A DNA stretch of 59,479 nucleotides, taken from the IMG/VR virus record IMGVR_UViG_3300036761_004206, positions 1-59,479 of that record; one strand, 5' to 3'. The stretch is from a virus. A program made the position numbers and the translations under genes. The notes under the pieces are model-generated. The model was not told the DNA's origin. It saw nothing but the letters and a program-made list of their open reading frames with translations, and did no database searches. Shown piece after piece: positions 1-59,479 of this stretch. Positions within the stretch are counted from its first letter, which is position 1; every line of letters begins with the position of its first letter.

Positions 1-273
1 GGGGACTATGTTATCAGGGATGACATTTGATTCCCACATTGAAAAAAAGATACTTTTGTGTTGTACAATGTTAGTTGCGTTAGGTAACACATCCATTAAC
101 AATTCTATTTCACCAAGCGGTAGTTGAGTAATTAATTGGGGTTTTATTTTAAACTTGCTACTAAGCTTTTCATTTATTTTATTGGCCATGTTCCCAAAGC
201 CTGTTACCGTGTTGTTCCAACAGCGAATATTCAGGAATGGTTGTTTTGTTCTATTTGTTTTACAAAAACGCAT
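1..273 (-). CDS. Partial glycosyltransferase-like protein (5' end only)
   Basis: An open frame of 91 codons starts with ATG at 273-271 and runs off the left edge without a stop, so only the N-terminal part is present. It contains FFSMWESNVIP near the edge, an aromatic-Met-Trp-Glu-Ser-x-x-x-Pro pattern common in GT-B glycosyltransferases of phages and bacteria (recognised by eye). It is divergent from the gene starting at 344. No clear Shine-Dalgarno sequence precedes the ATG. The reading frame is certain; the family is a moderate-confidence inference from one motif. Confidence 0.5.
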   Translation of the reverse strand, partial: MRFCKTNRTKQPFLNIRCWNNTVTGFGNMANKINEKLSSKFKIKPQLITQLPLGEIELLMDVLPNATNIVQHKSIFFSMWESNVIPDNIVP

Positions 274-343
274 AATTTGATTTAGTGTTTTGGTGAAAAT
301 TTATTAATTATTTTGATAACTATGATATAGAAAGGAGATTAAA

Positions 344-1039
344 GTGGGATACGAAGTAATTTACAAATACCACGAAAAGGATGCGAGTGGTAACTACAAC
401 AAAGAAGAAGTGAAGGAATTGAAAAAGAAGGTAGGTAATGCTTATGACGATCTACCTTTAGAGAAACTTGCGTCGGTTATAATGTCACAGCTTGCGCGGC
501 GCGATATTTGGATACTTCCAGATGTTGAGATTTACGAATACAAGAAGACAAAAATTAGTTTCCGTGAAACTAAGGGTGGCATTGTAATAAAAAACAAGAA
601 ATTTGAATTAGACACAGATGCCAATATTATTGTTCATGAATTTACGGAAGGCGCACCCGCGACGAATGGAGCGATGGTGCCAGCGTTGCCTCCCAACAAC
701 AAAATTAATATCGCTGGTCCCACAGGACGCCCCATCAAGTGGGTTGCCCTCGATCCAGGCGATCAAAACCTTGCCAAAGTCAAAGGAAGCGGGCTGGCGT
801 TTTTACCTAACAAGCGTTATCCAGTATTTCAAGAAGTTGCTGACCCGAAGCAATTCGGCAGGATGATTTACACAATGTTGGATGAAAATAAACGGGAAAT
901 TACTACTTTTGATGATTATTTCCTAAATGCTGACCAGAAGTTGGTACAAGGATTTAATTCCACGGTAGATCGTGATTCACAAGCAAAATTGTCATTTGGG
1001 GATTATGAAAAAGACACAATGCCTGATATTAGGAGATAA
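344..1039 (+). CDS. Hypothetical protein, 231 aa
   Basis: I do not recognise this family. The start is GTG at 344, chosen because AAAGGAG lies at 331-337 with good spacing. The protein is soluble and charged, with no signal peptide or membrane segment. The N-terminal half is Lys/Glu-rich, and the middle (about residues 105-130) is Pro/Gly-rich and may be a linker. The next gene starts 2 bases after this stop and the SSB gene follows, so it may belong to the replication/recombination transcription unit. No function is assigned. Confidence 0.75.
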   Translation: MGYEVIYKYHEKDASGNYNKEEVKELKKKVGNAYDDLPLEKLASVIMSQLARRDIWILPDVEIYEYKKTKISFRETKGGIVIKNKKFELDTDANIIVHEFTEGAPATNGAMVPALPPNNKINIAGPTGRPIKWVALDPGDQNLAKVKGSGLAFLPNKRYPVFQEVADPKQFGRMIYTMLDENKREITTFDDYFLNADQKLVQGFNSTVDRDSQAKLSFGDYEKDTMPDIRR

Positions 1040-1041
1040 CA

Positions 1042-1404
1042 ATGGGACGTATTGAGAAAAAGTTTCAGAAGAGGAAAGACCGTGAGCGGGCTGTCCGTAA
1101 AAAGATACTGAAAAAGCGTGAAGCTGCTCATGTGCTAACCAAGCAGATCGAAGCACAGGACAAGTTGGAGCGGGAAGTCAACAAGGCTGAGCGCAAAAAA
1201 CAACCGATCCGCAACACCTCTCCAGAGTTAAAAAAAGCTTTGGAAGCGGTGGAAAAAATCACTGACAAAGCTTTTGAGGAGAAAGACCCTGACGTGGATA
1301 GTAGCGATGACCCACAGACAAGGATCAGAGGTAAGTCAAAATTTATTGACAGCACTGAAGTAACTGGTTTTGCGCCAGATACTTGCAACAAATGCAGTAA
1401 ATAA
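1042..1404 (+). CDS. Small highly basic, coiled-coil-like protein, 120 aa
   Basis: Residues 1-60 are almost entirely Lys, Arg and Glu in a heptad-like pattern, suggesting a long charged helix or coiled coil that could bind nucleic acid. The C-terminal end has a CNKC pair four residues before the stop. The gene begins immediately after the preceding stop and is probably co-transcribed with it. No family is recognised. Confidence 0.65.
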   Translation: MGRIEKKFQKRKDRERAVRKKILKKREAAHVLTKQIEAQDKLEREVNKAERKKQPIRNTSPELKKALEAVEKITDKAFEEKDPDVDSSDDPQTRIRGKSKFIDSTEVTGFAPDTCNKCSK

Positions 1405-1427
1405 TTTTCAAAAACATTTAAGTTTTA

Positions 1428-1456
1428 TTGACAAGAGTTACGATATCAATTATAAC
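1428..1456 (+). promoter_or_regulatory. Sigma70-type promoter upstream of the SSB gene
   Basis: TTGACA (1428-1433) and TATAAC (1451-1456) are separated by exactly 17 bases. The element lies 55 bases upstream of the SSB start. It matches the bacterial housekeeping consensus closely, so host RNA polymerase could transcribe the gene, consistent with early expression. Confidence 0.75.
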
Positions 1457-1510
1457 GGGATCACTGTGACGGTGAAACCGACACGACAATTTATTAACTG
1501 AGGAGTTACA

Positions 1511-2542
1511 ATGGTACAAAACTATGATGCACTTGACATGTCTGAAATGTTTGAAGAAGCTGAGCGCTTCAGTGGCGAAGATGATGCCGCTGGCGGTCAG
1601 AACAAAAACTTCCTAGAGAAGTTTGTTATCATGCCTGAAAAAGAGGGTTTCATTGTCGTTAGACTTCTTCCACCTGCTAAGGGCAAGAAGTTCTACTGTG
1701 CAACCCGCACCCACCGTTTAATTAAAGATGAAAAAGATCGTAAGAAGAGTGGCCGAAACTTCCACTGTCCACGCGAGTTAGTAACTGGCAAGGGTGGCAA
1801 GAAGTTTTGGGTAGACACTGATGCAAAAGACCCATGCCCGCATTGTCTTTATACACGCGGTATTTGGGCTGAAGTAGAAGCGGCTGGTAAGGAAAGTGCA
1901 GAAGGTAAGTTGTTTCATGCGGAATACAGTAGAATCAAGGCTATTGAGCGATACTACTACAACGCAATGGTTCGTTCTTATGATAAGAAGGGCAACCTTG
2001 AGAAGAGTGAAGGGCCGAAGATTTTATCTATCGGCAAGACGCTCCACGAAAGAATTGTCCGAGCAATTGTAGGTGATCCAAAGGCTGGCGAGAAGGGTCT
2101 TGGTGATGTATGCGACTTGGTAACAGGTCGTGACTTCAAGATCGTTAAGAAGCTACGTCCAGTTGGCAACTTCCCATACTACGACGAGTCTAAATTCCTT
2201 GATCCTTCACCGCTAGGTGACAAGGAACAGATTGAGACATGGATGGGTAGCCTCCATGATCTAGCCGCTCTCCGCGTTGTGAAGCCAACATCCGAAATGG
2301 ATATCGCGCTTCAGAAGTACACTGGCGCACTACCAGACGACGATACCACGTTCGATATGAGCAAGTATCGCAGGAAGCCAGAAGCTGCGAATCTTGACGC
2401 ACAGGTTGCGGTTGAGAAAGCCAAGCCAGCAGCTAAGGCTGCACCAAAGGCTGTGGTTTCAGCACCAGCAACTCCTGATGACGCTTTGGCCGAACAGGAT
2501 TTCTTGGACGGCATTGACAATGAAATGAACAAGGTTGAATAA
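1511..2542 (+). CDS. T4 gp32-like single-stranded DNA-binding protein
   Basis: It binds and protects single-stranded DNA during replication and recombination. The zinc-site residues of T4 gp32 have counterparts: His68 (or His85), Cys86, and Cys109-x-x-Cys112. A YYDESKFL stretch matches the NYDESKFL of T4 gp32. The C-terminal quarter is a flexible Ala/Pro/Lys linker ending in an acidic tail (about the last 25 residues), the usual docking site for replisome partners. At 343 aa it is somewhat longer than T4 gp32 (301 aa). GAGGAG precedes the ATG. A perfect terminator follows, and the RecA-like recombinase is next, the expected functional partner. Confidence 0.9.
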   Translation: MVQNYDALDMSEMFEEAERFSGEDDAAGGQNKNFLEKFVIMPEKEGFIVVRLLPPAKGKKFYCATRTHRLIKDEKDRKKSGRNFHCPRELVTGKGGKKFWVDTDAKDPCPHCLYTRGIWAEVEAAGKESAEGKLFHAEYSRIKAIERYYYNAMVRSYDKKGNLEKSEGPKILSIGKTLHERIVRAIVGDPKAGEKGLGDVCDLVTGRDFKIVKKLRPVGNFPYYDESKFLDPSPLGDKEQIETWMGSLHDLAALRVVKPTSEMDIALQKYTGALPDDDTTFDMSKYRRKPEAANLDAQVAVEKAKPAAKAAPKAVVSAPATPDDALAEQDFLDGIDNEMNKVE

Positions 2543-2549
2543 CATTGGA

Positions 2550-2585
2550 AATGTCCCCGTAATTCATCAGAATTACGGGGACATT
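2550..2585 (+). terminator. Rho-independent terminator after SSB gene
   Basis: A perfect 16-bp stem (2550-2565 with 2570-2585) with a 4-base loop is GC-rich in its centre and is followed by a T-rich run. Confidence 0.9.
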
Positions 2586-2652
2586 ATTTTTAACATTTTA
2601 TAAACTTTGAGGGCAAATGAAAAACCATTGGTTAAACAAAAAGGATACTATT

Positions 2653-3807
2653 ATGGCAAAAAAGAAGAATGACGATATTTTTAATTTCCTTGCGAAAGCC
2701 ACTAAAGCAGAGGTGCTAAGTAATACAACTCCAGTGAAATACTTTATTGACACAGGTAATTTAGCGTTTAATTGGACTTGCAGTGGCAGGTTTATGGGTG
2801 GTGGTATCCCAGGTGGTCGTATAACGGAAATGTATGGTGCAGAAGGCTCTGGAAAGACATACTGGGGTTGTAACATTGTAAGGGGTTGTCAAGCCATTGG
2901 CGGCATTCCAGTCTATCTTGACTGCGAAAACTCTTTAAATAATGAGTGGATTGTTAAAACAAGTCACATCGACCTTGATAAAGTTCTCGTTTTCGATCCT
3001 TCGACGGGTGTAGACTCTTTAGAAGGTTGTTTTGATAAGATTTACTCCACGATTAGAAATCTTCGTGAGAAAGACGCCGAAACGCCATTAGTTTTTGTGT
3101 ACGATAGTTTATCCGCTTCTCCAAGTAATGACGAATTGGCGGAAACGCAAAAGGACTGGAATCCAGACAAGAAGGATCAGCCAGGCGTGCGAGCAAGAAT
3201 TTGTAGCAAGGAATTTAGAAAGCTAAACACCTTGTTAGAAAAGACTAATTGCACATTATGTATTCTTAATCAAACAAGACTCAAGATTGGGGTTATGTAC
3301 GGTAATCCAATCATATCTGGTGGCGGTGGCGAATCTCTAAAGTTCTATGCCAGTTTGAGAGTATGCACTTCTGTCCAGAAGAAGATTGAGAATAAGAAAT
3401 TAAAAACAGCAATGGGTATAAATTTGAAAGTAAGGAATGTTAAAAACCGTTGTACCGCTCCATTCCTTGAAGCAGAAGGCGTTCAACTTTTCTGGAAAGA
3501 TGGAGTTAATCCATTAAGCGGTCTTCTAACAGCTTTGATTCAATCTGGTCGTATTGAAACTTGTGGTGCAGGAACCTATCAGGTTTTAGAACCTTGGGCT
3601 GGTGGCGCTGAAATTAAATTCAGAGCTTCCAAGGCACGCAATGATATAGATGCCGACACTCTTTACAAATGTCCTGCTTTAGTTGATGCTAAAGACGAAC
3701 AGGAGTTAAGAGATTACATTTCAATTTTTGGCTCTGCTATTGGCCAAAGCGCGAATGAAGAGAACGAAGAGATTGAAGCAAAAGATGAAGCGGACGATTA
3801 CGCATAA
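2653..3807 (+). CDS. RecA/UvsX-like recombinase
   Basis: This is an ATP-dependent strand-exchange protein for recombination-dependent replication and repair. Numbered from the ATG at 2653, Walker A is GAEGSGKT at residues 62-69. A Walker B-type strand (LVFVYDSLSA) follows, then a QTR element and a Gly-rich loop (SGGGGES) corresponding to the DNA-binding loop region of RecA proteins. The C-terminus is acidic, as in RecA. I prefer 2653 (AAGGA at 2641-2645, 7-base spacing) over the upstream in-frame ATG at 2617, whose GAGGG is only 3 bases away. Length (384 aa) fits UvsX/RecA. It sits next to the gp32-like SSB, its classical partner. Confidence 0.9.
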   Translation: MAKKKNDDIFNFLAKATKAEVLSNTTPVKYFIDTGNLAFNWTCSGRFMGGGIPGGRITEMYGAEGSGKTYWGCNIVRGCQAIGGIPVYLDCENSLNNEWIVKTSHIDLDKVLVFDPSTGVDSLEGCFDKIYSTIRNLREKDAETPLVFVYDSLSASPSNDELAETQKDWNPDKKDQPGVRARICSKEFRKLNTLLEKTNCTLCILNQTRLKIGVMYGNPIISGGGGESLKFYASLRVCTSVQKKIENKKLKTAMGINLKVRNVKNRCTAPFLEAEGVQLFWKDGVNPLSGLLTALIQSGRIETCGAGTYQVLEPWAGGAEIKFRASKARNDIDADTLYKCPALVDAKDEQELRDYISIFGSAIGQSANEENEEIEAKDEADDYA

Positions 3808-3832
3808 GTAAGTGAATGGGCGAATGATTACA

Positions 3833-3864
3833 AAGAAAGACCAGTTAATTAACTGGTCTTTCTT
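3833..3864. terminator. Palindromic bidirectional terminator
   Basis: A perfect 32-base palindrome lies between the convergent recA-like gene and the minus-strand gene ending at 3884. T-rich sequence follows it on the plus strand, and A-rich sequence precedes it, which gives U-rich RNA from the minus strand, so it can serve both directions. Confidence 0.85.
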
Positions 3865-3883
3865 ATTTTTAAGTGTCTAGATT

Positions 3884-4351
3884 TCATGCATTATTTAGCT
3901 TAGTTAACTTATATTCCCCGCCGCCAATTTTAACAAATAGATGACCTTCTAGCTCCATTTTCTCTCTGGTTAACTTGAAGTGTGTGCAGAGACAAGCACT
4001 GGTTAATCCTTTGAATTTTTTGGTCAATTCTTTTAGTGTTACCGTGTGTCCTAATACTAGCTTGCCATGAATATAGGTTTGTATTTTCTTGGCTCTGGAC
4101 AAGATTTTACGACGTGTTATTTTAGGACATAGTTTTAGTTCCAATATTTTATAATCAACTTTTTGTGATTTCTTCTCGCAAAGGGCAGGCGCTAGTTCTT
4201 CCAGTTCTAGGACTTCTGCTTCGCTGGGAATTTGGACTTTTGAGATTTCTGCATTGAAGGTTTTCGAAAATTCGATGAGTTGTGGGAAATTCTTCTCATG
4301 AGTGAAGAATGTTTTGCGGTCCTTTGTTTCGATCATTAAGCATTGTTTCAT
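3884..4351 (-). CDS. Hypothetical protein with C-terminal winged-helix-like region, 155 aa
   Basis: The ATG at 4351 is chosen because GGAAA lies just upstream on the minus strand; an upstream in-frame ATG at 4405 lacks one. The N-terminus (MKQCLMIETKDRKTFFTHEK) looks like a compact beta domain. The C-terminal 50 residues (TLKELTKKFKGLTSACLCTHF, followed by a Gly-rich hairpin turn) have the layout of a winged helix. A DNA-binding role is possible but not shown. It is divergent from the amidoligase gene. Confidence 0.7.
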   Translation of the reverse strand: MKQCLMIETKDRKTFFTHEKNFPQLIEFSKTFNAEISKVQIPSEAEVLELEELAPALCEKKSQKVDYKILELKLCPKITRRKILSRAKKIQTYIHGKLVLGHTVTLKELTKKFKGLTSACLCTHFKLTREKMELEGHLFVKIGGGEYKLTKLNNA

Positions 4352-4414
4352 AATATTTCCTACTTGAAACTTAATTACTATATAAGATTTGGGCATATAA
4401 GTCAATATCTCTTT

Positions 4415-5398
4415 ATGATGAAATTTTTGTATTGTCGTCCGATTGGAATAGAGCTTGAGGTTAATTCATTTGATGGCGTAAACATGACTCCAAGGGACAT
4501 GTTGCCAAATGGTATTCATTATGTGGCAAATCTTGTGTCTGAAACGCTTGGCGAATATGTAGAAGTAAGGGATTGGGGGCATACACATTGGCATAAAACC
4601 TATGGTTATTGGGTGTTAAAACCCGACAACAGTTGTGGCATAGAGATTTGTTCTCCCATTATACAGGGCTGGCACGGTCTGAGAAAGGTTTGCCAGGTGA
4701 TTGATGTTTTTCAAAATCACACGCTCATATCCGCCAATCAGGATTGTTCATTTCATCTGCATATAGATGTTAATGATCTGATGGAAGAAGAAATAGGTAA
4801 TGTTTTACGGTGGTGGATAAAATGTGAACCAGTATTTTTTGATAGTGTCCCTGATAGACGAAAGAATAATCGTTTCTGTCAGTTCATAGGGTTTTGGGAC
4901 TGGTTGGATGATACTGTCCCTATAAGTACAATCAAATTAATTGAAGGGTTAGGTATTTCTAAGTATAATAGTATCAACACTTTCCATTTATGTGCTGGGG
5001 AGAGAAACACTATTGAGTTTAGAATTGGCGAACATACGTTGTGTAAAAATTCGTTTTTTGCTAAAAATTGGACTAGGCTTTTAATTCACTTTTTAGAAAC
5101 AGCTAAACAGCGACCGCCAGATAATTTGGCTTGGCTGGATGTTAAGGATGTTTTTGAATTTTTGGGTTTTTTACGGGGTGATCTTTCCCCAGGAATGTTA
5201 CAGATAAGAAATTGGTTTTTGGGAAGACTGCATTACAATGTTATTAGCTGTGATGATGGATTTTTTAAAGAAGCGAGAACGATAACTAATAAACAGATTG
5301 GAGAGTTACTTACTTTGGTTCCAGACTTTAACTTAAAGCAGTCTTTATATCCAACATCTTACAAAGACGCCATATACGACAAAATTTATTCTATGTGA
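4415..5398 (+). CDS. Amidoligase-family protein (glutamine-synthetase-like fold)
   Basis: Three landmarks of the putative amidoligase family (Amidoligase_2 type) are present in order. They are GIELEV near the N-terminus, the double-His strand FHLHIDV in the middle, and TIEFRIGEHT about two-thirds along. Such enzymes are predicted to ligate amino groups to carboxylates using ATP. Phage and bacterial members have been proposed to act on peptides, cell-wall material or modified nucleotides; the substrate here is unknown. I start at the tandem ATG codons at 4415/4418, immediately before the family core. There is no Shine-Dalgarno sequence, so translation may be leaderless or weak. Confidence 0.75.
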   Translation: MMKFLYCRPIGIELEVNSFDGVNMTPRDMLPNGIHYVANLVSETLGEYVEVRDWGHTHWHKTYGYWVLKPDNSCGIEICSPIIQGWHGLRKVCQVIDVFQNHTLISANQDCSFHLHIDVNDLMEEEIGNVLRWWIKCEPVFFDSVPDRRKNNRFCQFIGFWDWLDDTVPISTIKLIEGLGISKYNSINTFHLCAGERNTIEFRIGEHTLCKNSFFAKNWTRLLIHFLETAKQRPPDNLAWLDVKDVFEFLGFLRGDLSPGMLQIRNWFLGRLHYNVISCDDGFFKEARTITNKQIGELLTLVPDFNLKQSLYPTSYKDAIYDKIYSM

Positions 5399-5421
5399 GT
5401 AAATAATTAAAGAGGCAAATT

Positions 5422-5895
5422 ATGTTGTTCCCAATTAAGTGTTTTGATGAAGTGGTAAAGGAAATGAAGTCTTTTGGCTTGTTCCTGATGCCATATAGTG
5501 TGCCACAGGTGAGTCCAGAAGATGACGGTGATATTAAGTGTTTAAAAAGTAAGGAAGTGATCGTAGATGGATATACAGTAGTTGTTTATTATAGCAAAAA
5601 TGATTGGCCAACACACCAGATGGAGGTATTGCAGATTATTGCAAAGTATGCTCCATTTTTACCTTTTTCATTAGTGTGTAAGATTGGTAAAAAATTCCTT
5701 GGTGACAAGCACTTATCATATGTTGATTTCCTGAAAGATGATAGGAAGACTTATTGCTGGACGGTTGCTTCTGACAAAACTAATAATCCGATTCCAGCAC
5801 CATATAAGAAAGAATCTTTATCGGACGATTGTGTATATGAAGGATTGTGTTATAAATGTTTAAATCCTTCTCAAACTTCTGACAAAAAAGTTTAA
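5422..5895 (+). CDS. Hypothetical protein, 157 aa
   Basis: AGAGG precedes the ATG. The protein is soluble and aromatic-rich, with a short C-terminal CYKC pair. It follows the amidoligase gene by 23 bases and could be co-expressed with it. No family is recognised. Confidence 0.7.
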   Translation: MLFPIKCFDEVVKEMKSFGLFLMPYSVPQVSPEDDGDIKCLKSKEVIVDGYTVVVYYSKNDWPTHQMEVLQIIAKYAPFLPFSLVCKIGKKFLGDKHLSYVDFLKDDRKTYCWTVASDKTNNPIPAPYKKESLSDDCVYEGLCYKCLNPSQTSDKKV

Positions 5896-5957
5896 TTACA
5901 TAACTTATTAAAACTATATACCTGGCACGGTTTTCATATCTTATGTGAGGAATAGTC

Positions 5958-6257
5958 ATGTTGAACAACAAAATCCAGGCGTTATTAATCGGCCACTTAC
6001 AGAAGCATGGAATGCTAAGATTACTTCTGCCTGACGGTATCGTTCTTGAAATTGGCACTAATCAGGTCGGCAATGATGGTAAATTGGTCAACGCAGAAGA
6101 TTATTGCTGGATTATTGCGACGAAAGAGGATAAGATAGCTGTTCTAGACTCCTATAATCTAGGACTTCGTTTTAATGACAATCCGAAATCTTTGATTTTT
6201 GAGGAAACTGTCATTAATGACGAAGGTGAAAAGGTAAGAAAGCTAGACGTGGTGTAA
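5958..6257 (+). CDS. Hypothetical protein, 99 aa
   Basis: GAGG lies upstream of the ATG. The sequence alternates hydrophobic and charged residues as in a small beta-rich domain, with an EDYCWIIA strand near the middle that resembles KTYCWTVA in the preceding gene, so the two may share a fold. No function is assigned. Confidence 0.65.
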   Translation: MLNNKIQALLIGHLQKHGMLRLLLPDGIVLEIGTNQVGNDGKLVNAEDYCWIIATKEDKIAVLDSYNLGLRFNDNPKSLIFEETVINDEGEKVRKLDVV

Positions 6258-6352
6258 ATAATTTGGTATGCTACGTTCATGTTTGAAATGGAATACTGAA
6301 GTCGGGTGACTTTCGTAATAGAGTTTTATTGTTTTTGCAATGAGGTTATCTC

Positions 6353-6616
6353 ATGAAAAAGATTGACACTGTAATTAAAGAGTATGTTGTCAAGCTGCCG
6401 TATGACAGCTTGAAATATTTGTTTGACAGGTTTGATGAGCGTATTGGCCCTGATTTGGCCGAAACTATTGAATTCCTTTCCAAGAATCCCGACGTAGATA
6501 AATTCTTTGCTGCCGCAAAGAATGGGGATGAATTTTGGGCATCGGTCGATTTGGTAGCGAGTTTTGTTGAGAAAGAAATTATGCGTAGGACTCCAGATTT
6601 GGTGTCCCATGCTTAA
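6353..6616 (+). CDS. Hypothetical protein, 87 aa
   Basis: A GAGG Shine-Dalgarno sequence precedes the ATG. The protein is small, probably all-alpha and acidic. It overlaps the next gene by 8 bases, indicating translational coupling. The family is not recognised. Confidence 0.65.
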   Translation: MKKIDTVIKEYVVKLPYDSLKYLFDRFDERIGPDLAETIEFLSKNPDVDKFFAAAKNGDEFWASVDLVASFVEKEIMRRTPDLVSHA

Positions 6617-7025
6617 TACAAAAGGTTCGGAAACGTTTGAAGTTAAGTTTGCTATTGGTAGCCGAGAGGGGTATCATGGCCCCTCTTTTACCAAAGAGCA
6701 GGTGATGAATGCGATTGGTGCATTTCAGAAAACACACCCACTGGCTCAGCCAGTAAAAGTAACTGACCATGTTACTTTTGTAATGAAAGATTATCGTGAG
6801 GATGGTTGGGACATATCGGGGATTTGTTACCCCAACAGCCCAAACAATCCAGAACAAGTAAGAGAGTTTATGTTCGCATTAGCCGAACACCTTCTTAACA
6901 CTTTCAAACAGAACCGTATTACAGTCAGAACGTTCCCTTCATGGGTGCCTTCTAGTGAGTGTCCTGGGTTCCCCAGCACGGATATGTTTGAAATAGAAGA
7001 TGCGGAAAAAACTCACACGAAATAA
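6609..7025 (+). CDS. Hypothetical protein, 138 aa
   Basis: The ATG at 6609, overlapping the preceding stop by 8 bases, is preferred to an in-frame upstream ATG at 6564 that would lie deep inside the neighbouring gene. The protein looks like an alpha/beta domain with a long central helix (EQVREFMFALAEHLLNTFKQ). No known motif is seen. A hairpin follows the stop codon. Confidence 0.65.
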   Translation: MLNTKGSETFEVKFAIGSREGYHGPSFTKEQVMNAIGAFQKTHPLAQPVKVTDHVTFVMKDYREDGWDISGICYPNSPNNPEQVREFMFALAEHLLNTFKQNRITVRTFPSWVPSSECPGFPSTDMFEIEDAEKTHTK

Positions 7026-7041
7026 TCCCGTCTGAGGGCTT

Positions 7042-7078
7042 GCAGGACTCCAGGGTATTAGTTACGCTGGAGTCCTGC
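7042..7078 (+). terminator. Hairpin terminator or attenuator before the helicase gene
   Basis: A perfect 12-bp GC-rich stem (7042-7053 with 7067-7078) has a 13-base loop and is followed by TTGTTT, directly ahead of the helicase Shine-Dalgarno sequence. The T-run is short, so partial read-through is likely. Confidence 0.65.
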
Positions 7079-7095
7079 TTGTTTAAGGAGTTACT

Positions 7096-10000
7096 ATGCC
7101 TCCAGTTGTTAAAGTTGGTGATCGTGGCGAGCTAATACAAACATCCACGTTTCCATATGCTAATTGGTCATTTCAACAATTCAATCCAGTCCAGAGTCGT
7201 GTTATCGACTTTTACGACAAAGATAACAACCTAATTGTTGCCACCGCTACTTCTTCTGGTAAAGCACAATCTGATGATTCTTTAGTTTTGACACCATTTG
7301 GATATAGGAAGATATGTGAGCTTGTTGTAGGCGATTTGGTGATTGATAAAGACGGCAAACAATGTCCTGTCGATGGCATTTATCCTCAAGGCGTGATACC
7401 AACGTATAAGATTTCATTTAAAGACAAAACACATGCCCTGTGTAGTCTAGATCACTTATGGTTAGTCAGAACCAGAACTGACAAATATCGAAATAAAGAT
7501 TATGTGGTAAAAAATACTGCTGAGTTAATGAATGGTTTCAAGCCTAAATCTTGGGAAGTGCCATTAAATGGACCGATAGAGTTCGAAGTCACAAAAGTTA
7601 AATTAGGAATCGCTCCTTATTTACTTGGGTTTTTGATGGGCGATGGTGGCATTAAATATGGTTCAAAATTCACAAGCAGCGATGAATTTTGCGTAAATAA
7701 GGTTAAAGAGCTTTTGCCGAAAGAGTGCCGCGTTGAATATGTTGGCACATATGAAAGAAAATATGAATACAATATTATTGGGGAAAAAGATGGATACAAT
7801 CCCGTGACTACTGAGTTAAGGTTGATGGGAGTGTTTGGATTAGGCAGTTCTGAGAAATTTATACCTGAAATATACAAATATGCTTCTGTCAATGATAGAA
7901 TAGAACTCTTGCGCGGACTTATGGATTCTGATGGTTGCAAAATAGTTAAAGGAAGCCCGACTTTTGAAGTAACATCAAAATTGCTAGCACATGATGTTGT
8001 GTTCTTAATAAGGTCACTTGGGGGATGTACTAGGGTTAGAAAAAAACCTCATAATCATTATACTTATAAAGGCGAAAAACGAGAAGGGAAAGTAGTATAC
8101 AGAGTAACAGTTTTTCTTCCCGCAATATGTCCTTTTTATTTAGAACATAAAAAGGTTGTTTGGGAAGCAATGATTGCTAAAAGAAGGCGGCATATTCTAA
8201 AAACCATTGAATCAATAGAATATGTTGGGGAAATGCCATGCAGGTGCATATCGGTTAATAGTCCAAGCAATACCTACATAACCGATGACTTTATAGTTAC
8301 CCACAATACCGTCGTGGCAGAAATGGCATTATCCTATGAGATTAGGAAGCGTGGTGGTAAGGGCTTATACTTGGTCCCGCTCCGAGCTTTAGCACAAGAG
8401 AAAATAGATGAATGGACAGATTCAGACCATCATTTTCATGGTTTGAAAATATCAATTTGCACTGGAGACTATCGCCTAACAGCAGAACGTAAAGCAGAAT
8501 TAGACGCAGCAGACCTTATTATCATGAGTTATGAAATGTTTAATTCCCGCGTTCGTAACTTAGGTTCCGAGCGTAGCGAATTCTTAAAGAAAGTTGGTAC
8601 GTTGGTCGCTGATGAAGTTCATCTGTTGACCGTTCCTAAGCGTGGCGACCACCTTGAAGCTGGCTTAATGCGTTTCAGCGAAATCAATAAAGCTTGCCGC
8701 ATGGTATTTCTATCTGCTACCATGCCGAACGTAGATGAAATTGCTAATTGGGTTAGTTTCATCTTAAACAGCAAAGATACAGTTCTGTTATCATCTACCT
8801 TCCGACCATGCCCACTTAATCTCCATTATGAGAAGTATTGGGATGGTGAATATACCTACGATGATAACGAACAGCAAAAAGTGAATATGGCACTCCAGAT
8901 TGTGGAGTATTATCCAGATGATAAGTTTCTGGTTTTTGCTCACACGAAGAAGACTGGCCATCTGATGAAAACAGCTTTAACTAACATCGGTGTGAAATGT
9001 GAATTTCACAATGCCGACTTGGATAAAGCCACTCGTAATAAATTGGAGAAACTGTTTAAGACGGATAAAGACTTCCGTGTTATTGTGGCCACAAGCACGT
9101 TGGCATGGGGCTTAAACCTTCCTGCGCGACGTGTAATTATCATGGGTGTTCATAGGGGTTTAGATGAAGTGGCCACTTATGACATTATGCAGATGGTTGG
9201 TCGTGCTGGCCGACCGCTTTATGATCCTGTTGGCGATGCTTATGTTCTTTTGCCAGAACGTACTTATGATCTTCATAAGGAACGCATCAGGAAGCCGCAA
9301 ATGATTTTGTCTCAGATGCTTGACCAGGAAGGCGGGCATCATAAAGTGTTGGCGTTCCATCTTGTTAGTGAAATTCATCAGGAAACAATTAAGACCAAAG
9401 AAGATATTCATGATTGGTACAACAGAAGTCTAGCACACTTCCAAGCTAATGAATTAGATGATACGACGGTTGATAGCACTATTGATTTGTTAAAGAAGTG
9501 CAGTGCAGTTTGGGAAGAGGATGGTGTTTATACTGCTACTTCTCTTGGCAAGATTTCTAGTTTGTTTTATTACTCTCCGTTTGATGTAGCGGATTTAGCC
9601 AAGAATTTTGAAATCATGTTCGATAATCATAAAGAAGAAGATGATTTACAGCTTGCTATGGCGTTGGGCAACATTGACACTTACCGTTGGGGAATTGTTA
9701 GCAAGGCTGAACGGGCAGATATGGGTATGTTTCTAGCCAAGGTTAATGCCCAATTCGGGCAGAACGTGATTAGGGAGCCAGCAATTAAGGCGGCTTATGT
9801 TTACCACCAGTTATTGACGGGTGTGCCGAACCCCGTTTTTGCATCTATGAGCAGGGCATTACAATTCGATTTCCCAAGATTAAATCAAGTGTTACAAGCA
9901 ATTGATGGGTTCAAGAGCAAGTGGAATAGACAGAAGTGGTTCCGCGAGCTTCAATTGAGAATGAATTATGGTGTTAAGGGTCCGCTTCTATTCCTGTGTC

Positions 10001-10176
10001 AGCTTCCAAATATTGGCAAGGTTAGAGCCAACAAAATGTATAAGGCTGGCATTAAAGACTTACATGATGTAGTCAATAATCCAGATATTTTAAGGAAGAG
10101 TACAGGATTAAAGAAGGATAAGATTGAAGAAATTTTAGCCGAAGCCAAGAAATTAATTCTTACTTCGCCGCTTTGA
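7096..10176 (+). CDS. Hel308/Ski2-like superfamily 2 DNA helicase, intein-split
   Basis: This is an ATP-dependent helicase likely acting on replication or recombination intermediates. Without the intein (residues 57-404) the mature protein is 678 aa, the usual Hel308 length. Walker A is ATSSGK (residues 51-56) joined to T405 after splicing. Other motifs are DEVH at 506-509, SATMPN near 540, VFAHTKKTG, ATSTLAWGLNLPARR and QMVGRAGRP from about 699. A helix-hairpin-helix near the C-terminus (LPNIGKVRANKMYKAGI) is typical of Hel308. AAGGAG precedes the ATG. The last 24 bases overlap the convergent Cys-rich gene. Confidence 0.88.
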   Translation: MPPVVKVGDRGELIQTSTFPYANWSFQQFNPVQSRVIDFYDKDNNLIVATATSSGKAQSDDSLVLTPFGYRKICELVVGDLVIDKDGKQCPVDGIYPQGVIPTYKISFKDKTHALCSLDHLWLVRTRTDKYRNKDYVVKNTAELMNGFKPKSWEVPLNGPIEFEVTKVKLGIAPYLLGFLMGDGGIKYGSKFTSSDEFCVNKVKELLPKECRVEYVGTYERKYEYNIIGEKDGYNPVTTELRLMGVFGLGSSEKFIPEIYKYASVNDRIELLRGLMDSDGCKIVKGSPTFEVTSKLLAHDVVFLIRSLGGCTRVRKKPHNHYTYKGEKREGKVVYRVTVFLPAICPFYLEHKKVVWEAMIAKRRRHILKTIESIEYVGEMPCRCISVNSPSNTYITDDFIVTHNTVVAEMALSYEIRKRGGKGLYLVPLRALAQEKIDEWTDSDHHFHGLKISICTGDYRLTAERKAELDAADLIIMSYEMFNSRVRNLGSERSEFLKKVGTLVADEVHLLTVPKRGDHLEAGLMRFSEINKACRMVFLSATMPNVDEIANWVSFILNSKDTVLLSSTFRPCPLNLHYEKYWDGEYTYDDNEQQKVNMALQIVEYYPDDKFLVFAHTKKTGHLMKTALTNIGVKCEFHNADLDKATRNKLEKLFKTDKDFRVIVATSTLAWGLNLPARRVIIMGVHRGLDEVATYDIMQMVGRAGRPLYDPVGDAYVLLPERTYDLHKERIRKPQMILSQMLDQEGGHHKVLAFHLVSEIHQETIKTKEDIHDWYNRSLAHFQANELDDTTVDSTIDLLKKCSAVWEEDGVYTATSLGKISSLFYYSPFDVADLAKNFEIMFDNHKEEDDLQLAMALGNIDTYRWGIVSKAERADMGMFLAKVNAQFGQNVIREPAIKAAYVYHQLLTGVPNPVFASMSRALQFDFPRLNQVLQAIDGFKSKWNRQKWFRELQLRMNYGVKGPLLFLCQLPNIGKVRANKMYKAGIKDLHDVVNNPDILRKSTGLKKDKIEEILAEAKKLILTSPL
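7264..8307 (+). mobile_element. Intein with LAGLIDADG endonuclease in helicase Walker A
   Basis: This is an in-frame insertion of 348 aa between Lys56 and Thr405 of the helicase. The C-terminal junction is VTHN followed by Thr, the standard His-Asn plus nucleophile. The N-terminal residue appears to be Ala rather than Cys/Ser, as in the Ala1 class, where the +1 residue attacks directly. A block B-like CSLDHLW lies about 50 residues in. LAGLIDADG motifs are LLGFLMGDGG (176-185) and LLRGLMDSDG (271-280). Splicing restores a perfect P-loop. Confidence 0.88.
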
Positions 10177-10935
10177 TTTCTCAATCCTCTTAAGGACTCT
10201 TTTCATTAGTTCCTTTTTACTAATAACAATGATAGGCTGTCCTGTATTTGGATTGATCTTAGTTTTTCCAGTGCGTGGGTCAATCTTACGCTTCCAGAAT
10301 GGTTTGGCTTTACTCATTGCCATTGGTGTGAAGCATGGGGCGCATTGAATATCAACTTGTGTGCATCTACATATGCATGGGCAGCTACCAGAATCTATTG
10401 TAAATATTTCTGTTATAAGTTCGACAGTAATTTCTTCGCAGTCGTTGACAAAAACAGGTGGCGGGGAACCATTAATTAAAACGGTTCCTATACCGCATCC
10501 GCCACCTATATCAATTGTTGTAGGTGCAGTTACATAACCATTGCCCACTGAGAAGATTTTGCCGCCCAATAGTTCCAAGCAGCAGCATGGTAGACCAAAG
10601 CCACCGCATCTAAGTTCTACACAGACTGTGCGGCATGGTATAGAGCATGGAACGCTACCACATCCCAGCGTAAAATCTCCATCTGCTGAAAAGATTGGCT
10701 TGTCACTAAAATCAGGTAATTCAGGTGCTGGAATTTCTAGTTCCAGATTACTCCATGCTGTTTCTGCAAAAGACGTAGGTGGATCGCAGCCTGCTGGGTT
10801 ATCTTGACTGCGTAAGGCACCACAGTCAAAATAGACCGCTATAACAGGGCAACAAGGTGGGGGACAACAACGGCAGTTACAACCGCAGAATCCGCCTGTT
10901 CCGTGGCAATATGGAGGCTGACAGCCTGTTTTCAT
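10153..10935 (-). CDS. Cysteine-rich protein with basic C-terminal tail, 260 aa
   Basis: It has 27 cysteines in the first about 205 residues, many as CC, CxC or CCC, mixed with Gly and Pro. A strongly basic tail of about 50 residues follows, including a TGK-x-x-x-NPNTGQP element. The ATG is preceded by AGGGATAGG. No signal peptide is evident. A metal-binding, disulfide-rich or virion-associated protein is possible, but the family is not recognised. It lies 10 bases downstream of another Cys-containing gene, and its 3' end overlaps the helicase gene by 24 bases. Confidence 0.7.
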   Translation of the reverse strand: MKTGCQPPYCHGTGGFCGCNCRCCPPPCCPVIAVYFDCGALRSQDNPAGCDPPTSFAETAWSNLELEIPAPELPDFSDKPIFSADGDFTLGCGSVPCSIPCRTVCVELRCGGFGLPCCCLELLGGKIFSVGNGYVTAPTTIDIGGGCGIGTVLINGSPPPVFVNDCEEITVELITEIFTIDSGSCPCICRCTQVDIQCAPCFTPMAMSKAKPFWKRKIDPRTGKTKINPNTGQPIIVISKKELMKRVLKRIEKSKRRSKN

Positions 10936-10945
10936 TACCTATCCC

Positions 10946-11218
10946 TTAAAGTCCTTTACCAAAGAATTTGTCTGGATATTCAATTTTGACGACACCACTG
11001 CCGTCCGTAGGTTTACCTGTTTTGGGGTTTTCCACCCACCATCTAACTTGTTCAACTGGTATCCCAAGTTGGTCCATGTGACAATCATCTTCGGGAAATA
11101 CTGGAAGGTGAATTTGCTCACCGTTGATAAGAATGGCGACCTTGCATTCGCCCTTTTCTCGGTTGTATAAGAGGCAATTCTTGCACTTCGGTTCTACTTT
11201 CTTTCTTTTCTTTCCCAT
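10946..11218 (-). CDS. Small putative zinc-binding protein, 90 aa
   Basis: GAGGG precedes the ATG. Four cysteines are arranged C-x2-C near residue 12, C about nine residues on, and a later C-H pair (DDCHMDQLG), which could bind one metal ion. A Trp-Trp and a TGKPTDG segment follow; the TGKP and NPKTG words resemble the tail of the neighbouring Cys-rich protein. Family unknown. Confidence 0.7.
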   Translation of the reverse strand: MGKKRKKVEPKCKNCLLYNREKGECKVAILINGEQIHLPVFPEDDCHMDQLGIPVEQVRWWVENPKTGKPTDGSGVVKIEYPDKFFGKGL

Positions 11219-11244
11219 TCATTGATCCCTCAACTTTCTTACTT

Positions 11245-11406
11245 TCAAGAGTTTTCTCGCTGGGCATATTGTCTCATAAAGTCTCGAAGGACTTCGGAGA
11301 CTGTTTTGTAGTTCTTGCTGCACCGCTTCTGGAATTTTTTGAAAAGCGAAGGGTGGACTCGAAGAACTACATCCTTATCCAGTTTCTCTTTCTTCTGCAT
11401 ATGCAT
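11245..11406 (-). CDS. Small ribbon-helix-helix (CopG-like) protein, 53 aa
   Basis: An uninterrupted frame from ATG at 11406 to TGA at 11247-11245. The sequence has a classic ribbon-helix-helix layout: a short strand VVLRVHPSLF, helix 1 (FKKFQKRCSKN), a KTVSEVLRD turn plus helix 2, and a polar tail. Such dimers bind operator DNA. No strong Shine-Dalgarno sequence is visible; a second ATG lies two codons in. It is the first gene of a short minus-strand unit with the two Cys-rich genes and could autoregulate it. Confidence 0.75.
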   Translation of the reverse strand: MHMQKKEKLDKDVVLRVHPSLFKKFQKRCSKNYKTVSEVLRDFMRQYAQRENS

Positions 11407-11493
11407 TGTATGAGTAATGCCTAGACAAATTTTGAAACAAAATGTTGCATCTTTTTTGGGAAGTAATTATTTTAATGTAACAGAGGATTGAAC

Positions 11494-12216
11494 ATGAAAA
11501 TAATTGGTTTATTCTCGCAACTTGCGGGGGGTAAAGATACCGTTGCTAATCACTTGGTAAAAATACTCAATGGTGATTTTGGCGAACCACGGGTAGGTTA
11601 TGCCAGTAATCCAGAATATGAGAAATTAACGCATGATGTACAAATGGAAGCTCTTAGGGATAGGACAGTTAAGGTTGAGTTACCTTGGAAAAGACTTGGG
11701 TTTGCTGATGCTGTCAAACATGTATTCATGCAATCCTTCAATGTAACGTGGGAATGGATCGAAGAATGGAAACGGAAGCCTGAAATTCCGCCTGGTTTTG
11801 ATTTAACCGTTCGCCAAGGTTTGCAACATATTGGGGATGGATTCCGAAAGATACAAAGTGATGTTTGGATTCGCACAGCACTAAGAAATGGCGATCATTC
11901 TATAATCTCTGATGGGCGGTATCTAAATGAAGCTAAGATGATAAGAGAACAGGGCGGTTTTAATGTCCTGCTTTGGCGAAAAAATTTCGAGAATAATGAT
12001 CCTAACCCATCTGAATCACAGATTAGACCGTATATTGATTTCGCTGCAATGCATTATGGGGAAGGCCCAATAAGCGATTTGCCACTTATTGGACCACATC
12101 CTGCTGGTTTTGAATATTTTGATTATTTTCTTATAAACAATGGGACAATAAAAGATTTATACGGCAAAATTAATGATGGACTTATGCATTATTTACAGGA
12201 GACAGGTATTAAATGA
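11494..12216 (+). CDS. Deoxynucleoside monophosphate kinase-like protein with PrkA-like insert
   Basis: It probably phosphorylates dNMPs to dNDPs for phage DNA synthesis (T4 gp1 type). The N-terminal IIGLFSQLAGGKDTVA is a P-loop of the GxxxxGKDT type, later WKRLGFADAVK matches the usual lid/acceptor start, and IISDGRYLNEAKMI is a typical downstream strand-helix. ATG 11494 follows AGAGGA by 6 bases. Residues about 35-65 (11596-11688) interrupt the family pattern and closely resemble a conserved segment of the PrkA-like kinase encoded at 36011-38098 (NPEYE, MEAL and DRTVK shared). The next gene overlaps the stop by ATGA. Confidence 0.82.
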   Translation: MKIIGLFSQLAGGKDTVANHLVKILNGDFGEPRVGYASNPEYEKLTHDVQMEALRDRTVKVELPWKRLGFADAVKHVFMQSFNVTWEWIEEWKRKPEIPPGFDLTVRQGLQHIGDGFRKIQSDVWIRTALRNGDHSIISDGRYLNEAKMIREQGGFNVLLWRKNFENNDPNPSESQIRPYIDFAAMHYGEGPISDLPLIGPHPAGFEYFDYFLINNGTIKDLYGKINDGLMHYLQETGIK

Positions 12217-12509
12217 ACCCTAACATTTTATTTTTTAGAAACAGTTGTGCCGAAGATGGCATTGAACTCACGCCCAAGGAAGCAAATAAATTTTACAAAG
12301 CATATGTAGCACTGAAAAAAGAAATTGAAGATGCGGTTGCGCAATGTCCTACTTTTTATATGGAGTTATGCAACCGCACAACAGAACAGAAATTAGAAGA
12401 TATAAAACGAATCAATAGGGAACGTGGCGATAGTATGACTTTGAAGGATTATAATGAGTTGCAAGCGACTGTAAAAACGATATGTGAGTTAGAAGGTTAT
12501 GGACATTAA
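12213..12509 (+). CDS. Hypothetical helical protein, 98 aa
   Basis: It starts within the stop of the dNMP kinase (ATGA overlap), so it is translationally coupled. The protein is small, mostly helical and charged. No family is recognised. Confidence 0.65.
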   Translation: MNPNILFFRNSCAEDGIELTPKEANKFYKAYVALKKEIEDAVAQCPTFYMELCNRTTEQKLEDIKRINRERGDSMTLKDYNELQATVKTICELEGYGH

Positions 12510-12865
12510 AAATATCCGCGCTGCTCATAGGTTACATTGCAATATTTTGAATGCAAAAGTAGATTTGAGTCCCACTTGTTTGTTTCGAGACATTCGATGT
12601 GGTTTGAAAAGTAATATTCCGATTTGTTGTATCTTGTTTTTCATTGTTCGTGGTTGGTTATATTTTTTGATGAATTTTTCTCTTGTGGAAAAGTTTATTA
12701 ACAGTTATCCTTCTAGAACGAAATGGGAATGTAACTATATCCCTTGTTTCATTTGCTTTTTGTTTCGTAGGGTTCGGAAACTCTACGTTTGCCCGCAGAG
12801 TGATGTAAATTGTTGTTGTTTTGGTAAACCAGCAATAGTTCTTTTGTCAGAAGAAAGGTACTTAA
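12510..12865 (+). other. Gene-poor region ahead of the secreted proteins
   Basis: About 355 bases with no convincing gene. A frame open from 12499 (124 codons) is rejected because of its poor composition. Several imperfect hairpins occur (for example around 12715-12775 and 12767-12784). The stretch could be a long 5' leader or regulatory region for the secreted-protein genes. I see no recognisable riboswitch. Confidence 0.4.
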
Positions 12866-13450
12866 ATGAGTAAGTTCTTTAAGGTGTGTGTAGCTAGTTT
12901 GGCGGTAGTCGGTTGGACATTTGGTAGTTTTGCTTATGCTACCAATACTCCTCCGAAGTGTACTCCAAAACCGCCTGTGTGTAAGCCACCTGCCCCACCA
13001 TGTAAGCCACCGTCCAACGGTAATGGACAAGGGCATGGTCACGGCAAACCAGACTGTGGCAAGCCTGGCAATCATGGCCAAGGTCATGCTTATGGTCATT
13101 GCAAACCAGGCGGTGATTGCAATAATGGCAATCATGGGAAACCTGGCTGTGGCAATAATGGCAATCATGGGAAACCTGGCTGTGGCAATAATGGCAATCA
13201 TGGGAAACCTGGCGATAAGCCTGGTTGTGGTAAGCCTGGTGATAATGGCAATCACGGCAAGCCCACCTGTAATCCAGGTACTGGTAAGCCGAGTGGTAAT
13301 GGTAATGGTAATAGCAATAGGAACGCTAATGCGAATAACAATAACAACAACAATAACAACACCAATACTAACAATAACACTATCAACAATGCTAATAACA
13401 TTAACATTGGTAACAGCATCAATATTGGGAACAGTGTTTGGCCTCAGTAA
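12866..13450 (+). CDS. Secreted Asn/Gly/His/Cys-rich repeat protein, 194 aa
   Basis: The N-terminus (KFFKVCVASLAVVGWTFG, then SFAYA) is a classic Sec signal peptide with cleavage near residue 25. The mature part starts with a Pro/Cys segment (CKPPAPPC type), then about three tandem 11-residue repeats (NNGNHGKPGCG), then a nearly pure Asn stretch ending in NIGNS repeats. The low-complexity, His/Cys-rich make-up suggests an extracellular, possibly metal-binding or adhesive, polymer-like protein. AGAAAGG precedes the ATG. It is followed by a second secreted protein of similar style. Function unknown. Confidence 0.75.
   Translation: MSKFFKVCVASLAVVGWTFGSFAYATNTPPKCTPKPPVCKPPAPPCKPPSNGNGQGHGHGKPDCGKPGNHGQGHAYGHCKPGGDCNNGNHGKPGCGNNGNHGKPGCGNNGNHGKPGDKPGCGKPGDNGNHGKPTCNPGTGKPSGNGNGNSNRNANANNNNNNNNNTNTNNNTINNANNINIGNSINIGNSVWPQ
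13120..13211 (+). repeat. 33-base tandem repeat inside secreted protein gene
   Basis: Nearly identical 33-base units encode NNGNHGKPGCG, about 2.8 copies in frame. The near-identity at DNA level suggests recent expansion or slippage. Confidence 0.85.
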
Positions 13451-13470
13451 TTGATGTTAGGAGATTTAAC

Positions 13471-14667
13471 GTGAAAACTTTGATTAGCTTTGGATTTTTG
13501 GTAGTAGGTTTGACTGTCGTGAGCAATGCTTACGCGGCAGGAAATAACAACAATAAGGGTAAGGGGAATGGCTCGCCCATCCCCGCGCTCGCCCCCGCCC
13601 CTAATGTCCAACAACAGTTGTTACAACAACTGAATCAGAAGAAGCATAATTCTGGTCATCCAGGGTCTAATGGACCTGTAGGACAGCGGCCCGAACGTCC
13701 TGGCTTGGGCCAGCAACAACCTTGGACGTGTACGAAACCCCCAGGCCAGCAGACTCAGTGTATAAAGCCTGGTAATGGAAATAGCAATACTAATGGAAAT
13801 GGAAATGGTAATTGGAATGGAAATAAGAATGGTAATGCTAACGCCAATGCCAATAAGAATAATAACACTAATAGAATCAATAACTCGAATGATATAAGCA
13901 TTAAATTGAATCTTGGCAAGAATGGTAGTGGCGGCACTGGCACTGGTACTGGTACTGGTACTTGGGACGGCAACTTCGGTGGCGGTTTCAATAACGGTGG
14001 TTACGGTGGCGGTTATCCTAGTGGTGGTGGCGGCGGTTATACGGCGGGGGGTTATAGTCCAACTGGTGGGGCTTATGCACCAACATTTTCCTATAACAAT
14101 TCGTATGACTTTAGTGGTAATGGATTTGGGGCAATGCCAGTTGGTGTTGCAGCAGTAGGTTTGCCACCTGTACCAAATGCAGTTGCTTTTAATGAAGATG
14201 ACCCTAATACAGCCTGGGTAACACTGGAGTTGCCTAGTGAGGATGCCGAAGTGTGGCTTAATGGTGCAAAGATGCCGCATAAAGGACTGGTTAGGAAGTA
14301 TGTAACGCCGCCTTTGGAGAAGGACAAGATTTATAACTACGAAATCAAGGTCCAGTGGCCTGATAAGGGTCGTGCCAAGGGTGCCAAATTGAATTATGCG
14401 ACGATGCTACAATTCAAGGCTGGCGACGAGATTCTTCATAAGGTTCCAGTAGAAGGTGATGGCAAGGCAGCAGCCCCCGCACCCAATAAGGAACAAAATC
14501 CTCAAGATGAGGCTAAATTGATGAATCAGCGGCTCAATTGGGCCAAAGACTTGCTCAAAGAAGGCAAGAAAGACAAGGCTAAAGAGCGTCTGAAAGAGAT
14601 TGTGGATAAGAGTCCCGATAGTCCTGCTGGCAAAGAAGCCAAGGAACTATTAAGCAAGATTGACTAA
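13471..14667 (+). CDS. Secreted protein with C-terminal planctomycete extracellular-type domain, 398 aa
   Basis: The start is GTG at 13471, with TAGGAGA just upstream. A signal peptide (KTLISFGFLVVGLTVVSNA, cleavage after AYA) is followed by a long Asn/Gly/Gln/Pro low-complexity region. Near residue 240 a compact beta domain begins: WVTLELPSEDAEVWLNG, then RKYVTPPLEKDKIYNYEIKV and a GDEILHKVPV end strand. This matches my recollection of the short Planctomycetes extracellular domain (TIGR03000 type). A charged helical tail closes the protein. The domain points to a planctomycete host; phage carriage suggests an acquired surface or secreted factor. Confidence 0.78.
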   Translation: MKTLISFGFLVVGLTVVSNAYAAGNNNNKGKGNGSPIPALAPAPNVQQQLLQQLNQKKHNSGHPGSNGPVGQRPERPGLGQQQPWTCTKPPGQQTQCIKPGNGNSNTNGNGNGNWNGNKNGNANANANKNNNTNRINNSNDISIKLNLGKNGSGGTGTGTGTGTWDGNFGGGFNNGGYGGGYPSGGGGGYTAGGYSPTGGAYAPTFSYNNSYDFSGNGFGAMPVGVAAVGLPPVPNAVAFNEDDPNTAWVTLELPSEDAEVWLNGAKMPHKGLVRKYVTPPLEKDKIYNYEIKVQWPDKGRAKGAKLNYATMLQFKAGDEILHKVPVEGDGKAAAPAPNKEQNPQDEAKLMNQRLNWAKDLLKEGKKDKAKERLKEIVDKSPDSPAGKEAKELLSKID

Positions 14668-14690
14668 TCGCCCTGGCGGAAGGTGAAGGT

Positions 14691-14724
14691 GAAAGGGGTA
14701 GGAAACTACCCCTTTCTTTTTTTT
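14691..14724 (+). terminator. Rho-independent terminator
   Basis: An 11-bp stem (14691-14701 with 14706-14716) with a GAAA tetraloop is followed by eight T residues. It terminates the secreted-protein unit and overlaps the stop codon of the convergent gene. Confidence 0.92.
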
Positions 14725-15377
14725 ACCAATTTCTTTAGTTTGCCAATACCAACTTCTGTTACTACGATGAAATTCCAGCCTCTAGCGTCACAATATCGTT
14801 TGGCAGATTCCCATTTTGCTTCATTTAACGGGAGCATGGTTTGGCTGGCTGGTTTAATCTCCCAAATCTCAATATGGCCGTCAGCAAACTGTAGGGAAAC
14901 ATCAGGGTAATAGTGGTGTTGATCGCCTTTGTACAAGTAAGGAATTCCTCCTTTTAATGGTTGAGCATCGTAAGCAACAATTTCTGGTATTAGCTCTAGA
15001 CATTCAAATACTTCACACTCGTAACTAGACTGATAGTAAAATTCCTTACCACCATTCTTTATACTAACGAAGTGTCCTTCTCGGAATTTTTGTTTGCCCT
15101 TTTTACTGCCTTTTTTGACACCTTTTTGGTCTTTCCAGACAATAACTCTGGCTGGCCCATTGTATTTTGGCACCAAGTCATGTGGGTGTTTTGCTTTGAA
15201 GTGTAAATTGATATCTCGTACAGGCGCACCGCATCGTCCCAATGGGCATAAGACATATTCTCGCCCTAATTCATGGGCTTCAACGATATGGCTTCTAAAT
15301 GCTTCAAAATCGGAATGTTCTTTTCCACAGACAAAACATTGCCATTTTCTTTTACCGCTATCTTTTTCAAAAAACAT
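14706..15377 (-). CDS. Zinc-finger plus PD-(D/E)XK nuclease-like protein, 223 aa
   Basis: The N-terminus carries a C2H2-like unit (CFVCGKEH...HIVEAH) and a second Cys/His cluster (CPLGRCG...HFKAKH). The C-terminal half reads HHYYPDVSLQFADGHIEIWE followed by IKP. That is the PD...(15)...ExK signature of PD-(D/E)XK nucleases such as TnsA-like or T4 head-completion-type proteins. ATG 15377 is preceded by AGGGAA; an upstream in-frame start lacks support. It lies 1 base downstream of a head-tagged gene, so a role in DNA end processing during packaging or head completion is plausible. Confidence 0.72.
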   Translation of the reverse strand: MFFEKDSGKRKWQCFVCGKEHSDFEAFRSHIVEAHELGREYVLCPLGRCGAPVRDINLHFKAKHPHDLVPKYNGPARVIVWKDQKGVKKGSKKGKQKFREGHFVSIKNGGKEFYYQSSYECEVFECLELIPEIVAYDAQPLKGGIPYLYKGDQHHYYPDVSLQFADGHIEIWEIKPASQTMLPLNEAKWESAKRYCDARGWNFIVVTEVGIGKLKKLVKKRKG

Positions 15378-15378
15378 A

Positions 15379-15804
15379 TCATTCCCTATCTTTAAGATTA
15401 ATAACATTCGCACCGAATTTGCTAATAGGTTCAATGTGAAGATTGGCAGGCGGTGCTTCATCCTGACATGGGCATTTCATAAGCTCGTTTTCAGCTTCAT
15501 CTCTCGTAATTACGTCTATTTGTGGCATATCCTGCATTCCAAATATGTTCTCAGTTGAATTGCCATTTAAGGCTTGGATCAAGTCAAAAGCATTAAAGTT
15601 AGCGTCGTCAACTGGTCCCTCATCTTCATCAGGGTTCATCATACGGGCAAAGACGATGCGACTATCTTCGGGCGCTCCGAAGACAGATTCTCCTTTTTTG
15701 AAAAACATGATTAGATTTTTGCCATCTATGATACTTTTAACCTTACCTTGTTTTTCTTCTTTCTTTTTATCTTCAATAATTGTAAACCATCTTTTAAATT
15801 CCAT
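15379..15804 (-). CDS. Probable head-associated protein with N-terminal tag, 141 aa
   Basis: It begins MEFKRWFTIIE, one of seven proteins here sharing an M-x(0-3)-F-x-x-[WFY] N-terminus. GAGG lies upstream of the ATG. The body is acidic and Asn-rich, with a CPC pair near the end, and has no recognised domain. It is coupled to the nuclease-like gene downstream (1-base gap). Assignment to the head rests on the shared tag and neighbours and is inference. Confidence 0.65.
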   Translation of the reverse strand: MEFKRWFTIIEDKKKEEKQGKVKSIIDGKNLIMFFKKGESVFGAPEDSRIVFARMMNPDEDEGPVDDANFNAFDLIQALNGNSTENIFGMQDMPQIDVITRDEAENELMKCPCQDEAPPANLHIEPISKFGANVINLKDRE

Positions 15805-15832
15805 TTATCCTCATTTGTAATAAATCAGTAAA

Positions 15833-16339
15833 CTATTTTTTGCTTCTTATATCCCAAGCTATTAATTGTTTATCGCCTCTGAGTAGTGCCGCTATAAACC
15901 TGCCGACACCAAATTCAATCACCCCATTAACCATCACCGATGGTTTTGCCGTGCTACCTTGGAACTGTTTATATTGTTGATATCGACCTGGGTTTGGATC
16001 GTACACTTTACCCGCAGGAACATTTAACCCCCACTTTTTATTTATCTCTTGAATTATATCGTGCGGTGTTCTTGAAATAGCTTCCAGATTTTCCTTATTT
16101 TGTAACAAAGTAGTTGTATTCATCGCTACTGGTTGTTTGCTCGCCAATTGCCAAGAACTTATCCATTGAATATCCTCCTGATTAGGATTAGGTCTTTCTT
16201 CAAGTATCTCTTTTTGCAACATTTCTGGAAAACGACTGACTATTTGTATCCACTCTGGTTGTTTGCCTTGTAATACTTGCTGAACGTTGATTATAGACGC
16301 ATCTCCTTCTTTCAATATTAACCATTCTATAAACTTCAT
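15833..16339 (-). CDS. Probable head-associated protein with ParB-like C-terminal segment, 168 aa
   Basis: It starts MKFIEWLILKEG, the same tag style as its neighbours. There is no Shine-Dalgarno sequence; instead TAAATA sits exactly 5 bases upstream of the ATG. The C-terminal part (KPSVMVNGVIEFGVGRFIAA) resembles the core of ParB/sulfiredoxin-like domains seen in phage proteins, but the usual GxxRxxA motif is only partly kept. Function is uncertain. Confidence 0.65.
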   Translation of the reverse strand: MKFIEWLILKEGDASIINVQQVLQGKQPEWIQIVSRFPEMLQKEILEERPNPNQEDIQWISSWQLASKQPVAMNTTTLLQNKENLEAISRTPHDIIQEINKKWGLNVPAGKVYDPNPGRYQQYKQFQGSTAKPSVMVNGVIEFGVGRFIAALLRGDKQLIAWDIRSKK

Positions 16340-16344
16340 ACCAA

Positions 16345-16350
16345 TATTTA
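16345..16350 (-). promoter_or_regulatory. T4-late-like -10 element (leaderless type)
   Basis: Minus strand reads TCTAAATA (7 of 8 to TATAAATA), with 5 bases between TAAATA and the ATG at 16339. There is no Shine-Dalgarno sequence, so the transcript would start at or near the ATG. Confidence 0.5.
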
Positions 16351-16381
16351 GATGGTTTGTTTTGTTTCTTAAAGGCTGTCA

Positions 16382-16425
16382 TAATGATTGTATTTGCCAT
16401 TTTTAATGATTGTATTTGCCATTTT
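16382..16425. repeat. Perfect 22-base tandem duplication
   Basis: Two identical 22-base units (16382-16403 and 16404-16425) abut. They cover the last codons and stop of the LAGLIDADG endonuclease gene and the sequence right after it. Confidence 0.9.
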
Positions 16426-17251
16426 TTATGTTACTGATTGTAGCTTCTCCTAGATTTAGTATTTTAGCTATTTCTTTTTGTGGCACTTTATTGTTCAGTA
16501 ATCGGAAAGTTTTTCTGATTGTCTTATTGTTGACTTTGGCTGCGTGTCTTTTATTTGGTGGCTTATAGTTTGATAAATCTACCTTGTAGAATAGTTGTTT
16601 ACACGGCAGATATTTTTTTACCATTTCTATAAAATTAAAATAAGAACAGGATAATATTACGATTTCTGGTTTTTCCTTATTTATCCTTACCTTGCAGTTA
16701 ATCCCCAACTTGTTAATTTCTTTTGTTAATATATTGCATTCTTGAGTTGTGAAAGCTAGAGTATGCAGGACTGCATTTCTTTGTTTGTATTTACTATTTG
16801 TATTGTGGAGATTTGTGCCATCGTCAAAATACCATACAGCAAGAGATAATTCGGTTAATGATATATCATTTGGTACTATTTTTATTCTTCTTTTATTTTT
16901 ATCTAATAGGTAATCTCCATTCACATTTCTGGCATACCACGTTTGTTCTAATTTCCTAAAAATAGGGTGTTTTTTTGTTCTGAAAACACAAATGTTACAA
17001 AATTCTGTCTTGCTGCGTATTGGAGTATTTCTAATTTTATCAAATCCATCTATTTTTGCCCGTTTTTCTGTTGTAATTGATAGTGAGAATGGTTTGAATT
17101 TTTCACATAACCACTCGTTATATTCTTTTTGTTGCTCGCAATGACCCACTCTGAAGGCGGAATTTTGATTGCCATAAAGTTTTACAAGGTTGCCATCGCC
17201 TAGCATACAACCAGTCAATATCTCATTTTGCTCAATATTTAATTCATCCAT
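16403..17251 (-). CDS. LAGLIDADG homing endonuclease, free-standing, 282 aa
   Basis: Two LAGLIDADG-type helices are visible: ILTGCMLGDGN near residue 11 and LAVWYFDDGTN near 146, each followed by the acidic metal-binding position. The 130-residue spacing fits a single-chain two-domain enzyme. The C-terminus adds a helix-turn-helix-like segment (KVPQKEIAKILNLGEATISN). It cuts DNA at an intron-less or allelic site and promotes its own spread. It is inserted between head-type genes and has no clear Shine-Dalgarno sequence. Its base composition is noticeably A/T-rich. Confidence 0.85.
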   Translation of the reverse strand: MDELNIEQNEILTGCMLGDGNLVKLYGNQNSAFRVGHCEQQKEYNEWLCEKFKPFSLSITTEKRAKIDGFDKIRNTPIRSKTEFCNICVFRTKKHPIFRKLEQTWYARNVNGDYLLDKNKRRIKIVPNDISLTELSLAVWYFDDGTNLHNTNSKYKQRNAVLHTLAFTTQECNILTKEINKLGINCKVRINKEKPEIVILSCSYFNFIEMVKKYLPCKQLFYKVDLSNYKPPNKRHAAKVNNKTIRKTFRLLNNKVPQKEIAKILNLGEATISNIKNGKYNH

Positions 17252-17287
17252 GCATTATATTAGTATTGTAAATAGTATTTTAGTAAG

Positions 17288-17293
17288 TAAATA
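17288..17293 (+). promoter_or_regulatory. T4-late-like -10 element (leaderless type)
   Basis: TAAATA followed by exactly 5 bases and then the ATG at 17299. No Shine-Dalgarno sequence is present. Confidence 0.5.
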
Positions 17294-17298
17294 AGTAT

Positions 17299-17733
17299 AT
17301 GGATTTTAGTTTTAAACAGTTTTTTGAATTACATAGGGGGCCAACCAAGCATAAACCCAAGAAGGGTAATTATATTGATGGGCTTTGGCAAGAATTAGGT
17401 ATTGACCGTAATTCACTACCAGATTTTATAGAAAGTGGACCCATAGAAGTTGAAGATGAAGGTCTGCTTTATAATCAAGCTATATGGCAGATTATTAAAC
17501 CTATAGAAGACACCGATCTTTATGTAAGAATTAGGTTTTATCAGAGCAAGTCGCCCAATTTTGAAAGGGCATATGTTCGTCATAATGATGGGCAGTTAAG
17601 TCCCTATCAAGGTAAGTGTGAAGGTAAAACACACCTTATTTCCATTCAGAAACTTGCCAATATTCTTGGCAAAGGATGGCAGGCGGCGACTTCTCAAGCA
17701 GGCGGAATGCCAGGAGGAGGAATGCCAGTATGA
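17299..17733 (+). CDS. Probable head-associated protein with N-terminal tag, 144 aa
   Basis: It starts MDFSFKQFFELH, a variant of the shared tag. The C-terminus is Gly/Met/Pro-rich (GGMPGGGMPV). The upstream region has a TAAATA box but no Shine-Dalgarno sequence. The next gene overlaps by ATGA. No enzyme motif is seen; it is grouped with the virion proteins by tag and promoter style. Confidence 0.62.
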   Translation: MDFSFKQFFELHRGPTKHKPKKGNYIDGLWQELGIDRNSLPDFIESGPIEVEDEGLLYNQAIWQIIKPIEDTDLYVRIRFYQSKSPNFERAYVRHNDGQLSPYQGKCEGKTHLISIQKLANILGKGWQAATSQAGGMPGGGMPV

Positions 17734-17948
17734 ACTTTAAACAATGGTACTTAAACGAGGTGGGAACAGGCACAAATTGTGTCGCAGTATTTGCTAGACC
17801 TATTTTTGGAGCGGACTTGGTACAAAGAACGTGGCCACCTTCTTTTGGTAGTGATGAAGAAGGGGAGCTTTGTAAATCACAAGGCAAACCAGGCGGCGTT
17901 ACCGATTTAGGCTATGGCTGTGGAGACGGGCCTCGTAAGAAAAGATAA
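17730..17948 (+). CDS. Small tagged protein, 72 aa
   Basis: The ATG at 17730 overlaps the preceding TGA (ATGA), and the first residues MNFKQWYLNE are the clearest copy of the shared N-terminal tag. The rest is Gly-rich and short, with a basic KKR end. Probably a head or internal protein translated by coupling. Confidence 0.62.
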   Translation: MNFKQWYLNEVGTGTNCVAVFARPIFGADLVQRTWPPSFGSDEEGELCKSQGKPGGVTDLGYGCGDGPRKKR

Positions 17949-18142
17949 AAATAAATTGCGTTGATATTTACTATATGATATAGATGGTTTCACGGATGAC
18001 CAATAGTTAAACTTGGCACTACAATGTCAGCGGTACGGGGAAGCCGAAAGTTACTTATTTTATTTACTTTTGATTTACCTAATTTTTTAATTGTGTAGTA
18101 ACAACGAATTCCCCATCATTTTTATCAAATAGAGGTTTATTC

Positions 18143-18745
18143 ATGCGCAAATTTATAGCAGCATTATTGCTACTATTCGTTTTTTCGTCTTCAACCTTTT
18201 CTCAAGTTAGTATTAAAAAAGAACATCGCGTTTCAAATCAAGTTTTCGAAACAGGTTATTGTGCCTGGTGTTGCATCGAAACTATTGGCAGACATCACGG
18301 CATTGAAACCCTGCACAATTTAGCAAAAAACCGATCCAAAGAATTCACCTGGACTTGGGACGCAAAGAAAAAAGTTTGGGAAAAGTCGCCTTATGTCATG
18401 GTGGATTATGGAACTTACAAATCTCTGGAATTACGTTCTCCTGGTCCACATCAAGCATTAGCGAATAAATTAAATGAATTGAAAGTAAAATATCGCTACC
18501 AAAATTATTACAATTATGATAAAACTATCATTAAGAATGCAATCAAGAACAATCAGCCTTGTTTGGTTGTTGTGAAGTGCTTTTGGGGTAAGCCATCTGA
18601 AGATACTCATGCTATCATTCTTTTGGATTATAACGATGATGGTATAAAGTTTTTTGATCCTAATAGCCCTGAATCCAACTACACAGCAACTCACCAATGG
18701 TTTAACTATTATTGGATTGGTTATGTTCTAGTGATTGAAAATTAG
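18143..18745 (+). CDS. Secreted papain-like (C39-type) cysteine peptidase
   Basis: An N-terminal signal peptide (RKFIAALLLLFVFSSSTFS, about 20 residues) directs export. The mature domain has ETGYCAWCCIETIG, a nucleophile region at the start of a helix (Cys40 or Cys43). His156 is in THAIILLDY and Asp172 in FFDPN, the Cys-His-Asp layout of C39/papain-like peptidases. It likely acts outside the cytoplasm on a peptide bond. GAGG precedes the ATG. It lies 9 bases ahead of the cytochrome-like gene, forming a two-gene unit. Substrate unknown. Confidence 0.72.
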   Translation: MRKFIAALLLLFVFSSSTFSQVSIKKEHRVSNQVFETGYCAWCCIETIGRHHGIETLHNLAKNRSKEFTWTWDAKKKVWEKSPYVMVDYGTYKSLELRSPGPHQALANKLNELKVKYRYQNYYNYDKTIIKNAIKNNQPCLVVVKCFWGKPSEDTHAIILLDYNDDGIKFFDPNSPESNYTATHQWFNYYWIGYVLVIEN

Positions 18746-18754
18746 GAGTCACAA

Positions 18755-19942
18755 ATGAATTTGTTAGTATGTTTGTTGCTAGCTGTTGTTAGTCCTGTTG
18801 AGCAGGCAGAAGAAGATGCAATATCACTATTTCCTGCCGATGCATCTTATGTCAAATACCTATATCTGGATAATGTTGAAGAAAAAGAACGCGAGCATTA
18901 CATGGCTGTTGTGTCTTTTACTCTCAATTCAGTAAGCAATAAAAAGAAGATTGTAAAACCAGTTTTCGTCAACAAGGACAAAACACTTATAAGATTTGAC
19001 ATAAGAGATTATGGCATAGATGTTAAGGCTTATAATGAATTTCCTACCGACCCATATACCAAGAAGATTGATAAATTAAAAGTATTATCAAAGAGTGAAA
19101 ACCCTATAATGCGGGCAGATTGGTTTATAATTAAAGCAATGCAGGCTCCGCTTTATTATAAGTTAATGGGTGTATCTGATCTAAAAGACTTTAGAAAGAG
19201 ACATGGCCACGATCCAGACAACGCTAAAAAATTGAAAGTCGAGCAAGCCGCAATTGTGGTTCTAAGTAATCTGGCTAGGAATACACGCTATATTAAAAGG
19301 ACGGTTACGGTAACAGGGGCTATTTGGGAGTCCCGTGATAGCTCCACTATTGATTATTTGACTGATCTACTAACCGATAAATATGATTCGGTTCAAGTCC
19401 TCGCTTTCAATTCCAATGGTTTGCTTTCCTATTTTGCCGCAGATAATAAGGGCAAATCTATGGATCATTTGGCGGTTGATATAGCAGTAGATCATTCCAG
19501 AGCTTTTGAGCCTGATTTAACGGTTCGGGTAGCCCGAAATTGTGTGGCCTGCCATAGTGTCGGGGTTTTGCCCATTGATGATAGTGTCCGTAGTCTGATT
19601 AAGAAAGATATAAAATTGCTAGGTCCAGATAAAGATGCAATGGATCGTTTGAGTGATTTGTTTGGTGCGGAATTACCTATTAAAAAAGATCAGACTCTTT
19701 ATGCTGAAGCACTTATGAAAGCAACGGATATGAAACCAATGGAATTTACCCATAAATTCATTGCTGTGCATAAGACTTACTATGCTGATTTAACACTGGA
19801 ACATGCAGCGAAAGAAATGGGAATGACGCCAGACGAATTGAAAAAAGATTGTTTGCAGAGCGGCCATGCTCATCTTGTGCGTTTGGCTTTAGATGGTAAA
19901 ATACCCCGTGTTCATTTCGAACAAGCAATTAAGGGTAAATAA
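18755..19942 (+). CDS. Exported CxxCH cytochrome c-like protein, 395 aa
   Basis: A short N-terminal hydrophobic segment (LLVCLLLAVVSPVEQA) suggests export. A single heme c attachment motif, CVACH, lies at residues 263-267, preceded by a long domain containing MRADWFIIKAMQAPLYYKLM. Similar architecture occurs in exported planctomycete and myxobacterial cytochrome-domain proteins, to my recollection. Heme attachment would rely on the host cytochrome c maturation system. AGGAG precedes the ATG. A phage-encoded c-type cytochrome is unusual; it may modify host envelope redox chemistry or be a cargo gene. Function unproven. Confidence 0.7.
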   Translation: MNLLVCLLLAVVSPVEQAEEDAISLFPADASYVKYLYLDNVEEKEREHYMAVVSFTLNSVSNKKKIVKPVFVNKDKTLIRFDIRDYGIDVKAYNEFPTDPYTKKIDKLKVLSKSENPIMRADWFIIKAMQAPLYYKLMGVSDLKDFRKRHGHDPDNAKKLKVEQAAIVVLSNLARNTRYIKRTVTVTGAIWESRDSSTIDYLTDLLTDKYDSVQVLAFNSNGLLSYFAADNKGKSMDHLAVDIAVDHSRAFEPDLTVRVARNCVACHSVGVLPIDDSVRSLIKKDIKLLGPDKDAMDRLSDLFGAELPIKKDQTLYAEALMKATDMKPMEFTHKFIAVHKTYYADLTLEHAAKEMGMTPDELKKDCLQSGHAHLVRLALDGKIPRVHFEQAIKGK

Positions 19943-19996
19943 TTATTGCACAACATTACTATTTTAATGTAACGCTTATGTTATAGGAGAATAGTA

Positions 19997-20572
19997 ATGT
20001 TAATTAGTAAAGCAGATGGTTTGACCAGGGGAAGTGAAAAGCGGGTAAGGTTGAAGTGTGATGATTGTGGCAAAATCACTTGCACAGCTTATGCGAATTA
20101 TTACCAAGGTCAAGAAAAGCGAGGTTGGAGCGGCAAAACTGTTTGTCGGGCATGTGTGTGTAAAATAAGTGCCGCAAAAAGATGTGGAAAACCCGCCCAT
20201 AATAAAGGTAAAAAACTTCCGCCTGAGAAGAAAGGCATCAATCATCCATCTTGGAAAGGTGGTAGGTATCTTGCCCATGACGGTTATTGGATGGCGTATA
20301 TAGGAGGGGGAAATGGTGTTGGATGGAACAGTTATAAGAAAGAGCATGTTTTAGTAGTTGAAAAAGATATAGGTAGATCACTTGAAAAACACGAAGTCGT
20401 TCATCATATTGATGGTGATAAGGAAAACAATTCTCTTGACAATTTATGGTTAACATCGCATTCTGGACACCGAGATGCACATGTATCTTTGCAAGAAATT
20501 GGGTATCAATTAGTAAAAGATGGGCGCGTTGTTTTTGATAAACAGAAGGGCATATACAAATGTATGATATAA
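19997..20572 (+). CDS. HNH homing endonuclease, 191 aa
   Basis: The N-terminal zinc-ribbon-like part has CDDCG and CRACVC clusters. The C-terminal HNH_3-type core reads VVHHIDGDKENNSLDNLWL, followed by HSGHRDAH. The double His, Asn and final His are the expected catalytic and metal ligands. TAGGAG precedes the ATG. The gene ends inside the thyX start region (13-base overlap), a typical placement beside an essential gene. Confidence 0.85.
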   Translation: MLISKADGLTRGSEKRVRLKCDDCGKITCTAYANYYQGQEKRGWSGKTVCRACVCKISAAKRCGKPAHNKGKKLPPEKKGINHPSWKGGRYLAHDGYWMAYIGGGNGVGWNSYKKEHVLVVEKDIGRSLEKHEVVHHIDGDKENNSLDNLWLTSHSGHRDAHVSLQEIGYQLVKDGRVVFDKQKGIYKCMI

Positions 20573-21432
20573 TGGAAAATGTTCCTGAAAAGACCGTTAA
20601 GTGTCTTGATTTGGGTTTTGTGACTTTAGTTGATGTAATGCCACGTTTGGTTCCTGAAGATAGAAAAACAGCAGATTTTGCTATCGTGCAAGCTGCAAGG
20701 GTGTCTTATGGTGATGGTACAAAAACTGTTAATGAAGATAGGGGGTTAATTCGTTATTTAATGCGGCACTCCCATTCTACTCCACTGGAAATGGTAGAAT
20801 TCAAATTTCATATGAAGTTGCCTATTTTTTGTGCTAGACAAATAATAAGACACAGAATGGTTAGTGTGAATGAATATAGCGGACGCTACTCGGTAATGAA
20901 GGACGAATTTTATTTTCCAGATGTGAATAATTTAAGATTACAGTCTAAGACCAATAAGCAGGGCGGGGATGATAAAATAGAAGTTGATACCGCCAAGGAT
21001 TTTTTAGCGTATTTAGATGAAGCGTGTATTAAATCTTATCAAACGTACACGGACTATTTGGACAAGGGTATCACCCGCGAACAAGCCAGAATGATTCTGC
21101 CATTGAATTTATACACGGAATGGTATTGGAAGATCGACCTGCATAACCTATTTCACTTTCTTGGATTAAGATGTGACTCTCATGCTCAATGGGAAACTAG
21201 GGTTTTTGCAGAAGCGATATTATCTCTGATTCAACCGATTGTTCCTGTGGCAGTGGAAGCCTGGAATGATTATCACGATCACCGTGGGGCTGTGAAGGTA
21301 ACGAAGCTGGAAATGGACGCCATTAATCGCACTTTTGCAGGGCAGACGGTTAAGGCTCTTGATAGCGATAACAAACGAGAACAGGCTGAGTGGATTGTTA
21401 AGGCCGCTCGAATGGGATTGGTAGCAGAATGA
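20560..21432 (+). CDS. thyX: Flavin-dependent thymidylate synthase
   Basis: It makes dTMP from dUMP with methylenetetrahydrofolate and FAD/NADPH. The ThyX signature RHRxxSxNExSxRYS is present as RHRMVSVNEYSGRYS starting at residue 97. A second conserved part (REQARMILPLNLYTEWYWKI, then LRCDSHAQWE) matches the substrate-binding region. Length (290 aa) is slightly above the family norm. An alternative start is Met5 at 20572, just after the endonuclease stop. It overlaps purE-like by ATGA and serves phage DNA synthesis. Confidence 0.95.
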   Translation: MYDIMENVPEKTVKCLDLGFVTLVDVMPRLVPEDRKTADFAIVQAARVSYGDGTKTVNEDRGLIRYLMRHSHSTPLEMVEFKFHMKLPIFCARQIIRHRMVSVNEYSGRYSVMKDEFYFPDVNNLRLQSKTNKQGGDDKIEVDTAKDFLAYLDEACIKSYQTYTDYLDKGITREQARMILPLNLYTEWYWKIDLHNLFHFLGLRCDSHAQWETRVFAEAILSLIQPIVPVAVEAWNDYHDHRGAVKVTKLEMDAINRTFAGQTVKALDSDNKREQAEWIVKAARMGLVAE

Positions 21433-21815
21433 ACAAAGTTGTAATTATAGCTGGGTCCGAGTCTGATGCAGCCCATGTTGACAAGATTGTAATGGCGTTG
21501 CAGGATTGTGAATATGTGGTTATTTATGCTTCTGCACATAGAGAGCCTTTGGCGGTTTTGAAAGTTCTTGAAGACTATAAAGGGTCTATATTCATTACTG
21601 TGGCTGGTAAATCTAATGCTCTTTCAGGTATGGTGGCATGTAATTGCAAGGATATTGTTATTGCATGTCCACCATTTGCTGATTTGACGGCTTACATGGT
21701 TGACATTCATTCAACATTGAGAATGCCGTCAAAGGTGCCTGTTCTCACTGTTGTTGATCCAATTAATTGTGCCTTAGCTGTAGCCAGAATCCTAAAACGT
21801 TTGGACAAAGCCTAA
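21429..21815 (+). CDS. PurE-like (aminoimidazole ribonucleotide carboxylase/mutase) protein
   Basis: It probably acts in de novo purine synthesis at the AIR/CAIR step. The N-terminal GSESDAAHVDKI and SAHREP are the conserved phosphate-binding and catalytic-His motifs of PurE. The region VAGKSNALSGMVACN, then IACPP, and SSL-like HSTLRMPSKVPV resembles class II (PAICS-like) more than bacterial class I. At 128 aa it is shorter than typical PurE (about 160). It is coupled to thyX by ATGA overlap. Confidence 0.82.
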   Translation: MNKVVIIAGSESDAAHVDKIVMALQDCEYVVIYASAHREPLAVLKVLEDYKGSIFITVAGKSNALSGMVACNCKDIVIACPPFADLTAYMVDIHSTLRMPSKVPVLTVVDPINCALAVARILKRLDKA

Positions 21816-21835
21816 TTTTGTAGTAGAGTAGTTAT

Positions 21836-22114
21836 ATGAATCGAGATGTTGACTTTATAGCGGAAATTGACCATTTTGAAATGGACAAGGAATTCATCCA
21901 AGTCTGCGGGCGGGTTTGTGATAAGGAACTTCGACTTGGTGATTTCTTAAATTACATGAAGATCATTAAAATTGAAGCTTATGGTAAGACACTAGATTTC
22001 ATTAGTCCAGGCATGACTTGTCGTTTGACACTCAATCGCAACAAGGGCAAACATAGTGGTTTAGATATAGGTTGCTTTTATTTGGAGAAAAAGGAATGCT
22101 CTACGGAATCATAG
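21836..22114 (+). CDS. Hypothetical small beta-rich protein, 92 aa
   Basis: The pattern CGRVCDKELRLGDFLN...SPGMTCRLTL resembles a small beta barrel of the translation-factor domain-2 type, but this is weak. It overlaps the next gene by 19 bases. Function unknown. Confidence 0.6.
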   Translation: MNRDVDFIAEIDHFEMDKEFIQVCGRVCDKELRLGDFLNYMKIIKIEAYGKTLDFISPGMTCRLTLNRNKGKHSGLDIGCFYLEKKECSTES

Positions 22115-22656
22115 GCTTTGGGAATGAAAAAGCACTGGATTATCCAAAGTTTTTGTTCTGTGGGTCATTTAATCCAATGCATGAAGGACATGTTTCGATT
22201 GTAGACTATATCTACGATAAATATGGCTTCCCTGTTGATTTTGAAATTTCACATCAGAACGTAGAAAAAGACCCAATTAGTGTATGTGAAATGCGTCGGC
22301 GGTACGACCAGATGAAGACGAAATATAAGCCTTCATTTGGTAGGCTCTATATGACCGAAGACGCTCGCTATTTGGAGAAAGCTAGGCTGTTTCCAGAAGT
22401 CACTTTTGTATGCGGTTTTGACACTATTAAGGCTTTGTGTGATGGTGGATATTATCAGACTGAAGATTTTGATGAAGTTGTCAATGAGTTTGACGACTTA
22501 GGGATTAAATGGATTGCATTTCCACGTCAGAAGGCAGATGGAACTATCAGTACGGCAGCAGATTTTAAGGATTTTCCGCCCAACTTGTTGAAGAATATTA
22601 CCATTGTAGAAGATTTCCCTGCTATTAATATAGCGTCAAGAGAGATAAGGAAATGA
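22096..22656 (+). CDS. NMNAT/cytidylyltransferase-like nucleotidyltransferase, 187 aa
   Basis: The HxGH-type signature is present as SFNPMHEGH (His29 and His32), near the N-terminus after a short extension. The C-terminal ASREIRK matches the ISSTxIR-type element of NMN adenylyltransferases. It should transfer a nucleotidyl group to a phosphorylated substrate such as NMN or a sugar or alcohol phosphate. ATG 22096 is preferred (GGAG 8 bases upstream) over an in-frame ATG at 22072. The next gene is an HldE-like enzyme with a second nucleotidyltransferase domain. Confidence 0.75.
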   Translation: MLYGIIGFGNEKALDYPKFLFCGSFNPMHEGHVSIVDYIYDKYGFPVDFEISHQNVEKDPISVCEMRRRYDQMKTKYKPSFGRLYMTEDARYLEKARLFPEVTFVCGFDTIKALCDGGYYQTEDFDEVVNEFDDLGIKWIAFPRQKADGTISTAADFKDFPPNLLKNITIVEDFPAINIASREIRK

Positions 22657-22669
22657 CTATAATAGTCAT

Positions 22670-24067
22670 ATGGAATTGCTACAACGCTTTGCCAAGTCTT
22701 TAGACGAAAATCATAAAGCAATATTTATTCATGTCATAGGGGATAGTCTTTTGGATGAAGACTATCAAGTAAAAGTCAGTCGCATTTCTCCTGAATGTGC
22801 TAATGTCCATGTCCTGTTATCAGAAGATGATATACCATTTCGAAGGTTTCCTGGCGGTGCTGCCAACGTTTGTTATCAACTCAATAACTTCAACGTAATC
22901 AGCCGATTATTTACCTTGATTGATGATGAAGCCTACAAGGTTATTCGTAATCATGGGGTTAAGTATTGGGGTGGCGTCAACCTACCAAAAGACCACTTTA
23001 TTCCTAGAAAGAAACGATTTTATGAAAAAGGGTTCCAAGTCGTAGCTCGCCGCGACATTGAGAAACAACGATACGGACTAGATGATCCAACATTTAGATA
23101 CTTACAGGCAGAATTAGTCAGGTATTGGTCGGCATTTCAGGTCGAACCAGATGTAATGATATTCTCTGACTACAATAAAGGCATTTTTTCAGGCGACTTT
23201 AAACTAAGTTGGTTCGACACAAAGGCAATTACTATAGTTGACCCAAAAACTGCACCATTAGACCGTTGGATTGGCTGCACGATTTTTAAGCCCAATTCAA
23301 AGGAAGCTGAGACGTTAAGTGGATTTAAGGACTGGCAACTACAGTGTGATTTCTTCAAGAAAGAGTTGAATTGTAAGGCTGTTATTATTACACAGGAAGG
23401 TGATGGGGTTGTCGGTCACATTGATGATTATTTTGAGTATAGGCCAAAGTGTAATATAAAACCAATGGATATTATAGGGGCAGGGGATTGTTTCATTGGA
23501 GTTTTGGCACTAGCTGTTTCACATGGATTTACTATTGAAGAATCAGCCAAAATAGCTTTTCATGGTGGTTTGATGTATGTGCAGCAGAAACAGCGCGGTA
23601 TGTTTGGTCCGTGGGCGTTTCATTCCAGCGGGAAGATATTGAGGAATTGGGAGTTTTTAAAGAGCAGAGAATACAAGCTGGTCTTTACTAATGGTTGTTT
23701 TGATCTTATTCATAGTGGGCATTTACATACTCTTGAATTCGCTAGTAATCAGGGGGATAAGTTGATAGTGGCAGTAAATTCGGATGAAAGTATTCGAAGA
23801 TTAAAGGGTACAACACGTCCAATATTACCAATTTATGAGCGGATGAAGTTATTGGCGGCTTTGGAACATGTTGATTATGTCATTGCGTTTGATGAAGATA
23901 CACCACAGAGACTGATTGAAGATATTAAGCCTGAAGTGTTGGTAAAAGGTGCAGACTGGCAGGGCAAGGAAGTGGCGGGAGCGGATTGTGTAAAAGAAGT
24001 GTGCTATGTCCCTCTAGTTGAAGGACATAGCACGTCCGAGCTAATCAAGAAGATTAAATCTTCTTGA
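22670..24067 (+). CDS. HldE-like bifunctional heptose kinase / nucleotidyltransferase
   Basis: The N-terminal ribokinase/PfkB domain (about residues 1-320) has the FPGGAANVCYQL substrate motif and GAGD at 270-273 with catalytic Asp273. The C-terminal domain starts at VFTNGCFDLIHSGHL (from residue 338), the HxGH nucleotidyltransferase motif, and includes VAVNSDESIRRLKG. Together these match HldE, which makes ADP-heptose from heptose 7-phosphate (a phosphatase acts between the two steps). At 465 aa it is near full length. It may supply activated sugar for the glycosyltransferases encoded elsewhere in the window. Confidence 0.88.
   Translation: MELLQRFAKSLDENHKAIFIHVIGDSLLDEDYQVKVSRISPECANVHVLLSEDDIPFRRFPGGAANVCYQLNNFNVISRLFTLIDDEAYKVIRNHGVKYWGGVNLPKDHFIPRKKRFYEKGFQVVARRDIEKQRYGLDDPTFRYLQAELVRYWSAFQVEPDVMIFSDYNKGIFSGDFKLSWFDTKAITIVDPKTAPLDRWIGCTIFKPNSKEAETLSGFKDWQLQCDFFKKELNCKAVIITQEGDGVVGHIDDYFEYRPKCNIKPMDIIGAGDCFIGVLALAVSHGFTIEESAKIAFHGGLMYVQQKQRGMFGPWAFHSSGKILRNWEFLKSREYKLVFTNGCFDLIHSGHLHTLEFASNQGDKLIVAVNSDESIRRLKGTTRPILPIYERMKLLAALEHVDYVIAFDEDTPQRLIEDIKPEVLVKGADWQGKEVAGADCVKEVCYVPLVEGHSTSELIKKIKSS
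24001..24033 (+). other. Hairpin inside 3' end of the HldE-like gene
   Basis: A perfect 11-bp inverted repeat (24001-24011 with 24023-24033) with an 11-base loop lies 10 bases before the terminator at 24043. It may help terminate or stabilise the mRNA. Confidence 0.5.
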
Positions 24068-24069
24068 TT
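24043..24069. terminator. Convergent terminator at end of HldE-like gene
   Basis: A perfect 12-bp stem (24043-24054 with 24058-24069) overlaps the stop codons of both convergent genes. It is A/T-rich with no long T-run, so it is probably a moderate terminator. Confidence 0.55.
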
Positions 24070-24328
24070 ACTTGCAGCAACCCTCTTCGGTGCAACTACA
24101 GGCATTGCAGCACTTCTTATCTGCGCAACAAGCGCCCTTACAGTCGGTCTTGCCACATGTGCAGTGCTTACAGCAAGGGCATTTTTTCGCTGGTGGATGT
24201 TGTTGTCGTGTTTGTGGAACTGTGGCCTTGTTCAGTAGGGTATCCCAATGGAGATAGGTCTGCCAGCCTGCCCAAGAAAGCACCACGATAGCTGCAAGAA
24301 AAGTGACTGTGTTATGTATAGCTTTCAT
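24068..24328 (-). CDS. Membrane-anchored metallothionein-like protein, 86 aa
   Basis: One hydrophobic segment (TVTFLAAIVVLSWAGW, residues about 7-23) could anchor or export the protein. After a polar linker, the last 39 residues contain 14 cysteines in CxC, CC and CxxC spacings mixed with Lys and Asp, as in metallothioneins. It probably binds soft metals such as Zn, Cu or Cd at the envelope. CAGGAG precedes the ATG. It is convergent with the HldE-like gene. Confidence 0.75.
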   Translation of the reverse strand: MKAIHNTVTFLAAIVVLSWAGWQTYLHWDTLLNKATVPQTRQQHPPAKKCPCCKHCTCGKTDCKGACCADKKCCNACSCTEEGCCK

Positions 24329-24377
24329 AATAAACTCCTGTTTTCATAATAGAGCAATAAATTGTAGATTTATTCCA

Positions 24378-24383
24378 TAAATA
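24378..24383 (+). promoter_or_regulatory. T4-late-like -10 element (leaderless type)
   Basis: CATAAATA (7 of 8 to TATAAATA), with TAAATA 5 bases before the ATG at 24389. There is no canonical Shine-Dalgarno position. Confidence 0.5.
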
Positions 24384-24388
24384 AGGCA

Positions 24389-24586
24389 ATGGGATTTAAA
24401 GAATATTTTTTGGCAAATGAATTAAAGATAAAGGGCGTCATGGACCTTAAAGACAACCCACTTATCCCTACTGAGATTCCAAAGACGGGATTTCAGAACT
24501 CTGGTGCTAGAAAAATGGGCGTCCTTGCACAATCCAAACCATATACACCAAAGCCACTTGCCGTATTATTCAGGAAGCCTTCATAA
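24389..24586 (+). CDS. Small tagged protein, 65 aa
   Basis: It starts MGFKEYFLANEL, a copy of the shared N-terminal tag. The rest is Pro/Lys-rich with no domain. Its 3' end overlaps the convergent gene by 17 bases. It is preceded by a TAAATA box instead of a Shine-Dalgarno sequence. Likely a minor virion or internal head protein. Confidence 0.55.
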   Translation: MGFKEYFLANELKIKGVMDLKDNPLIPTEIPKTGFQNSGARKMGVLAQSKPYTPKPLAVLFRKPS

Positions 24587-24809
24587 AAGACGCGCATATT
24601 TTCCAAGCATTCCTGATGTGTTTGGCTGAGTAGGTCAATTGATTAGCCAGTTGATGCCGTTCCCTATCTCTGTCCGCTCTCGCATCTTTTTCGATCTTGT
24701 TTGAGAGTTTTTCTAGGAATTCAGTAAGGGTATCATATCGCAGATTGCCTAAATCCTCAGCAAGTTTATCAAACCCGCCTGGATAGTCGATTTCATTCAG
24801 ATGTTTCAT
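24570..24809 (-). CDS. Hypothetical helical protein, 79 aa
   Basis: The last gene of the long minus-strand operon, overlapping the preceding gene by 4 bases. It is highly charged and helical (KIEKDARADRDRERHQLANQ). No family is recognised; its position beside tagged virion genes hints at a structural or chaperone role. Confidence 0.65.
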   Translation of the reverse strand: MKHLNEIDYPGGFDKLAEDLGNLRYDTLTEFLEKLSNKIEKDARADRDRERHQLANQLTYSAKHIRNAWKICASFMKAS

Positions 24810-25273
24810 TCTTCATCCTCTATCGTACTAGAGGTATGAATACCGTTTTTACCAGTTGTTACAGATTCCACATATCTCTGGCATTGGAGTGACAATCGGT
24901 ACTTGCCAATAAATCTATTGTGCGTATAACCTCTATTCACTACAAGCCAATCGCAACCCTCAATGTTTAATAGTGTTCCTATCGGTGGGATGCCATCTAA
25001 CTTTTCACTAACTATTTCAGGATTGATTTGCACCACCATTTCTTCGGGTGAATCAATGCCGAATATGCTAAATTGACTTTCGGTTGGATAATCATAAAAT
25101 CCATAGATTGTAATGTTGATTGTGGATAAGTTGGCCCATCTTCCAAAATAAATCTCGTCTTTTTCTCTAACCGTAAAAACACCTTTCACGATAATCGGAT
25201 GTCCAGCACTTTCAATCCAATAACCATCTATTTTTATACATATATCTTTTATAAAATCAAATATTGCTCTCAT
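24806..25273 (-). CDS. Hypothetical protein, possibly virion-related, 155 aa
   Basis: Beta-rich sequence with a GTLLNIEGCDWLVVNRGY segment like those in tail or neck proteins of myoviruses, but without a firm match. It overlaps the acetyltransferase gene by 17 bases. No function is assigned. Confidence 0.6.
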   Translation of the reverse strand: MRAIFDFIKDICIKIDGYWIESAGHPIIVKGVFTVREKDEIYFGRWANLSTINITIYGFYDYPTESQFSIFGIDSPEEMVVQINPEIVSEKLDGIPPIGTLLNIEGCDWLVVNRGYTHNRFIGKYRLSLQCQRYVESVTTGKNGIHTSSTIEDEE

Positions 25274-25802
25274 TTAAAACTCCTAGTATTAGATTATCTA
25301 TATATTTTCCTTCTTTCAAAACTACTTGTCTTTGGCGTCCTTCGATAATGAATCCTGCGGCTTCTGCACACTTAAGCGAAGCTTCATTAGTTACTAATAT
25401 TTGAGCGTCAAGTCTGTGTAAATTCATTAATTTAAAGGCGAAAGTTACTCCAGCAGTAACTAACTTTTTACCATAGCCTTTACGCCTGAATTCCTTAAAT
25501 ACATCCCAGCCAATTTCGGCTCGCCTACTCTGCCAGTCAATGTTGAATAGTTTTATTACGCCGAAATCGTCAGTGCTAAATTGATGATTTGGGCGTTCAG
25601 CCGACGCCATTAGCACTAAATCCCTTGGGCAATGAGTCTCATGGCTAATAGAATTTAGCCAAGCTTCCTGGCTGGTTAAGTTAGCCAATGTCACCGTATG
25701 GGTGCCAAAATGACTTTCATTTTTCAGGCACAAGAGGGTGCGAGCATCACCTTTGTCCGCTTTGCGGAAATGAACACCATTTTCGTGTTTATACAGGCTC
25801 AT
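25257..25802 (-). CDS. GNAT-family N-acetyltransferase, 181 aa
   Basis: It transfers an acetyl group from acetyl-CoA to an amine. The core reads AEIGWDVFKEFRRKGYGKKL (motif A with the pyrophosphate loop RRKGYG), then LDAQILVTNEASLKCAEAAG and an F-I-x-EG strand, typical of RimJ/RimL-like GNATs. ATG 25802 overlaps the aminotransferase stop (TAATG) with GGAGGG upstream. Next to a sugar aminotransferase, it probably acetylates an amino-sugar nucleotide, as in PseH- or WbdR-like pathways (inference). Confidence 0.82.
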   Translation of the reverse strand: MSLYKHENGVHFRKADKGDARTLLCLKNESHFGTHTVTLANLTSQEAWLNSISHETHCPRDLVLMASAERPNHQFSTDDFGVIKLFNIDWQSRRAEIGWDVFKEFRRKGYGKKLVTAGVTFAFKLMNLHRLDAQILVTNEASLKCAEAAGFIIEGRQRQVVLKEGKYIDNLILGVLNESNI

Positions 25803-26923
25803 TACCAACCCTCCTTAATGCAGGTTGATATATATTGCCGTTGTTCCTTAGTAACCCACCAACCACAAGGTATGCAAATCATTTCTTTTGCCACTTTATC
25901 AAGGTTCGGCAAGACTGTTTTAAATTGCTTGAAACAATCGTGTTTATCATTCCGATCATGAACTTGACCAACCATAATTCCTTTTTCTTTCATTTTTTTA
26001 ATGAAGTTAGGTCGATCTTCAACTAGCATGGTATAAATCCAATAACTGGAATCATGGTCGGGGTGGTTTTCAAGTAGTTTGACACCGCTTATGTTTTTTA
26101 GAACAAGATTGTAGTATTCGCCGTTTTCCTTGTGGGCTTGAACTATTTCATCTGTGTGATTGAGATTACATATGCCGATAGTGGCATTAATGTCGTTCAT
26201 ATGCCATTTAAAGCCGCCTTCTGAAATGTTTTGCTCGCAACGGAAGTCTTTGCTGCTGGTGCGATCTAGACCATACCAACGAAGCAGTTTGGCTCGCTGG
26301 TGGAAGGTTATGTTTGGGGATATAAGGATGCCACCATCACCAGCGGTCAGATGTTTGATAGCCTGGAAGCTGAAAGCAGCAAAATTGCCGTAGCAGCCAA
26401 TCATTGTGTTTTTATATTTGGCACCCCATGCATGAGCGCAATCTTCAATGACCCAAGGTTTATGGCCAAATGTGGCTTCGGCTTTCATACGGATTGACAT
26501 TAATTTCTCAAGGTCAACAGGATAGCCGCCCCAATGGACCACCATGATTGCTTTGGTTTTTGGAGTTATCTTTCTGGCAACATCATCCAGGTCAATATTG
26601 CAGGTTTTCGGGTCTATATCGGCCCACTTGATTGTTGCTCCTCGATTCACAATGGCGAGGTTAGTTGCGGTGCAGGTAAGCGGGGTTGAGATAATCTCGC
26701 ATTCCGAATTCAACCATTGATTTTTCACCATATGCACAGCAAGTTCTAGTGCAGAAGTGCAGCTATTTACTGTGTTGATGAATGTATTGTTGAAGTGTTT
26801 TGATAACCTGTATTCAAAGTCTTCAACTTTCGGGCCTTGTCCAATAAAGCCGCTCGTAAGCACCTTTTCGACTTCTTTTGGTGCTTCAGAAGACATGAAT
26901 ACTTTAAACAAGTCAATTTTCAT
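25802..26923 (-). CDS. DegT/DnrJ/EryC1-family sugar aminotransferase
   Basis: A PLP enzyme that converts a keto-sugar nucleotide to an amino sugar. Family features include GFIGQGPKVEDFE near the N-terminus, TSALELAV, the VHWGGYPVD strand, VIEDCAHAWGAKY and the PLP-lysine region SFQAIKHLTAGDGG. Length (373 aa) is typical. It overlaps the upstream glycosyltransferase by 11 bases and is coupled to the GNAT gene. Together they suggest production of a modified (N-acyl) amino sugar for the adjacent transferases. Confidence 0.9.
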   Translation of the reverse strand: MKIDLFKVFMSSEAPKEVEKVLTSGFIGQGPKVEDFEYRLSKHFNNTFINTVNSCTSALELAVHMVKNQWLNSECEIISTPLTCTATNLAIVNRGATIKWADIDPKTCNIDLDDVARKITPKTKAIMVVHWGGYPVDLEKLMSIRMKAEATFGHKPWVIEDCAHAWGAKYKNTMIGCYGNFAAFSFQAIKHLTAGDGGILISPNITFHQRAKLLRWYGLDRTSSKDFRCEQNISEGGFKWHMNDINATIGICNLNHTDEIVQAHKENGEYYNLVLKNISGVKLLENHPDHDSSYWIYTMLVEDRPNFIKKMKEKGIMVGQVHDRNDKHDCFKQFKTVLPNLDKVAKEMICIPCGWWVTKEQRQYISTCIKEGW

Positions 26924-27623
26924 TTTTTACCCCAATATCAACGCTAGTGTTCTCTGACAAGAACGTTCTACGATGAGTTAAAACATGTTCATTTATTGGA
27001 TGTAATGTAAACTTTTTAGCTAATTCATTCAAGTACAATCCGTCACAGGTATTACCAGGAACCCATTCAAGTGGAAATTGCCAATTTAAAACAGCATATG
27101 ATGCTTTCGTTTGGAGTATTTGCCCACCATCTAATAGGTGCATTGGTGGAGTGTCTGCGTTATATTCTTTATTCCAGTGGTGACGCCCAAAATACATGTG
27201 TAATTTCCAGTCAGTATCATTTACTTGATCTATAACATCCATCCAACCAAAAACAACATCCCAACTTGGGTGACTATCTAAAGTCCCAGCCAGTGATTCA
27301 AGATAGGTTGGCTGCATTATATCATCATCTGATAGCCAGCAGAAGTAATCAGTTGCTATTATCGGAAAGTATTTGTTCATCAATATTGACGGTCGATATA
27401 TTTTTTTCCTTTCATAGAACCCAACATTTTCCATGAACGCGGTTATTCTTGGATCACGGTGTTGTAGATTAAAAATATAATCCGTGGTTTTCCCATTCGC
27501 TCCGTCAAGAATAATCCACCATCGCCAGTCTTTGCGAGTTTGATTAAATACGCTTTCTGCTGCTTGAGGAAGAAATTTTTCTTTATTGTAAGTCGCTGTG
27601 ACTATGGTTGTTATACCGATCAT
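26913..27623 (-). CDS. GT2-family glycosyltransferase, 236 aa
   Basis: GT-A fold pattern: TIVTATYNKEKFLPQAAESV at the N-terminus, WWIILDGANGKTTD, and the metal-binding CWLSDDDIMQPTYLESL. This is an ordinary GT2 and unlike the paralogous families upstream. AGGAAA precedes the ATG. It overlaps the methyltransferase gene by 41 bases. Acceptor and donor unknown. Confidence 0.85.
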   Translation of the reverse strand: MIGITTIVTATYNKEKFLPQAAESVFNQTRKDWRWWIILDGANGKTTDYIFNLQHRDPRITAFMENVGFYERKKIYRPSILMNKYFPIIATDYFCWLSDDDIMQPTYLESLAGTLDSHPSWDVVFGWMDVIDQVNDTDWKLHMYFGRHHWNKEYNADTPPMHLLDGGQILQTKASYAVLNWQFPLEWVPGNTCDGLYLNELAKKFTLHPINEHVLTHRRTFLSENTSVDIGVKNEN

Positions 27624-28224
27624 TATTGTTTCCTAATTTAATATGTAGCCAAGAATCTGATAGTTTGTTTTTTGGAGTTATGATCTCAACATTATTAAGA
27701 AATATTTCATTTACTGCTTGTACTACACCATTGAATTTTGGGCTATAGTCATGGCCAGCAATTATACCTTTGTTTTTAATTTTTGGATACCAAGATTTTA
27801 TGTCTGATAATACTGCCTCATATAAATGAGAGGCGTCGATAAAAACAAAATCTATAGATTTATCTTTAAAAGACTTGGCAGCTTGAATTGAGGATAATTG
27901 AATTGGTTTAACGTATTGTTGTAATCCGCAATTAACTATGTTCTGCCAAAATACAGGGAAAATATTGTTATTGTATTGTTTGGCTGTCTTTTTTTGAGTT
28001 TCAGATTCTTCTGAACCTTGCCAAGTATCTACGACATAAAAAGTGATTGATTTGCCAGAATCTGCAATTTTTTGTGCCATGTAAGCTGTGGATTTTCCAA
28101 ACCAGGCACCGATTTCAACAAATACGCTATCGGGTTTGGATTGGTCGATTGCCATATCATAAATGTTTGAATAATCAAACCACCCAGGTATATTATTCCA
28201 TTGACTGTTTTTTATATTCTTCAT
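27583..28224 (-). CDS. Class I SAM-dependent methyltransferase, 213 aa
   Basis: The SAM-binding motif is FVEIGAWFGKSTAYMA, followed by the acidic strand FYVVDTW, and FVFIDASHLYEAVLSDI with GIIAGHDY. This is the Methyltransf_24/CmcI-like layout used for O-methylation of sugars and small molecules. It overlaps both neighbours (32 and 41 bases). In this glycan operon it probably methylates a sugar or sugar-modified acceptor. Confidence 0.85.
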   Translation of the reverse strand: MKNIKNSQWNNIPGWFDYSNIYDMAIDQSKPDSVFVEIGAWFGKSTAYMAQKIADSGKSITFYVVDTWQGSEESETQKKTAKQYNNNIFPVFWQNIVNCGLQQYVKPIQLSSIQAAKSFKDKSIDFVFIDASHLYEAVLSDIKSWYPKIKNKGIIAGHDYSPKFNGVVQAVNEIFLNNVEIITPKNKLSDSWLHIKLGNNNDRYNNHSHSDLQ

Positions 28225-29035
28225 AAACTCTTAAAAATTCCAATTCAGAATCTGGCCAAAAATAAGTTGCGCCTGATTGATGATAAATAAGCTTTTGTGG
28301 TCTTAATTTAATTTCTTTTATGTTTGATTTGTAATATTTTGTGTCGTAATTGTGCAAATCTCCTGTTTGTATAGCAAGCCACCGCCAACCTAGTTTTATG
28401 GCACAAATATATAGCAAAAACCCTGTGTCTATATGGCCATCAGGGTAAGGATATAAATTCATCAGTCCAGGCTCAAGTTTGTCGCAGCCTATAAAATAAC
28501 ATCCATCAAAATTTATCCCTGAAAGTGTAATTTTGTCTTTTAGGAAATTTTCATCAGGCAAACAGCTTTTCTTCACTAGAGTAAAAATTAAATTAGGAAA
28601 ACAGCCTTGGCAATGAAACGTTCCACCATATGCGCCTGGTAATGCACAACCTATAATATCTAAATTATATTTATCCATTAAGTTTTTTAGTATTGCTGGT
28701 GCATCTTCATAAAAAAATATATCAGGATGGCTTAATAGTAAATATTCATTTTTTGCTTCTTGAATTATATATTGTATAGCCAAGGCATGTTCGGCACTAA
28801 GCGCTGATAAAGAATTTGGAATTAGTTTTTGAAAATTGGATAAATTGTATTTTTGTCCAATCATTTTAACTTTTACATCATTAATATGAAATTCCTTGTA
28901 AAAAGATGGAGACTCTTTTACATCAAGGATAATGATTTCATTAACAGAGTTTGTTTTTTCTTGTAGTGATTTTAAGAATATCTCCAAGAACAATTTTGAT
29001 GTTGCCCCTACTGTGACTACGCACAAACTAATCAT
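28193..29035 (-). CDS. Glycosyltransferase-like protein, paralogue family A (copy 1), 280 aa
   Basis: One of six related GT-A-type proteins in tandem. The N-terminus is ISLCVVTVGATSKLFLEIFL. The metal-site region reads LLLSHPDIFFYED, where His replaces the Asp seen in other copies. A C-terminal WRWLAIQTGDLHNYDTKYY block is the family hallmark. It overlaps the next copy by 4 bases. An Asp-to-His change in the DPD element could alter metal use or activity. Confidence 0.78.
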   Translation of the reverse strand: MISLCVVTVGATSKLFLEIFLKSLQEKTNSVNEIIILDVKESPSFYKEFHINDVKVKMIGQKYNLSNFQKLIPNSLSALSAEHALAIQYIIQEAKNEYLLLSHPDIFFYEDAPAILKNLMDKYNLDIIGCALPGAYGGTFHCQGCFPNLIFTLVKKSCLPDENFLKDKITLSGINFDGCYFIGCDKLEPGLMNLYPYPDGHIDTGFLLYICAIKLGWRWLAIQTGDLHNYDTKYYKSNIKEIKLRPQKLIYHQSGATYFWPDSELEFLRVYEEYKKQSME

Positions 29036-29817
29036 AAACTCTTTTCCCAGGATTCTTTGAACTCTTTTAAGGTGATTGGATTGCCTGCTGTACTGCTGGT
29101 CGCATGGTATAACAATTTATCATTTCCAAATTTTTCAGTTATTATATTTCCTCGATTATATTTTGTGGTGTAATTATGAACATCAATCGTTTGAAATGAC
29201 AACCATCTCCAGTTTTGCTGTTTTGCCCACAAACATAAAAAAGAACCAGTATCGAAGTCTCCGTCTGGTTTTGGAAATAAATGATGATATTTTGGATTTT
29301 CAGTTCTAATTAAGAACTTGCCATTTCTAATGGCTCCTACACCTTCGTCTCTAATTTCATTGTGGAGCCAAGTTTTATCAGGAAGCTCTGACTTCCTTAC
29401 TAACAAATTATATAAGCATGGGAAAAAGGTATATGCAAACTTTGCTGCGGAACAATGTGATACGCCGATGACATTTAATTTATACTTATCCATTAAATCA
29501 TAAAATATTTTATCCACATTGCAGTAATAGAAAGCATCAGGATCATGAAATAGCAAATATTCATTAGACGAGCGACTGATGCATTCGTGTAATCCAAGGC
29601 CGTGTTCGACACCCTGTTGGACTCTTGTTTCTTCTTTGGTCCCAAACTTTTTGAAGCTTATATTGCCAACAGTCCATTCTTCGTTAAAAGATGGCGGGGA
29701 ATCTGCTTTAGCCATGAGAACTTCATTAACCAATGAGGTTCTTTTTGTTACAGATTCTAAGTAGATAGGAAGATAATCTTCACAATCATCCAATATAGTC
29801 GTGCATATAGTTATCAT
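29032..29817 (-). CDS. Glycosyltransferase-like protein, paralogue family A (copy 2), 261 aa
   Basis: Family A features: ITICTTILDDCEDYLPIYLE start, LLFHDPDAFYY metal-site element, and WRWLSFQTIDVHNYTTKYN near the C-terminus. ATGA overlaps with the upstream gene. Probably transfers a sugar in the same glycan as its paralogues; substrate unknown. Confidence 0.8.
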   Translation of the reverse strand: MITICTTILDDCEDYLPIYLESVTKRTSLVNEVLMAKADSPPSFNEEWTVGNISFKKFGTKEETRVQQGVEHGLGLHECISRSSNEYLLFHDPDAFYYCNVDKIFYDLMDKYKLNVIGVSHCSAAKFAYTFFPCLYNLLVRKSELPDKTWLHNEIRDEGVGAIRNGKFLIRTENPKYHHLFPKPDGDFDTGSFLCLWAKQQNWRWLSFQTIDVHNYTTKYNRGNIITEKFGNDKLLYHATSSTAGNPITLKEFKESWEKSL

Positions 29818-30815
29818 GTTTTATATTTGCTCGGCAAATACTTGTCGTACAGTGGGCCATAATCAGGGTGTGCGTAGATTTCTTTCTCTAATGCTTTGAT
29901 TTGTGGTTGGTATTTCATGATTTTTCGCTGTTTGCCAGTATCAATTTCCCAACTCATAGCCCCAAAATGGATAATATCCAATGGCATTGGAGCAAAATGA
30001 TAACCCTTCTGAACCGCATTATAATAATGCCATGCTCCCATTTCCATACTGATAAAATCGTAAGATTTTTCTAATTGGGGTACGTCATACCCTAAAGCTC
30101 CCAAGTCTTTGTAATATTGGAAGAATTTCTCTACGTCTCCTACTCGTTCGTGGAGCTTGAATGGCGGTGTATTGATGTGATATCCACACCATGAAGACCC
30201 CATTTCGCTCATATACTTTTTACGACAGCAGAGGAAAAGACAGAGCAAATGTGGGAAACGTAGTAGTGGTTTATCAATATGGGTGGTGGAGTCACACTTA
30301 GCACATAACAAAGTAATTGGGTTATTTTCAGCATAAGCTATGATTACATTTGGGTCATTGAAAAACGTCTTTTCAACCACCCGCATCCAGTCATTTTGGC
30401 AGATAATTAAATCATCATGCATGATGAGATAACTGTCCGTATGGACCCAAGGGATTGCCATTTCTACAGCTTCAGGATGGCCTATTCTACTCCAGACGCG
30501 GATAACAGTGATCGGCATGTCCCGTTTTGCTTTAGGAGAATCAACATGATACCATTTTAATTTTCGCAAATCTTCTAAGAAGGCTTGCTTTGTATCACCA
30601 ATTGTTACATCACCAGTTCTTTTATCAGGGCCATTGATACAAACTATAAAATGCTCCATATGATCTTTCACTTTTGTTCTTAATAAAAGTGAAAAGGTAG
30701 ACCATAAAAGACACTCTATAGGCCCGCTTGAAGTTGGATAAATAACTGTTAATTTTTCTGGAATGCTGGTAAGTTCTGCCGCTTCCTCTATTGAGCAAAC
30801 CATATGTGGATGCAT
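29814..30815 (-). CDS. Glycosyltransferase-like protein, paralogue family B (copy 1), 333 aa
   Basis: A GT-A-like enzyme of a second family. Features are LTVIYPTSSGPIECLLWSTF near residue 23, EHFIVCINGPDKRTGD, and SYLIMHDDLIICQNDWM with the metal-binding HDD. It is clearly paralogous to the adjacent upstream gene (shared MxHPHM N-terminus, CLLWS-FSLLLR, CINGPD-RTGD and a similar C-terminus). AGGAGA precedes the ATG. Confidence 0.8.
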   Translation of the reverse strand: MHPHMVCSIEEAAELTSIPEKLTVIYPTSSGPIECLLWSTFSLLLRTKVKDHMEHFIVCINGPDKRTGDVTIGDTKQAFLEDLRKLKWYHVDSPKAKRDMPITVIRVWSRIGHPEAVEMAIPWVHTDSYLIMHDDLIICQNDWMRVVEKTFFNDPNVIIAYAENNPITLLCAKCDSTTHIDKPLLRFPHLLCLFLCCRKKYMSEMGSSWCGYHINTPPFKLHERVGDVEKFFQYYKDLGALGYDVPQLEKSYDFISMEMGAWHYYNAVQKGYHFAPMPLDIIHFGAMSWEIDTGKQRKIMKYQPQIKALEKEIYAHPDYGPLYDKYLPSKYKT

Positions 30816-30818
30816 AAA

Positions 30819-31829
30819 TTAATTCTCCTGTAAATCTGCTGGAAGATATTTTTTATAAAGCACTGAATATTCAGGGTGGCCTAAAATTTCTTTTTCCAAT
30901 ATTTTAATTTCTTCATTATTAGCTTTTATTTTTTCCATTCGCATTTCGGGCGTAGTATCAAAGCGACTCATACCTTCTAAATGTAAAATAGTGTCTGATG
31001 GAAGTTCTGCGAACTTATATCCAGCTTGATATAACTTGTAATAAATCCATGCCCCAATCTCTTGCCTTACAAAGTTATAAAGTTCTGTTTTAATTATAGG
31101 TTTATCATAGAGTCCTTGGTCTTTCCAGAACTTCTCAAATTCCGCAATACTCCCAATCTCTTCTAGATCAAATTGGAGCATGTTTTCGTCTGAGGGAATG
31201 TGATAACCCCGCCACAATGCTCCCACTTTCATTATGTCTTTTTTCTTACATACAACGAATGTTGTCTGAAGCTGTGGCAAACGGACAAGATACATTCCAC
31301 GGTGAATAGCGTGATCGCAGATGCAACCATGTAGAGGCGGCACATAAGCCAGTGCAACCTCTTCCTTGTTGTAAAACTTATCCTTAATTTCTTTGTCCCA
31401 ATCCTTGTTTAACAATATTACATCATCGTGCATGATGCAGTAAGCATCGGTATGCACCCAATTCAAAGCCATCTCAAACACTTCTGCATAACCAACACGA
31501 CTCCAAACACGAATGACTGTAAGCGGCATTTGCTTGCGTAATGTTGGGTTGGCTGTGTGATACCATTCTAAGTCTCTCAACTCTTCTAGGAATTTTTGTT
31601 TCTGATCTTGCATTTTGGTATCACCAGTTCGTTCATCTGGACCATTGATACAAACACAAAAATGCTCCATCATACCATGAGGCTCGCTCCTTAGAAGCAG
31701 AGAGAAAACAGACCAAAGCAAGCACTCCATGCTTGAATTTCTGGTCGGAATGACCATCGTTATTTTTTCTTTTAGATGCGTTAGTTCAACACATTCCTCA
31801 ATTTTTAATGCCATATGCGGATGAGACAT
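30819..31829 (-). CDS. Glycosyltransferase-like protein, paralogue family B (copy 2), 336 aa
   Basis: Closely related to the neighbouring family B copy. It shares SHPHMALKIEECVELTHLKE, CLLWSVFSLLLRSEP, CVCINGPDERTGD, YCIMHDDVILLNKDW and the C-terminal ILGHPEYSVLYKKYLP. The pair probably arose by tandem duplication. AAAGGTG precedes the ATG. The 35-base gap upstream is the largest gap in the operon. Confidence 0.8.
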   Translation of the reverse strand: MSHPHMALKIEECVELTHLKEKITMVIPTRNSSMECLLWSVFSLLLRSEPHGMMEHFCVCINGPDERTGDTKMQDQKQKFLEELRDLEWYHTANPTLRKQMPLTVIRVWSRVGYAEVFEMALNWVHTDAYCIMHDDVILLNKDWDKEIKDKFYNKEEVALAYVPPLHGCICDHAIHRGMYLVRLPQLQTTFVVCKKKDIMKVGALWRGYHIPSDENMLQFDLEEIGSIAEFEKFWKDQGLYDKPIIKTELYNFVRQEIGAWIYYKLYQAGYKFAELPSDTILHLEGMSRFDTTPEMRMEKIKANNEEIKILEKEILGHPEYSVLYKKYLPADLQEN

Positions 31830-31864
31830 TTTAACACCTTTGCAATACAGTTATTATGATGATA

Positions 31865-32689
31865 TTAGCAGTCTTGGTCAACTGAATTTTTATAGGCTTC
31901 TGTGAAAGACAAGAAACGCTCCTCTCTCAAGGTCGCAAGCCATGTATGATAGAGTAACTTTTTGTTTGGTATGCCTTTAGGTTTAAAATTACTCTTATAG
32001 TATTTGCTGTAATATGTGTTACAATCGGGTGTCTGGAAAGACAGCCAATTATAATTCTTCTCTTTTGCCCAAACTAACAGGTTACAACCCGTTTCGTAGT
32101 GTCCAGTTGGGTTTGGGAATAATGATTTGTATTTTTCAGGGGTATCTGGATAAAAGTATCTGTCTGGTATTTTATCTTGGTAAGTGTTGTCATCGGACAA
32201 TAACCCTAGATCAAAGTCTGATAAAAACCTTCTAGTTGGCAAGTATTCTTTCTTGGTGAATAAGTTCATTATACATGGAAAATAGCCGATAGATTGTGCC
32301 AGAGCATCTGGCCTGGAAATACCAATGAAGTTAAGATCATGTTCATGTGCTAGTTTTAGATAAAACTCATCAATATTAGTGTAAAAGAAGATATCAGGGT
32401 CTGAAATCAACACATAGTCGTTCTTGGCTAACTCAACGCCTTGGTGCAGACCATGAGCATGTTGGGCGCACATAGAAGTGACACTGCATACCTTGAAAAT
32501 GTCGTGTCGCCCACCCACCATGCGAAACGTAATTTTACCTTCTCTCCAAGTAGTGTTTATGCTTTCTCCCATTTCGGCGTTGATTATTACGACTTCATTA
32601 ACCACGGTGGTAGATTCGACAATAGATTTACAGAAAATTTTGGTAAAAGGTTCTAGTTTATTTAAAGTTACTGTGCAAACACTAATCAT
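31865..32689 (-). CDS. Glycosyltransferase-like protein, paralogue family A (copy 3), 274 aa
   Basis: Family A copy with ISVCTVTLNKLEPFTKIFCK, HGLHQGVELAKNDYVLISDP followed by DIFFY, and NWLSFQTPDCNTYYSKYYKS. The conserved GLHQ helix and DPD element are intact. It overlaps the upstream copy by 8 bases. Confidence 0.8.
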   Translation of the reverse strand: MISVCTVTLNKLEPFTKIFCKSIVESTTVVNEVVIINAEMGESINTTWREGKITFRMVGGRHDIFKVCSVTSMCAQHAHGLHQGVELAKNDYVLISDPDIFFYTNIDEFYLKLAHEHDLNFIGISRPDALAQSIGYFPCIMNLFTKKEYLPTRRFLSDFDLGLLSDDNTYQDKIPDRYFYPDTPEKYKSLFPNPTGHYETGCNLLVWAKEKNYNWLSFQTPDCNTYYSKYYKSNFKPKGIPNKKLLYHTWLATLREERFLSFTEAYKNSVDQDC

Positions 32690-33509
32690 TTTCTTCTTCC
32701 TTGGATTTACTGTACATTTCTTTCATTAATGCGGGATCGCGTCTTACATCATGGTAAATTATTTTTTGGAATGGGATTCGATCTTTGATTTTAACACTTC
32801 CTCTAAAATACTTGGTAGTGTAGTCGTGGGCGTCATAAGTCTGGAACGCAACCCACCGCCAGTTTTGCTCGATGCCCCAATAACAAAGATTTATAGATGT
32901 GTCAAAAAATACGTCTGGTTTTACATTTGGGAACTTATGCCACAACCCAGGTATTGGACTTGAAACAAGATACTTTCCATCGGCTAATTCATATACTGAA
33001 TCATCTGCATTTAATTGCTCAACCATGATGCAGCCATTGCGGAACTTCAATTGTCCTTTCAGGAAGTTTTTATCTGGTAAATCCTTCTTTCGTACTAGCG
33101 AATTCATTACATATGGGAAATAAGAGTAAGCATTGGCTACTGCGGAGTGGTGGGAACACCCAACGTAGTGTAAATCGTATTTTTCCATAAGTCTCAGGTA
33201 TAGATCATCAACTGCCGCATACCAGAAAACGTCAGGATCGCAGAATAGAATATACTCTGTTTCAACTCGATCAATACAGGCATGAAGGCCAAGTGAATGT
33301 CCGTGTTCTCCAAAATTGATGGGAGCGTAGAATTTCTTGAAACGAATGCCTTTCTTTTCGTACTCTTCAATTGTGCTGGTGTCTGTAGATGCCACTGTTT
33401 GTGCAATGAGAACTTGGGTTACATGTTGACTGTGTTCCAACACAGACTCTAGAAGAGTCTCAAGCCACCCCTCATATCCTTCTGGCGCAACTGTACAAAC
33501 TGTTATCAA
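32682..33509 (-). CDS. Glycosyltransferase-like protein, paralogue family A (copy 4), 275 aa
   Basis: Family A copy: ITVCTVAPEGYEGWLETLLE, SLGLHACIDRVETEYILFCD then PDVFWY, and WRWVAFQTYDAHDYTTKYF. The start codon is TTG at 33509, preceded by a strong GGGGGGAAA. It overlaps both neighbours. Confidence 0.8.
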   Translation of the reverse strand: MITVCTVAPEGYEGWLETLLESVLEHSQHVTQVLIAQTVASTDTSTIEEYEKKGIRFKKFYAPINFGEHGHSLGLHACIDRVETEYILFCDPDVFWYAAVDDLYLRLMEKYDLHYVGCSHHSAVANAYSYFPYVMNSLVRKKDLPDKNFLKGQLKFRNGCIMVEQLNADDSVYELADGKYLVSSPIPGLWHKFPNVKPDVFFDTSINLCYWGIEQNWRWVAFQTYDAHDYTTKYFRGSVKIKDRIPFQKIIYHDVRRDPALMKEMYSKSKEEEND

Positions 33510-34435
33510 TTTCCCCCCTCATCTTGATATACTTTTTGGAATGTTTCAAAGTCACGGTATCTTCCAAACTGATGATAAATTAATTTTTGTACCTTGAATT
33601 TATCTTTAATTGAAAAATTAGACCTGTAACAAGATGTTCTATAATAGTGACAGTCTGGAGTTAAGAAAGAGAACCATCTCCACTTTTTTTCTAATGCCCA
33701 AATATACAAATTGCTGCCTGTATCAAAATCTACACCGCCGCACACAAACTTTTTATAATGATCTAGCAATATCCCCCTGATTAACCATTTCCCATGAGCA
33801 GGAACCTTGCATTCAGCAAGCGTGGTTTCTATGCCTGGAACATATCTTAATTCACCGTGATAATATAATTCTTTATTTAAGAAATCATTATCTGGCAAGT
33901 CATGCTTCTTGACCATAGAATTTGCCATGTACGGGAAATGTCCACAAGCTACGTTAGCGGATTCGTGAGCGCAGCCGATGTAATGTAAGGAATATTTTTG
34001 CATTAAGTCAAGGTAAATTTCATCAACATTGTCGAGAAAAATGATGTCAGGATCACAAAATAGAATATATTCCTGAGTAGCACATTCTATGCATTGGTGA
34101 AGTCCGAGAGCATGTCCAAAACATGTAATAATTTTATCAATAGATATATTAACTAACTTTTCCACGTCCGCAGCTTGTAAAACGTGGGGCATAGCCGCGA
34201 TTTCTCTTGATATATTGAAATTTATTAGCGGGTAATGAATCCCTAATAAATCATATCCTAATTTTATAATTTTTACACCGTCTTGTTCGTGGATTTCATA
34301 GGATTTGGGGGAGTCAATACATGTTATGATAATTTCTTTTACATATTTAAGTTTTTTGATCGCAGACTTAATCATTAAATCCATATATGGATTTAACAAT
34401 TCAGTGGAAACGGTACATAGACTTATATCATTCAT
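33506..34435 (-). CDS. Glycosyltransferase-like protein, paralogue family A (copy 5), about 309 aa
   Basis: The longest family A copy. It has ISLCTVSTELLNPYMDLMIK, ALGLHQCIECATQEYILFCD then PDIIFL, and RWFSFLTPDCHYYRTSCYRS. I take ATG 34435; an in-frame GTG three codons upstream (34444) is the alternative. It overlaps the upstream copy by 8 bases. Extra residues lie in the N-terminal third. Confidence 0.78.
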   Translation of the reverse strand: MNDISLCTVSTELLNPYMDLMIKSAIKKLKYVKEIIITCIDSPKSYEIHEQDGVKIIKLGYDLLGIHYPLINFNISREIAAMPHVLQAADVEKLVNISIDKIITCFGHALGLHQCIECATQEYILFCDPDIIFLDNVDEIYLDLMQKYSLHYIGCAHESANVACGHFPYMANSMVKKHDLPDNDFLNKELYYHGELRYVPGIETTLAECKVPAHGKWLIRGILLDHYKKFVCGGVDFDTGSNLYIWALEKKWRWFSFLTPDCHYYRTSCYRSNFSIKDKFKVQKLIYHQFGRYRDFETFQKVYQDEGGN

Positions 34436-35204
34436 CTGATTCACTAGAATATTGTTTGTATGTTTTTAAGAATGGCTCCCACGCCTCTACCTCAATTGCA
34501 CCACTGACAGCATGATGCAATAAGTTTTGTGGTTTTAATTTCTCTGTAACCTTTACATTTCCACGATAGTATTTGCTTGTGTAGAGATGGGCATTGTGTG
34601 TCTGAAATGCCAGCCAACGCCAACTTCTTTCATGCGCCCATAACCACATTCCTGAGGCAGTGTCAAAATTACCAGTAGGATTAGGAAATGAGTCCTTTGT
34701 GTGACTTCCAACCCCGCTTTCAAGCCAAGATACTCTAAGATTTCCTTGCAACCATGTCTTGTCTGGCAAATCTTTCTTTTCAAACATGATATTGCCATGC
34801 CACGGGAAAAAAGTTCCACATAGTTCTGTCGCGGAATGGTGGGAACAGCCAATTGCTTGTAAATTATACTTAGTTTTTAAATTATAAAAGAATTCATCCG
34901 TTGCTGAAATAAAGAAAATGTCAGGGTCGCAGAGATAGACAACTTGGTTACTTGCCTTTGTAATAGCAAGGTCTAACCCGATACCATGCTGATCGCCGCA
35001 CGCCATCCCCGCCACCACTTCAACGTTGCCAAATCGCTTAAACTTAATGCCTTTTTCTGTCCATTCTTCATGAGTAGCAACAGGTAAGTCACTATTAACT
35101 AAAACAACTTCGGAAATCAGCTTGGTTTTATCAAGTATGGATTTGATGAATATTTGCTCGTAATGCTTGATTTTGTCGAGGGTGACTGCACATAGACTTA
35201 TCAT
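34428..35204 (-). CDS. Glycosyltransferase-like protein, paralogue family A (copy 6), 258 aa
   Basis: The first gene of the operon. It has ISLCAVTLDKIKHYEQIFIK, GIGLDLAITKASNQVVYLCD then PDIFFI, and WRWLAFQTHNAHLYTSKYY. CAGGAAA precedes the ATG at 35204. The operon promoter must lie in 35205-35314, an A/T-rich divergent intergenic region. Confidence 0.8.
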   Translation of the reverse strand: MISLCAVTLDKIKHYEQIFIKSILDKTKLISEVVLVNSDLPVATHEEWTEKGIKFKRFGNVEVVAGMACGDQHGIGLDLAITKASNQVVYLCDPDIFFISATDEFFYNLKTKYNLQAIGCSHHSATELCGTFFPWHGNIMFEKKDLPDKTWLQGNLRVSWLESGVGSHTKDSFPNPTGNFDTASGMWLWAHERSWRWLAFQTHNAHLYTSKYYRGNVKVTEKLKPQNLLHHAVSGAIEVEAWEPFLKTYKQYSSESDE

Positions 35205-35314
35205 TTATGTTTCCTGCTTGTTTTATTTTAGATTAGTTTGACTATTGTAAAATTGAATTAGATTGTTGTGATTGGTGGATAAATAGATGTGTTCGTTTAC
35301 AGCGGAGGCCGATT

Positions 35315-35644
35315 ATGAAAAGGTTTAATTATGATGACGAAGAGTTCAAGGATGAGGACTTTCCTAACATTGATGATGATGATGATGGGGAAGAATTAAA
35401 CGCTGAATACCTGTCGATTCTTGAAAAGAGAGAATTGATCGAGGCAATAAAGCTTCAACTTATGCAAAAGGAGATTAATTTTGCAATTTTGATTGAAACT
35501 ATTAAGTATTTGAAAAAAACTTGGTTTTGGAGTTTTAAATCTTTGAATAAGAAACTCAATTTAATAATAGAGACGTATCAAACCTTCAAAGCGTTGGCTG
35601 ACATTGATGCGGCTCAATACCAAGAACAAGAAGAGTCTGAATAA
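35315..35644 (+). CDS. Hypothetical acidic/helical protein, 109 aa
   Basis: The N-terminus is a strongly acidic stretch (Asp/Glu-rich, residues 6-28), followed by helices with a Trp-rich turn (KKTWFWSFKS). GGAGG precedes the ATG, with a GATAAATA element about 35 bases upstream. The stop overlaps the next start (TAATG). No family is recognised. Confidence 0.68.
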   Translation: MKRFNYDDEEFKDEDFPNIDDDDDGEELNAEYLSILEKRELIEAIKLQLMQKEINFAILIETIKYLKKTWFWSFKSLNKKLNLIIETYQTFKALADIDAAQYQEQEESE

Positions 35645-35943
35645 TGCCGATCTATAGATTTGAATGTTTGAAATGCTCCTGTGCTTATGAGGAGCTAACA
35701 GATTACGACGAGACTGGCAAATATAAAGGTATTAAATGTCCGCAATGCAAGTCTAAAAAGAAAAAGCGGACATTTGACTATGATGTTGCCTGCGCCTTTG
35801 GCAATCCTAAAGAAAGTAGCAAGTGGGATAATTTTTCTTATCGTGCTGGTCACAATATGGAAGGTGCTAAAGCGTGTCGCCGCGCCGCTGAATCTAAATC
35901 ACATATGGGGACTAATCCATATAACAGTAAAAAATTAGATTAA
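35644..35943 (+). CDS. FmdB-like zinc-ribbon protein, 99 aa
   Basis: The start MPIYRFECLKCSCAYEEL and the later CPQCKSKKKKR form the two CxxC knuckles of the FmdB-type regulatory zinc ribbon. Such small proteins occur widely in bacteria and phages; their role is uncertain (possible regulator or partner). It is translationally coupled to the preceding gene. Confidence 0.8.
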   Translation: MPIYRFECLKCSCAYEELTDYDETGKYKGIKCPQCKSKKKKRTFDYDVACAFGNPKESSKWDNFSYRAGHNMEGAKACRRAAESKSHMGTNPYNSKKLD

Positions 35944-35960
35944 AATTTTTGAGATTATTC

Positions 35961-35989
35961 TTGTATTAGCATTAAGACCAATTTATAAT
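35961..35989 (+). promoter_or_regulatory. Sigma70-type promoter for the prkA-like gene
   Basis: TTGTAT (35961-35966) and a perfect TATAAT (35984-35989) are separated by 17 bases, 21 bases ahead of the start codon. It could be read by host polymerase early in infection. Confidence 0.75.
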
Positions 35990-36010
35990 CATAGTGATTA
36001 GGAGAAATCT

Positions 36011-38098
36011 ATGGAAAAGTGCCAGCATTTAAATCGTTTGGCTGCAAAGTTTAACAAAGATGAGTTCAAGGAATTACACGAAGAGATGTCCTTCGGAGAA
36101 TATTTAGATCGAGTTTATGAAAATCCGCTATTGATAAGAACCGCTTATCAGCGGCTGTATGACATGGTTATGGCTAAGGGATGCCATGAATTCAACCGTT
36201 ATAAGAAGAAACTAACCCATTATAACTTCTTTGACGACCCTGAAATCCCAATCTTCGGTTTGGAAGAAACACTTGATGAATTGGTTAAATTCTTCAAAGG
36301 TGCAGCAGGTGGATACGGCACCGAAAAGCGTGTTCTTTTGCTTCACGGGCCAGTCGGTTCGTCCAAATCAACCATTCTCCGTTGTATCAAGAGGGGTCTG
36401 GAGAAGTATTCCCGTCAGCCAGAAGGGGCTTGGTATTCATTCAAGTGGGTCAATTTGCCGACAGGTCCAACAGGCATTTATACTCACCATGAGAACGAAT
36501 GCCCAATGCACGAAGAACCGATCAAATTAATTCCAATAGCTTTCAGGAAGAAAGTTCTTCAGGAGTTGAATGAAGTTCTCCGTGACCAGACTGCTGATGA
36601 TAAGAAGAACATGGTTTATAGTTTGATTTGTGACGGCGAACTAGACCCACGTTGCCGTAAATTCATGGAAGAATTACTAAGGATCAATCACGGTGATTGG
36701 CAAGCCATTGTAGAAAATCACGTCAGAATAATCCGCAAAGTCTATTCAGAAGCCGACCGTTGCGGCATCGCAACCTTCCAGCCGAAAGATGAGAAGAACC
36801 AGGACGCTACAGAACTAACGGGCGATATTGCCTTCGATAAGATCGGCCACTTCGGAGCCGACTCTGATCCCCGTGCATTCAATTTCGACGGCGAATTCTG
36901 CGTTGGCAACCGTGGTGTTGTCGAATTCATTGAAATGTTGAAGCTGGCTCAAGAGTTCCTATATGACTTGCTAGGTGCAAGTCAGGAACGTCAGATTAAA
37001 CCTAAGAAGTTCCCACAGATTTCTATTGATGAAGCTATCATCGGCCATACAAACAATCCAGAATATGAGAGATTAAGAAATAACCAGTACATGGAGGCTT
37101 TGAAGGATCGTACCGTGAAGATTGACGTACCATATCTATTACGCTGGACAGATGAGATTAAGGTCTTAGAACAGGACTACGGCACTGGCAAAGTCCGTCA
37201 ACACGTTGCTCCACATACTCTTGAAATTGCTGCTCTTTGGGCGATTTTGACCCGTGTAGACGACGATAAGGACGGTAAGCTAACGCCAGTCCAGAAAGTC
37301 CGTTTGTATAACGGTGAAGCATTGCCAGGTTATACAGAAGATAGTGTTAAAGAATTAAGGGATAAACACCCGACTGAAGGCATGGCCAGTGGTGTTTCTG
37401 CTCGTTACGTTCAAGACAAGATTTCCAACTGTTTGAGCAACAATCACGACTATATAAATCCATTCATGGTTTTGCATGAAATTAAATCAGGCTTGGACAA
37501 CAATGCCTTAATTACCAAGAAGGAAGATTTAGCCAAGTACAACAGTTGTGTAGACCTGGCAGTTAAAGAATTGGACGAAATCCTTAAAGATGAGGTCCGA
37601 AAGGCGCTTGTGGGGGATGAAAAGGTAATCGAAAGACTTTGTGCGAATTATATTGAAAATATCATGTCTTATATTCGTAAGTCTAAGATTAAGAACAAGT
37701 TAACAGGCCGCGATGAACCACCAAATGAGCGTTTGATGCGTTCTATCGAAGAGAAGATCGGCATTCCAGACCAGGGAGTTGACGATTTCCGCCGCATGAT
37801 TGCTGCATTCATTGGTGATTTGGCTACGGATGGTAAGAGATTCAAGTGGGACAGTAACCCTGACTTGAAGAAGGCTTTGGAAGCCAAACTCTTTGAAGAT
37901 ACCAGGGATCATATCAAACTGTCTGCACTTAATGTCTCAGATGCTACAGTCGTTGCTCCTGATGTTCAGGACAAGATTGATGCTATTAAGAAGCGTTTGA
38001 TTGACCAGTATGGTTACAACGATAAGTCTGCTTCGGACGTGTTAGATTACGTCGGTAGCTTGTTCGCAAGAACATCTATGGAAGAAGAAGATAAGTAA
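36011..38098 (+). CDS. prkA: PrkA-like AAA+ serine protein kinase (YeaG homologue)
   Basis: In bacteria PrkA/YeaG is a Ser/Thr kinase with an AAA+ domain, linked to starvation and sporulation responses. The N-terminus (SFGEYLDRVYENPLLIRTAY, then IFGLEETLDELVKFFK) matches family openings. Walker A is GPVGSSKST at residues 113-121. Conserved IGHTNNPEYERL (from residue 344), MEALKDRTVKIDVPY and a C-terminal kinase-type helical region follow. At 695 aa it is near PrkA length (about 640-690). TAGGAGA precedes the ATG. A strong hairpin separates it from the yeaH- and spoVR-like genes. Confidence 0.9.
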   Translation: MEKCQHLNRLAAKFNKDEFKELHEEMSFGEYLDRVYENPLLIRTAYQRLYDMVMAKGCHEFNRYKKKLTHYNFFDDPEIPIFGLEETLDELVKFFKGAAGGYGTEKRVLLLHGPVGSSKSTILRCIKRGLEKYSRQPEGAWYSFKWVNLPTGPTGIYTHHENECPMHEEPIKLIPIAFRKKVLQELNEVLRDQTADDKKNMVYSLICDGELDPRCRKFMEELLRINHGDWQAIVENHVRIIRKVYSEADRCGIATFQPKDEKNQDATELTGDIAFDKIGHFGADSDPRAFNFDGEFCVGNRGVVEFIEMLKLAQEFLYDLLGASQERQIKPKKFPQISIDEAIIGHTNNPEYERLRNNQYMEALKDRTVKIDVPYLLRWTDEIKVLEQDYGTGKVRQHVAPHTLEIAALWAILTRVDDDKDGKLTPVQKVRLYNGEALPGYTEDSVKELRDKHPTEGMASGVSARYVQDKISNCLSNNHDYINPFMVLHEIKSGLDNNALITKKEDLAKYNSCVDLAVKELDEILKDEVRKALVGDEKVIERLCANYIENIMSYIRKSKIKNKLTGRDEPPNERLMRSIEEKIGIPDQGVDDFRRMIAAFIGDLATDGKRFKWDSNPDLKKALEAKLFEDTRDHIKLSALNVSDATVVAPDVQDKIDAIKKRLIDQYGYNDKSASDVLDYVGSLFARTSMEEEDK

Positions 38099-38168
38099 AA
38101 ATAAAATGGACTCACCCACGATTTATAGAAGTAATGCATAGTTATAGGTGGGTGAGTCCATTTTATTT
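38099..38168 (+). terminator. Long-stem terminator after prkA-like gene
   Basis: A perfect 21-bp stem (38099-38119 with 38148-38168) with a 28-base loop is flanked by A-rich and T-rich ends. It probably reduces transcription into the downstream genes. Confidence 0.8.
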
Positions 38169-38182
38169 ATAAGGAGATTAAG

Positions 38183-38425
38183 ATGGAACCAGAAGATATA
38201 AAAGAATATAAAGAAGGCCATAGAACTATAGTTTTCAATTTGTGTAATTTGCGGTACAAAGATCAAACCAAGTTTATTCAAATGTACCAAAATGCCATTA
38301 GAAACGGCATTGACGGGGTTAAATTCGTTAAGACTTGGAATCATTATGCCAAGGATATAAGCGAGCATGTGTTCTGGAGTATCAAGCCTGAACCCAATGC
38401 GACGTTTACTAAGCGAGGGAAATAA
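38183..38425 (+). CDS. Hypothetical protein in the prkA-yeaH interval, 80 aa
   Basis: AAGGAG precedes the ATG. A compact, soluble basic protein; KTWNHYAKDISEHVFWSIKP is its most distinctive part. Not recognised. Its position inside the PrkA/YeaH/SpoVR block may indicate a phage-specific partner. Confidence 0.65.
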   Translation: MEPEDIKEYKEGHRTIVFNLCNLRYKDQTKFIQMYQNAIRNGIDGVKFVKTWNHYAKDISEHVFWSIKPEPNATFTKRGK

Positions 38426-38436
38426 ATTATGGGAAC

Positions 38437-38604
38437 GTAATCCATTGCTTCCTGCATCGCTCACAATACCAATGTTGATGGAACTTTATTATTAAAGAGA
38501 ATTGGTGTAACGAGAATAAAATCGAGTTGATTGTAATTCCATATACCAAATTTAAAGAAATAGAAAACATAATAAAAGAGGTGATCCTTTGCCCCGTGCG
38601 ATAG
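38437..38604 (+). pseudogene. Possible remnant of a homing endonuclease C-terminus
   Basis: An open frame after an in-frame stop (TGA 38476-38478) encodes NWCNENKIELIVIPYTKFKE followed by IENIIKEVI. This looks like the C-terminal LIxIPY strand-helix of VSR/EDxHD-type phage endonucleases. Upstream of the stop the same frame has CFLHRSQYQC. There is no start or complete domain, so this would be a decayed fragment. The judgement is by eye and moderate to low. Confidence 0.35.
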
Positions 38605-39809
38605 AAGAAGATCATAAACACTTCAGAGATGTTATTGATGGGAAACTAAGAAAAGAACTCCAAAAGTATGTTAAACTGAACAAGTTTGTTCGTTTGCGTG
38701 CTAAGGGTGGTAAAGCCACAGTATCTATTCCAACCATTGATATACCGCATTTTGTTTACGGCGAAGGCGAAACAGGCATTGGTCGTGGACCTGGCAAAAA
38801 AGGCGACATTATTAAACGTGACCCGCAAAAAGGTGATGGTGATGGTCATGAAGCAGGTGAAGACGAGGGAGAGGGCATTCTTGTTAATGTTGGGCTAGAG
38901 TATTTCCTTGAAGAACTCCAAAAAGAACTCAAGCTGCCTAACCTTAAACCAAAACCTACCCAAACTTTCGAAGACATTAAGATTAAATATAACGACATCG
39001 CTTTAACAGGGCCAGAATCATTAAGGCACAATCGCCGCACCATCCTTCAAGCACTGAAGCGTCAGGCTGCTGCAAACGATTTGGACAAACTTTATTATAT
39101 TCCAGGGTCTACGGACCCAATGCGTATTATTAAGCCAATCAATTCTGACCGTCGTTATCGCCAGTATAAAGAAATTAAGATACCTAGCAGTAATGCTGTG
39201 GTTATGTTCGGACGTGATGGGTCTATTTCAATGGATGAAGAGAAATGTGATATTGTGTCCGATATGGCATACTGGATTGACGCCTGGATTAGAAGGTTTT
39301 ATGAGAAGGTTGAACGTTGCTATTTCTGGCATGACGTGGCCGCACAGGAAGTTGATGAAGAATACTTCTACAAATATCGTTATGGCGGTGGAACTCAGTG
39401 TTCTTCTTGTTTAAAACTCATGGCAAAACAGTTTGAAAATCGTTTCCCACCTGATAAATGGAATGTCTATTGCTTCTACTTTTCAGATGGCGAGAACCAG
39501 TATAATGATAATCCTGTGTTTAACGAGTCTTTAGCTAAAGATTTCCCTCCAACTGTATGTAACCTATTTGGTGTCACGCAGGTTTTATGTTATAACTATG
39601 CGAATAGTTTGAAGGAAAGTGTTGATAAGGAATCAGAAAAACTTTCTAATGTTAAGACAACTTCTATTGGCAATGAAAAGACTGTAGATTTTTCATCTGG
39701 CGATTGGAGCGCTCCTAAATTGTCCGAAGAAGAGAGAAACGAACAAATTAAGCAGGCACTCAAGACACTATTGAGTGAACTAAATGTAGAAGCGGGGGTT
39801 GGTATTTAA
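38589..39809 (+). CDS. yeaH: YeaH/DUF444-family protein
   Basis: In bacteria this VWA-like protein works with PrkA/YeaG; its exact role is not established. The start is TTG at 38589 with AGAGGTGAT upstream. The DUF444 opening (DHKHFRDVIDGKLRKELQKY), a Gly/Asp-rich loop (KKGDGDGHEAGEDEG type), and a DxSxS metal-site-like element (FGRDGSISMDE) with a later YRYGGGTQCSS segment are seen. It ends one base into the SpoVR start (TAATG). Length (406 aa) is typical. Confidence 0.88.
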   Translation: MPRAIEEDHKHFRDVIDGKLRKELQKYVKLNKFVRLRAKGGKATVSIPTIDIPHFVYGEGETGIGRGPGKKGDIIKRDPQKGDGDGHEAGEDEGEGILVNVGLEYFLEELQKELKLPNLKPKPTQTFEDIKIKYNDIALTGPESLRHNRRTILQALKRQAAANDLDKLYYIPGSTDPMRIIKPINSDRRYRQYKEIKIPSSNAVVMFGRDGSISMDEEKCDIVSDMAYWIDAWIRRFYEKVERCYFWHDVAAQEVDEEYFYKYRYGGGTQCSSCLKLMAKQFENRFPPDKWNVYCFYFSDGENQYNDNPVFNESLAKDFPPTVCNLFGVTQVLCYNYANSLKESVDKESEKLSNVKTTSIGNEKTVDFSSGDWSAPKLSEEERNEQIKQALKTLLSELNVEAGVGI

Positions 39810-42724
39810 TGTCAAAATTCATGCGTGGATCGGCATTGCTTGAAGGGAATGATACTACTCCAGGGTGCCATCTAACAGACGAAGAAAAACGAGTGTTCAG
39901 TGAAGCCCTCGTTGAATGTAAGAAATATGGTTTGGATTTCTACCCGACTATTATCCAGAAGGTGCGTTATGATGAAATGTCGGAAATCGCCGCCTATGGT
40001 GGATTCCCACATCGTTACCCGCACTGGTATTGGGGTATGCAATACGAGGAACTTCAGCGTGGTTATGAATATAACCAGCATCGTATCTATGAGCTTGTAG
40101 TTAATTGTACGATTTCTGGAACTAAATTATTAACTTCTTTGGGAACGAAATTAGTTGAAGATATACGAGTGGGGGATATTGTTCTATCCAGGGATGGCTC
40201 TCGTAAGGTGGTATTTGTAAAAAAACAGTCTAAAGCCAAGGTATTAAGAGTAACTTTACACGACCATCATGTAGGGTTTACTTGTACACCAAATCATAAA
40301 TGGTGGACATTAAGAGATAGTTATGCTGAATGGATAGAAACTAAAGATTTAAGGTGTGGTGATTACATTTTAGGTGGTGGTAAATTTGATAATTTTTTGA
40401 ATCATGCTCCACAAATTACTTGGGATGAACAAAAAGTTTTAAAAGAAACTGCTCCAAATGTTAGATGGAAACTTAAAGATATAAAGACCCCCAAACAAAT
40501 AACTGTTCAGTTGGCAGAACTTTTAGGCATATGTACTGGAGATGGGTCTTGTGGTGTTCCATGTGCTGAAAATTTAATTATAGTATCTATAGATAAAAAA
40601 CAGGTTGGATACCAACAACATGTCTCTGGACTATTTTTTAATGTATTTAATGTTGCTGCCAAAATTGATGAAAAACCAAATTGTTGCACAGTAACAATGT
40701 CGAGCAAATATGCTGTTGATTTCATGAATAGTATTGGTCTTAAAAAAGGTGTAACGTATGACAACAAGAGAATTCCTGATATAATTTGGCAGTCTTCTAA
40801 TGAGTTTAGAGCAGCATATATGCGTGGTCTTTTTGATACTGATGGCTATGCAGGCACTTATTTGAGTTTTAGTGCAAAGAATGAAAACCTTGGAAAAGAC
40901 GTTCAATTAATGTTACTTGAGATGGGAATTAGAAGCAGGTTAAGCCATGTATTAAATAAGAATAATGATATTTGGGTGCTGTCTATAAAGGGACGGCCTA
41001 ATGTTGTTGAGTTTAATAATAGAATTGGTTTTAATTTAGATTATAAAAAAATAAGATTAGAGGCTCTTGTCAATGCTGGAAATCCATCAAGGGGAGATTA
41101 TAAAATACCTGGCATTCAGAAGTTAATTTTAAAACTCGTTAATGAACTTGAAAACCCTAAAAGACTTCCAAAGTGGATTAGGTCATTTAGGCATAGACTT
41201 GCGGAAATTGAGTATAATACAAACTCATTATGGATGAGTTTGTCTAAGTTGCTAGCTTGTGGTTATGAGCAATTTAGAGAAGTTTTTGGACTTCTTTCCA
41301 CCCCAATGTATGAAGTGCAATCAGTGGAAGAAGCTGGCGAACAAGAAACTTATGATATAGCTTTAGATCATGATGCACATGACTTTCTTGCTAATGGCTT
41401 GATATCACATAACACCAACCCATGTGTAATGTATATTATGGCATCCAACACCATGTTGGATAACGTGACAGTTGTGTTTCATGCTACTGGACATAATGAC
41501 TTCTTTAAAAACAATATTTTCTTCACACCAACTGACGAAAATATGATGAATAAGCTGTCCAGCAATGCCGCTCGTATCCGCAAGTATATTACCCGCTGGG
41601 GCAGAGAAAGAGTTACCGAGTTCATTGACCATATTCTAAGAATTCAAACCTTGATTGATCCAGCAAAAGCTTGGACAGAAAGAGTAATTCGGGAACCAGT
41701 CATTAAGGATAAACGAGAATATGAATACCCAAGAAGGCTAAGAATAGCCCCTGATCGCCTTCATATGGACTCTTGGATTAATCCCAAGAGCTTTATTGAC
41801 AAAGAATATAAAAAGATCGAAGAAAATGAACTGGCTAAAGAACTAGAACTTTTCCAGATATCAGATAAGGATATCTTTGGGTTCTTGAAGGACTACGCCC
41901 ACTTAAAGCCTTGGCAGCAGGACATTATTAGTATGCTTTATGAGGAGTCAATGTATTTCTCCCCACAAAGAGCTACTAAGACCCTTAATGAAGGTTGGGC
42001 GTCGATGATGGACTATGAGTTCATGACCCGCCAAGGTTTTTGTGCATTGGGCCAGAAAAATCATGATATGGGCATTGTGGAATATGCAGTCCATAAGATG
42101 GGAGTTCTTGGCGGCAAATATAGCGTCAACCCATATAAAACTGGCTTCTATTTGCTCCTTGATATCGAGGAACGATGGAATAAAGGTCAATTTGGTACTG
42201 AATACGAAGAATGCAAGTATATGAAGCAGAAGGAAGATTGGGATACAAAAGCTGGTCTTGGTAAGCAGAAGATTTTTGAAGTAAGAAAGTATTACAATGA
42301 TGTAACTTTCATCAATGAGTTCTTCACTCAAGAGTTTTGTAACAAGTTTGAATATTTCGAATATAAGCATTATCCGAACGGTGAGTGGAAAATTGAAGGT
42401 CGAGACGCCAAAATTATTAAGAGAAAACTTTTACAGAAGCACGTTAACGGCGGTTTGCCAGATATCCGCATTGTTGATCCTAACCATAGAAATAAGAATT
42501 ACTTCCTACTACAACACTACAGAAATGAACTTGATGATCGCGTTTTATATGATCCGTATGCCAGGTCGGTCATGACTTCGATATATTATCTTTGGGGCAA
42601 AGATGTTATGTTAGCGACCACAGATAGAAATAACGATGAATTTGTCTATGTTTGTGTAGGTACAAATCCAGAAAAAGATGTTGTTTTATTAAGCAGAGAA
42701 GACTATGAAAAGACATGGACGTAA
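39809..42724 (+). CDS. spoVR: SpoVR-like protein interrupted by an intein
   Basis: SpoVR/YcgB proteins accompany PrkA and YeaH in many bacteria and affect spore cortex or stress phenotypes by unknown chemistry. The extein has YGLDFYPTIIQKVRYDEMSE, GGFPHRYPHWYWGMQYEE, then after the intein TNPCVMYIMASNTMLDNVTV and HATGHNDFFKNN, all hallmark segments. The mature length is 535 aa, near the normal 470-510. The intein (residues 100-535) sits between VVN and TNPC. It is coupled to the yeaH-like gene. Confidence 0.9.
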   Translation: MSKFMRGSALLEGNDTTPGCHLTDEEKRVFSEALVECKKYGLDFYPTIIQKVRYDEMSEIAAYGGFPHRYPHWYWGMQYEELQRGYEYNQHRIYELVVNCTISGTKLLTSLGTKLVEDIRVGDIVLSRDGSRKVVFVKKQSKAKVLRVTLHDHHVGFTCTPNHKWWTLRDSYAEWIETKDLRCGDYILGGGKFDNFLNHAPQITWDEQKVLKETAPNVRWKLKDIKTPKQITVQLAELLGICTGDGSCGVPCAENLIIVSIDKKQVGYQQHVSGLFFNVFNVAAKIDEKPNCCTVTMSSKYAVDFMNSIGLKKGVTYDNKRIPDIIWQSSNEFRAAYMRGLFDTDGYAGTYLSFSAKNENLGKDVQLMLLEMGIRSRLSHVLNKNNDIWVLSIKGRPNVVEFNNRIGFNLDYKKIRLEALVNAGNPSRGDYKIPGIQKLILKLVNELENPKRLPKWIRSFRHRLAEIEYNTNSLWMSLSKLLACGYEQFREVFGLLSTPMYEVQSVEEAGEQETYDIALDHDAHDFLANGLISHNTNPCVMYIMASNTMLDNVTVVFHATGHNDFFKNNIFFTPTDENMMNKLSSNAARIRKYITRWGRERVTEFIDHILRIQTLIDPAKAWTERVIREPVIKDKREYEYPRRLRIAPDRLHMDSWINPKSFIDKEYKKIEENELAKELELFQISDKDIFGFLKDYAHLKPWQQDIISMLYEESMYFSPQRATKTLNEGWASMMDYEFMTRQGFCALGQKNHDMGIVEYAVHKMGVLGGKYSVNPYKTGFYLLLDIEERWNKGQFGTEYEECKYMKQKEDWDTKAGLGKQKIFEVRKYYNDVTFINEFFTQEFCNKFEYFEYKHYPNGEWKIEGRDAKIIKRKLLQKHVNGGLPDIRIVDPNHRNKNYFLLQHYRNELDDRVLYDPYARSVMTSIYYLWGKDVMLATTDRNNDEFVYVCVGTNPEKDVVLLSREDYEKTWT
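40106..41413 (+). mobile_element. Intein with LAGLIDADG endonuclease in SpoVR
   Basis: 436 aa from Cys100 to Asn535. It begins CTISGTKLLTSLGTKLVEDI, has block B TCTPNHKWW, and ends GLISHN before Thr. Endonuclease motifs are LLGICTGDGS (238-247) and RGLFDTDGYAG (from 339). All splice residues (Cys1, block-B His, His-Asn, +1 Thr) look intact, so it should splice. Confidence 0.9.
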
Positions 42725-42987
42725 CGTTGATTTTTGGCTCGTTGGGGATAGTTTTTTATCTATTTTTAATGCCTTTTGTGGGTGGTTGGTCATTCTTCCT
42801 GGGTGGTATAAATGCTTTAGCTGATTACAACCCCGAATTCGATGAACTAAAGAAAAAGCACACTGCTATTTTGGATATAATCCTTGGCAGTGTGCTTTTA
42901 TTATTTTTTAATGGTTTATTTTGGTTTGTGGTGTGGCCTCTAGTTGTATCCTTTTATAATCTTAATTTACCAATATTTTCATGGTAG
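42715..42987 (+). CDS. Small membrane protein, 90 aa
   Basis: Starts inside the end of the SpoVR gene (10-base overlap). Two hydrophobic parts, residues about 5-30 and 55-80 (LGSVLLLFFNGLFWFVVWPL), are consistent with two or three membrane helices around a polar loop. A terminator-like hairpin lies within the gene. It could be a membrane partner of the PrkA/YeaH/SpoVR set or an unrelated membrane protein. Confidence 0.62.
   Translation: MDVTLIFGSLGIVFYLFLMPFVGGWSFFLGGINALADYNPEFDELKKKHTAILDIILGSVLLLFFNGLFWFVVWPLVVSFYNLNLPIFSW
42854..42899 (+). terminator. Terminator-like hairpin inside a coding region
   Basis: A perfect 13-bp stem (42854-42866 with 42887-42899) with a 20-base loop is followed by a T-rich run. 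It lies within the small membrane protein gene. Confidence 0.5.
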
Positions 42988-42989
42988 AG

Positions 42990-42997
42990 TATAAATA
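42990..42997 (+). promoter_or_regulatory. Perfect T4-late-type promoter element TATAAATA
   Basis: The exact octamer TATAAATA lies 17 bases before the start of a virion-type gene, with AAAGGGG in between as the ribosome site. No -35 box is evident, as for T4 late promoters. Confidence 0.65.
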
Positions 42998-43014
42998 ATG
43001 TAAAGGGGATTTTT

Positions 43015-43455
43015 ATGGCCGCAATGAGCAATTATTTGGAAGGGGAACTTATAAACCTTATTTTCCGTACAGCAACTTACTCAAAGCCAGCAACCATAGC
43101 TATTGCTCTTTGTACCGCCGCTCCTACAGATGCCAGTACAGGCGCAACGATACCAGAAGTAGCTAGCGCATTTGGTTATGCAAGAGTAGCATTCGGCCCC
43201 GCAAATGCCAATTGGTCTGCCCCTATAGCTGGTGATGGCACAACTAAAAACGTTACGGCTATAACATTCCCCCAAGCCAGCGGTGGTAGTTGGGGTACAA
43301 TTACCTATGTTGCAATAGTAGATAGTACCACTTATGGTGCTGGTAATATGTTATTCTATGGAGTTTTAACCACGCCTAAAATCATAGATGACATGGATAT
43401 ATTTGCCTTCGCAATTAGTCAGCTAGATATACAAATTGACGGTGTATGTCCTTAA
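43015..43455 (+). CDS. Phage tail-fibre/appendage-type virion protein, 146 aa
   Basis: The layout NYLEGELINLIFRTATYSKP, then IAIALCTAAPTDASTG, FGYARVAF, SWGTITYVAIVD and LFYGVLTTPK matches a common small phage structural family. In that family a start helix is followed by a beta sandwich. AAAGGGG precedes the ATG. It is under a TATAAATA element and convergent with the repeat-protein gene. Confidence 0.75.
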   Translation: MAAMSNYLEGELINLIFRTATYSKPATIAIALCTAAPTDASTGATIPEVASAFGYARVAFGPANANWSAPIAGDGTTKNVTAITFPQASGGSWGTITYVAIVDSTTYGAGNMLFYGVLTTPKIIDDMDIFAFAISQLDIQIDGVCP

Positions 43456-44120
43456 CATCTACGACCTTTATTAATCCTTAAATTTATTGTTTTGGATGAA
43501 TTTATCTTCGGTACATTAATAGTACCGCCAGTCTTCGGTACATTAACAGTGCCGCCAGTCTTCGGTACATTAATAGTGCCGCCAGTCTTCGGTACATTAA
43601 TAGTGCCGCCAGTCTTCGGTACATTGAGGCCAGATTTGACACAGGCATTAGCAGGTTTACTACTCCCCCCACGAATGATCCTAGTGATTGTAGTTTTCCC
43701 AATAAGAATTTTTGCAATAGTTCTAAGTCTTGCAGAAGCACCAGCAAGTTTACCAGGATTGGCTGTAAAAGTAGTAATGCAATGCAGCCTAGCTGTACCA
43801 CCAGAGGTTTTTATTGCATTAGCATCAACATTAGCAACACATAGAAGGTCAGCGTTAGCATTAGCAAACTTCATAGCATTAGCATCAACATTAGCAACAC
43901 ATAGAAGGTCAGCATTCGCATTAGCAAATTTCATAGCATTAGCATCAACATCAGCAACGCAAAGAAGGTCAGCATTCGCATTAGCAAATTTCATAGCATT
44001 AGCTGTAGTGGTGGACACACATAGTAGGTCTGCACTTGAACAATCTTGAACATTTGGAGCGTGGGTGCGCAATGTGCCAGTCCCACAGGTTGTTGGATCA
44101 TGAGTAAGTAAATGTGCCAT
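43452..44120 (-). CDS. Tandem-repeat, probably virion-associated protein, 222 aa
   Basis: The N-terminal half has about 3.6 copies of a 20-residue repeat (DLLCVANVDANAMKFANANA). The C-terminal part has five NVPKTGGT-type 9-residue repeats, then a basic tail. The start overlaps the preceding stop (TAATG), placing it last in a four-gene structural operon. The repeats look like a beta-strand or fibre-like scaffold. The opposite strand is also open here but is explained by the repeats. Confidence 0.68.
   Translation of the reverse strand: MAHLLTHDPTTCGTGTLRTHAPNVQDCSSADLLCVSTTTANAMKFANANADLLCVADVDANAMKFANANADLLCVANVDANAMKFANANADLLCVANVDANAIKTSGGTARLHCITTFTANPGKLAGASARLRTIAKILIGKTTITRIIRGGSSKPANACVKSGLNVPKTGGTINVPKTGGTINVPKTGGTVNVPKTGGTINVPKINSSKTINLRINKGRRC
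43506..43625. repeat. 27-base tandem repeats, about 4.4 copies
   Basis: Units of 27 bases starting at 43506, 43533, 43560 and 43587, nearly identical at DNA level, encode the NVPKTGGT repeats. Confidence 0.9.
43815..44030. repeat. 60-base tandem repeats, about 3.6 copies
   Basis: Units of 60 bases with a few differences each encode the 20-residue LLCVANVDANA repeats. Confidence 0.88.
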
Positions 44121-44914
44121 TATTGCACCGTAGTTGTCCAGACCATGCTTTGGGTTGGCGTAGTGTTAGGTCTTATTACTGTTACATAAACAGTATCACC
44201 AGGGTTTTCCACACCATTATAAAGCAAGGAAATCTGTCCAACCCCATCTGTAGTAGTAAGTCCAAACTGACGACGCAACATCCAATTACTGTTTGTCGCT
44301 ACGCCACTGTCATATGCATCAATAGCAATTTTAACTGTTTCACTGGCGATGGCAGTACAAGTAGAATCCATAAGAACGAATCTTATGTACTCAAACAAGT
44401 AATTTTCTACTTGTTGGTTAACCTCAGTTGGCAATTCTACTGCTGGCAAAAAGACTGTAACTGTTGCCCCAACAGTTGGGTCATAAGACCAAGTGATTGT
44501 ATCACCTTTATGAACTAGAATTGGTATGCGAAATACCCATTTATTGTTTCCAGAACCGCTACGATAAGTTGTTGTTTGGGCTACAGCATTGACTTTAATG
44601 GTGTGTCCTGTGGCTGTTCCGCCTACAATCAGTGCTGGGTCTGCCATCATAGCATCGAAATGCACAGTAATATCTTGGTAGGGCGAAGTCCAATCTCTAT
44701 CACTATCAAGTGTAAACCCTGATGCAAACTGAGGGGTCGTCATTACTCTCATTGAGTTCTTGGGTGAACCGCCAGCAGCAGGCCGACCATTTTGGTTAAT
44801 AGTACCTCGCGCAAACTGACTATCCCACCAAACAGGCAGATTATCTTTACCTAGTACACCTGCGGTTCCGCCGCCTATTATTCTTCCAAGAACTTTTCTA
44901 ACGATTAACCCCAT
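44120..44914 (-). CDS. Probable virion structural protein, 264 aa
   Basis: The sequence is beta-rich and Gly/Thr-rich (GGTATGHTIKVNAVAQTTTY type), with no enzyme motif. It overlaps the neighbours at both ends, within a minus-strand operon whose first gene carries the head-type N-terminal tag. Likely a fibre, decoration or neck component; family not recognised. Confidence 0.62.
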   Translation of the reverse strand: MGLIVRKVLGRIIGGGTAGVLGKDNLPVWWDSQFARGTINQNGRPAAGGSPKNSMRVMTTPQFASGFTLDSDRDWTSPYQDITVHFDAMMADPALIVGGTATGHTIKVNAVAQTTTYRSGSGNNKWVFRIPILVHKGDTITWSYDPTVGATVTVFLPAVELPTEVNQQVENYLFEYIRFVLMDSTCTAIASETVKIAIDAYDSGVATNSNWMLRRQFGLTTTDGVGQISLLYNGVENPGDTVYVTVIRPNTTPTQSMVWTTTVQ

Positions 44915-45780
44915 GCAACATCCACCTCCCCTAAAATGTTAGCACCTGTTGCTGAGCCGAAAAATACCATGAACATTAAGCAACCACCATCGTAGACACG
45001 CTCCAAGCTGGATATTTGATTAACTAAATCACGTTCACCATATGTTAAGACTGTTGGGAGTGGCAATACTGCTAATGGTCTTACTAAGACTAATGCTTCT
45101 AATCCAGTGTTGGCAGCAGAGAATGTTATGTTGGTTAATTGTTGAACCCCGCTATCTCCAGCCATTAATGGCAGGAATGGGCCACCAACGGTGGTTATAA
45201 CACGGGAACCTAATGTGGCTGTAGGAGCAGCCGTGGATACTGTTACGGCCACGGCAGGCGTAGTCGGCATTGTAGCACCAGCATTACCGTCCTGGTCAAC
45301 ATATGTCAAGGTTGTGATGTTACTTGCGGTAGCACCTCCTGCTGCTGCGGCCACTAGAGATATTTGTAATCCGCCCTGACCAATAGTTGTATATCTGTTA
45401 GGTGGTGTGCCATTTGTGAATACCTGAGAGACTGCGGATTGGGTTAAAGGATAATAGCCCACTTGGTCAACTAGCCATATAGTCGGTGGTACAGCACCAG
45501 CGGTAGCCATGCCATTCATATAAATCAGGTCTTTAAAGTCTGGGGATTTATTGCCGCCTGTATAAAGGGAACCTGGGTCTGTATCTACTGTTCTTGCAAA
45601 GTCTAGTGCCGCGCCTGTATAAGTGACGCCAGCGCCAGGCATACCACCAACTGGCCACATGTGATACCAAACGGAAGCTACTGGAGCGGTTGTTGCTGTT
45701 TTGTTGTACGGGCAAATAAGGCGTTTTCCAGCTACGCTCATTTCTGCTGTTAGATCATCTTGGCTTGTAAATCCTGGCAT
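44905..45780 (-). CDS. Probable virion structural protein, 291 aa
   Basis: Ala/Thr/Gly/Val-rich beta protein with MPGFTSQDDLTAEMSVAGKR at the N-terminus and a low-lysine composition typical of capsid or tail proteins. GGGAGAAA precedes the ATG. It overlaps the next gene by 10 bases. The N-terminal 'SQDDLTAE' resembles starts of phage major structural proteins, but no specific family is claimed. Confidence 0.65.
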   Translation of the reverse strand: MPGFTSQDDLTAEMSVAGKRLICPYNKTATTAPVASVWYHMWPVGGMPGAGVTYTGAALDFARTVDTDPGSLYTGGNKSPDFKDLIYMNGMATAGAVPPTIWLVDQVGYYPLTQSAVSQVFTNGTPPNRYTTIGQGGLQISLVAAAAGGATASNITTLTYVDQDGNAGATMPTTPAVAVTVSTAAPTATLGSRVITTVGGPFLPLMAGDSGVQQLTNITFSAANTGLEALVLVRPLAVLPLPTVLTYGERDLVNQISSLERVYDGGCLMFMVFFGSATGANILGEVDVAWG

Positions 45781-45795
45781 TTTATTTCTCCCTTA

Positions 45796-46773
45796 TTAGC
45801 CAACTATTTTTTTCATGGTTGTTCGAATAGACCTGTAATTAGCTAAAGCTTCAATTAAGTTGTGTTCTGGACGCATCATAACATGTTGTTTTCTACTCTG
45901 TAAGATGTTTCCAGCTTCTGTTGGAGTGCCTTGAATCGTTTTAGCTCTGCGAGCATTATCTTCTGGCACAACAGGCTGTCCTCTGGAATTAATGCTGTCT
46001 GCTTTATGCGGCATAGTTCTTGAAGCTGGTCTTTCAGGAACTATATCGTCTGTAGCTGGTTCTGCGGTAATTTCATTTATCGCTTTTGCTAACTGACGAG
46101 CAACGTCCCTGCCATTTGACTCATTAGCTAACCTGGCAGCGATTTCAGCATAGCTTTCAGGCTGGCTTAGAATAATGCTCATCAATGGTTCAAAACCACC
46201 CTTTCTCTTTAATTCCCTTACTAACGTTTCGATAAGAAGTTCATCCTGTTTGATAATTTCAACAGTTTCAATAACTTGCTTTGTGCCGTTAGCATTTTGC
46301 TTTTTCAGGACATATTCTGCGTACTGACCTGTTGGCATTCCCTGCGTCTTCTTAAGGAATTGTTCTGTCTTTGTGTCTTCTGGCGTTGTGTCGTGCATTT
46401 TCTTCATATAAAGAGACTGATCCATAGTCTTTGGATGATAAATCAAGTCCTTTGGACCTTTTTGGCCTAGTGGGTCTTTATAATTACCCTTGACAGGACT
46501 TTTTTCACCTTTTTCGTCAGCAGCGTGTTGAATGCCTGGATCGGTGCCTGGACCCATGTAAGGAACAGGCTTGGTGCCGTCGCCGCCATCTTCAACTTGC
46601 GCAGCTTCGTCTTTAACCTGGAAATTTTTCCAGTTTTTGCCCTTGGTCTGAGCCTTTGGTGGTTTTGGAGCATTTTTACCAGAAGGTCCAGTGTCTGCAC
46701 GCCCGTCTACGTCGGCTTTCTTCTGCACGTCGCCCTTATCGTTCAAATATTCCTTGAATTTGGTGAATGCCAT
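45796..46773 (-). CDS. Tagged head-type protein, 325 aa
   Basis: It begins MAFTKFKEYLNDKG, another form of the shared N-terminal tag. The first 130 residues are Lys/Asp/Pro/Gly-rich and probably disordered. The C-terminal half is helical (ETLVRELKRKGGFEPLMSII). Start 46773 follows GAGGAAA; a longer frame to 46926 crosses the tmRNA and is rejected. It could be a scaffold-like, internal or portal-associated protein (inference). Confidence 0.7.
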   Translation of the reverse strand: MAFTKFKEYLNDKGDVQKKADVDGRADTGPSGKNAPKPPKAQTKGKNWKNFQVKDEAAQVEDGGDGTKPVPYMGPGTDPGIQHAADEKGEKSPVKGNYKDPLGQKGPKDLIYHPKTMDQSLYMKKMHDTTPEDTKTEQFLKKTQGMPTGQYAEYVLKKQNANGTKQVIETVEIIKQDELLIETLVRELKRKGGFEPLMSIILSQPESYAEIAARLANESNGRDVARQLAKAINEITAEPATDDIVPERPASRTMPHKADSINSRGQPVVPEDNARRAKTIQGTPTEAGNILQSRKQHVMMRPEHNLIEALANYRSIRTTMKKIVG

Positions 46774-46802
46774 AATTTTTTCCTCTTTCCGTATATATCC
46801 AT

Positions 46803-46830
46803 TTGACAAAAACATTTTCTGTAGTAATAT
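46803..46830 (+). promoter_or_regulatory. Sigma70-type promoter for tmRNA
   Basis: TTGACA (46803-46808), a 16-base spacer and TAATAT (46825-46830), ending 10 bases before the mature tmRNA 5' end. Confidence 0.7.
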
Positions 46831-46840
46831 ATAGAGTATC

Positions 46841-47195
46841 GGGGGTGACACTGGTTTCGACTCCGTAGCAAGTGGATTGATGTGCAGGCAGTAGTTGGTC
46901 AGCAGGCTACTTAAAAAGCCGACCAAGTTCTACACGCAACTCATAATGAGTATGCTCTAGCGGCCTAATAACCGCTGGTGGACGACAGAAGCGAATGCCG
47001 ATAGCGTCTGGAAGTCCAACGTAAAATTTGGCTGCTCTTTAGAACGGCAACTGTTCTAGAGCTAAGATTAGTTGCAACGGTTAGTATGAGATTTGTTTGC
47101 TGTTCTTATATTAACTTAGATTAAACAACAAACTAAGCCTGTAGAGAGTCAGTTTACTCTACGCGAGGACGCGGGTTCGACTCCCGCCACCTCCA
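46841..47195 (+). ncRNA. ssrA: Transfer-messenger RNA (tmRNA)
   Basis: It rescues stalled ribosomes and tags incomplete proteins. The 5' end GGGGGTGACACTGGTTTCGA and the 3' part (T-arm GCGGGTTCGACTCCCGC, then CACCTCC) pair as a 7-bp acceptor stem with one G-U pair. The tag frame is at 46936-46965 and encodes ATHNEYALAA, followed by two TAA stops (46966-46971); the YALAA end is the standard protease-recognition tail. CCA is not encoded after discriminator A47195. Length is 355 bases. It has its own promoter and terminator. Phage tmRNAs are known but uncommon. Confidence 0.95.
46936..46968 (+). other. tmRNA tag-peptide reading frame
   Basis: The GCA resume codon begins ten codons encoding ATHNEYALAA, followed by TAA TAA. 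The C-terminal LAA matches ClpXP-type degradation signals. Confidence 0.88.
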
Positions 47196-47199
47196 ATTT

Positions 47200-47233
47200 A
47201 AATCCTCCTTACTATAACAGGTAAGGAGGATTT
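47200..47233 (+). terminator. Terminator of tmRNA
   Basis: A 13-bp stem (47200-47212 with 47221-47233) with an 8-base loop is followed by a run of T. Confidence 0.93.
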
Positions 47234-47252
47234 TTTTTATGCAAACAGATTT

Positions 47253-47260
47253 TATATATA
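47253..47260 (+). promoter_or_regulatory. T4-late-like -10 element (leaderless type)
   Basis: TATATATA (7 of 8 to TATAAATA) ends 4 bases before the ATG at 47265; no Shine-Dalgarno sequence. Confidence 0.4.
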
Positions 47261-47264
47261 ATTA

Positions 47265-47528
47265 ATGAGAACTTTTAATGAATTTATAGAATCAATAGAT
47301 TATAACCAGCAGTTGCAACAAATAATGCAACGACAAGAAAGGGAACTTGAACAAGTTAAGATGACAGGTGACATTAATCAGATGATTCAGACAATGGAAC
47401 GTCACGCGGCAGAAATAAAGGAATGGCAGTCTCAACTCGCTCAAATTCGAAATAACTTACCTCCCCGTAATCCGCCACAGCTACCAGATGAACTAAATAT
47501 AGATAAAATTCTTGGGCGAAGACACTAG
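47265..47528 (+). CDS. Small tagged, coiled-coil protein, 87 aa
   Basis: It starts MRTFNEFIESIDYN, the same tag form as in head proteins of T4-like phages. The rest is Gln/Glu-rich coiled coil (QQLQQIMQRQERELEQVK) followed by a Pro-rich end. It lies between the tmRNA and an AAA+ ATPase. Virion role inferred from the tag. Confidence 0.6.
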   Translation: MRTFNEFIESIDYNQQLQQIMQRQERELEQVKMTGDINQMIQTMERHAAEIKEWQSQLAQIRNNLPPRNPPQLPDELNIDKILGRRH

Positions 47529-47536
47529 ACTAATGC

Positions 47537-49366
47537 ATGGTAGTAAAAACAGAAAATCAAGAATTGAATGAAAAGATGGCGATGTCTGGCCAGCGGCCAT
47601 TACGCCATCGTTATAAAGAAAGTAATTGTGAACCGCACACGCGCGTCGATGATGCTGGCGATGCTGAAAGAACCGATTATGGTAAATTAAGTCAATGGAC
47701 CACAGGTGACGGAAAGCGATTTCTCCCCGCAGGCATTACTAAAGAGCAACTCCCGCCTGCCGTCTATGAAATTCACCATTCTGCTCAATTAGGCTTATAT
47801 TTTCAGAAAATTCCTGTCCGCACCGAAGGTTTATTAAGATTCCCACAAACCAATTCTGAGCGAGTCCTGAAAGAAATTGAAACTTTTTGGGACCGTGAGA
47901 ACCTGTTTACTGAATTTTCAATTACTTACAAGCGCGGCATTATTCTATGGGGACCGCCAGGATGTTTGGCTGCGGATACACATATTGCATATGCTTCCTA
48001 CGGGCCTGATGGCAAGAGACGATCTCATAAAGGCGGGACAATAGAAAGGTTGTATCAGGTTTTCAATAGATTGATTGGCAGTGGAAAAGGAAGATATCAA
48101 ATTGCACCAAAAGATTCTGTTTATATGGTTTCTTCTGTGGATGATGAAGGCAGAATATTTAAAAATAAAATAGTTAATGTTGTTTATAGTGGAATTAAAA
48201 AATGTTTCAAACTACGAACTGTTAGCGGATTTGAGATAGAGACAACAAACGATCACAAGTTTTGGAATGGAGATAAATATATTGCCTTAAAGGATTTAAA
48301 AGTAGGGGACATGCTACATGTTCATAAAAATACTATAAAAAACATTTCAGAGCATAATGAAAAAAAACAAAGAAAATATTGGTATGTTAAAAATCACCCA
48401 TGCGCTAGAACCAAAATAATAGATAAATATGCATATAAGGTTTTATCTTTGGCAAGAGCGGTCGTTGAAGCCAAAATGAATAATTTAAAGTTAGATGAAT
48501 ACAAAAATTTATTAAATAGTAATGAATCTATAGAGTTACAATTTCTACCACAAGACGTAGATGTTCACCATAAAGATGAGAATTGTGCCAATGATAGTTT
48601 AGATAATTTAGAAATTTTTAATCACGCAGAACACGCTAAGCATCATGGTATGAATCAGGATTTATATTATATTACCACACCAGATACAATAGAATCTATA
48701 GTAGAAGTGGGAGAAAAAGAAACATATGATATTCAGATGGAGATGCCATATAATAATTTTGTGGCCGCTAATTTTGTAGTTCATAATAGTGGCAAGACCT
48801 GCACTGTCAACCTAATTATGAAGGATGTGGTTGATCGTAACGGTGTTGTAATTAAGTTCACCAATCCTGGTCTTTTTATCGAAGGCATGAGAGTTTTAAG
48901 AGAGATTCAGGCTACAACACCGATTGTTGTTTTGATGGAAGACATTGATTCAATTATCGAGCATTATGAAGAGTCTCCAGTTTTGAACATCCTTGATGGT
49001 GTGGAGAATATTAGCAAGGTGATTTTCTTGGCGACTACGAATTACCCTGAAATGCTTGGACCGCGTATTGTTAATAGGCCATCTAGATTTGACAAGAGAT
49101 TTAAAATTCCATATCCTAATGTCGAATCAAGAACCATGTATTTCAAGCATCTTTGTGGCACTAAGAAGCCAGAAGAATTAAAGATCGACATTAAGAAATG
49201 GGTCAAAGACACTGAAGATTTCAGTATTGCTCACTTGAAAGAATTGTTCGTTGCTGTTATTATTCTTGGCGATGAGTACGCGGAAGCATTAGAAAACCTG
49301 AGCAAGATGAAAGAAAAAATATCTTCCAGTGAAGATATAGACAAGTTGATGGGCTTCAAGAGATGA
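47537..49366 (+). CDS. AAA+ ATPase interrupted by an intein
   Basis: A chaperone-like AAA+ enzyme. The mature extein is 334 aa: an N-terminal unknown domain (residues 1-130), then IILWGPPG joined to SGKT after splicing (Walker A), VVLMEDID (Walker B), VIFLATTNYPE (sensor 1) and NRPSRFDKRFKIPYP with the arginine-finger-like RPSRFD. This resembles FtsH/Cdc48-type AAA modules found in T4-like phages. The start is uncertain because no Shine-Dalgarno sequence precedes 47537; Met14 (47576) is an alternative. Confidence 0.85.
   Translation: MVVKTENQELNEKMAMSGQRPLRHRYKESNCEPHTRVDDAGDAERTDYGKLSQWTTGDGKRFLPAGITKEQLPPAVYEIHHSAQLGLYFQKIPVRTEGLLRFPQTNSERVLKEIETFWDRENLFTEFSITYKRGIILWGPPGCLAADTHIAYASYGPDGKRRSHKGGTIERLYQVFNRLIGSGKGRYQIAPKDSVYMVSSVDDEGRIFKNKIVNVVYSGIKKCFKLRTVSGFEIETTNDHKFWNGDKYIALKDLKVGDMLHVHKNTIKNISEHNEKKQRKYWYVKNHPCARTKIIDKYAYKVLSLARAVVEAKMNNLKLDEYKNLLNSNESIELQFLPQDVDVHHKDENCANDSLDNLEIFNHAEHAKHHGMNQDLYYITTPDTIESIVEVGEKETYDIQMEMPYNNFVAANFVVHNSGKTCTVNLIMKDVVDRNGVVIKFTNPGLFIEGMRVLREIQATTPIVVLMEDIDSIIEHYEESPVLNILDGVENISKVIFLATTNYPEMLGPRIVNRPSRFDKRFKIPYPNVESRTMYFKHLCGTKKPEELKIDIKKWVKDTEDFSIAHLKELFVAVIILGDEYAEALENLSKMKEKISSSEDIDKLMGFKR
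47963..48787 (+). mobile_element. Intein with HNH endonuclease in AAA+ P-loop
   Basis: 275 aa from Cys143 to Asn417, inserted between GPPG and SGKT of Walker A. Splice motifs include a Cys1 start, block-B TTNDHKFW and a VVHN end before Ser. The endonuclease is of the HNH type: VDVHHKDENCANDSLDNLEI followed by NHAEHAKHH. It is unrelated to the LAGLIDADG inteins in the window. Confidence 0.9.
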
Positions 49367-49683
49367 AAAACTTTCTGAACAAGTGCCTTAAACTACTCGG
49401 TTTATTCTGGTCCTTCGTTCTCTTGTTTATCATCGCCAGTTGCTTAGAGGGACTTGTTCTTTCATATTTATGGGCATGGTTCGTAGTCCCATTGGGGCTG
49501 CGTCCAGTTTCCATCATCCATGCCATAGGCATATGCGTGTTATTAGATTTCGTCATGTATACTTACGGTGATTATAGAAATAGTGAATCTGCTAGTTTAA
49601 GCTCTTGCTTGGCTTATATCCTTATCAGACCTATAGTTGCAATGACTGTAGGCGCAGCAGTACATTATGGAATGGTTCTATGA
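49363..49683 (+). CDS. Membrane protein, 106 aa
   Basis: Three likely membrane helices: residues about 8-30, 35-62 and 80-103. It overlaps the AAA+ stop by 4 bases and the following SLOG gene by ATGA. It has no enzyme motif. It may be an anchor, a spanin-like or lysis-related factor, but there is no specific evidence. Confidence 0.7.
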   Translation: MKNFLNKCLKLLGLFWSFVLLFIIASCLEGLVLSYLWAWFVVPLGLRPVSIIHAIGICVLLDFVMYTYGDYRNSESASLSSCLAYILIRPIVAMTVGAAVHYGMVL

Positions 49684-50126
49684 AAATAATGATAAGTGGT
49701 CACAGGAAAGAAAAACTGACTGCTTACTCTCAAGAATGGATCATCCTTGCGATTGATGCTATGGTTCATCAATTGTATCAAGATGGCTTCATGTCCTGCG
49801 GACTTTCTGGTATGGCTAGCGGAGTAGACTTGTGGTTTTGTGAAGCTTGTACATCTGCTGGTATTCCTTATATTGCATATATTCCGTTTGCAGGACAAGA
49901 ACTTCTTATGTTAGAGGAAGATGCTATTTTAAGAGATAAGTTAATTAAGAATGCCATTGGCGTTAAACAGGTTCGTAATCGAGTTATGGTTGAAGAGTGT
50001 CAGAAGGCGATTGTTGTGTGGGATGGCAATAAGGGTGGTACTCATAATTGTTTTCAGCAACTGATAGAAGCTAAAAAAGATATTTGGTGGCTTAATCCCG
50101 TTAAAGAGAGGATGTTCTTGGTATGA
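49680..50126 (+). CDS. SLOG-fold (YpsA/DprA-like) nucleotide-binding protein 1, 148 aa
   Basis: It starts at 49680 overlapping the previous stop. MKIMISGHRKEKL and CGLSGMASGVDLWFCEA are the SLOG phosphate-binding elements of the YpsA/DUF1273 type, followed by IPYIAYIPFAGQE and KAIVVWDGNKGGT. SLOG domains bind nucleotides or nucleotide-derived signals; some occur in defence systems. It overlaps the second SLOG gene by 4 bases. Confidence 0.78.
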   Translation: MKIMISGHRKEKLTAYSQEWIILAIDAMVHQLYQDGFMSCGLSGMASGVDLWFCEACTSAGIPYIAYIPFAGQELLMLEEDAILRDKLIKNAIGVKQVRNRVMVEECQKAIVVWDGNKGGTHNCFQQLIEAKKDIWWLNPVKERMFLV

Positions 50127-50536
50127 AACTAGCAATCGTTGGAAGTCGTGAATTCAAAAACGAAAACAAAGTACGAAAACTTCTGGAACTTTACATCAAG
50201 CAATATGGCTTCGAAAATGTAACAGTTGTCAGTGGTGGCTGTCCAGATGGTGCAGATTTTTTGGCACGCAAAGTCGCTCTGGATATGGGATTAGATTACG
50301 TCGAATTTCCACCGAAACATCGTCCCCATAATCCCTATTGCATTTGTCCCGCCAATGAATATAATATGCCCTATCACGTTTCCAACTTCTTTGTCCGAAA
50401 CAGCCAAATCGCAGAACACTGTGAGCATTTAGTTGCCTTTACTATCAAGGGTGTTCGTTGTAATGGAACAATGGATACAGCGACAAAAGCGAAAAAGATG
50501 GGGAAAAAAGTTTTTGTTTATGAAGATGGAAAATGA
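50123..50536 (+). CDS. SLOG-fold nucleotide-binding protein 2 (YspA-like), 137 aa
   Basis: MKLAIVGSREFKN, VVSGGCPDGADFLARK and the C-terminal GTMDTATKAKKMGKKVFVY match small YspA-type SLOG proteins. It includes HRPHNPYCICPANEY, a Cys/His-bearing insert. Two SLOG proteins in tandem suggests a paired function, perhaps sensing or sequestering a nucleotide signal. Confidence 0.78.
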   Translation: MKLAIVGSREFKNENKVRKLLELYIKQYGFENVTVVSGGCPDGADFLARKVALDMGLDYVEFPPKHRPHNPYCICPANEYNMPYHVSNFFVRNSQIAEHCEHLVAFTIKGVRCNGTMDTATKAKKMGKKVFVYEDGK

Positions 50537-50582
50537 TATTGATTTTTATTTTCTGGCGCGGTATTCTCTCGTAGAGGTAAAA

Positions 50583-51368
50583 ATGACAAAACGTAGAGAA
50601 TATATTGACTACATAAAGGCAAATGAGAAAAGATGCAAAAGTGATCCTCAGGGGCTAATGGATGAACTCAAGAATAAGATAGGGAGAGAGCCATACCATT
50701 CTTTGAAAGACTACACTAAAGAAAAACTCGATTCTTTTTATCATTCAGATGGTTGGATATGTGCTTCAAACATTGGATGGATCAGGGACGATGAAAGATG
50801 CAAGGATTGCAATGTGAAAGTAGATCGGTCAGAAATGAGGCTCCACCATATCACCAATGATAATTATTATGGCTTGTACATGGATGAATTAAAAACTCTG
50901 TGTATACCTTGTCATGACAAAAAACTGAACTCAAAGAACGGGAACAAGGGGAAACGCCCACCTGTTGACAACAACAAAGAACCAATTACTATGAAAGAAA
51001 GAAAAGTTATGAACATGTGTCAGGAAGTTAGAAATTACTTTGAAAAAGAAGAAGAAGGCAAGTCGGTGTTGGCGGCTGTTTTATCGCGTGAATTAACTCC
51101 GTGTGAAGCATATGATAAATACCTTTATGCGAGGTTTGGAGAGAAGCGGCCTGATACTCCTATAGGGTATTATGGGGCTATGCATAAGGCATTGCAGGGA
51201 AAGGGTTATAAGCACGACCGCAGCAAGCAAGCTGATAACAGTAAGATTGCAGCGAAGAAGAGTCCCACGCCAAAGAAAGCGGAGCAGCCGAACAGGGGGT
51301 CTAGCAAACCTTCAATTGAAGAACTAATTGACGCCACAGTGTATTTAAGACGGCTTGGCAAGATTTGA
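50583..51368 (+). CDS. HNH endonuclease with N-terminal zinc-binding part, 261 aa
   Basis: The core DDERCKDCNVKVDRSEMRLH followed by HITNDNYY and LCIPCHDKKLN has the HH-N-H layout with two Cys pairs. ATG 50583 follows AGAGG; longer starts overlap the SLOG gene. The C-terminal half is Lys-rich. Probably a homing-type nuclease located upstream of the polymerase gene. Confidence 0.78.
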   Translation: MTKRREYIDYIKANEKRCKSDPQGLMDELKNKIGREPYHSLKDYTKEKLDSFYHSDGWICASNIGWIRDDERCKDCNVKVDRSEMRLHHITNDNYYGLYMDELKTLCIPCHDKKLNSKNGNKGKRPPVDNNKEPITMKERKVMNMCQEVRNYFEKEEEGKSVLAAVLSRELTPCEAYDKYLYARFGEKRPDTPIGYYGAMHKALQGKGYKHDRSKQADNSKIAAKKSPTPKKAEQPNRGSSKPSIEELIDATVYLRRLGKI

Positions 51369-51384
51369 TTTTTCGAAAATATTT

Positions 51385-51430
51385 AGTAAGAACTATCAAG
51401 AAAATAAAAGTTTTCTTGATAGTTCTTACT
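51385..51430 (+). terminator. Terminator between HNH genes
   Basis: A perfect 20-bp stem (51385-51404 with 51411-51430) with a 6-base loop; only a short T-run follows. Confidence 0.8.
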
Positions 51431-51440
51431 ATTTTAGGGC

Positions 51441-52250
51441 ATGAATACAGGAATAAGATTACAATTCGATTTCGTCAAGCAGTTCTTTGCCGATCAGTGG
51501 TGCGAGCTTCTGGAAAAGACCTACAAGAATGCCAGGACAAAGATGAAATATCGCTGTTCTTGTGGCAATATTTCAAGTATAGTGTTCGACAGCTTTCGGC
51601 AGGGCAACAGATGCAGGAAGTGTGGTGGGAAGAAGTGTGCGGATAAGCAACGCTACACCCAAGAGGAAGTCGCCAAAATATTTGAGGCTGGTGGCTGCAA
51701 ATTGCTCGGTGAATACAAGGGAGCTTTAACGCCAGTTAAATACGAGTGTTCTTGTGGCAGACAGTCCAAAATTTTGATAAATACCTTTAAGTTAGGTGGC
51801 AGGTGTAAGGTCTGTGGCACTAAGAAACGTTCAGGTGAGAACCACTATGAATGGCGACAAGATCGGGAGGCGAAGCACAAGGAAGATTTATTTCGCCAAC
51901 GATGTTACAAGTTGGTTAGAATGTCCTTGAATGTAACTGGACGAGTTAAAAATAAACGAACAGCCGAGTTGTTGGGATATGATTACAAACAGTTGCAAGA
52001 ACATATTACACAACATATAAACTACAAATTAGTCAAAGATGGGAAATGGCATATTGACCATATATTCCCGATCAAGGCTTTTAAAGATCATGGCATCTCT
52101 GATTTATCTTTGATTAACTGCTTAGAGAACCTCAGACCGATATCTCAATTTGAGAACAGCAGTAAGAATGCAAAGTATGATGTAATTGAATTTAGAAAAT
52201 GGCTTATAAAAAGAGGAGTCAAATATGACATTGCCAATTGTCGGATTTGA
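51441..52250 (+). CDS. HNH homing endonuclease with Cys-rich zinc motifs, 269 aa
   Basis: Two repeated zinc ribbons (YRCSCGNIS...CRKCGGKK and YECSCGRQS...CKVCGTKK) precede a C-terminal HNH core: WHIDHIFPIKAF, INCLENLRPISQFENSSKNA. The Asp-His pair, Asn and terminal Asn/Lys pattern is familiar from homing nucleases. AGGG precedes the ATG. It overlaps the polymerase start by 26 bases, the typical position for a homing gene beside an essential target. Confidence 0.85.
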   Translation: MNTGIRLQFDFVKQFFADQWCELLEKTYKNARTKMKYRCSCGNISSIVFDSFRQGNRCRKCGGKKCADKQRYTQEEVAKIFEAGGCKLLGEYKGALTPVKYECSCGRQSKILINTFKLGGRCKVCGTKKRSGENHYEWRQDREAKHKEDLFRQRCYKLVRMSLNVTGRVKNKRTAELLGYDYKQLQEHITQHINYKLVKDGKWHIDHIFPIKAFKDHGISDLSLINCLENLRPISQFENSSKNAKYDVIEFRKWLIKRGVKYDIANCRI

Positions 52251-55200
52251 ACATTTGCATTTACATAGTGACCGAAGCCTTCTCGATGGTTTTGGGACTC
52301 CTAAAGAGTATGCCGAAAAGTGGAAGCATCATGGTAAGTATTTGTGTATTAGCGATCATGGAATGATGGCAGCAATCCCCTCGCAACTTAGGGAATGTCA
52401 AGCCAATAATTTGACGGCAGTGATAGCCTGTGAATTATACGTCAATCCTCTACAAATTGAATACAATAACGAGAAAGAATGGAAAGATTACATCAAGTCT
52501 CTTTCACCCGAAGATGCTAAATCCCTACGGAAAAGCTACCACCTGCTAGCTATAGCCTATAACAATGTCGGCTATAGCAACCTCGTTACACTTACTTCGC
52601 TGGCCCATCTTAAAGGGTTCTATTACCGACCCCGCCTGAATCACAAGCAGTTGATGCAGTATAAGGAAGGCATCATATTCACTTCCTGCTGCTATATGAG
52701 TGAAATCGCCCAAGCATTCGATCATGGCGGTGAAGAAGCTGGCTTCGCCATGATCGAAAAGTACATGGCGATGTTCGGCAAGGATTTCCGTCTTGAATTG
52801 ATGCTTCTGGACTTCCACAAACAAAAGCCTTATGACGCCTTTATTATCAAGGCTCACCTAAAGTACGGCATCCCGTTAATCATTACCAATGACTGTCACT
52901 TCTGCGAAGCTGGCCACAGCAAGTTCCAGCAGTTGATGTTGATGGTGCAGACAAAATATACTTTCAAAGATGTTAAAGAGAGAATGGAGAAGTCGGGCGA
53001 CCAAGACTTTTTCTTCATGCAGGACAAGAACCTCTACATGAAGATAGAGGAAGAAATCAATGCCAAGTATGATAGTGATTACAGCGACGTAATCCCTTAT
53101 GAGCTTTTCGAACAAGCCAAGAAGAATACGGTCGAAATTTGCCGTTCGGTGAACGTGACGCTTGACCGTTCGATGAAACTTCCTATCTGGCCTGATGCCG
53201 ATGAAAAACTGAAAGAGGAAGTGATTAAGGGATTCAAGCGGCGCGGTCTGCCGTTTACAAAAGAATATCAAATGCGGCTCAAGGAAGAATTTGAGTTAAT
53301 TTTTGGTTTGAAGTTTTCTAGTTACTTCCTAATTCTCAAGGTTACTGTTGATGAAGCACGACGTTATTCGATGGAAATGTTCGGAACGCCTAACTGCGTA
53401 GGTCCAGGTCGCGGATCGGATGTTGGTTCATTGGTTTGTTACTGTCTGGGTATAACTAACGTCAACCCAATTAAACATGGCTTATTGTTTAGCCGATTCT
53501 TGAGCAAGGCTCGTAAAGATTGGCCTGATGCTGACGTTGACTTTATACCGCAGGTTAGAGATTATCTAAAGAACGAATGGGCTGCTAAGTATTTCGGTGC
53601 TGACCGCGTATGCAATATTGGCAGTTACAATACGTTTGGTATTAAGAGTAGCTTGATTGACATGGCGCGAGTCCATGATAAGGACCGCTATGAGATTCTT
53701 AACTTAACTACGAAGATTGGGTTAAAGGACGACGATGGAAATGTAATGACCTGGGATCGCGCCTTGGAAATGTTCCCTGAATTAAAGAAATATTGTGACG
53801 ATAACCCTGATGTGGCGGAAGCGGCCCAAATGATGGTGGGCCGCAGTCGCAGCATGGGTAAGCACGCTGGCGGTATCGTGATTTCCAGCGAACCAATTGC
53901 CAAGTATGTTCCGTTAGTTCGTGGTGGTGAAGGCGAACCTGTATCAGCCTGGACAGAAGGTTTACACGATCAAGACCTTCAGCCGATGGGGTTCATTAAA
54001 TATGACTGGTTGGTAATTACCAACCTATTACAGATTAATTACGCCTGCAAGTTGATTAAGGAACGTTATGGTTTAGCGAATCTATGGGCCAAAGATGGGC
54101 TTGAAGACTTCTCCGATGACAACTTTATTGATGACGCTAAAGCAATTGTGATGGCTAATGAAGCTGATCTAAAGGGTGTTTTCCAATTTGATTCGGAAGG
54201 CATTAGGAAGTTAGTTCAGCGTGCAGGTATCAGTAACTTTGATGACTTGGTGGCTATTACTGCTTTATATCGTCCTGGCCCAATGGGTGAAGGACAACAC
54301 GACGAATTCTGCTTGCGTAAGCGTGGTGAGAAACCTTATGAGTTACACCCGATCCTCCAGCCTATCCTTGGGAATACCTATGGCGTTATCTGCTTCCAAG
54401 AGCAGTGCATGAAGATATTTCACGCCGTAGGTCTAATTCCATTGGAAGATTGCTACAACCTGATTAAAGCCATCAGCAAAAAGAAAAAGGATATATTTGA
54501 GAAGTATAAGATTCAGTTTATCGAAAATGGCCAAAAGACCCTTGGTTGGCCATTGGAAGAAGTTGAAGCTCTGTGGAAACAACTAGAAGGCTTCGCAGGG
54601 TATGCCTTTAACCTAAGTCATGCTGTGGCTTACACTTATATCTCTTTCATGCTTCTGGTTTTGAAGGCTCATTATCCTTTGGAATTCTATGCGTCGATTT
54701 TGCACTATGAATCGGACGCTGAGAAGATGAAGGAATACAAGCGTGATGCTGAGCGTCACGAAATTAAAGTAGAGCCATTGGATTTGAACAAATCCAGGGT
54801 CTATTTTGATATTACGGAAGACAGGATTTACTTTGGTTTTGCTAATGTCAAGGGCGTTGGCGAGGCGGTTGCGGAGCGAATTGTGACTAATCAGCCTTAT
54901 ACTTCTTTCACTGACTTATTGAACAAATATGGTACGGACGAGAGCGTGATTAAGCCGTTGATTGGGTTGGGGTTATTTACCAAGGATGGAAAGCCAGAAA
55001 CGCTTTACAAGTATTACAAGTGGTATAAGGACATTAAAGAGAAGCGTGATGCTAGAAGAAAAAGATACGAAGCCTCTTTGAAGCGTTATGATGACGAAGA
55101 AATGGGAATTCTGGAAGATGGTCCGTGGTCTGACGAAGAAAAACAGAAGATGGTAGAGGATGTTACTAAGAGACGGCAGCGGACTGTTGAATTATATGGT

Positions 55201-55767
55201 AAAAAACCGACTGATAAAGACCCAATTCCACCTTTGAGCCAATTTCTATTGGAACAAACCTTGAAGGATGTTGCAGAGGAAGATAAGGAACCAGAGATTG
55301 ACGATAAGTTGATTAAATTGTTGAACAATGCAGAGGAATGCGAACAATTGTTTTATGGGTTCTTGTGGCATCATCCTATTAGGAATAGTCCTGATTATGA
55401 AGGTAATAGAACATTTGAAGTATTCAGGGAGCGGGGTGAGCCAATTGGTTATGTGGAAGTGATATTGAAATCTGTTACCAAACAAACTTCCAAGAAAAAT
55501 AAAGATGTTCATTATTGGTTGCTCAAGGCGGAAGACGCTAATGGTGAAGAGGCGTTCATTCAAGTATGGGAAGATGATTGGATTAGATTTGGGCCAGAAT
55601 TAAAAGAAGGTGAATTGGTTAAATTGCAGATTAAGCCGCCTGATAAGGGATTTAATCGGTACACACTTTGGACACCTAAGAAGTGGCCTAAGTGGGAGTA
55701 CGACAAGTTAATCCCGAAGGACAAGGCATTTGATTTAAGGGTGGTCCCTTTACGAAAGGGGAATTAA
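52225..55767 (+). CDS. dnaE: DNA polymerase III alpha subunit (DnaE-type)
   Basis: The replicative polymerase. The N-terminal PHP domain keeps HLHSD, ISDHG, ACELYV and NDCHF, so metal binding may be intact. The palm has VGPGRGSDVGS and PDADVDF with Asp435 and Asp437, then YDWLVITN with Asp594. Later come ALYRPGPMGEG, FAGYAFNLSHAVAYTYISF, a KGVGEAVAERIV helix-hairpin-helix and an OB-like C-terminus (EPIGYVEVILKSVTKQ). Length (1180 aa) is normal. GAGGAG precedes the ATG. Confidence 0.93.
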   Translation: MTLPIVGFEHLHLHSDRSLLDGFGTPKEYAEKWKHHGKYLCISDHGMMAAIPSQLRECQANNLTAVIACELYVNPLQIEYNNEKEWKDYIKSLSPEDAKSLRKSYHLLAIAYNNVGYSNLVTLTSLAHLKGFYYRPRLNHKQLMQYKEGIIFTSCCYMSEIAQAFDHGGEEAGFAMIEKYMAMFGKDFRLELMLLDFHKQKPYDAFIIKAHLKYGIPLIITNDCHFCEAGHSKFQQLMLMVQTKYTFKDVKERMEKSGDQDFFFMQDKNLYMKIEEEINAKYDSDYSDVIPYELFEQAKKNTVEICRSVNVTLDRSMKLPIWPDADEKLKEEVIKGFKRRGLPFTKEYQMRLKEEFELIFGLKFSSYFLILKVTVDEARRYSMEMFGTPNCVGPGRGSDVGSLVCYCLGITNVNPIKHGLLFSRFLSKARKDWPDADVDFIPQVRDYLKNEWAAKYFGADRVCNIGSYNTFGIKSSLIDMARVHDKDRYEILNLTTKIGLKDDDGNVMTWDRALEMFPELKKYCDDNPDVAEAAQMMVGRSRSMGKHAGGIVISSEPIAKYVPLVRGGEGEPVSAWTEGLHDQDLQPMGFIKYDWLVITNLLQINYACKLIKERYGLANLWAKDGLEDFSDDNFIDDAKAIVMANEADLKGVFQFDSEGIRKLVQRAGISNFDDLVAITALYRPGPMGEGQHDEFCLRKRGEKPYELHPILQPILGNTYGVICFQEQCMKIFHAVGLIPLEDCYNLIKAISKKKKDIFEKYKIQFIENGQKTLGWPLEEVEALWKQLEGFAGYAFNLSHAVAYTYISFMLLVLKAHYPLEFYASILHYESDAEKMKEYKRDAERHEIKVEPLDLNKSRVYFDITEDRIYFGFANVKGVGEAVAERIVTNQPYTSFTDLLNKYGTDESVIKPLIGLGLFTKDGKPETLYKYYKWYKDIKEKRDARRKRYEASLKRYDDEEMGILEDGPWSDEEKQKMVEDVTKRRQRTVELYGKKPTDKDPIPPLSQFLLEQTLKDVAEEDKEPEIDDKLIKLLNNAEECEQLFYGFLWHHPIRNSPDYEGNRTFEVFRERGEPIGYVEVILKSVTKQTSKKNKDVHYWLLKAEDANGEEAFIQVWEDDWIRFGPELKEGELVKLQIKPPDKGFNRYTLWTPKKWPKWEYDKLIPKDKAFDLRVVPLRKGN

Positions 55768-55776
55768 TCAAATGAA

Positions 55777-55824
55777 TTTCTAATTCAGCGTTCTATATAT
55801 TTATTATGAATGCTGAATTAGAAA
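55777..55824. promoter_or_regulatory. 13-bp inverted repeat enclosing promoter and start codon
   Basis: Perfect arms 55777-55789 and 55812-55824. The 22-base loop contains TATATAT and the ATG at 55806. No T-run follows, so an operator or an RNA structure that hides the start is as likely as a terminator. Confidence 0.55.
55794..55800 (+). promoter_or_regulatory. T4-late-like A/T box
   Basis: TATATAT, 5 bases before the ATG at 55806, inside the inverted repeat. Same spacing class as the other tagged genes but a weak match. Confidence 0.35.
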
Positions 55825-56441
55825 AATGGATGGACGTGTGGGAGAAGGCGCAGGAGAAAGGTATTTTCCCTGAAACGCCAAAAGAACAAGAAATTAACCC
55901 ACAGGTATATCAAACTGATTATTTTGGGAATGTTCGTAGTCCTGCTCTTGGGAGTGACAAGAATCACGCCATGTTAAATGAGTGCGATACCAAGTATTGG
56001 AAACAGGTTTGTAAGCTTGCGAAGGGTGAGAAGCTTGACGAACAGACTTCTAAAATAGACGGTATTGGTAGTGAAGAACCGTTAGCATCTGAGCCACAGG
56101 GTAAGTTAAGGGATGTTCCTACTAAGGCTGACTTGGGTGTAAAAGCTGCGGAGTTGGGTAATACAGCCAATCCAGTAGAACCGCCATCCCGTGGGGACGA
56201 TTCCCGCAAGCATGTAACGCCAGAATGGGCAGATGGCAAGGGATTGCGCGAATTGGTTTATATGAAGCACAACCTCTATAATTTAGAGGTTAAAATCAAT
56301 TCTAATCCAAAGTTTGGTGCTTATGGAGAAGACGTGCCTGAAATTAAGAAGATTCAGGGGCAGATAGACGAATTAAAGCATAAGATTGATGAGCTAAGCA
56401 ATTCATTAAGTCCAGATTTCATTCAGGACGAATTATCATAA
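55806..56441 (+). CDS. Hypothetical virion-like protein, 211 aa
   Basis: Charged protein: a helical N-terminus (ELEKWMDVWEKAQEKG), a Pro/Gly/Glu-rich middle and a C-terminal coiled coil (IKKIQGQIDELKHKIDELSN). The start lies in a hairpin loop without a Shine-Dalgarno sequence. It resembles accessory head proteins of large myoviruses by style only. A terminator follows. Confidence 0.65.
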   Translation: MNAELEKWMDVWEKAQEKGIFPETPKEQEINPQVYQTDYFGNVRSPALGSDKNHAMLNECDTKYWKQVCKLAKGEKLDEQTSKIDGIGSEEPLASEPQGKLRDVPTKADLGVKAAELGNTANPVEPPSRGDDSRKHVTPEWADGKGLRELVYMKHNLYNLEVKINSNPKFGAYGEDVPEIKKIQGQIDELKHKIDELSNSLSPDFIQDELS

Positions 56442-56448
56442 ACACTTT

Positions 56449-56483
56449 AAAACCTTTACTACTTTATGAGTAATAAAGGTTTT
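56449..56483 (+). terminator. Terminator after 55806 gene
   Basis: A 10-bp stem (56449-56458 with 56474-56483) is followed by T residues; its 3' arm overlaps the next gene's ribosome site. Confidence 0.75.
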
Positions 56484-56486
56484 TTT

Positions 56487-56666
56487 ATGAGTGAAACATT
56501 TTTCTTTTTAAAGTGCAAATCGTGTAATTGGTCACGCAAATCCAACGGGTTAAGTTCCGATTTAAAGGATTTGGCGCAAGTTGCCAATTGTGCTAAGTGC
56601 AGTGGTAGAAAATTCAAATGTCCTAAGTGCGGGCAACATGTAAAATTAATGAGAATTAGGAGTTAA
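56487..56666 (+). CDS. Small zinc-ribbon protein, 59 aa
   Basis: Three CxxC pairs: CKSC, CAKC and CPKC, enough for one or two zinc ions. AAAGG lies just upstream of ATG 56487; an in-frame ATG at 56466 lies inside the terminator and is less likely. Resembles small phage zinc ribbons of unknown role. Confidence 0.7.
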   Translation: MSETFFFLKCKSCNWSRKSNGLSSDLKDLAQVANCAKCSGRKFKCPKCGQHVKLMRIRS

Positions 56667-56667
56667 T

Positions 56668-57822
56668 ATGACGTTGATGAAGAAGAAAGCTAAAGAAGAA
56701 CCTATTTGCGATGTACAATTTAACATTCATAAGTTCACAGCAAGACCAAAGCCAGCAGATAAGGAAAAAATAGTAATTATATCTTGTTTTTCTGAATTTG
56801 GATGCGAGATAGTTGGTGCGATGTACTGCGTTCCAAGGATCATTAAGGATCATCCAGATGCTTATGTAATTGTTATGGGGTGGTATGGTCGGGCCTATCT
56901 CTATAAGCACTTGGTCGATGAATTTTGGGAGCTTAAAGAAGAATTTCAATTTTTGAGAGATAAAGCATTGGCATTCCATCATTCAAGTAAGAATCTTGGC
57001 AGACTGGAAAAATCTGTTGAGCAATTTGGCAACGTTGTAAGTTCTGACAAGTTGGGGCGATTGGCTGTCGGGAACACTTGCAAGCGTTGTGGTCATCTTT
57101 GGGGGGATACGAATGAGGTGCAGAGATGCCCGCAGTGTGAAAGTATTGATGTGATTAAAGCTCTGTTTGCAGATATTCGTTATTGGAAACCTAAAATGAC
57201 TCCTATTCCAAAGCCGAGTAGGGAAAAGATGGAAGAGGCGGAAAAATATCTCAAAATCCCTGAAGGGACACGGCCAGTAGGCGTAGTAGCGCGTAATAGA
57301 ATCACCTATGGTAGAAATTTACAGCCAGAATTTTATGTCAAGTTAATTCACAAGCTTGAAAGCATGAGCTATACTCCAGTATGGCTTGGCGAGAAGCAAA
57401 GTACGTTAGCATGTCCACTTCCGCACATTACTGATTTCTCCAGAATGCCAGAATCTAGGGATTTAGAGTTAACGCTTGCCATCATTGCGAAGGTGGAATT
57501 TACGGTTCAATTTTGGACTGCTTCAACAAGGTTAGCAGCATTGGTTGGCACTCCATTTTTAATTTTCGAGAGTCCAGATCAATTATTTGGACAGGGGCAA
57601 GAAGCCTTTAGGCTTGCTTTGACTACCACAGGTAAGAAGAAATTGGTTTTGTCGCATTTCCTTAATGTTTATAACAACAACGACGCAGCTATTGACTTGC
57701 TGGGGAAAAGCATCAAAGAAATAGAAAGTGGTAATTGGGAAGATGTTATTGGAATGGTGGATGAACGTGATGTTGTTCTTAAATTGAGACAGCAAAATTT
57801 GCATCGTCTTGCGGGGATTTAA
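56668..57822 (+). CDS. GT-B glycosyltransferase, GT9-like, with zinc-ribbon insert, 384 aa
   Basis: The C-terminal half reads PVGVVARNRITYGRNLQPEF, PVWLGEKQSTLACPL and FWTASTRLAALVGTPFLIFE, reminiscent of heptosyltransferase (GT9) donor domains. The N-terminal domain (KIVIISCFSEFGCEIVGAMY) is a Rossmann-like start. Four cysteines (138, 141, 154, 157) form a zinc ribbon between the domains. AGGAG precedes the ATG. Coupled to a paralogue, it could use the HldE product. Confidence 0.65.
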   Translation: MTLMKKKAKEEPICDVQFNIHKFTARPKPADKEKIVIISCFSEFGCEIVGAMYCVPRIIKDHPDAYVIVMGWYGRAYLYKHLVDEFWELKEEFQFLRDKALAFHHSSKNLGRLEKSVEQFGNVVSSDKLGRLAVGNTCKRCGHLWGDTNEVQRCPQCESIDVIKALFADIRYWKPKMTPIPKPSREKMEEAEKYLKIPEGTRPVGVVARNRITYGRNLQPEFYVKLIHKLESMSYTPVWLGEKQSTLACPLPHITDFSRMPESRDLELTLAIIAKVEFTVQFWTASTRLAALVGTPFLIFESPDQLFGQGQEAFRLALTTTGKKKLVLSHFLNVYNNNDAAIDLLGKSIKEIESGNWEDVIGMVDERDVVLKLRQQNLHRLAGI

Positions 57823-58971
57823 ATGAAAGATATTGCTGGTTTAATTACTAAAGCAGCAGAGAAGACAGGATTTCAGAGAGACTTCTTTAACGTTGATAAT
57901 ATTCCAACGGATGCAGCCAATATCACCATTGCTCCATTTTTTGGGGACATAAGATCAACTTTTATATTATCATCTCTGTTGCTGCATCGTTATAAAGAAC
58001 AAGACAAACCATCCAAATATCATATTTTATGCGGTTGGCCAGGGTTTTCATGTCTTTTTCCTTATGTCGATGAATATTGGTCTATTCAAAATGATAACAA
58101 TATAAAAAAGCTTTATCCTTTTGTTAATGAATTTGGTAACAAAAGTGAGTTAGTAAGTCAATATTACAGAAACCTAAATCAATACTTTTTCGAAGATGTT
58201 GTCCCAACAGACACACAGTTTGGCCAATATTACAATAAAGGTTTAACGGACTTGTTTTGGTCCAAATATAGACAAGTTAAGAGATTTTTACCTTCTGTTC
58301 CTTCATCAGCACTTCTTCCTAAGGAATTTAATCGTGAATTTATGGAGAAGGGTGGATATAAGGTCTTTATTTATCCAACCATTTATATCAACAATTGGCA
58401 CAATAACCATTGTCGTTTGATTCAAGCCCCTAGAGATTTTTGGGTTGCTTTGATAAACAGATTATTAAAAGAAGGATTCATGCCAGTTGTTTGTAAGAGT
58501 TTTGGGACATATGATCTTTCAGCAGAATTTAATAGGAGTTGTATTTATTTCAGTGATACAGACATGAGCAAGGTGCTTACTGTCATGCGAATGACGGGGT
58601 GTGTGTTAGACCTATTTTCTGGTATTTCTCGTTTGGCTTTAGCAGCTAGAACACCATTTGTTTATGTGGATGAGAGAGCCAGATACATAGGTGCTAAGGA
58701 ATATGAAATTGATGATTTGTGCGGTATTAACATACCAAAGAAATATATTTTTTCATTTTCTACTATAATAGATGGCGGCACTGTTGCCTCATGGGATTTT
58801 GATATTTTTAACTCTATAATTATCAAGTTACAAGATTTCCTACCAACGGTGGATAAGGAAAGACTGCCACCTACGGGGCAAAGCCTTGATGTGGTTTCTT
58901 ATGATCTTGTAAGGAATAAGAAGTTAACACGAATTGGAACAAGATTATTGAAAATGCCAAAGGATGAGTAA
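57823..58971 (+). CDS. GT-B glycosyltransferase-like protein, paralogue of previous, 382 aa
   Basis: It starts directly after the previous stop. Shared layout: ITIAPFFGDIRSTFILSSLL matches the first strand-helix, YHILCGWPGF and DEYWSI match the VMGWYG and DEFWEL of its neighbour, and DLFSGISRLALAARTPFVYV matches FWTASTRLAALVGTPF. The zinc ribbon is absent. A divergent duplicate, probably acting on the same glycan. Confidence 0.65.
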   Translation: MKDIAGLITKAAEKTGFQRDFFNVDNIPTDAANITIAPFFGDIRSTFILSSLLLHRYKEQDKPSKYHILCGWPGFSCLFPYVDEYWSIQNDNNIKKLYPFVNEFGNKSELVSQYYRNLNQYFFEDVVPTDTQFGQYYNKGLTDLFWSKYRQVKRFLPSVPSSALLPKEFNREFMEKGGYKVFIYPTIYINNWHNNHCRLIQAPRDFWVALINRLLKEGFMPVVCKSFGTYDLSAEFNRSCIYFSDTDMSKVLTVMRMTGCVLDLFSGISRLALAARTPFVYVDERARYIGAKEYEIDDLCGINIPKKYIFSFSTIIDGGTVASWDFDIFNSIIIKLQDFLPTVDKERLPPTGQSLDVVSYDLVRNKKLTRIGTRLLKMPKDE

Positions 58972-58973
58972 CT

Positions 58974-59222
58974 ATGAGTAAGAGAAATGTCACTAGGGTT
59001 AGAGTTGAAGCGAATCCTAAAGACGATCCAGAAATTGCTTTCAAGAGAATGTTTATTGCTTTCAAGATAGCTTGCACCGATGCTGGTGTCATGCACACTT
59101 ACAAACAGCACGAAACCTACGAAAGTAGGACGCGGAAGAAACGTCGTAAGAAACGTGAATCTGAGCTAGCCCGCATGAAGCAGAAGTTGAGAGAGAATTT
59201 TTTGCAGCAAGGGAAGAAATAA
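58974..59222 (+). CDS. Ribosomal protein bS21-like, 82 aa
   Basis: The pattern VRVEANPKDDPEIAFKRMFI then ACTDAGVMHTYKQHETYESR and a basic KKRRKKRESELARMKQKL tail parallels bS21 ([20 protein letters not shown], then a basic tail). bS21 sits near the anti-Shine-Dalgarno helix of the 30S subunit. Phage homologues are known in huge phages and may bias translation. It overlaps the next gene by 1 base (TAATG). Confidence 0.8.
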   Translation: MSKRNVTRVRVEANPKDDPEIAFKRMFIAFKIACTDAGVMHTYKQHETYESRTRKKRRKKRESELARMKQKLRENFLQQGKK

Positions 59223-59479
59223 TGACTAAAAAGAATAATATCATGAGTTTATCTCTTGACCCTGACACGCAGGATAAACTAAGATTACATGCAAAGCAAA
59301 AGACCAATGGGAATGTGTCAAAACTAATTCGTGAGCTAGTAGAGAAACATTTGGTTGTTGACGACGACGTGATACCTGTTATTTTGAAGATACCTATTCA
59401 TTTGAAGGGCGATCAGGAAAACCTCACGAAATGGTTAGAACCGCGAGTACAACAAATCCTCAAGGCACTATCGAACTGA
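59222..59479 (+). CDS. Ribbon-helix-helix DNA-binding protein, 85 aa
   Basis: N-terminal ribbon-helix-helix: strand IMSLSLDPD, helix QDKLRLHAKQK, turn GNVSKLIRELVEKHL. A C-terminal region of about 35 residues follows, possibly an oligomerisation or effector part. Probably a phage transcription regulator. The stop codon is the last triplet of the window. Confidence 0.78.
   Translation: MTKKNNIMSLSLDPDTQDKLRLHAKQKTNGNVSKLIRELVEKHLVVDDDVIPVILKIPIHLKGDQENLTKWLEPRVQQILKALSN

Follow-up and report, generated by a model that had tools for sequence, protein, structure and literature searches.

The Locus

The window, which is the whole 59,479-nucleotide stretch of IMG/VR viral record IMGVR_UViG_3300036761_004206 analysed here, encodes a PrkA-family AAA+ protein, a DUF444/YeaH protein, and a SpoVR protein. 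The three genes are intact and collinear on the plus strand, and each product matches its Pfam family at 1e-59 or better. The features of the locus are as follows.

35315-35644, plus strand: orf109, a small acidic protein, first gene of a conserved five-gene block
35644-35943, plus strand: zinc-ribbon protein (CxxC...CxxC), second gene of the block
36011-38098, plus strand: PrkA-family AAA+ protein, 695 amino acids
38099-38167, plus strand: intergenic hairpin with 21-bp perfect arms, a 28-nt loop, and a T-rich 3' side
38183-38425, plus strand: orf80, an accessory small gene
38589-39809, plus strand: DUF444/YeaH family VWA protein with an intact MIDAS, 406 amino acids, TTG start
39809-42724, plus strand: SpoVR precursor, 971 amino acids (N-extein 39809-40105, intein, C-extein 41414-42721, stop 42722-42724)
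40106-41413, plus strand: intein of 436 amino acids (residues 100-535) at SpoVR site a, between N99 and T100, with Hint and LAGLIDADG endonuclease domains
42715-42987, plus strand: orf90, an accessory predicted membrane protein

A complete set of these three genes on a phage is what the original prediction had described, and the motifs that it named (the PrkA Walker A, the DUF444 DxSxS, and the SpoVR HW...EE) are all present. It made no mention of the two genes upstream of prkA; among 53 representative loci from phages, each is present in 50, orf109 lying just upstream of prkA. The orf109 protein has no family match in Pfam and its dN/dS is 0.08-0.09. The product of the 35644 gene features a weak match to Zn_ribbon_8, under the Pfam cut-off, and its four cysteines are invariant in 20 phage homologues. 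The small genes at 38183 and 42715 had been put forward as phage-specific partners, and as conserved partners they were rejected, since L004 and L005 alone have homologues of orf80 (dN/dS 0.15) and L005 alone has one of orf90, which confines the two genes to one or two of the closest relatives.

The hairpin downstream of prkA has a folding energy of -33 kcal/mol (z -7.8). It recurs in L003, L004, and L005, where a change from A-T to T-A affects both arms, and is a probable terminator or processing element. In many relatives the gap between prkA and the DUF444 gene is merely 15-50 nt. The neighbours of the trio in the window clade are ThyX, HldE-like, and Pol III alpha genes. In the window, a minus-strand stretch (26913-35204) of about nine glycosyltransferase-like or related genes separates the HldE-like gene from the trio, and in many relatives the HldE-like gene is only ~3.5 kb upstream of prkA. 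Downstream of the trio, positions 43452-44120 consist of short repeated blocks in which long ORFs can be read on both strands (e.g., NVPKTGGT repeats).

PrkA

The PrkA protein (36011-38095) matches both the AAA_PrkA domain (PF08298, 9.5e-77, 258.9 bits) and the PrkA C-terminal domain (PF06798, 2.5e-68, 231 bits) of Pfam, versus cut-offs of 25 bits, and belongs to the family. The structure of a PrkA relative has been solved (PDB 9xip, 687 bits). The Walker A motif reads GPVGSSKST and includes K119, the equivalent of YeaG K116. All 82 phage and all 80 bacterial PrkA proteins compared have this lysine, and PrkA retains 193 positions that bacteria conserve. YeaG R232 is needed for function in E. 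coli; its equivalent in the window is Asp276. This position, which is not a published membership criterion, varies across the phage clade, with Arg in 21 of 82 phages versus 80 of 80 members of the bacterial sister group. YeaG K426, located in the kinase-like domain, aligns with D469, and a shift of one residue would bring it to K470, a lysine that phages and bacteria both conserve.

The AAA+ protein PrkA of B. anthracis forms oligomers with ATP, and PrkA was assigned to AAA+ clade III, not to the MoxR clade (PMC13001217). The same study, published in 2026, detected no kinase or protease activity, the protease activity being gone after a contaminant was removed. Kinase activity is disputed even for bacterial PrkA and must be considered doubtful. 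The proposal that the phage protein phosphorylates host proteins is accordingly left unsupported, since its premise is a kinase activity that was undetected in B. anthracis PrkA (PMC13001217).

DUF444

The DUF444 protein (38589-39806) matches PF04285 at 1.8e-59, with 202 bits versus a cut-off of 27. Its TTG start codon is preceded by a good ribosome-binding site, AGAGGTGAT, and its stop codon shares one base with the SpoVR start codon (TAATG). The MIDAS residues are the DxSxS motif (D210, S212, and S214) followed by T269 and D300, and all are invariant. The predicted model of the L005 homologue (pLDDT 82) finds its best PDB match, at 4.7e-07, in a VWA domain, and it also matches Rea1-MIDAS and NorD of the NorQD complex. 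As judged from this model, the protein has a predicted VWA fold.

SpoVR

The SpoVR reading frame (39809-42721) matches PF04293 at 6.8e-90 in two blocks, with 302 bits versus a cut-off of 27, and SpoVR_C at 1.2e-06. Removal of the intein that separates the two blocks leaves a 535-residue SpoVR whose alignment with intein-free relatives covers its full length. The original prediction overlooked the 436-residue intein in the 971-residue ORF; its family assignment and its HWxxGxxxEE motif, which reads HWYWGMQYEE from H72, stand. All 74 phage and all 47 bacterial proteins share H72, W73, H122, H126, and E292, and W294, located in the NEGWA motif, is variable among phages. Seven residues past the NEG glutamate, position 299 is Asp in all 74 phage proteins, that of the window included, versus His in 47 of 47 bacterial proteins; phiYS40 also has Asp. 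The bacterial His is an observation of the present analysis based on these 47 bacterial sequences and not a published criterion. A uniform replacement of His by Asp under such strong constraint looks like a changed function rather than decay.

The predicted SpoVR model, made from L005, has a pLDDT of 86.5. Neither a sequence search nor a fold search with this model gave a significant match in the PDB; the sub-threshold matches include several zinc-protease folds. The HxxxH motif does not contain the catalytic Glu of HExxH, which is replaced by Ala in phages and Val in bacteria. The arrangement of HxxxH on one helix and NEG on another recalls the gluzincins, minus the catalytic Glu. The motif spacing and the sub-threshold fold matches suggest a zincin-like SpoVR, in which the H122xxxH126 motif and E292 would form a putative metal site.

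Inteins

The SpoVR intein matches Intein_splicing at 5.7e-09 and LAGLIDADG_3 at 1.8e-11 (44.6 bits versus a cut-off of 22.5). The splicing residues C1, TPNH (the block B TxxH), the terminal HN, and the +1 Thr are present, as in other LAGLIDADG inteins. It differs from these in having SpoVR as its host protein and in that the inteins of a single phage clade use two or more sites of the same gene. A literature search that covered few subscription papers and no bioRxiv preprints found no paper pairing SpoVR with an intein. A search of IMG/VR with peptide patterns confirmed no intein homologues, and those described here were found instead through the SpoVR loci.

Intein occupancy is polymorphic. 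Of the 77 phage SpoVR loci, 6 have an intein at site a only, 8 at site b (between NEGWA and S) only, 8 at both sites, and 55 at neither. Site a is empty in L003, L004, and L005. Near-identical phages differ in this respect: L043 has no intein, L038 has one at site b, and L040 has both, and their exteins are 98.5-99.7% identical. Similarly, L044 has no intein and L046 has the site-a intein, with exteins 97.1% identical. The SpoVR of LR756504 (L170) features an intein at a third position, between NEG and C. Site b is also occupied in bacterial SpoVR proteins from Oscillochloris (L110), Chloroflexus islandicus (L087), and a member of the Planctomycetota (L125), and the intein of Oscillochloris shares 43% identity with phage inteins across its length. 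Among 158 genomes from the class of Oscillochloris, 91 contain SpoVR; the gene is split at site b in one frame in about 28-29 of these and at site a in none. These results suggest an exchange of the site-b intein between phages and Chloroflexia or Planctomycetota. Inteins located in or next to the best-conserved SpoVR motifs, together with sister alleles that lack them, provide a natural way to ask which residues are important.

Other mobile elements were found in the window. An AAA ATPase gene (47537-49366, plus strand) features a second intein, with Hint and HNH_3 domains, at its Walker A motif, and the C-terminal part of its product weakly matches IetA. The gene of a Hel308-like helicase (7096-10176, plus strand) contains a probable third intein, with a LAGLIDADG match in the N-terminal ~400 residues, which resemble phage terminase inteins. 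A free-standing LAGLIDADG homing endonuclease is encoded at 16403-17251 on the minus strand.

Phage Identity, Conservation, and Phylogeny

The window is a 59-kb fragment of a viral record, and its gene content includes SSB, UvsX/RecA, Pol III alpha, ThyX, a Hel308-like helicase, and a tmRNA. The tmRNA (46841-47198, plus strand) encodes the tag ATHNEYALAA and is followed by a terminator-like hairpin. A megablast of the window DNA against the phage collection gave no matches, and relatives were reached by protein searches only. The metagenomic phage LR756511.1 (595,163 bp) contains the trio in matching order, with PrkA, DUF444, and SpoVR 84, 76, and 81% identical in amino acid sequence to those of the window. 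Genes for a gp23-type capsid protein and a terminase are present on LR756511.1 and on the 341-kb record of L005, and in both records they lie ~180-190 kb from the trio. The contig is phage DNA, and the proposal that it comes from a jumbo phage is borne out by these two relatives.

One scan of IMG/VR with PrkA gave 132 viral relatives, of which 80 were fetched. The order prkA-DUF444-spoVR is complete in 77 loci of the window clade, most of the remaining few being cut by a contig end, and the trio is collinear in 47 bacterial loci as well. Two other markers were tried. Pol III alpha gave only 4 relatives, and among 15 contigs bearing the major capsid protein (MCP) gene only 2 also carried PrkA. 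The latter result says nothing for or against a universal trio because the contigs are fragments and the trio is ~180-190 kb from the capsid gene. In PHROGs each of the three proteins corresponds to one phage family without a function. The dN/dS values of the trio between the window and L004 and L005 are 0.03-0.05 (0.03 for PrkA), which are rough values at a dS of ~1.5-1.8.

In the PrkA tree the window clade forms a single branch (SH-aLRT 100) next to a bacterial set of many phyla (99), and the DUF444 and SpoVR trees repeat this split. The nearest bacterial PrkA proteins of the genome scan are 51-54% identical to the query and the fetched phage proteins 59-92%. PrkA of the Thermus phages forms a separate group, and LR745206, LR756502, and LR756504 together with the Enterobacter record LAU1 form a third, YeaG-like group. 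As to the profile search, the co-occurrence scan, and the phylogeny that had been suggested as checks, the scores are far above the curated cut-offs, the order is fixed wherever the contig reaches, and the phage proteins form a clade apart from their nearest bacterial homologues for all three genes.

That the trio might be host DNA fused to phage sequence by contamination or misassembly, as the identical gene order in bacteria could suggest, is so improbable that it can be set aside. The trio is found on 80 fetched viral contigs and in a 595-kb phage record, it shares one record with the gp23 capsid gene, the phage sequences stand apart from bacteria in three gene trees, and the nearest bacterial PrkA of the scan is 54% identical to the query versus 92% for phages. 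A bacterial chromosome or a misassembly, on which the original prediction would have foundered, is ruled out on these grounds. By these comparisons, the module is a long-standing core trait of a huge-phage lineage that is maintained by strong purifying selection, and not a stray acquisition. The simplest reading of the trees is at least three phage captures of the module, a count drawn from a bacterial sample of the 80 nearest relatives only, with the root not fixed and long Thermus branches.

Relation to Known Systems

The bacterial PrkA-DUF444-SpoVR set (E. coli yeaG-yeaH and ycgB) shares the three families, the gene order, and the core residues with the phage version; however, the latter forms a separate clade and features the SpoVR His to Asp change, a relaxed PrkA Arg position, extra conserved upstream genes, and an intein. 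In haloarchaea the set was noted in 2011 as co-located and functionally linked (PMC3102087). All three families are adjacent or nearly so in the Thermus phages phiYS40, TMA, MN1, Lalka, and phiLo, but there the order is DUF444-spoVR-prkA, PrkA is about 28-33% identical to that of the window and falls in a separate clade, and the trio is near the terminase in some. The huge phages LR745206, LR756502, and LR756504 (634-642 kb) have PrkA and DUF444 close together and SpoVR in the genome; their PrkA, however, is E. coli-like (YeaG-type) and 25-27% identical to that of the window, and in LR756502 SpoVR is located elsewhere in the genome. NorQ-NorD, RavA-ViaA, and other AAA+/VWA pairs also combine an AAA+ gene with an adjacent MIDAS/VWA gene and a client, and the DUF444 model matches NorD. 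PrkA differs from their ATPases in having its own C-terminal domain and belonging to another AAA+ clade, and its physical coupling to DUF444 is putative. A known anti-phage defence system was considered and rejected: PADLOC gave none for PrkA or DUF444 and matched SpoVR through its intein only.

The system had been called undescribed. This holds insofar as no paper treating the trio as a phage system was found in the same literature search; on the other hand, the genes are already annotated side by side in the cultured Thermus phages phiYS40, MN1, and phiLo, and SpoVR and PrkA are listed separately in the Ralstonia jumbo phage RsoM2USA (PMC8504454). Additionally, for viromes from a marine oxygen-minimum zone, spoVR was named as the 'sporulation' gene of highest abundance (PMC8940887).

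Proposed Role and Alternatives

The reading that we lean towards, at slightly less than even confidence, is that the trio is the phage lineage's own long-inherited and selected module, in which PrkA and DUF444 act on SpoVR and host metabolism is restrained. An AAA+/VWA machine working on SpoVR is favoured because the locus combines the genes of an AAA+ ATPase, of a MIDAS protein, and of a protein with a conserved His/Glu site. PrkA would be a ring ATPase and DUF444 its von Willebrand/MIDAS adaptor. We infer that the two would couple in a complex that remodels SpoVR and its targets or loads them with metal, much as NorQ/NorD does for nitric oxide reductase; this analogy is loose because PrkA belongs to AAA+ clade III and not to the MoxR clade. 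SpoVR of the window would first have to splice out its mobile intein. The active module may then restrain host metabolism through a long intracellular phage cycle. E. coli YeaG and YeaH jointly act as a 'metabolic brake' under nitrogen starvation (PMC10954441, PMC4664914). The dormancy-like role of the original prediction is possible. Counting against this reading are the loss of the YeaG R232 equivalent (Asp276), the change of the SpoVR His to Asp299, and a SpoVR fold that is unmatched in the PDB.

The changes at Asp276 of the window PrkA and at the SpoVR His (Asp in 74 of 74 phages) are clade-specific and fall at functional positions, and the module is widespread in bacteria. Both observations would suit phage proteins that act as decoys or dominant negatives, mixing with host PrkA, YeaH, and SpoVR to disable the stress response and keep the host active for replication. 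However, the Walker A motif, the MIDAS, and the SpoVR HxxxH/E residues are all retained, dN/dS is ~0.03 over the full length, and a poison would not require three intact proteins, so this explanation is unlikely. A similarly low probability is given to general protein quality control, with PrkA as a phage ATP-dependent protease or unfoldase and SpoVR as its protease partner. ATP-dependent protease activity has been reported for B. subtilis PrkA (cited in PMC13001217), and the SpoVR model gives weak zincin-like fold matches, but B. anthracis PrkA has no protease activity once the contaminant is removed (PMC13001217) and the HxxxH motif has no catalytic Glu. A chaperone machine for particle assembly or packaging is quite improbable. 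It is suggested by Thermus phage Lalka8, where the trio is between the minor head and terminase genes, and by phiYS40, where it is near the terminase, and it is opposed by the ~180-190 kb that separate the trio from the capsid and terminase genes in the LR756511 and L005 records, by the ThyX, HldE-like, and Pol III alpha neighbours in the window clade, and by a bacterial function that is not structural.

Returning to a module that acts on SpoVR and the host, a wider interpretation is put forward more tentatively. Phages may have captured the module repeatedly, and one huge-phage lineage may have kept it in its core as a diverged machine for quiescence whose SpoVR metal site is altered. The module would then be a general phage strategy for control of the metabolic state of the host, and spoVR would be a gene important enough to act as a shared homing target for inteins passing between phages and bacteria. 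PrkA, YeaH, and SpoVR form a widespread bacterial trio, and its repeated presence in phages, including cultured Thermus phages, makes its function tractable. If the module brakes host metabolism during infection, it would represent an unrecognised route of host control.
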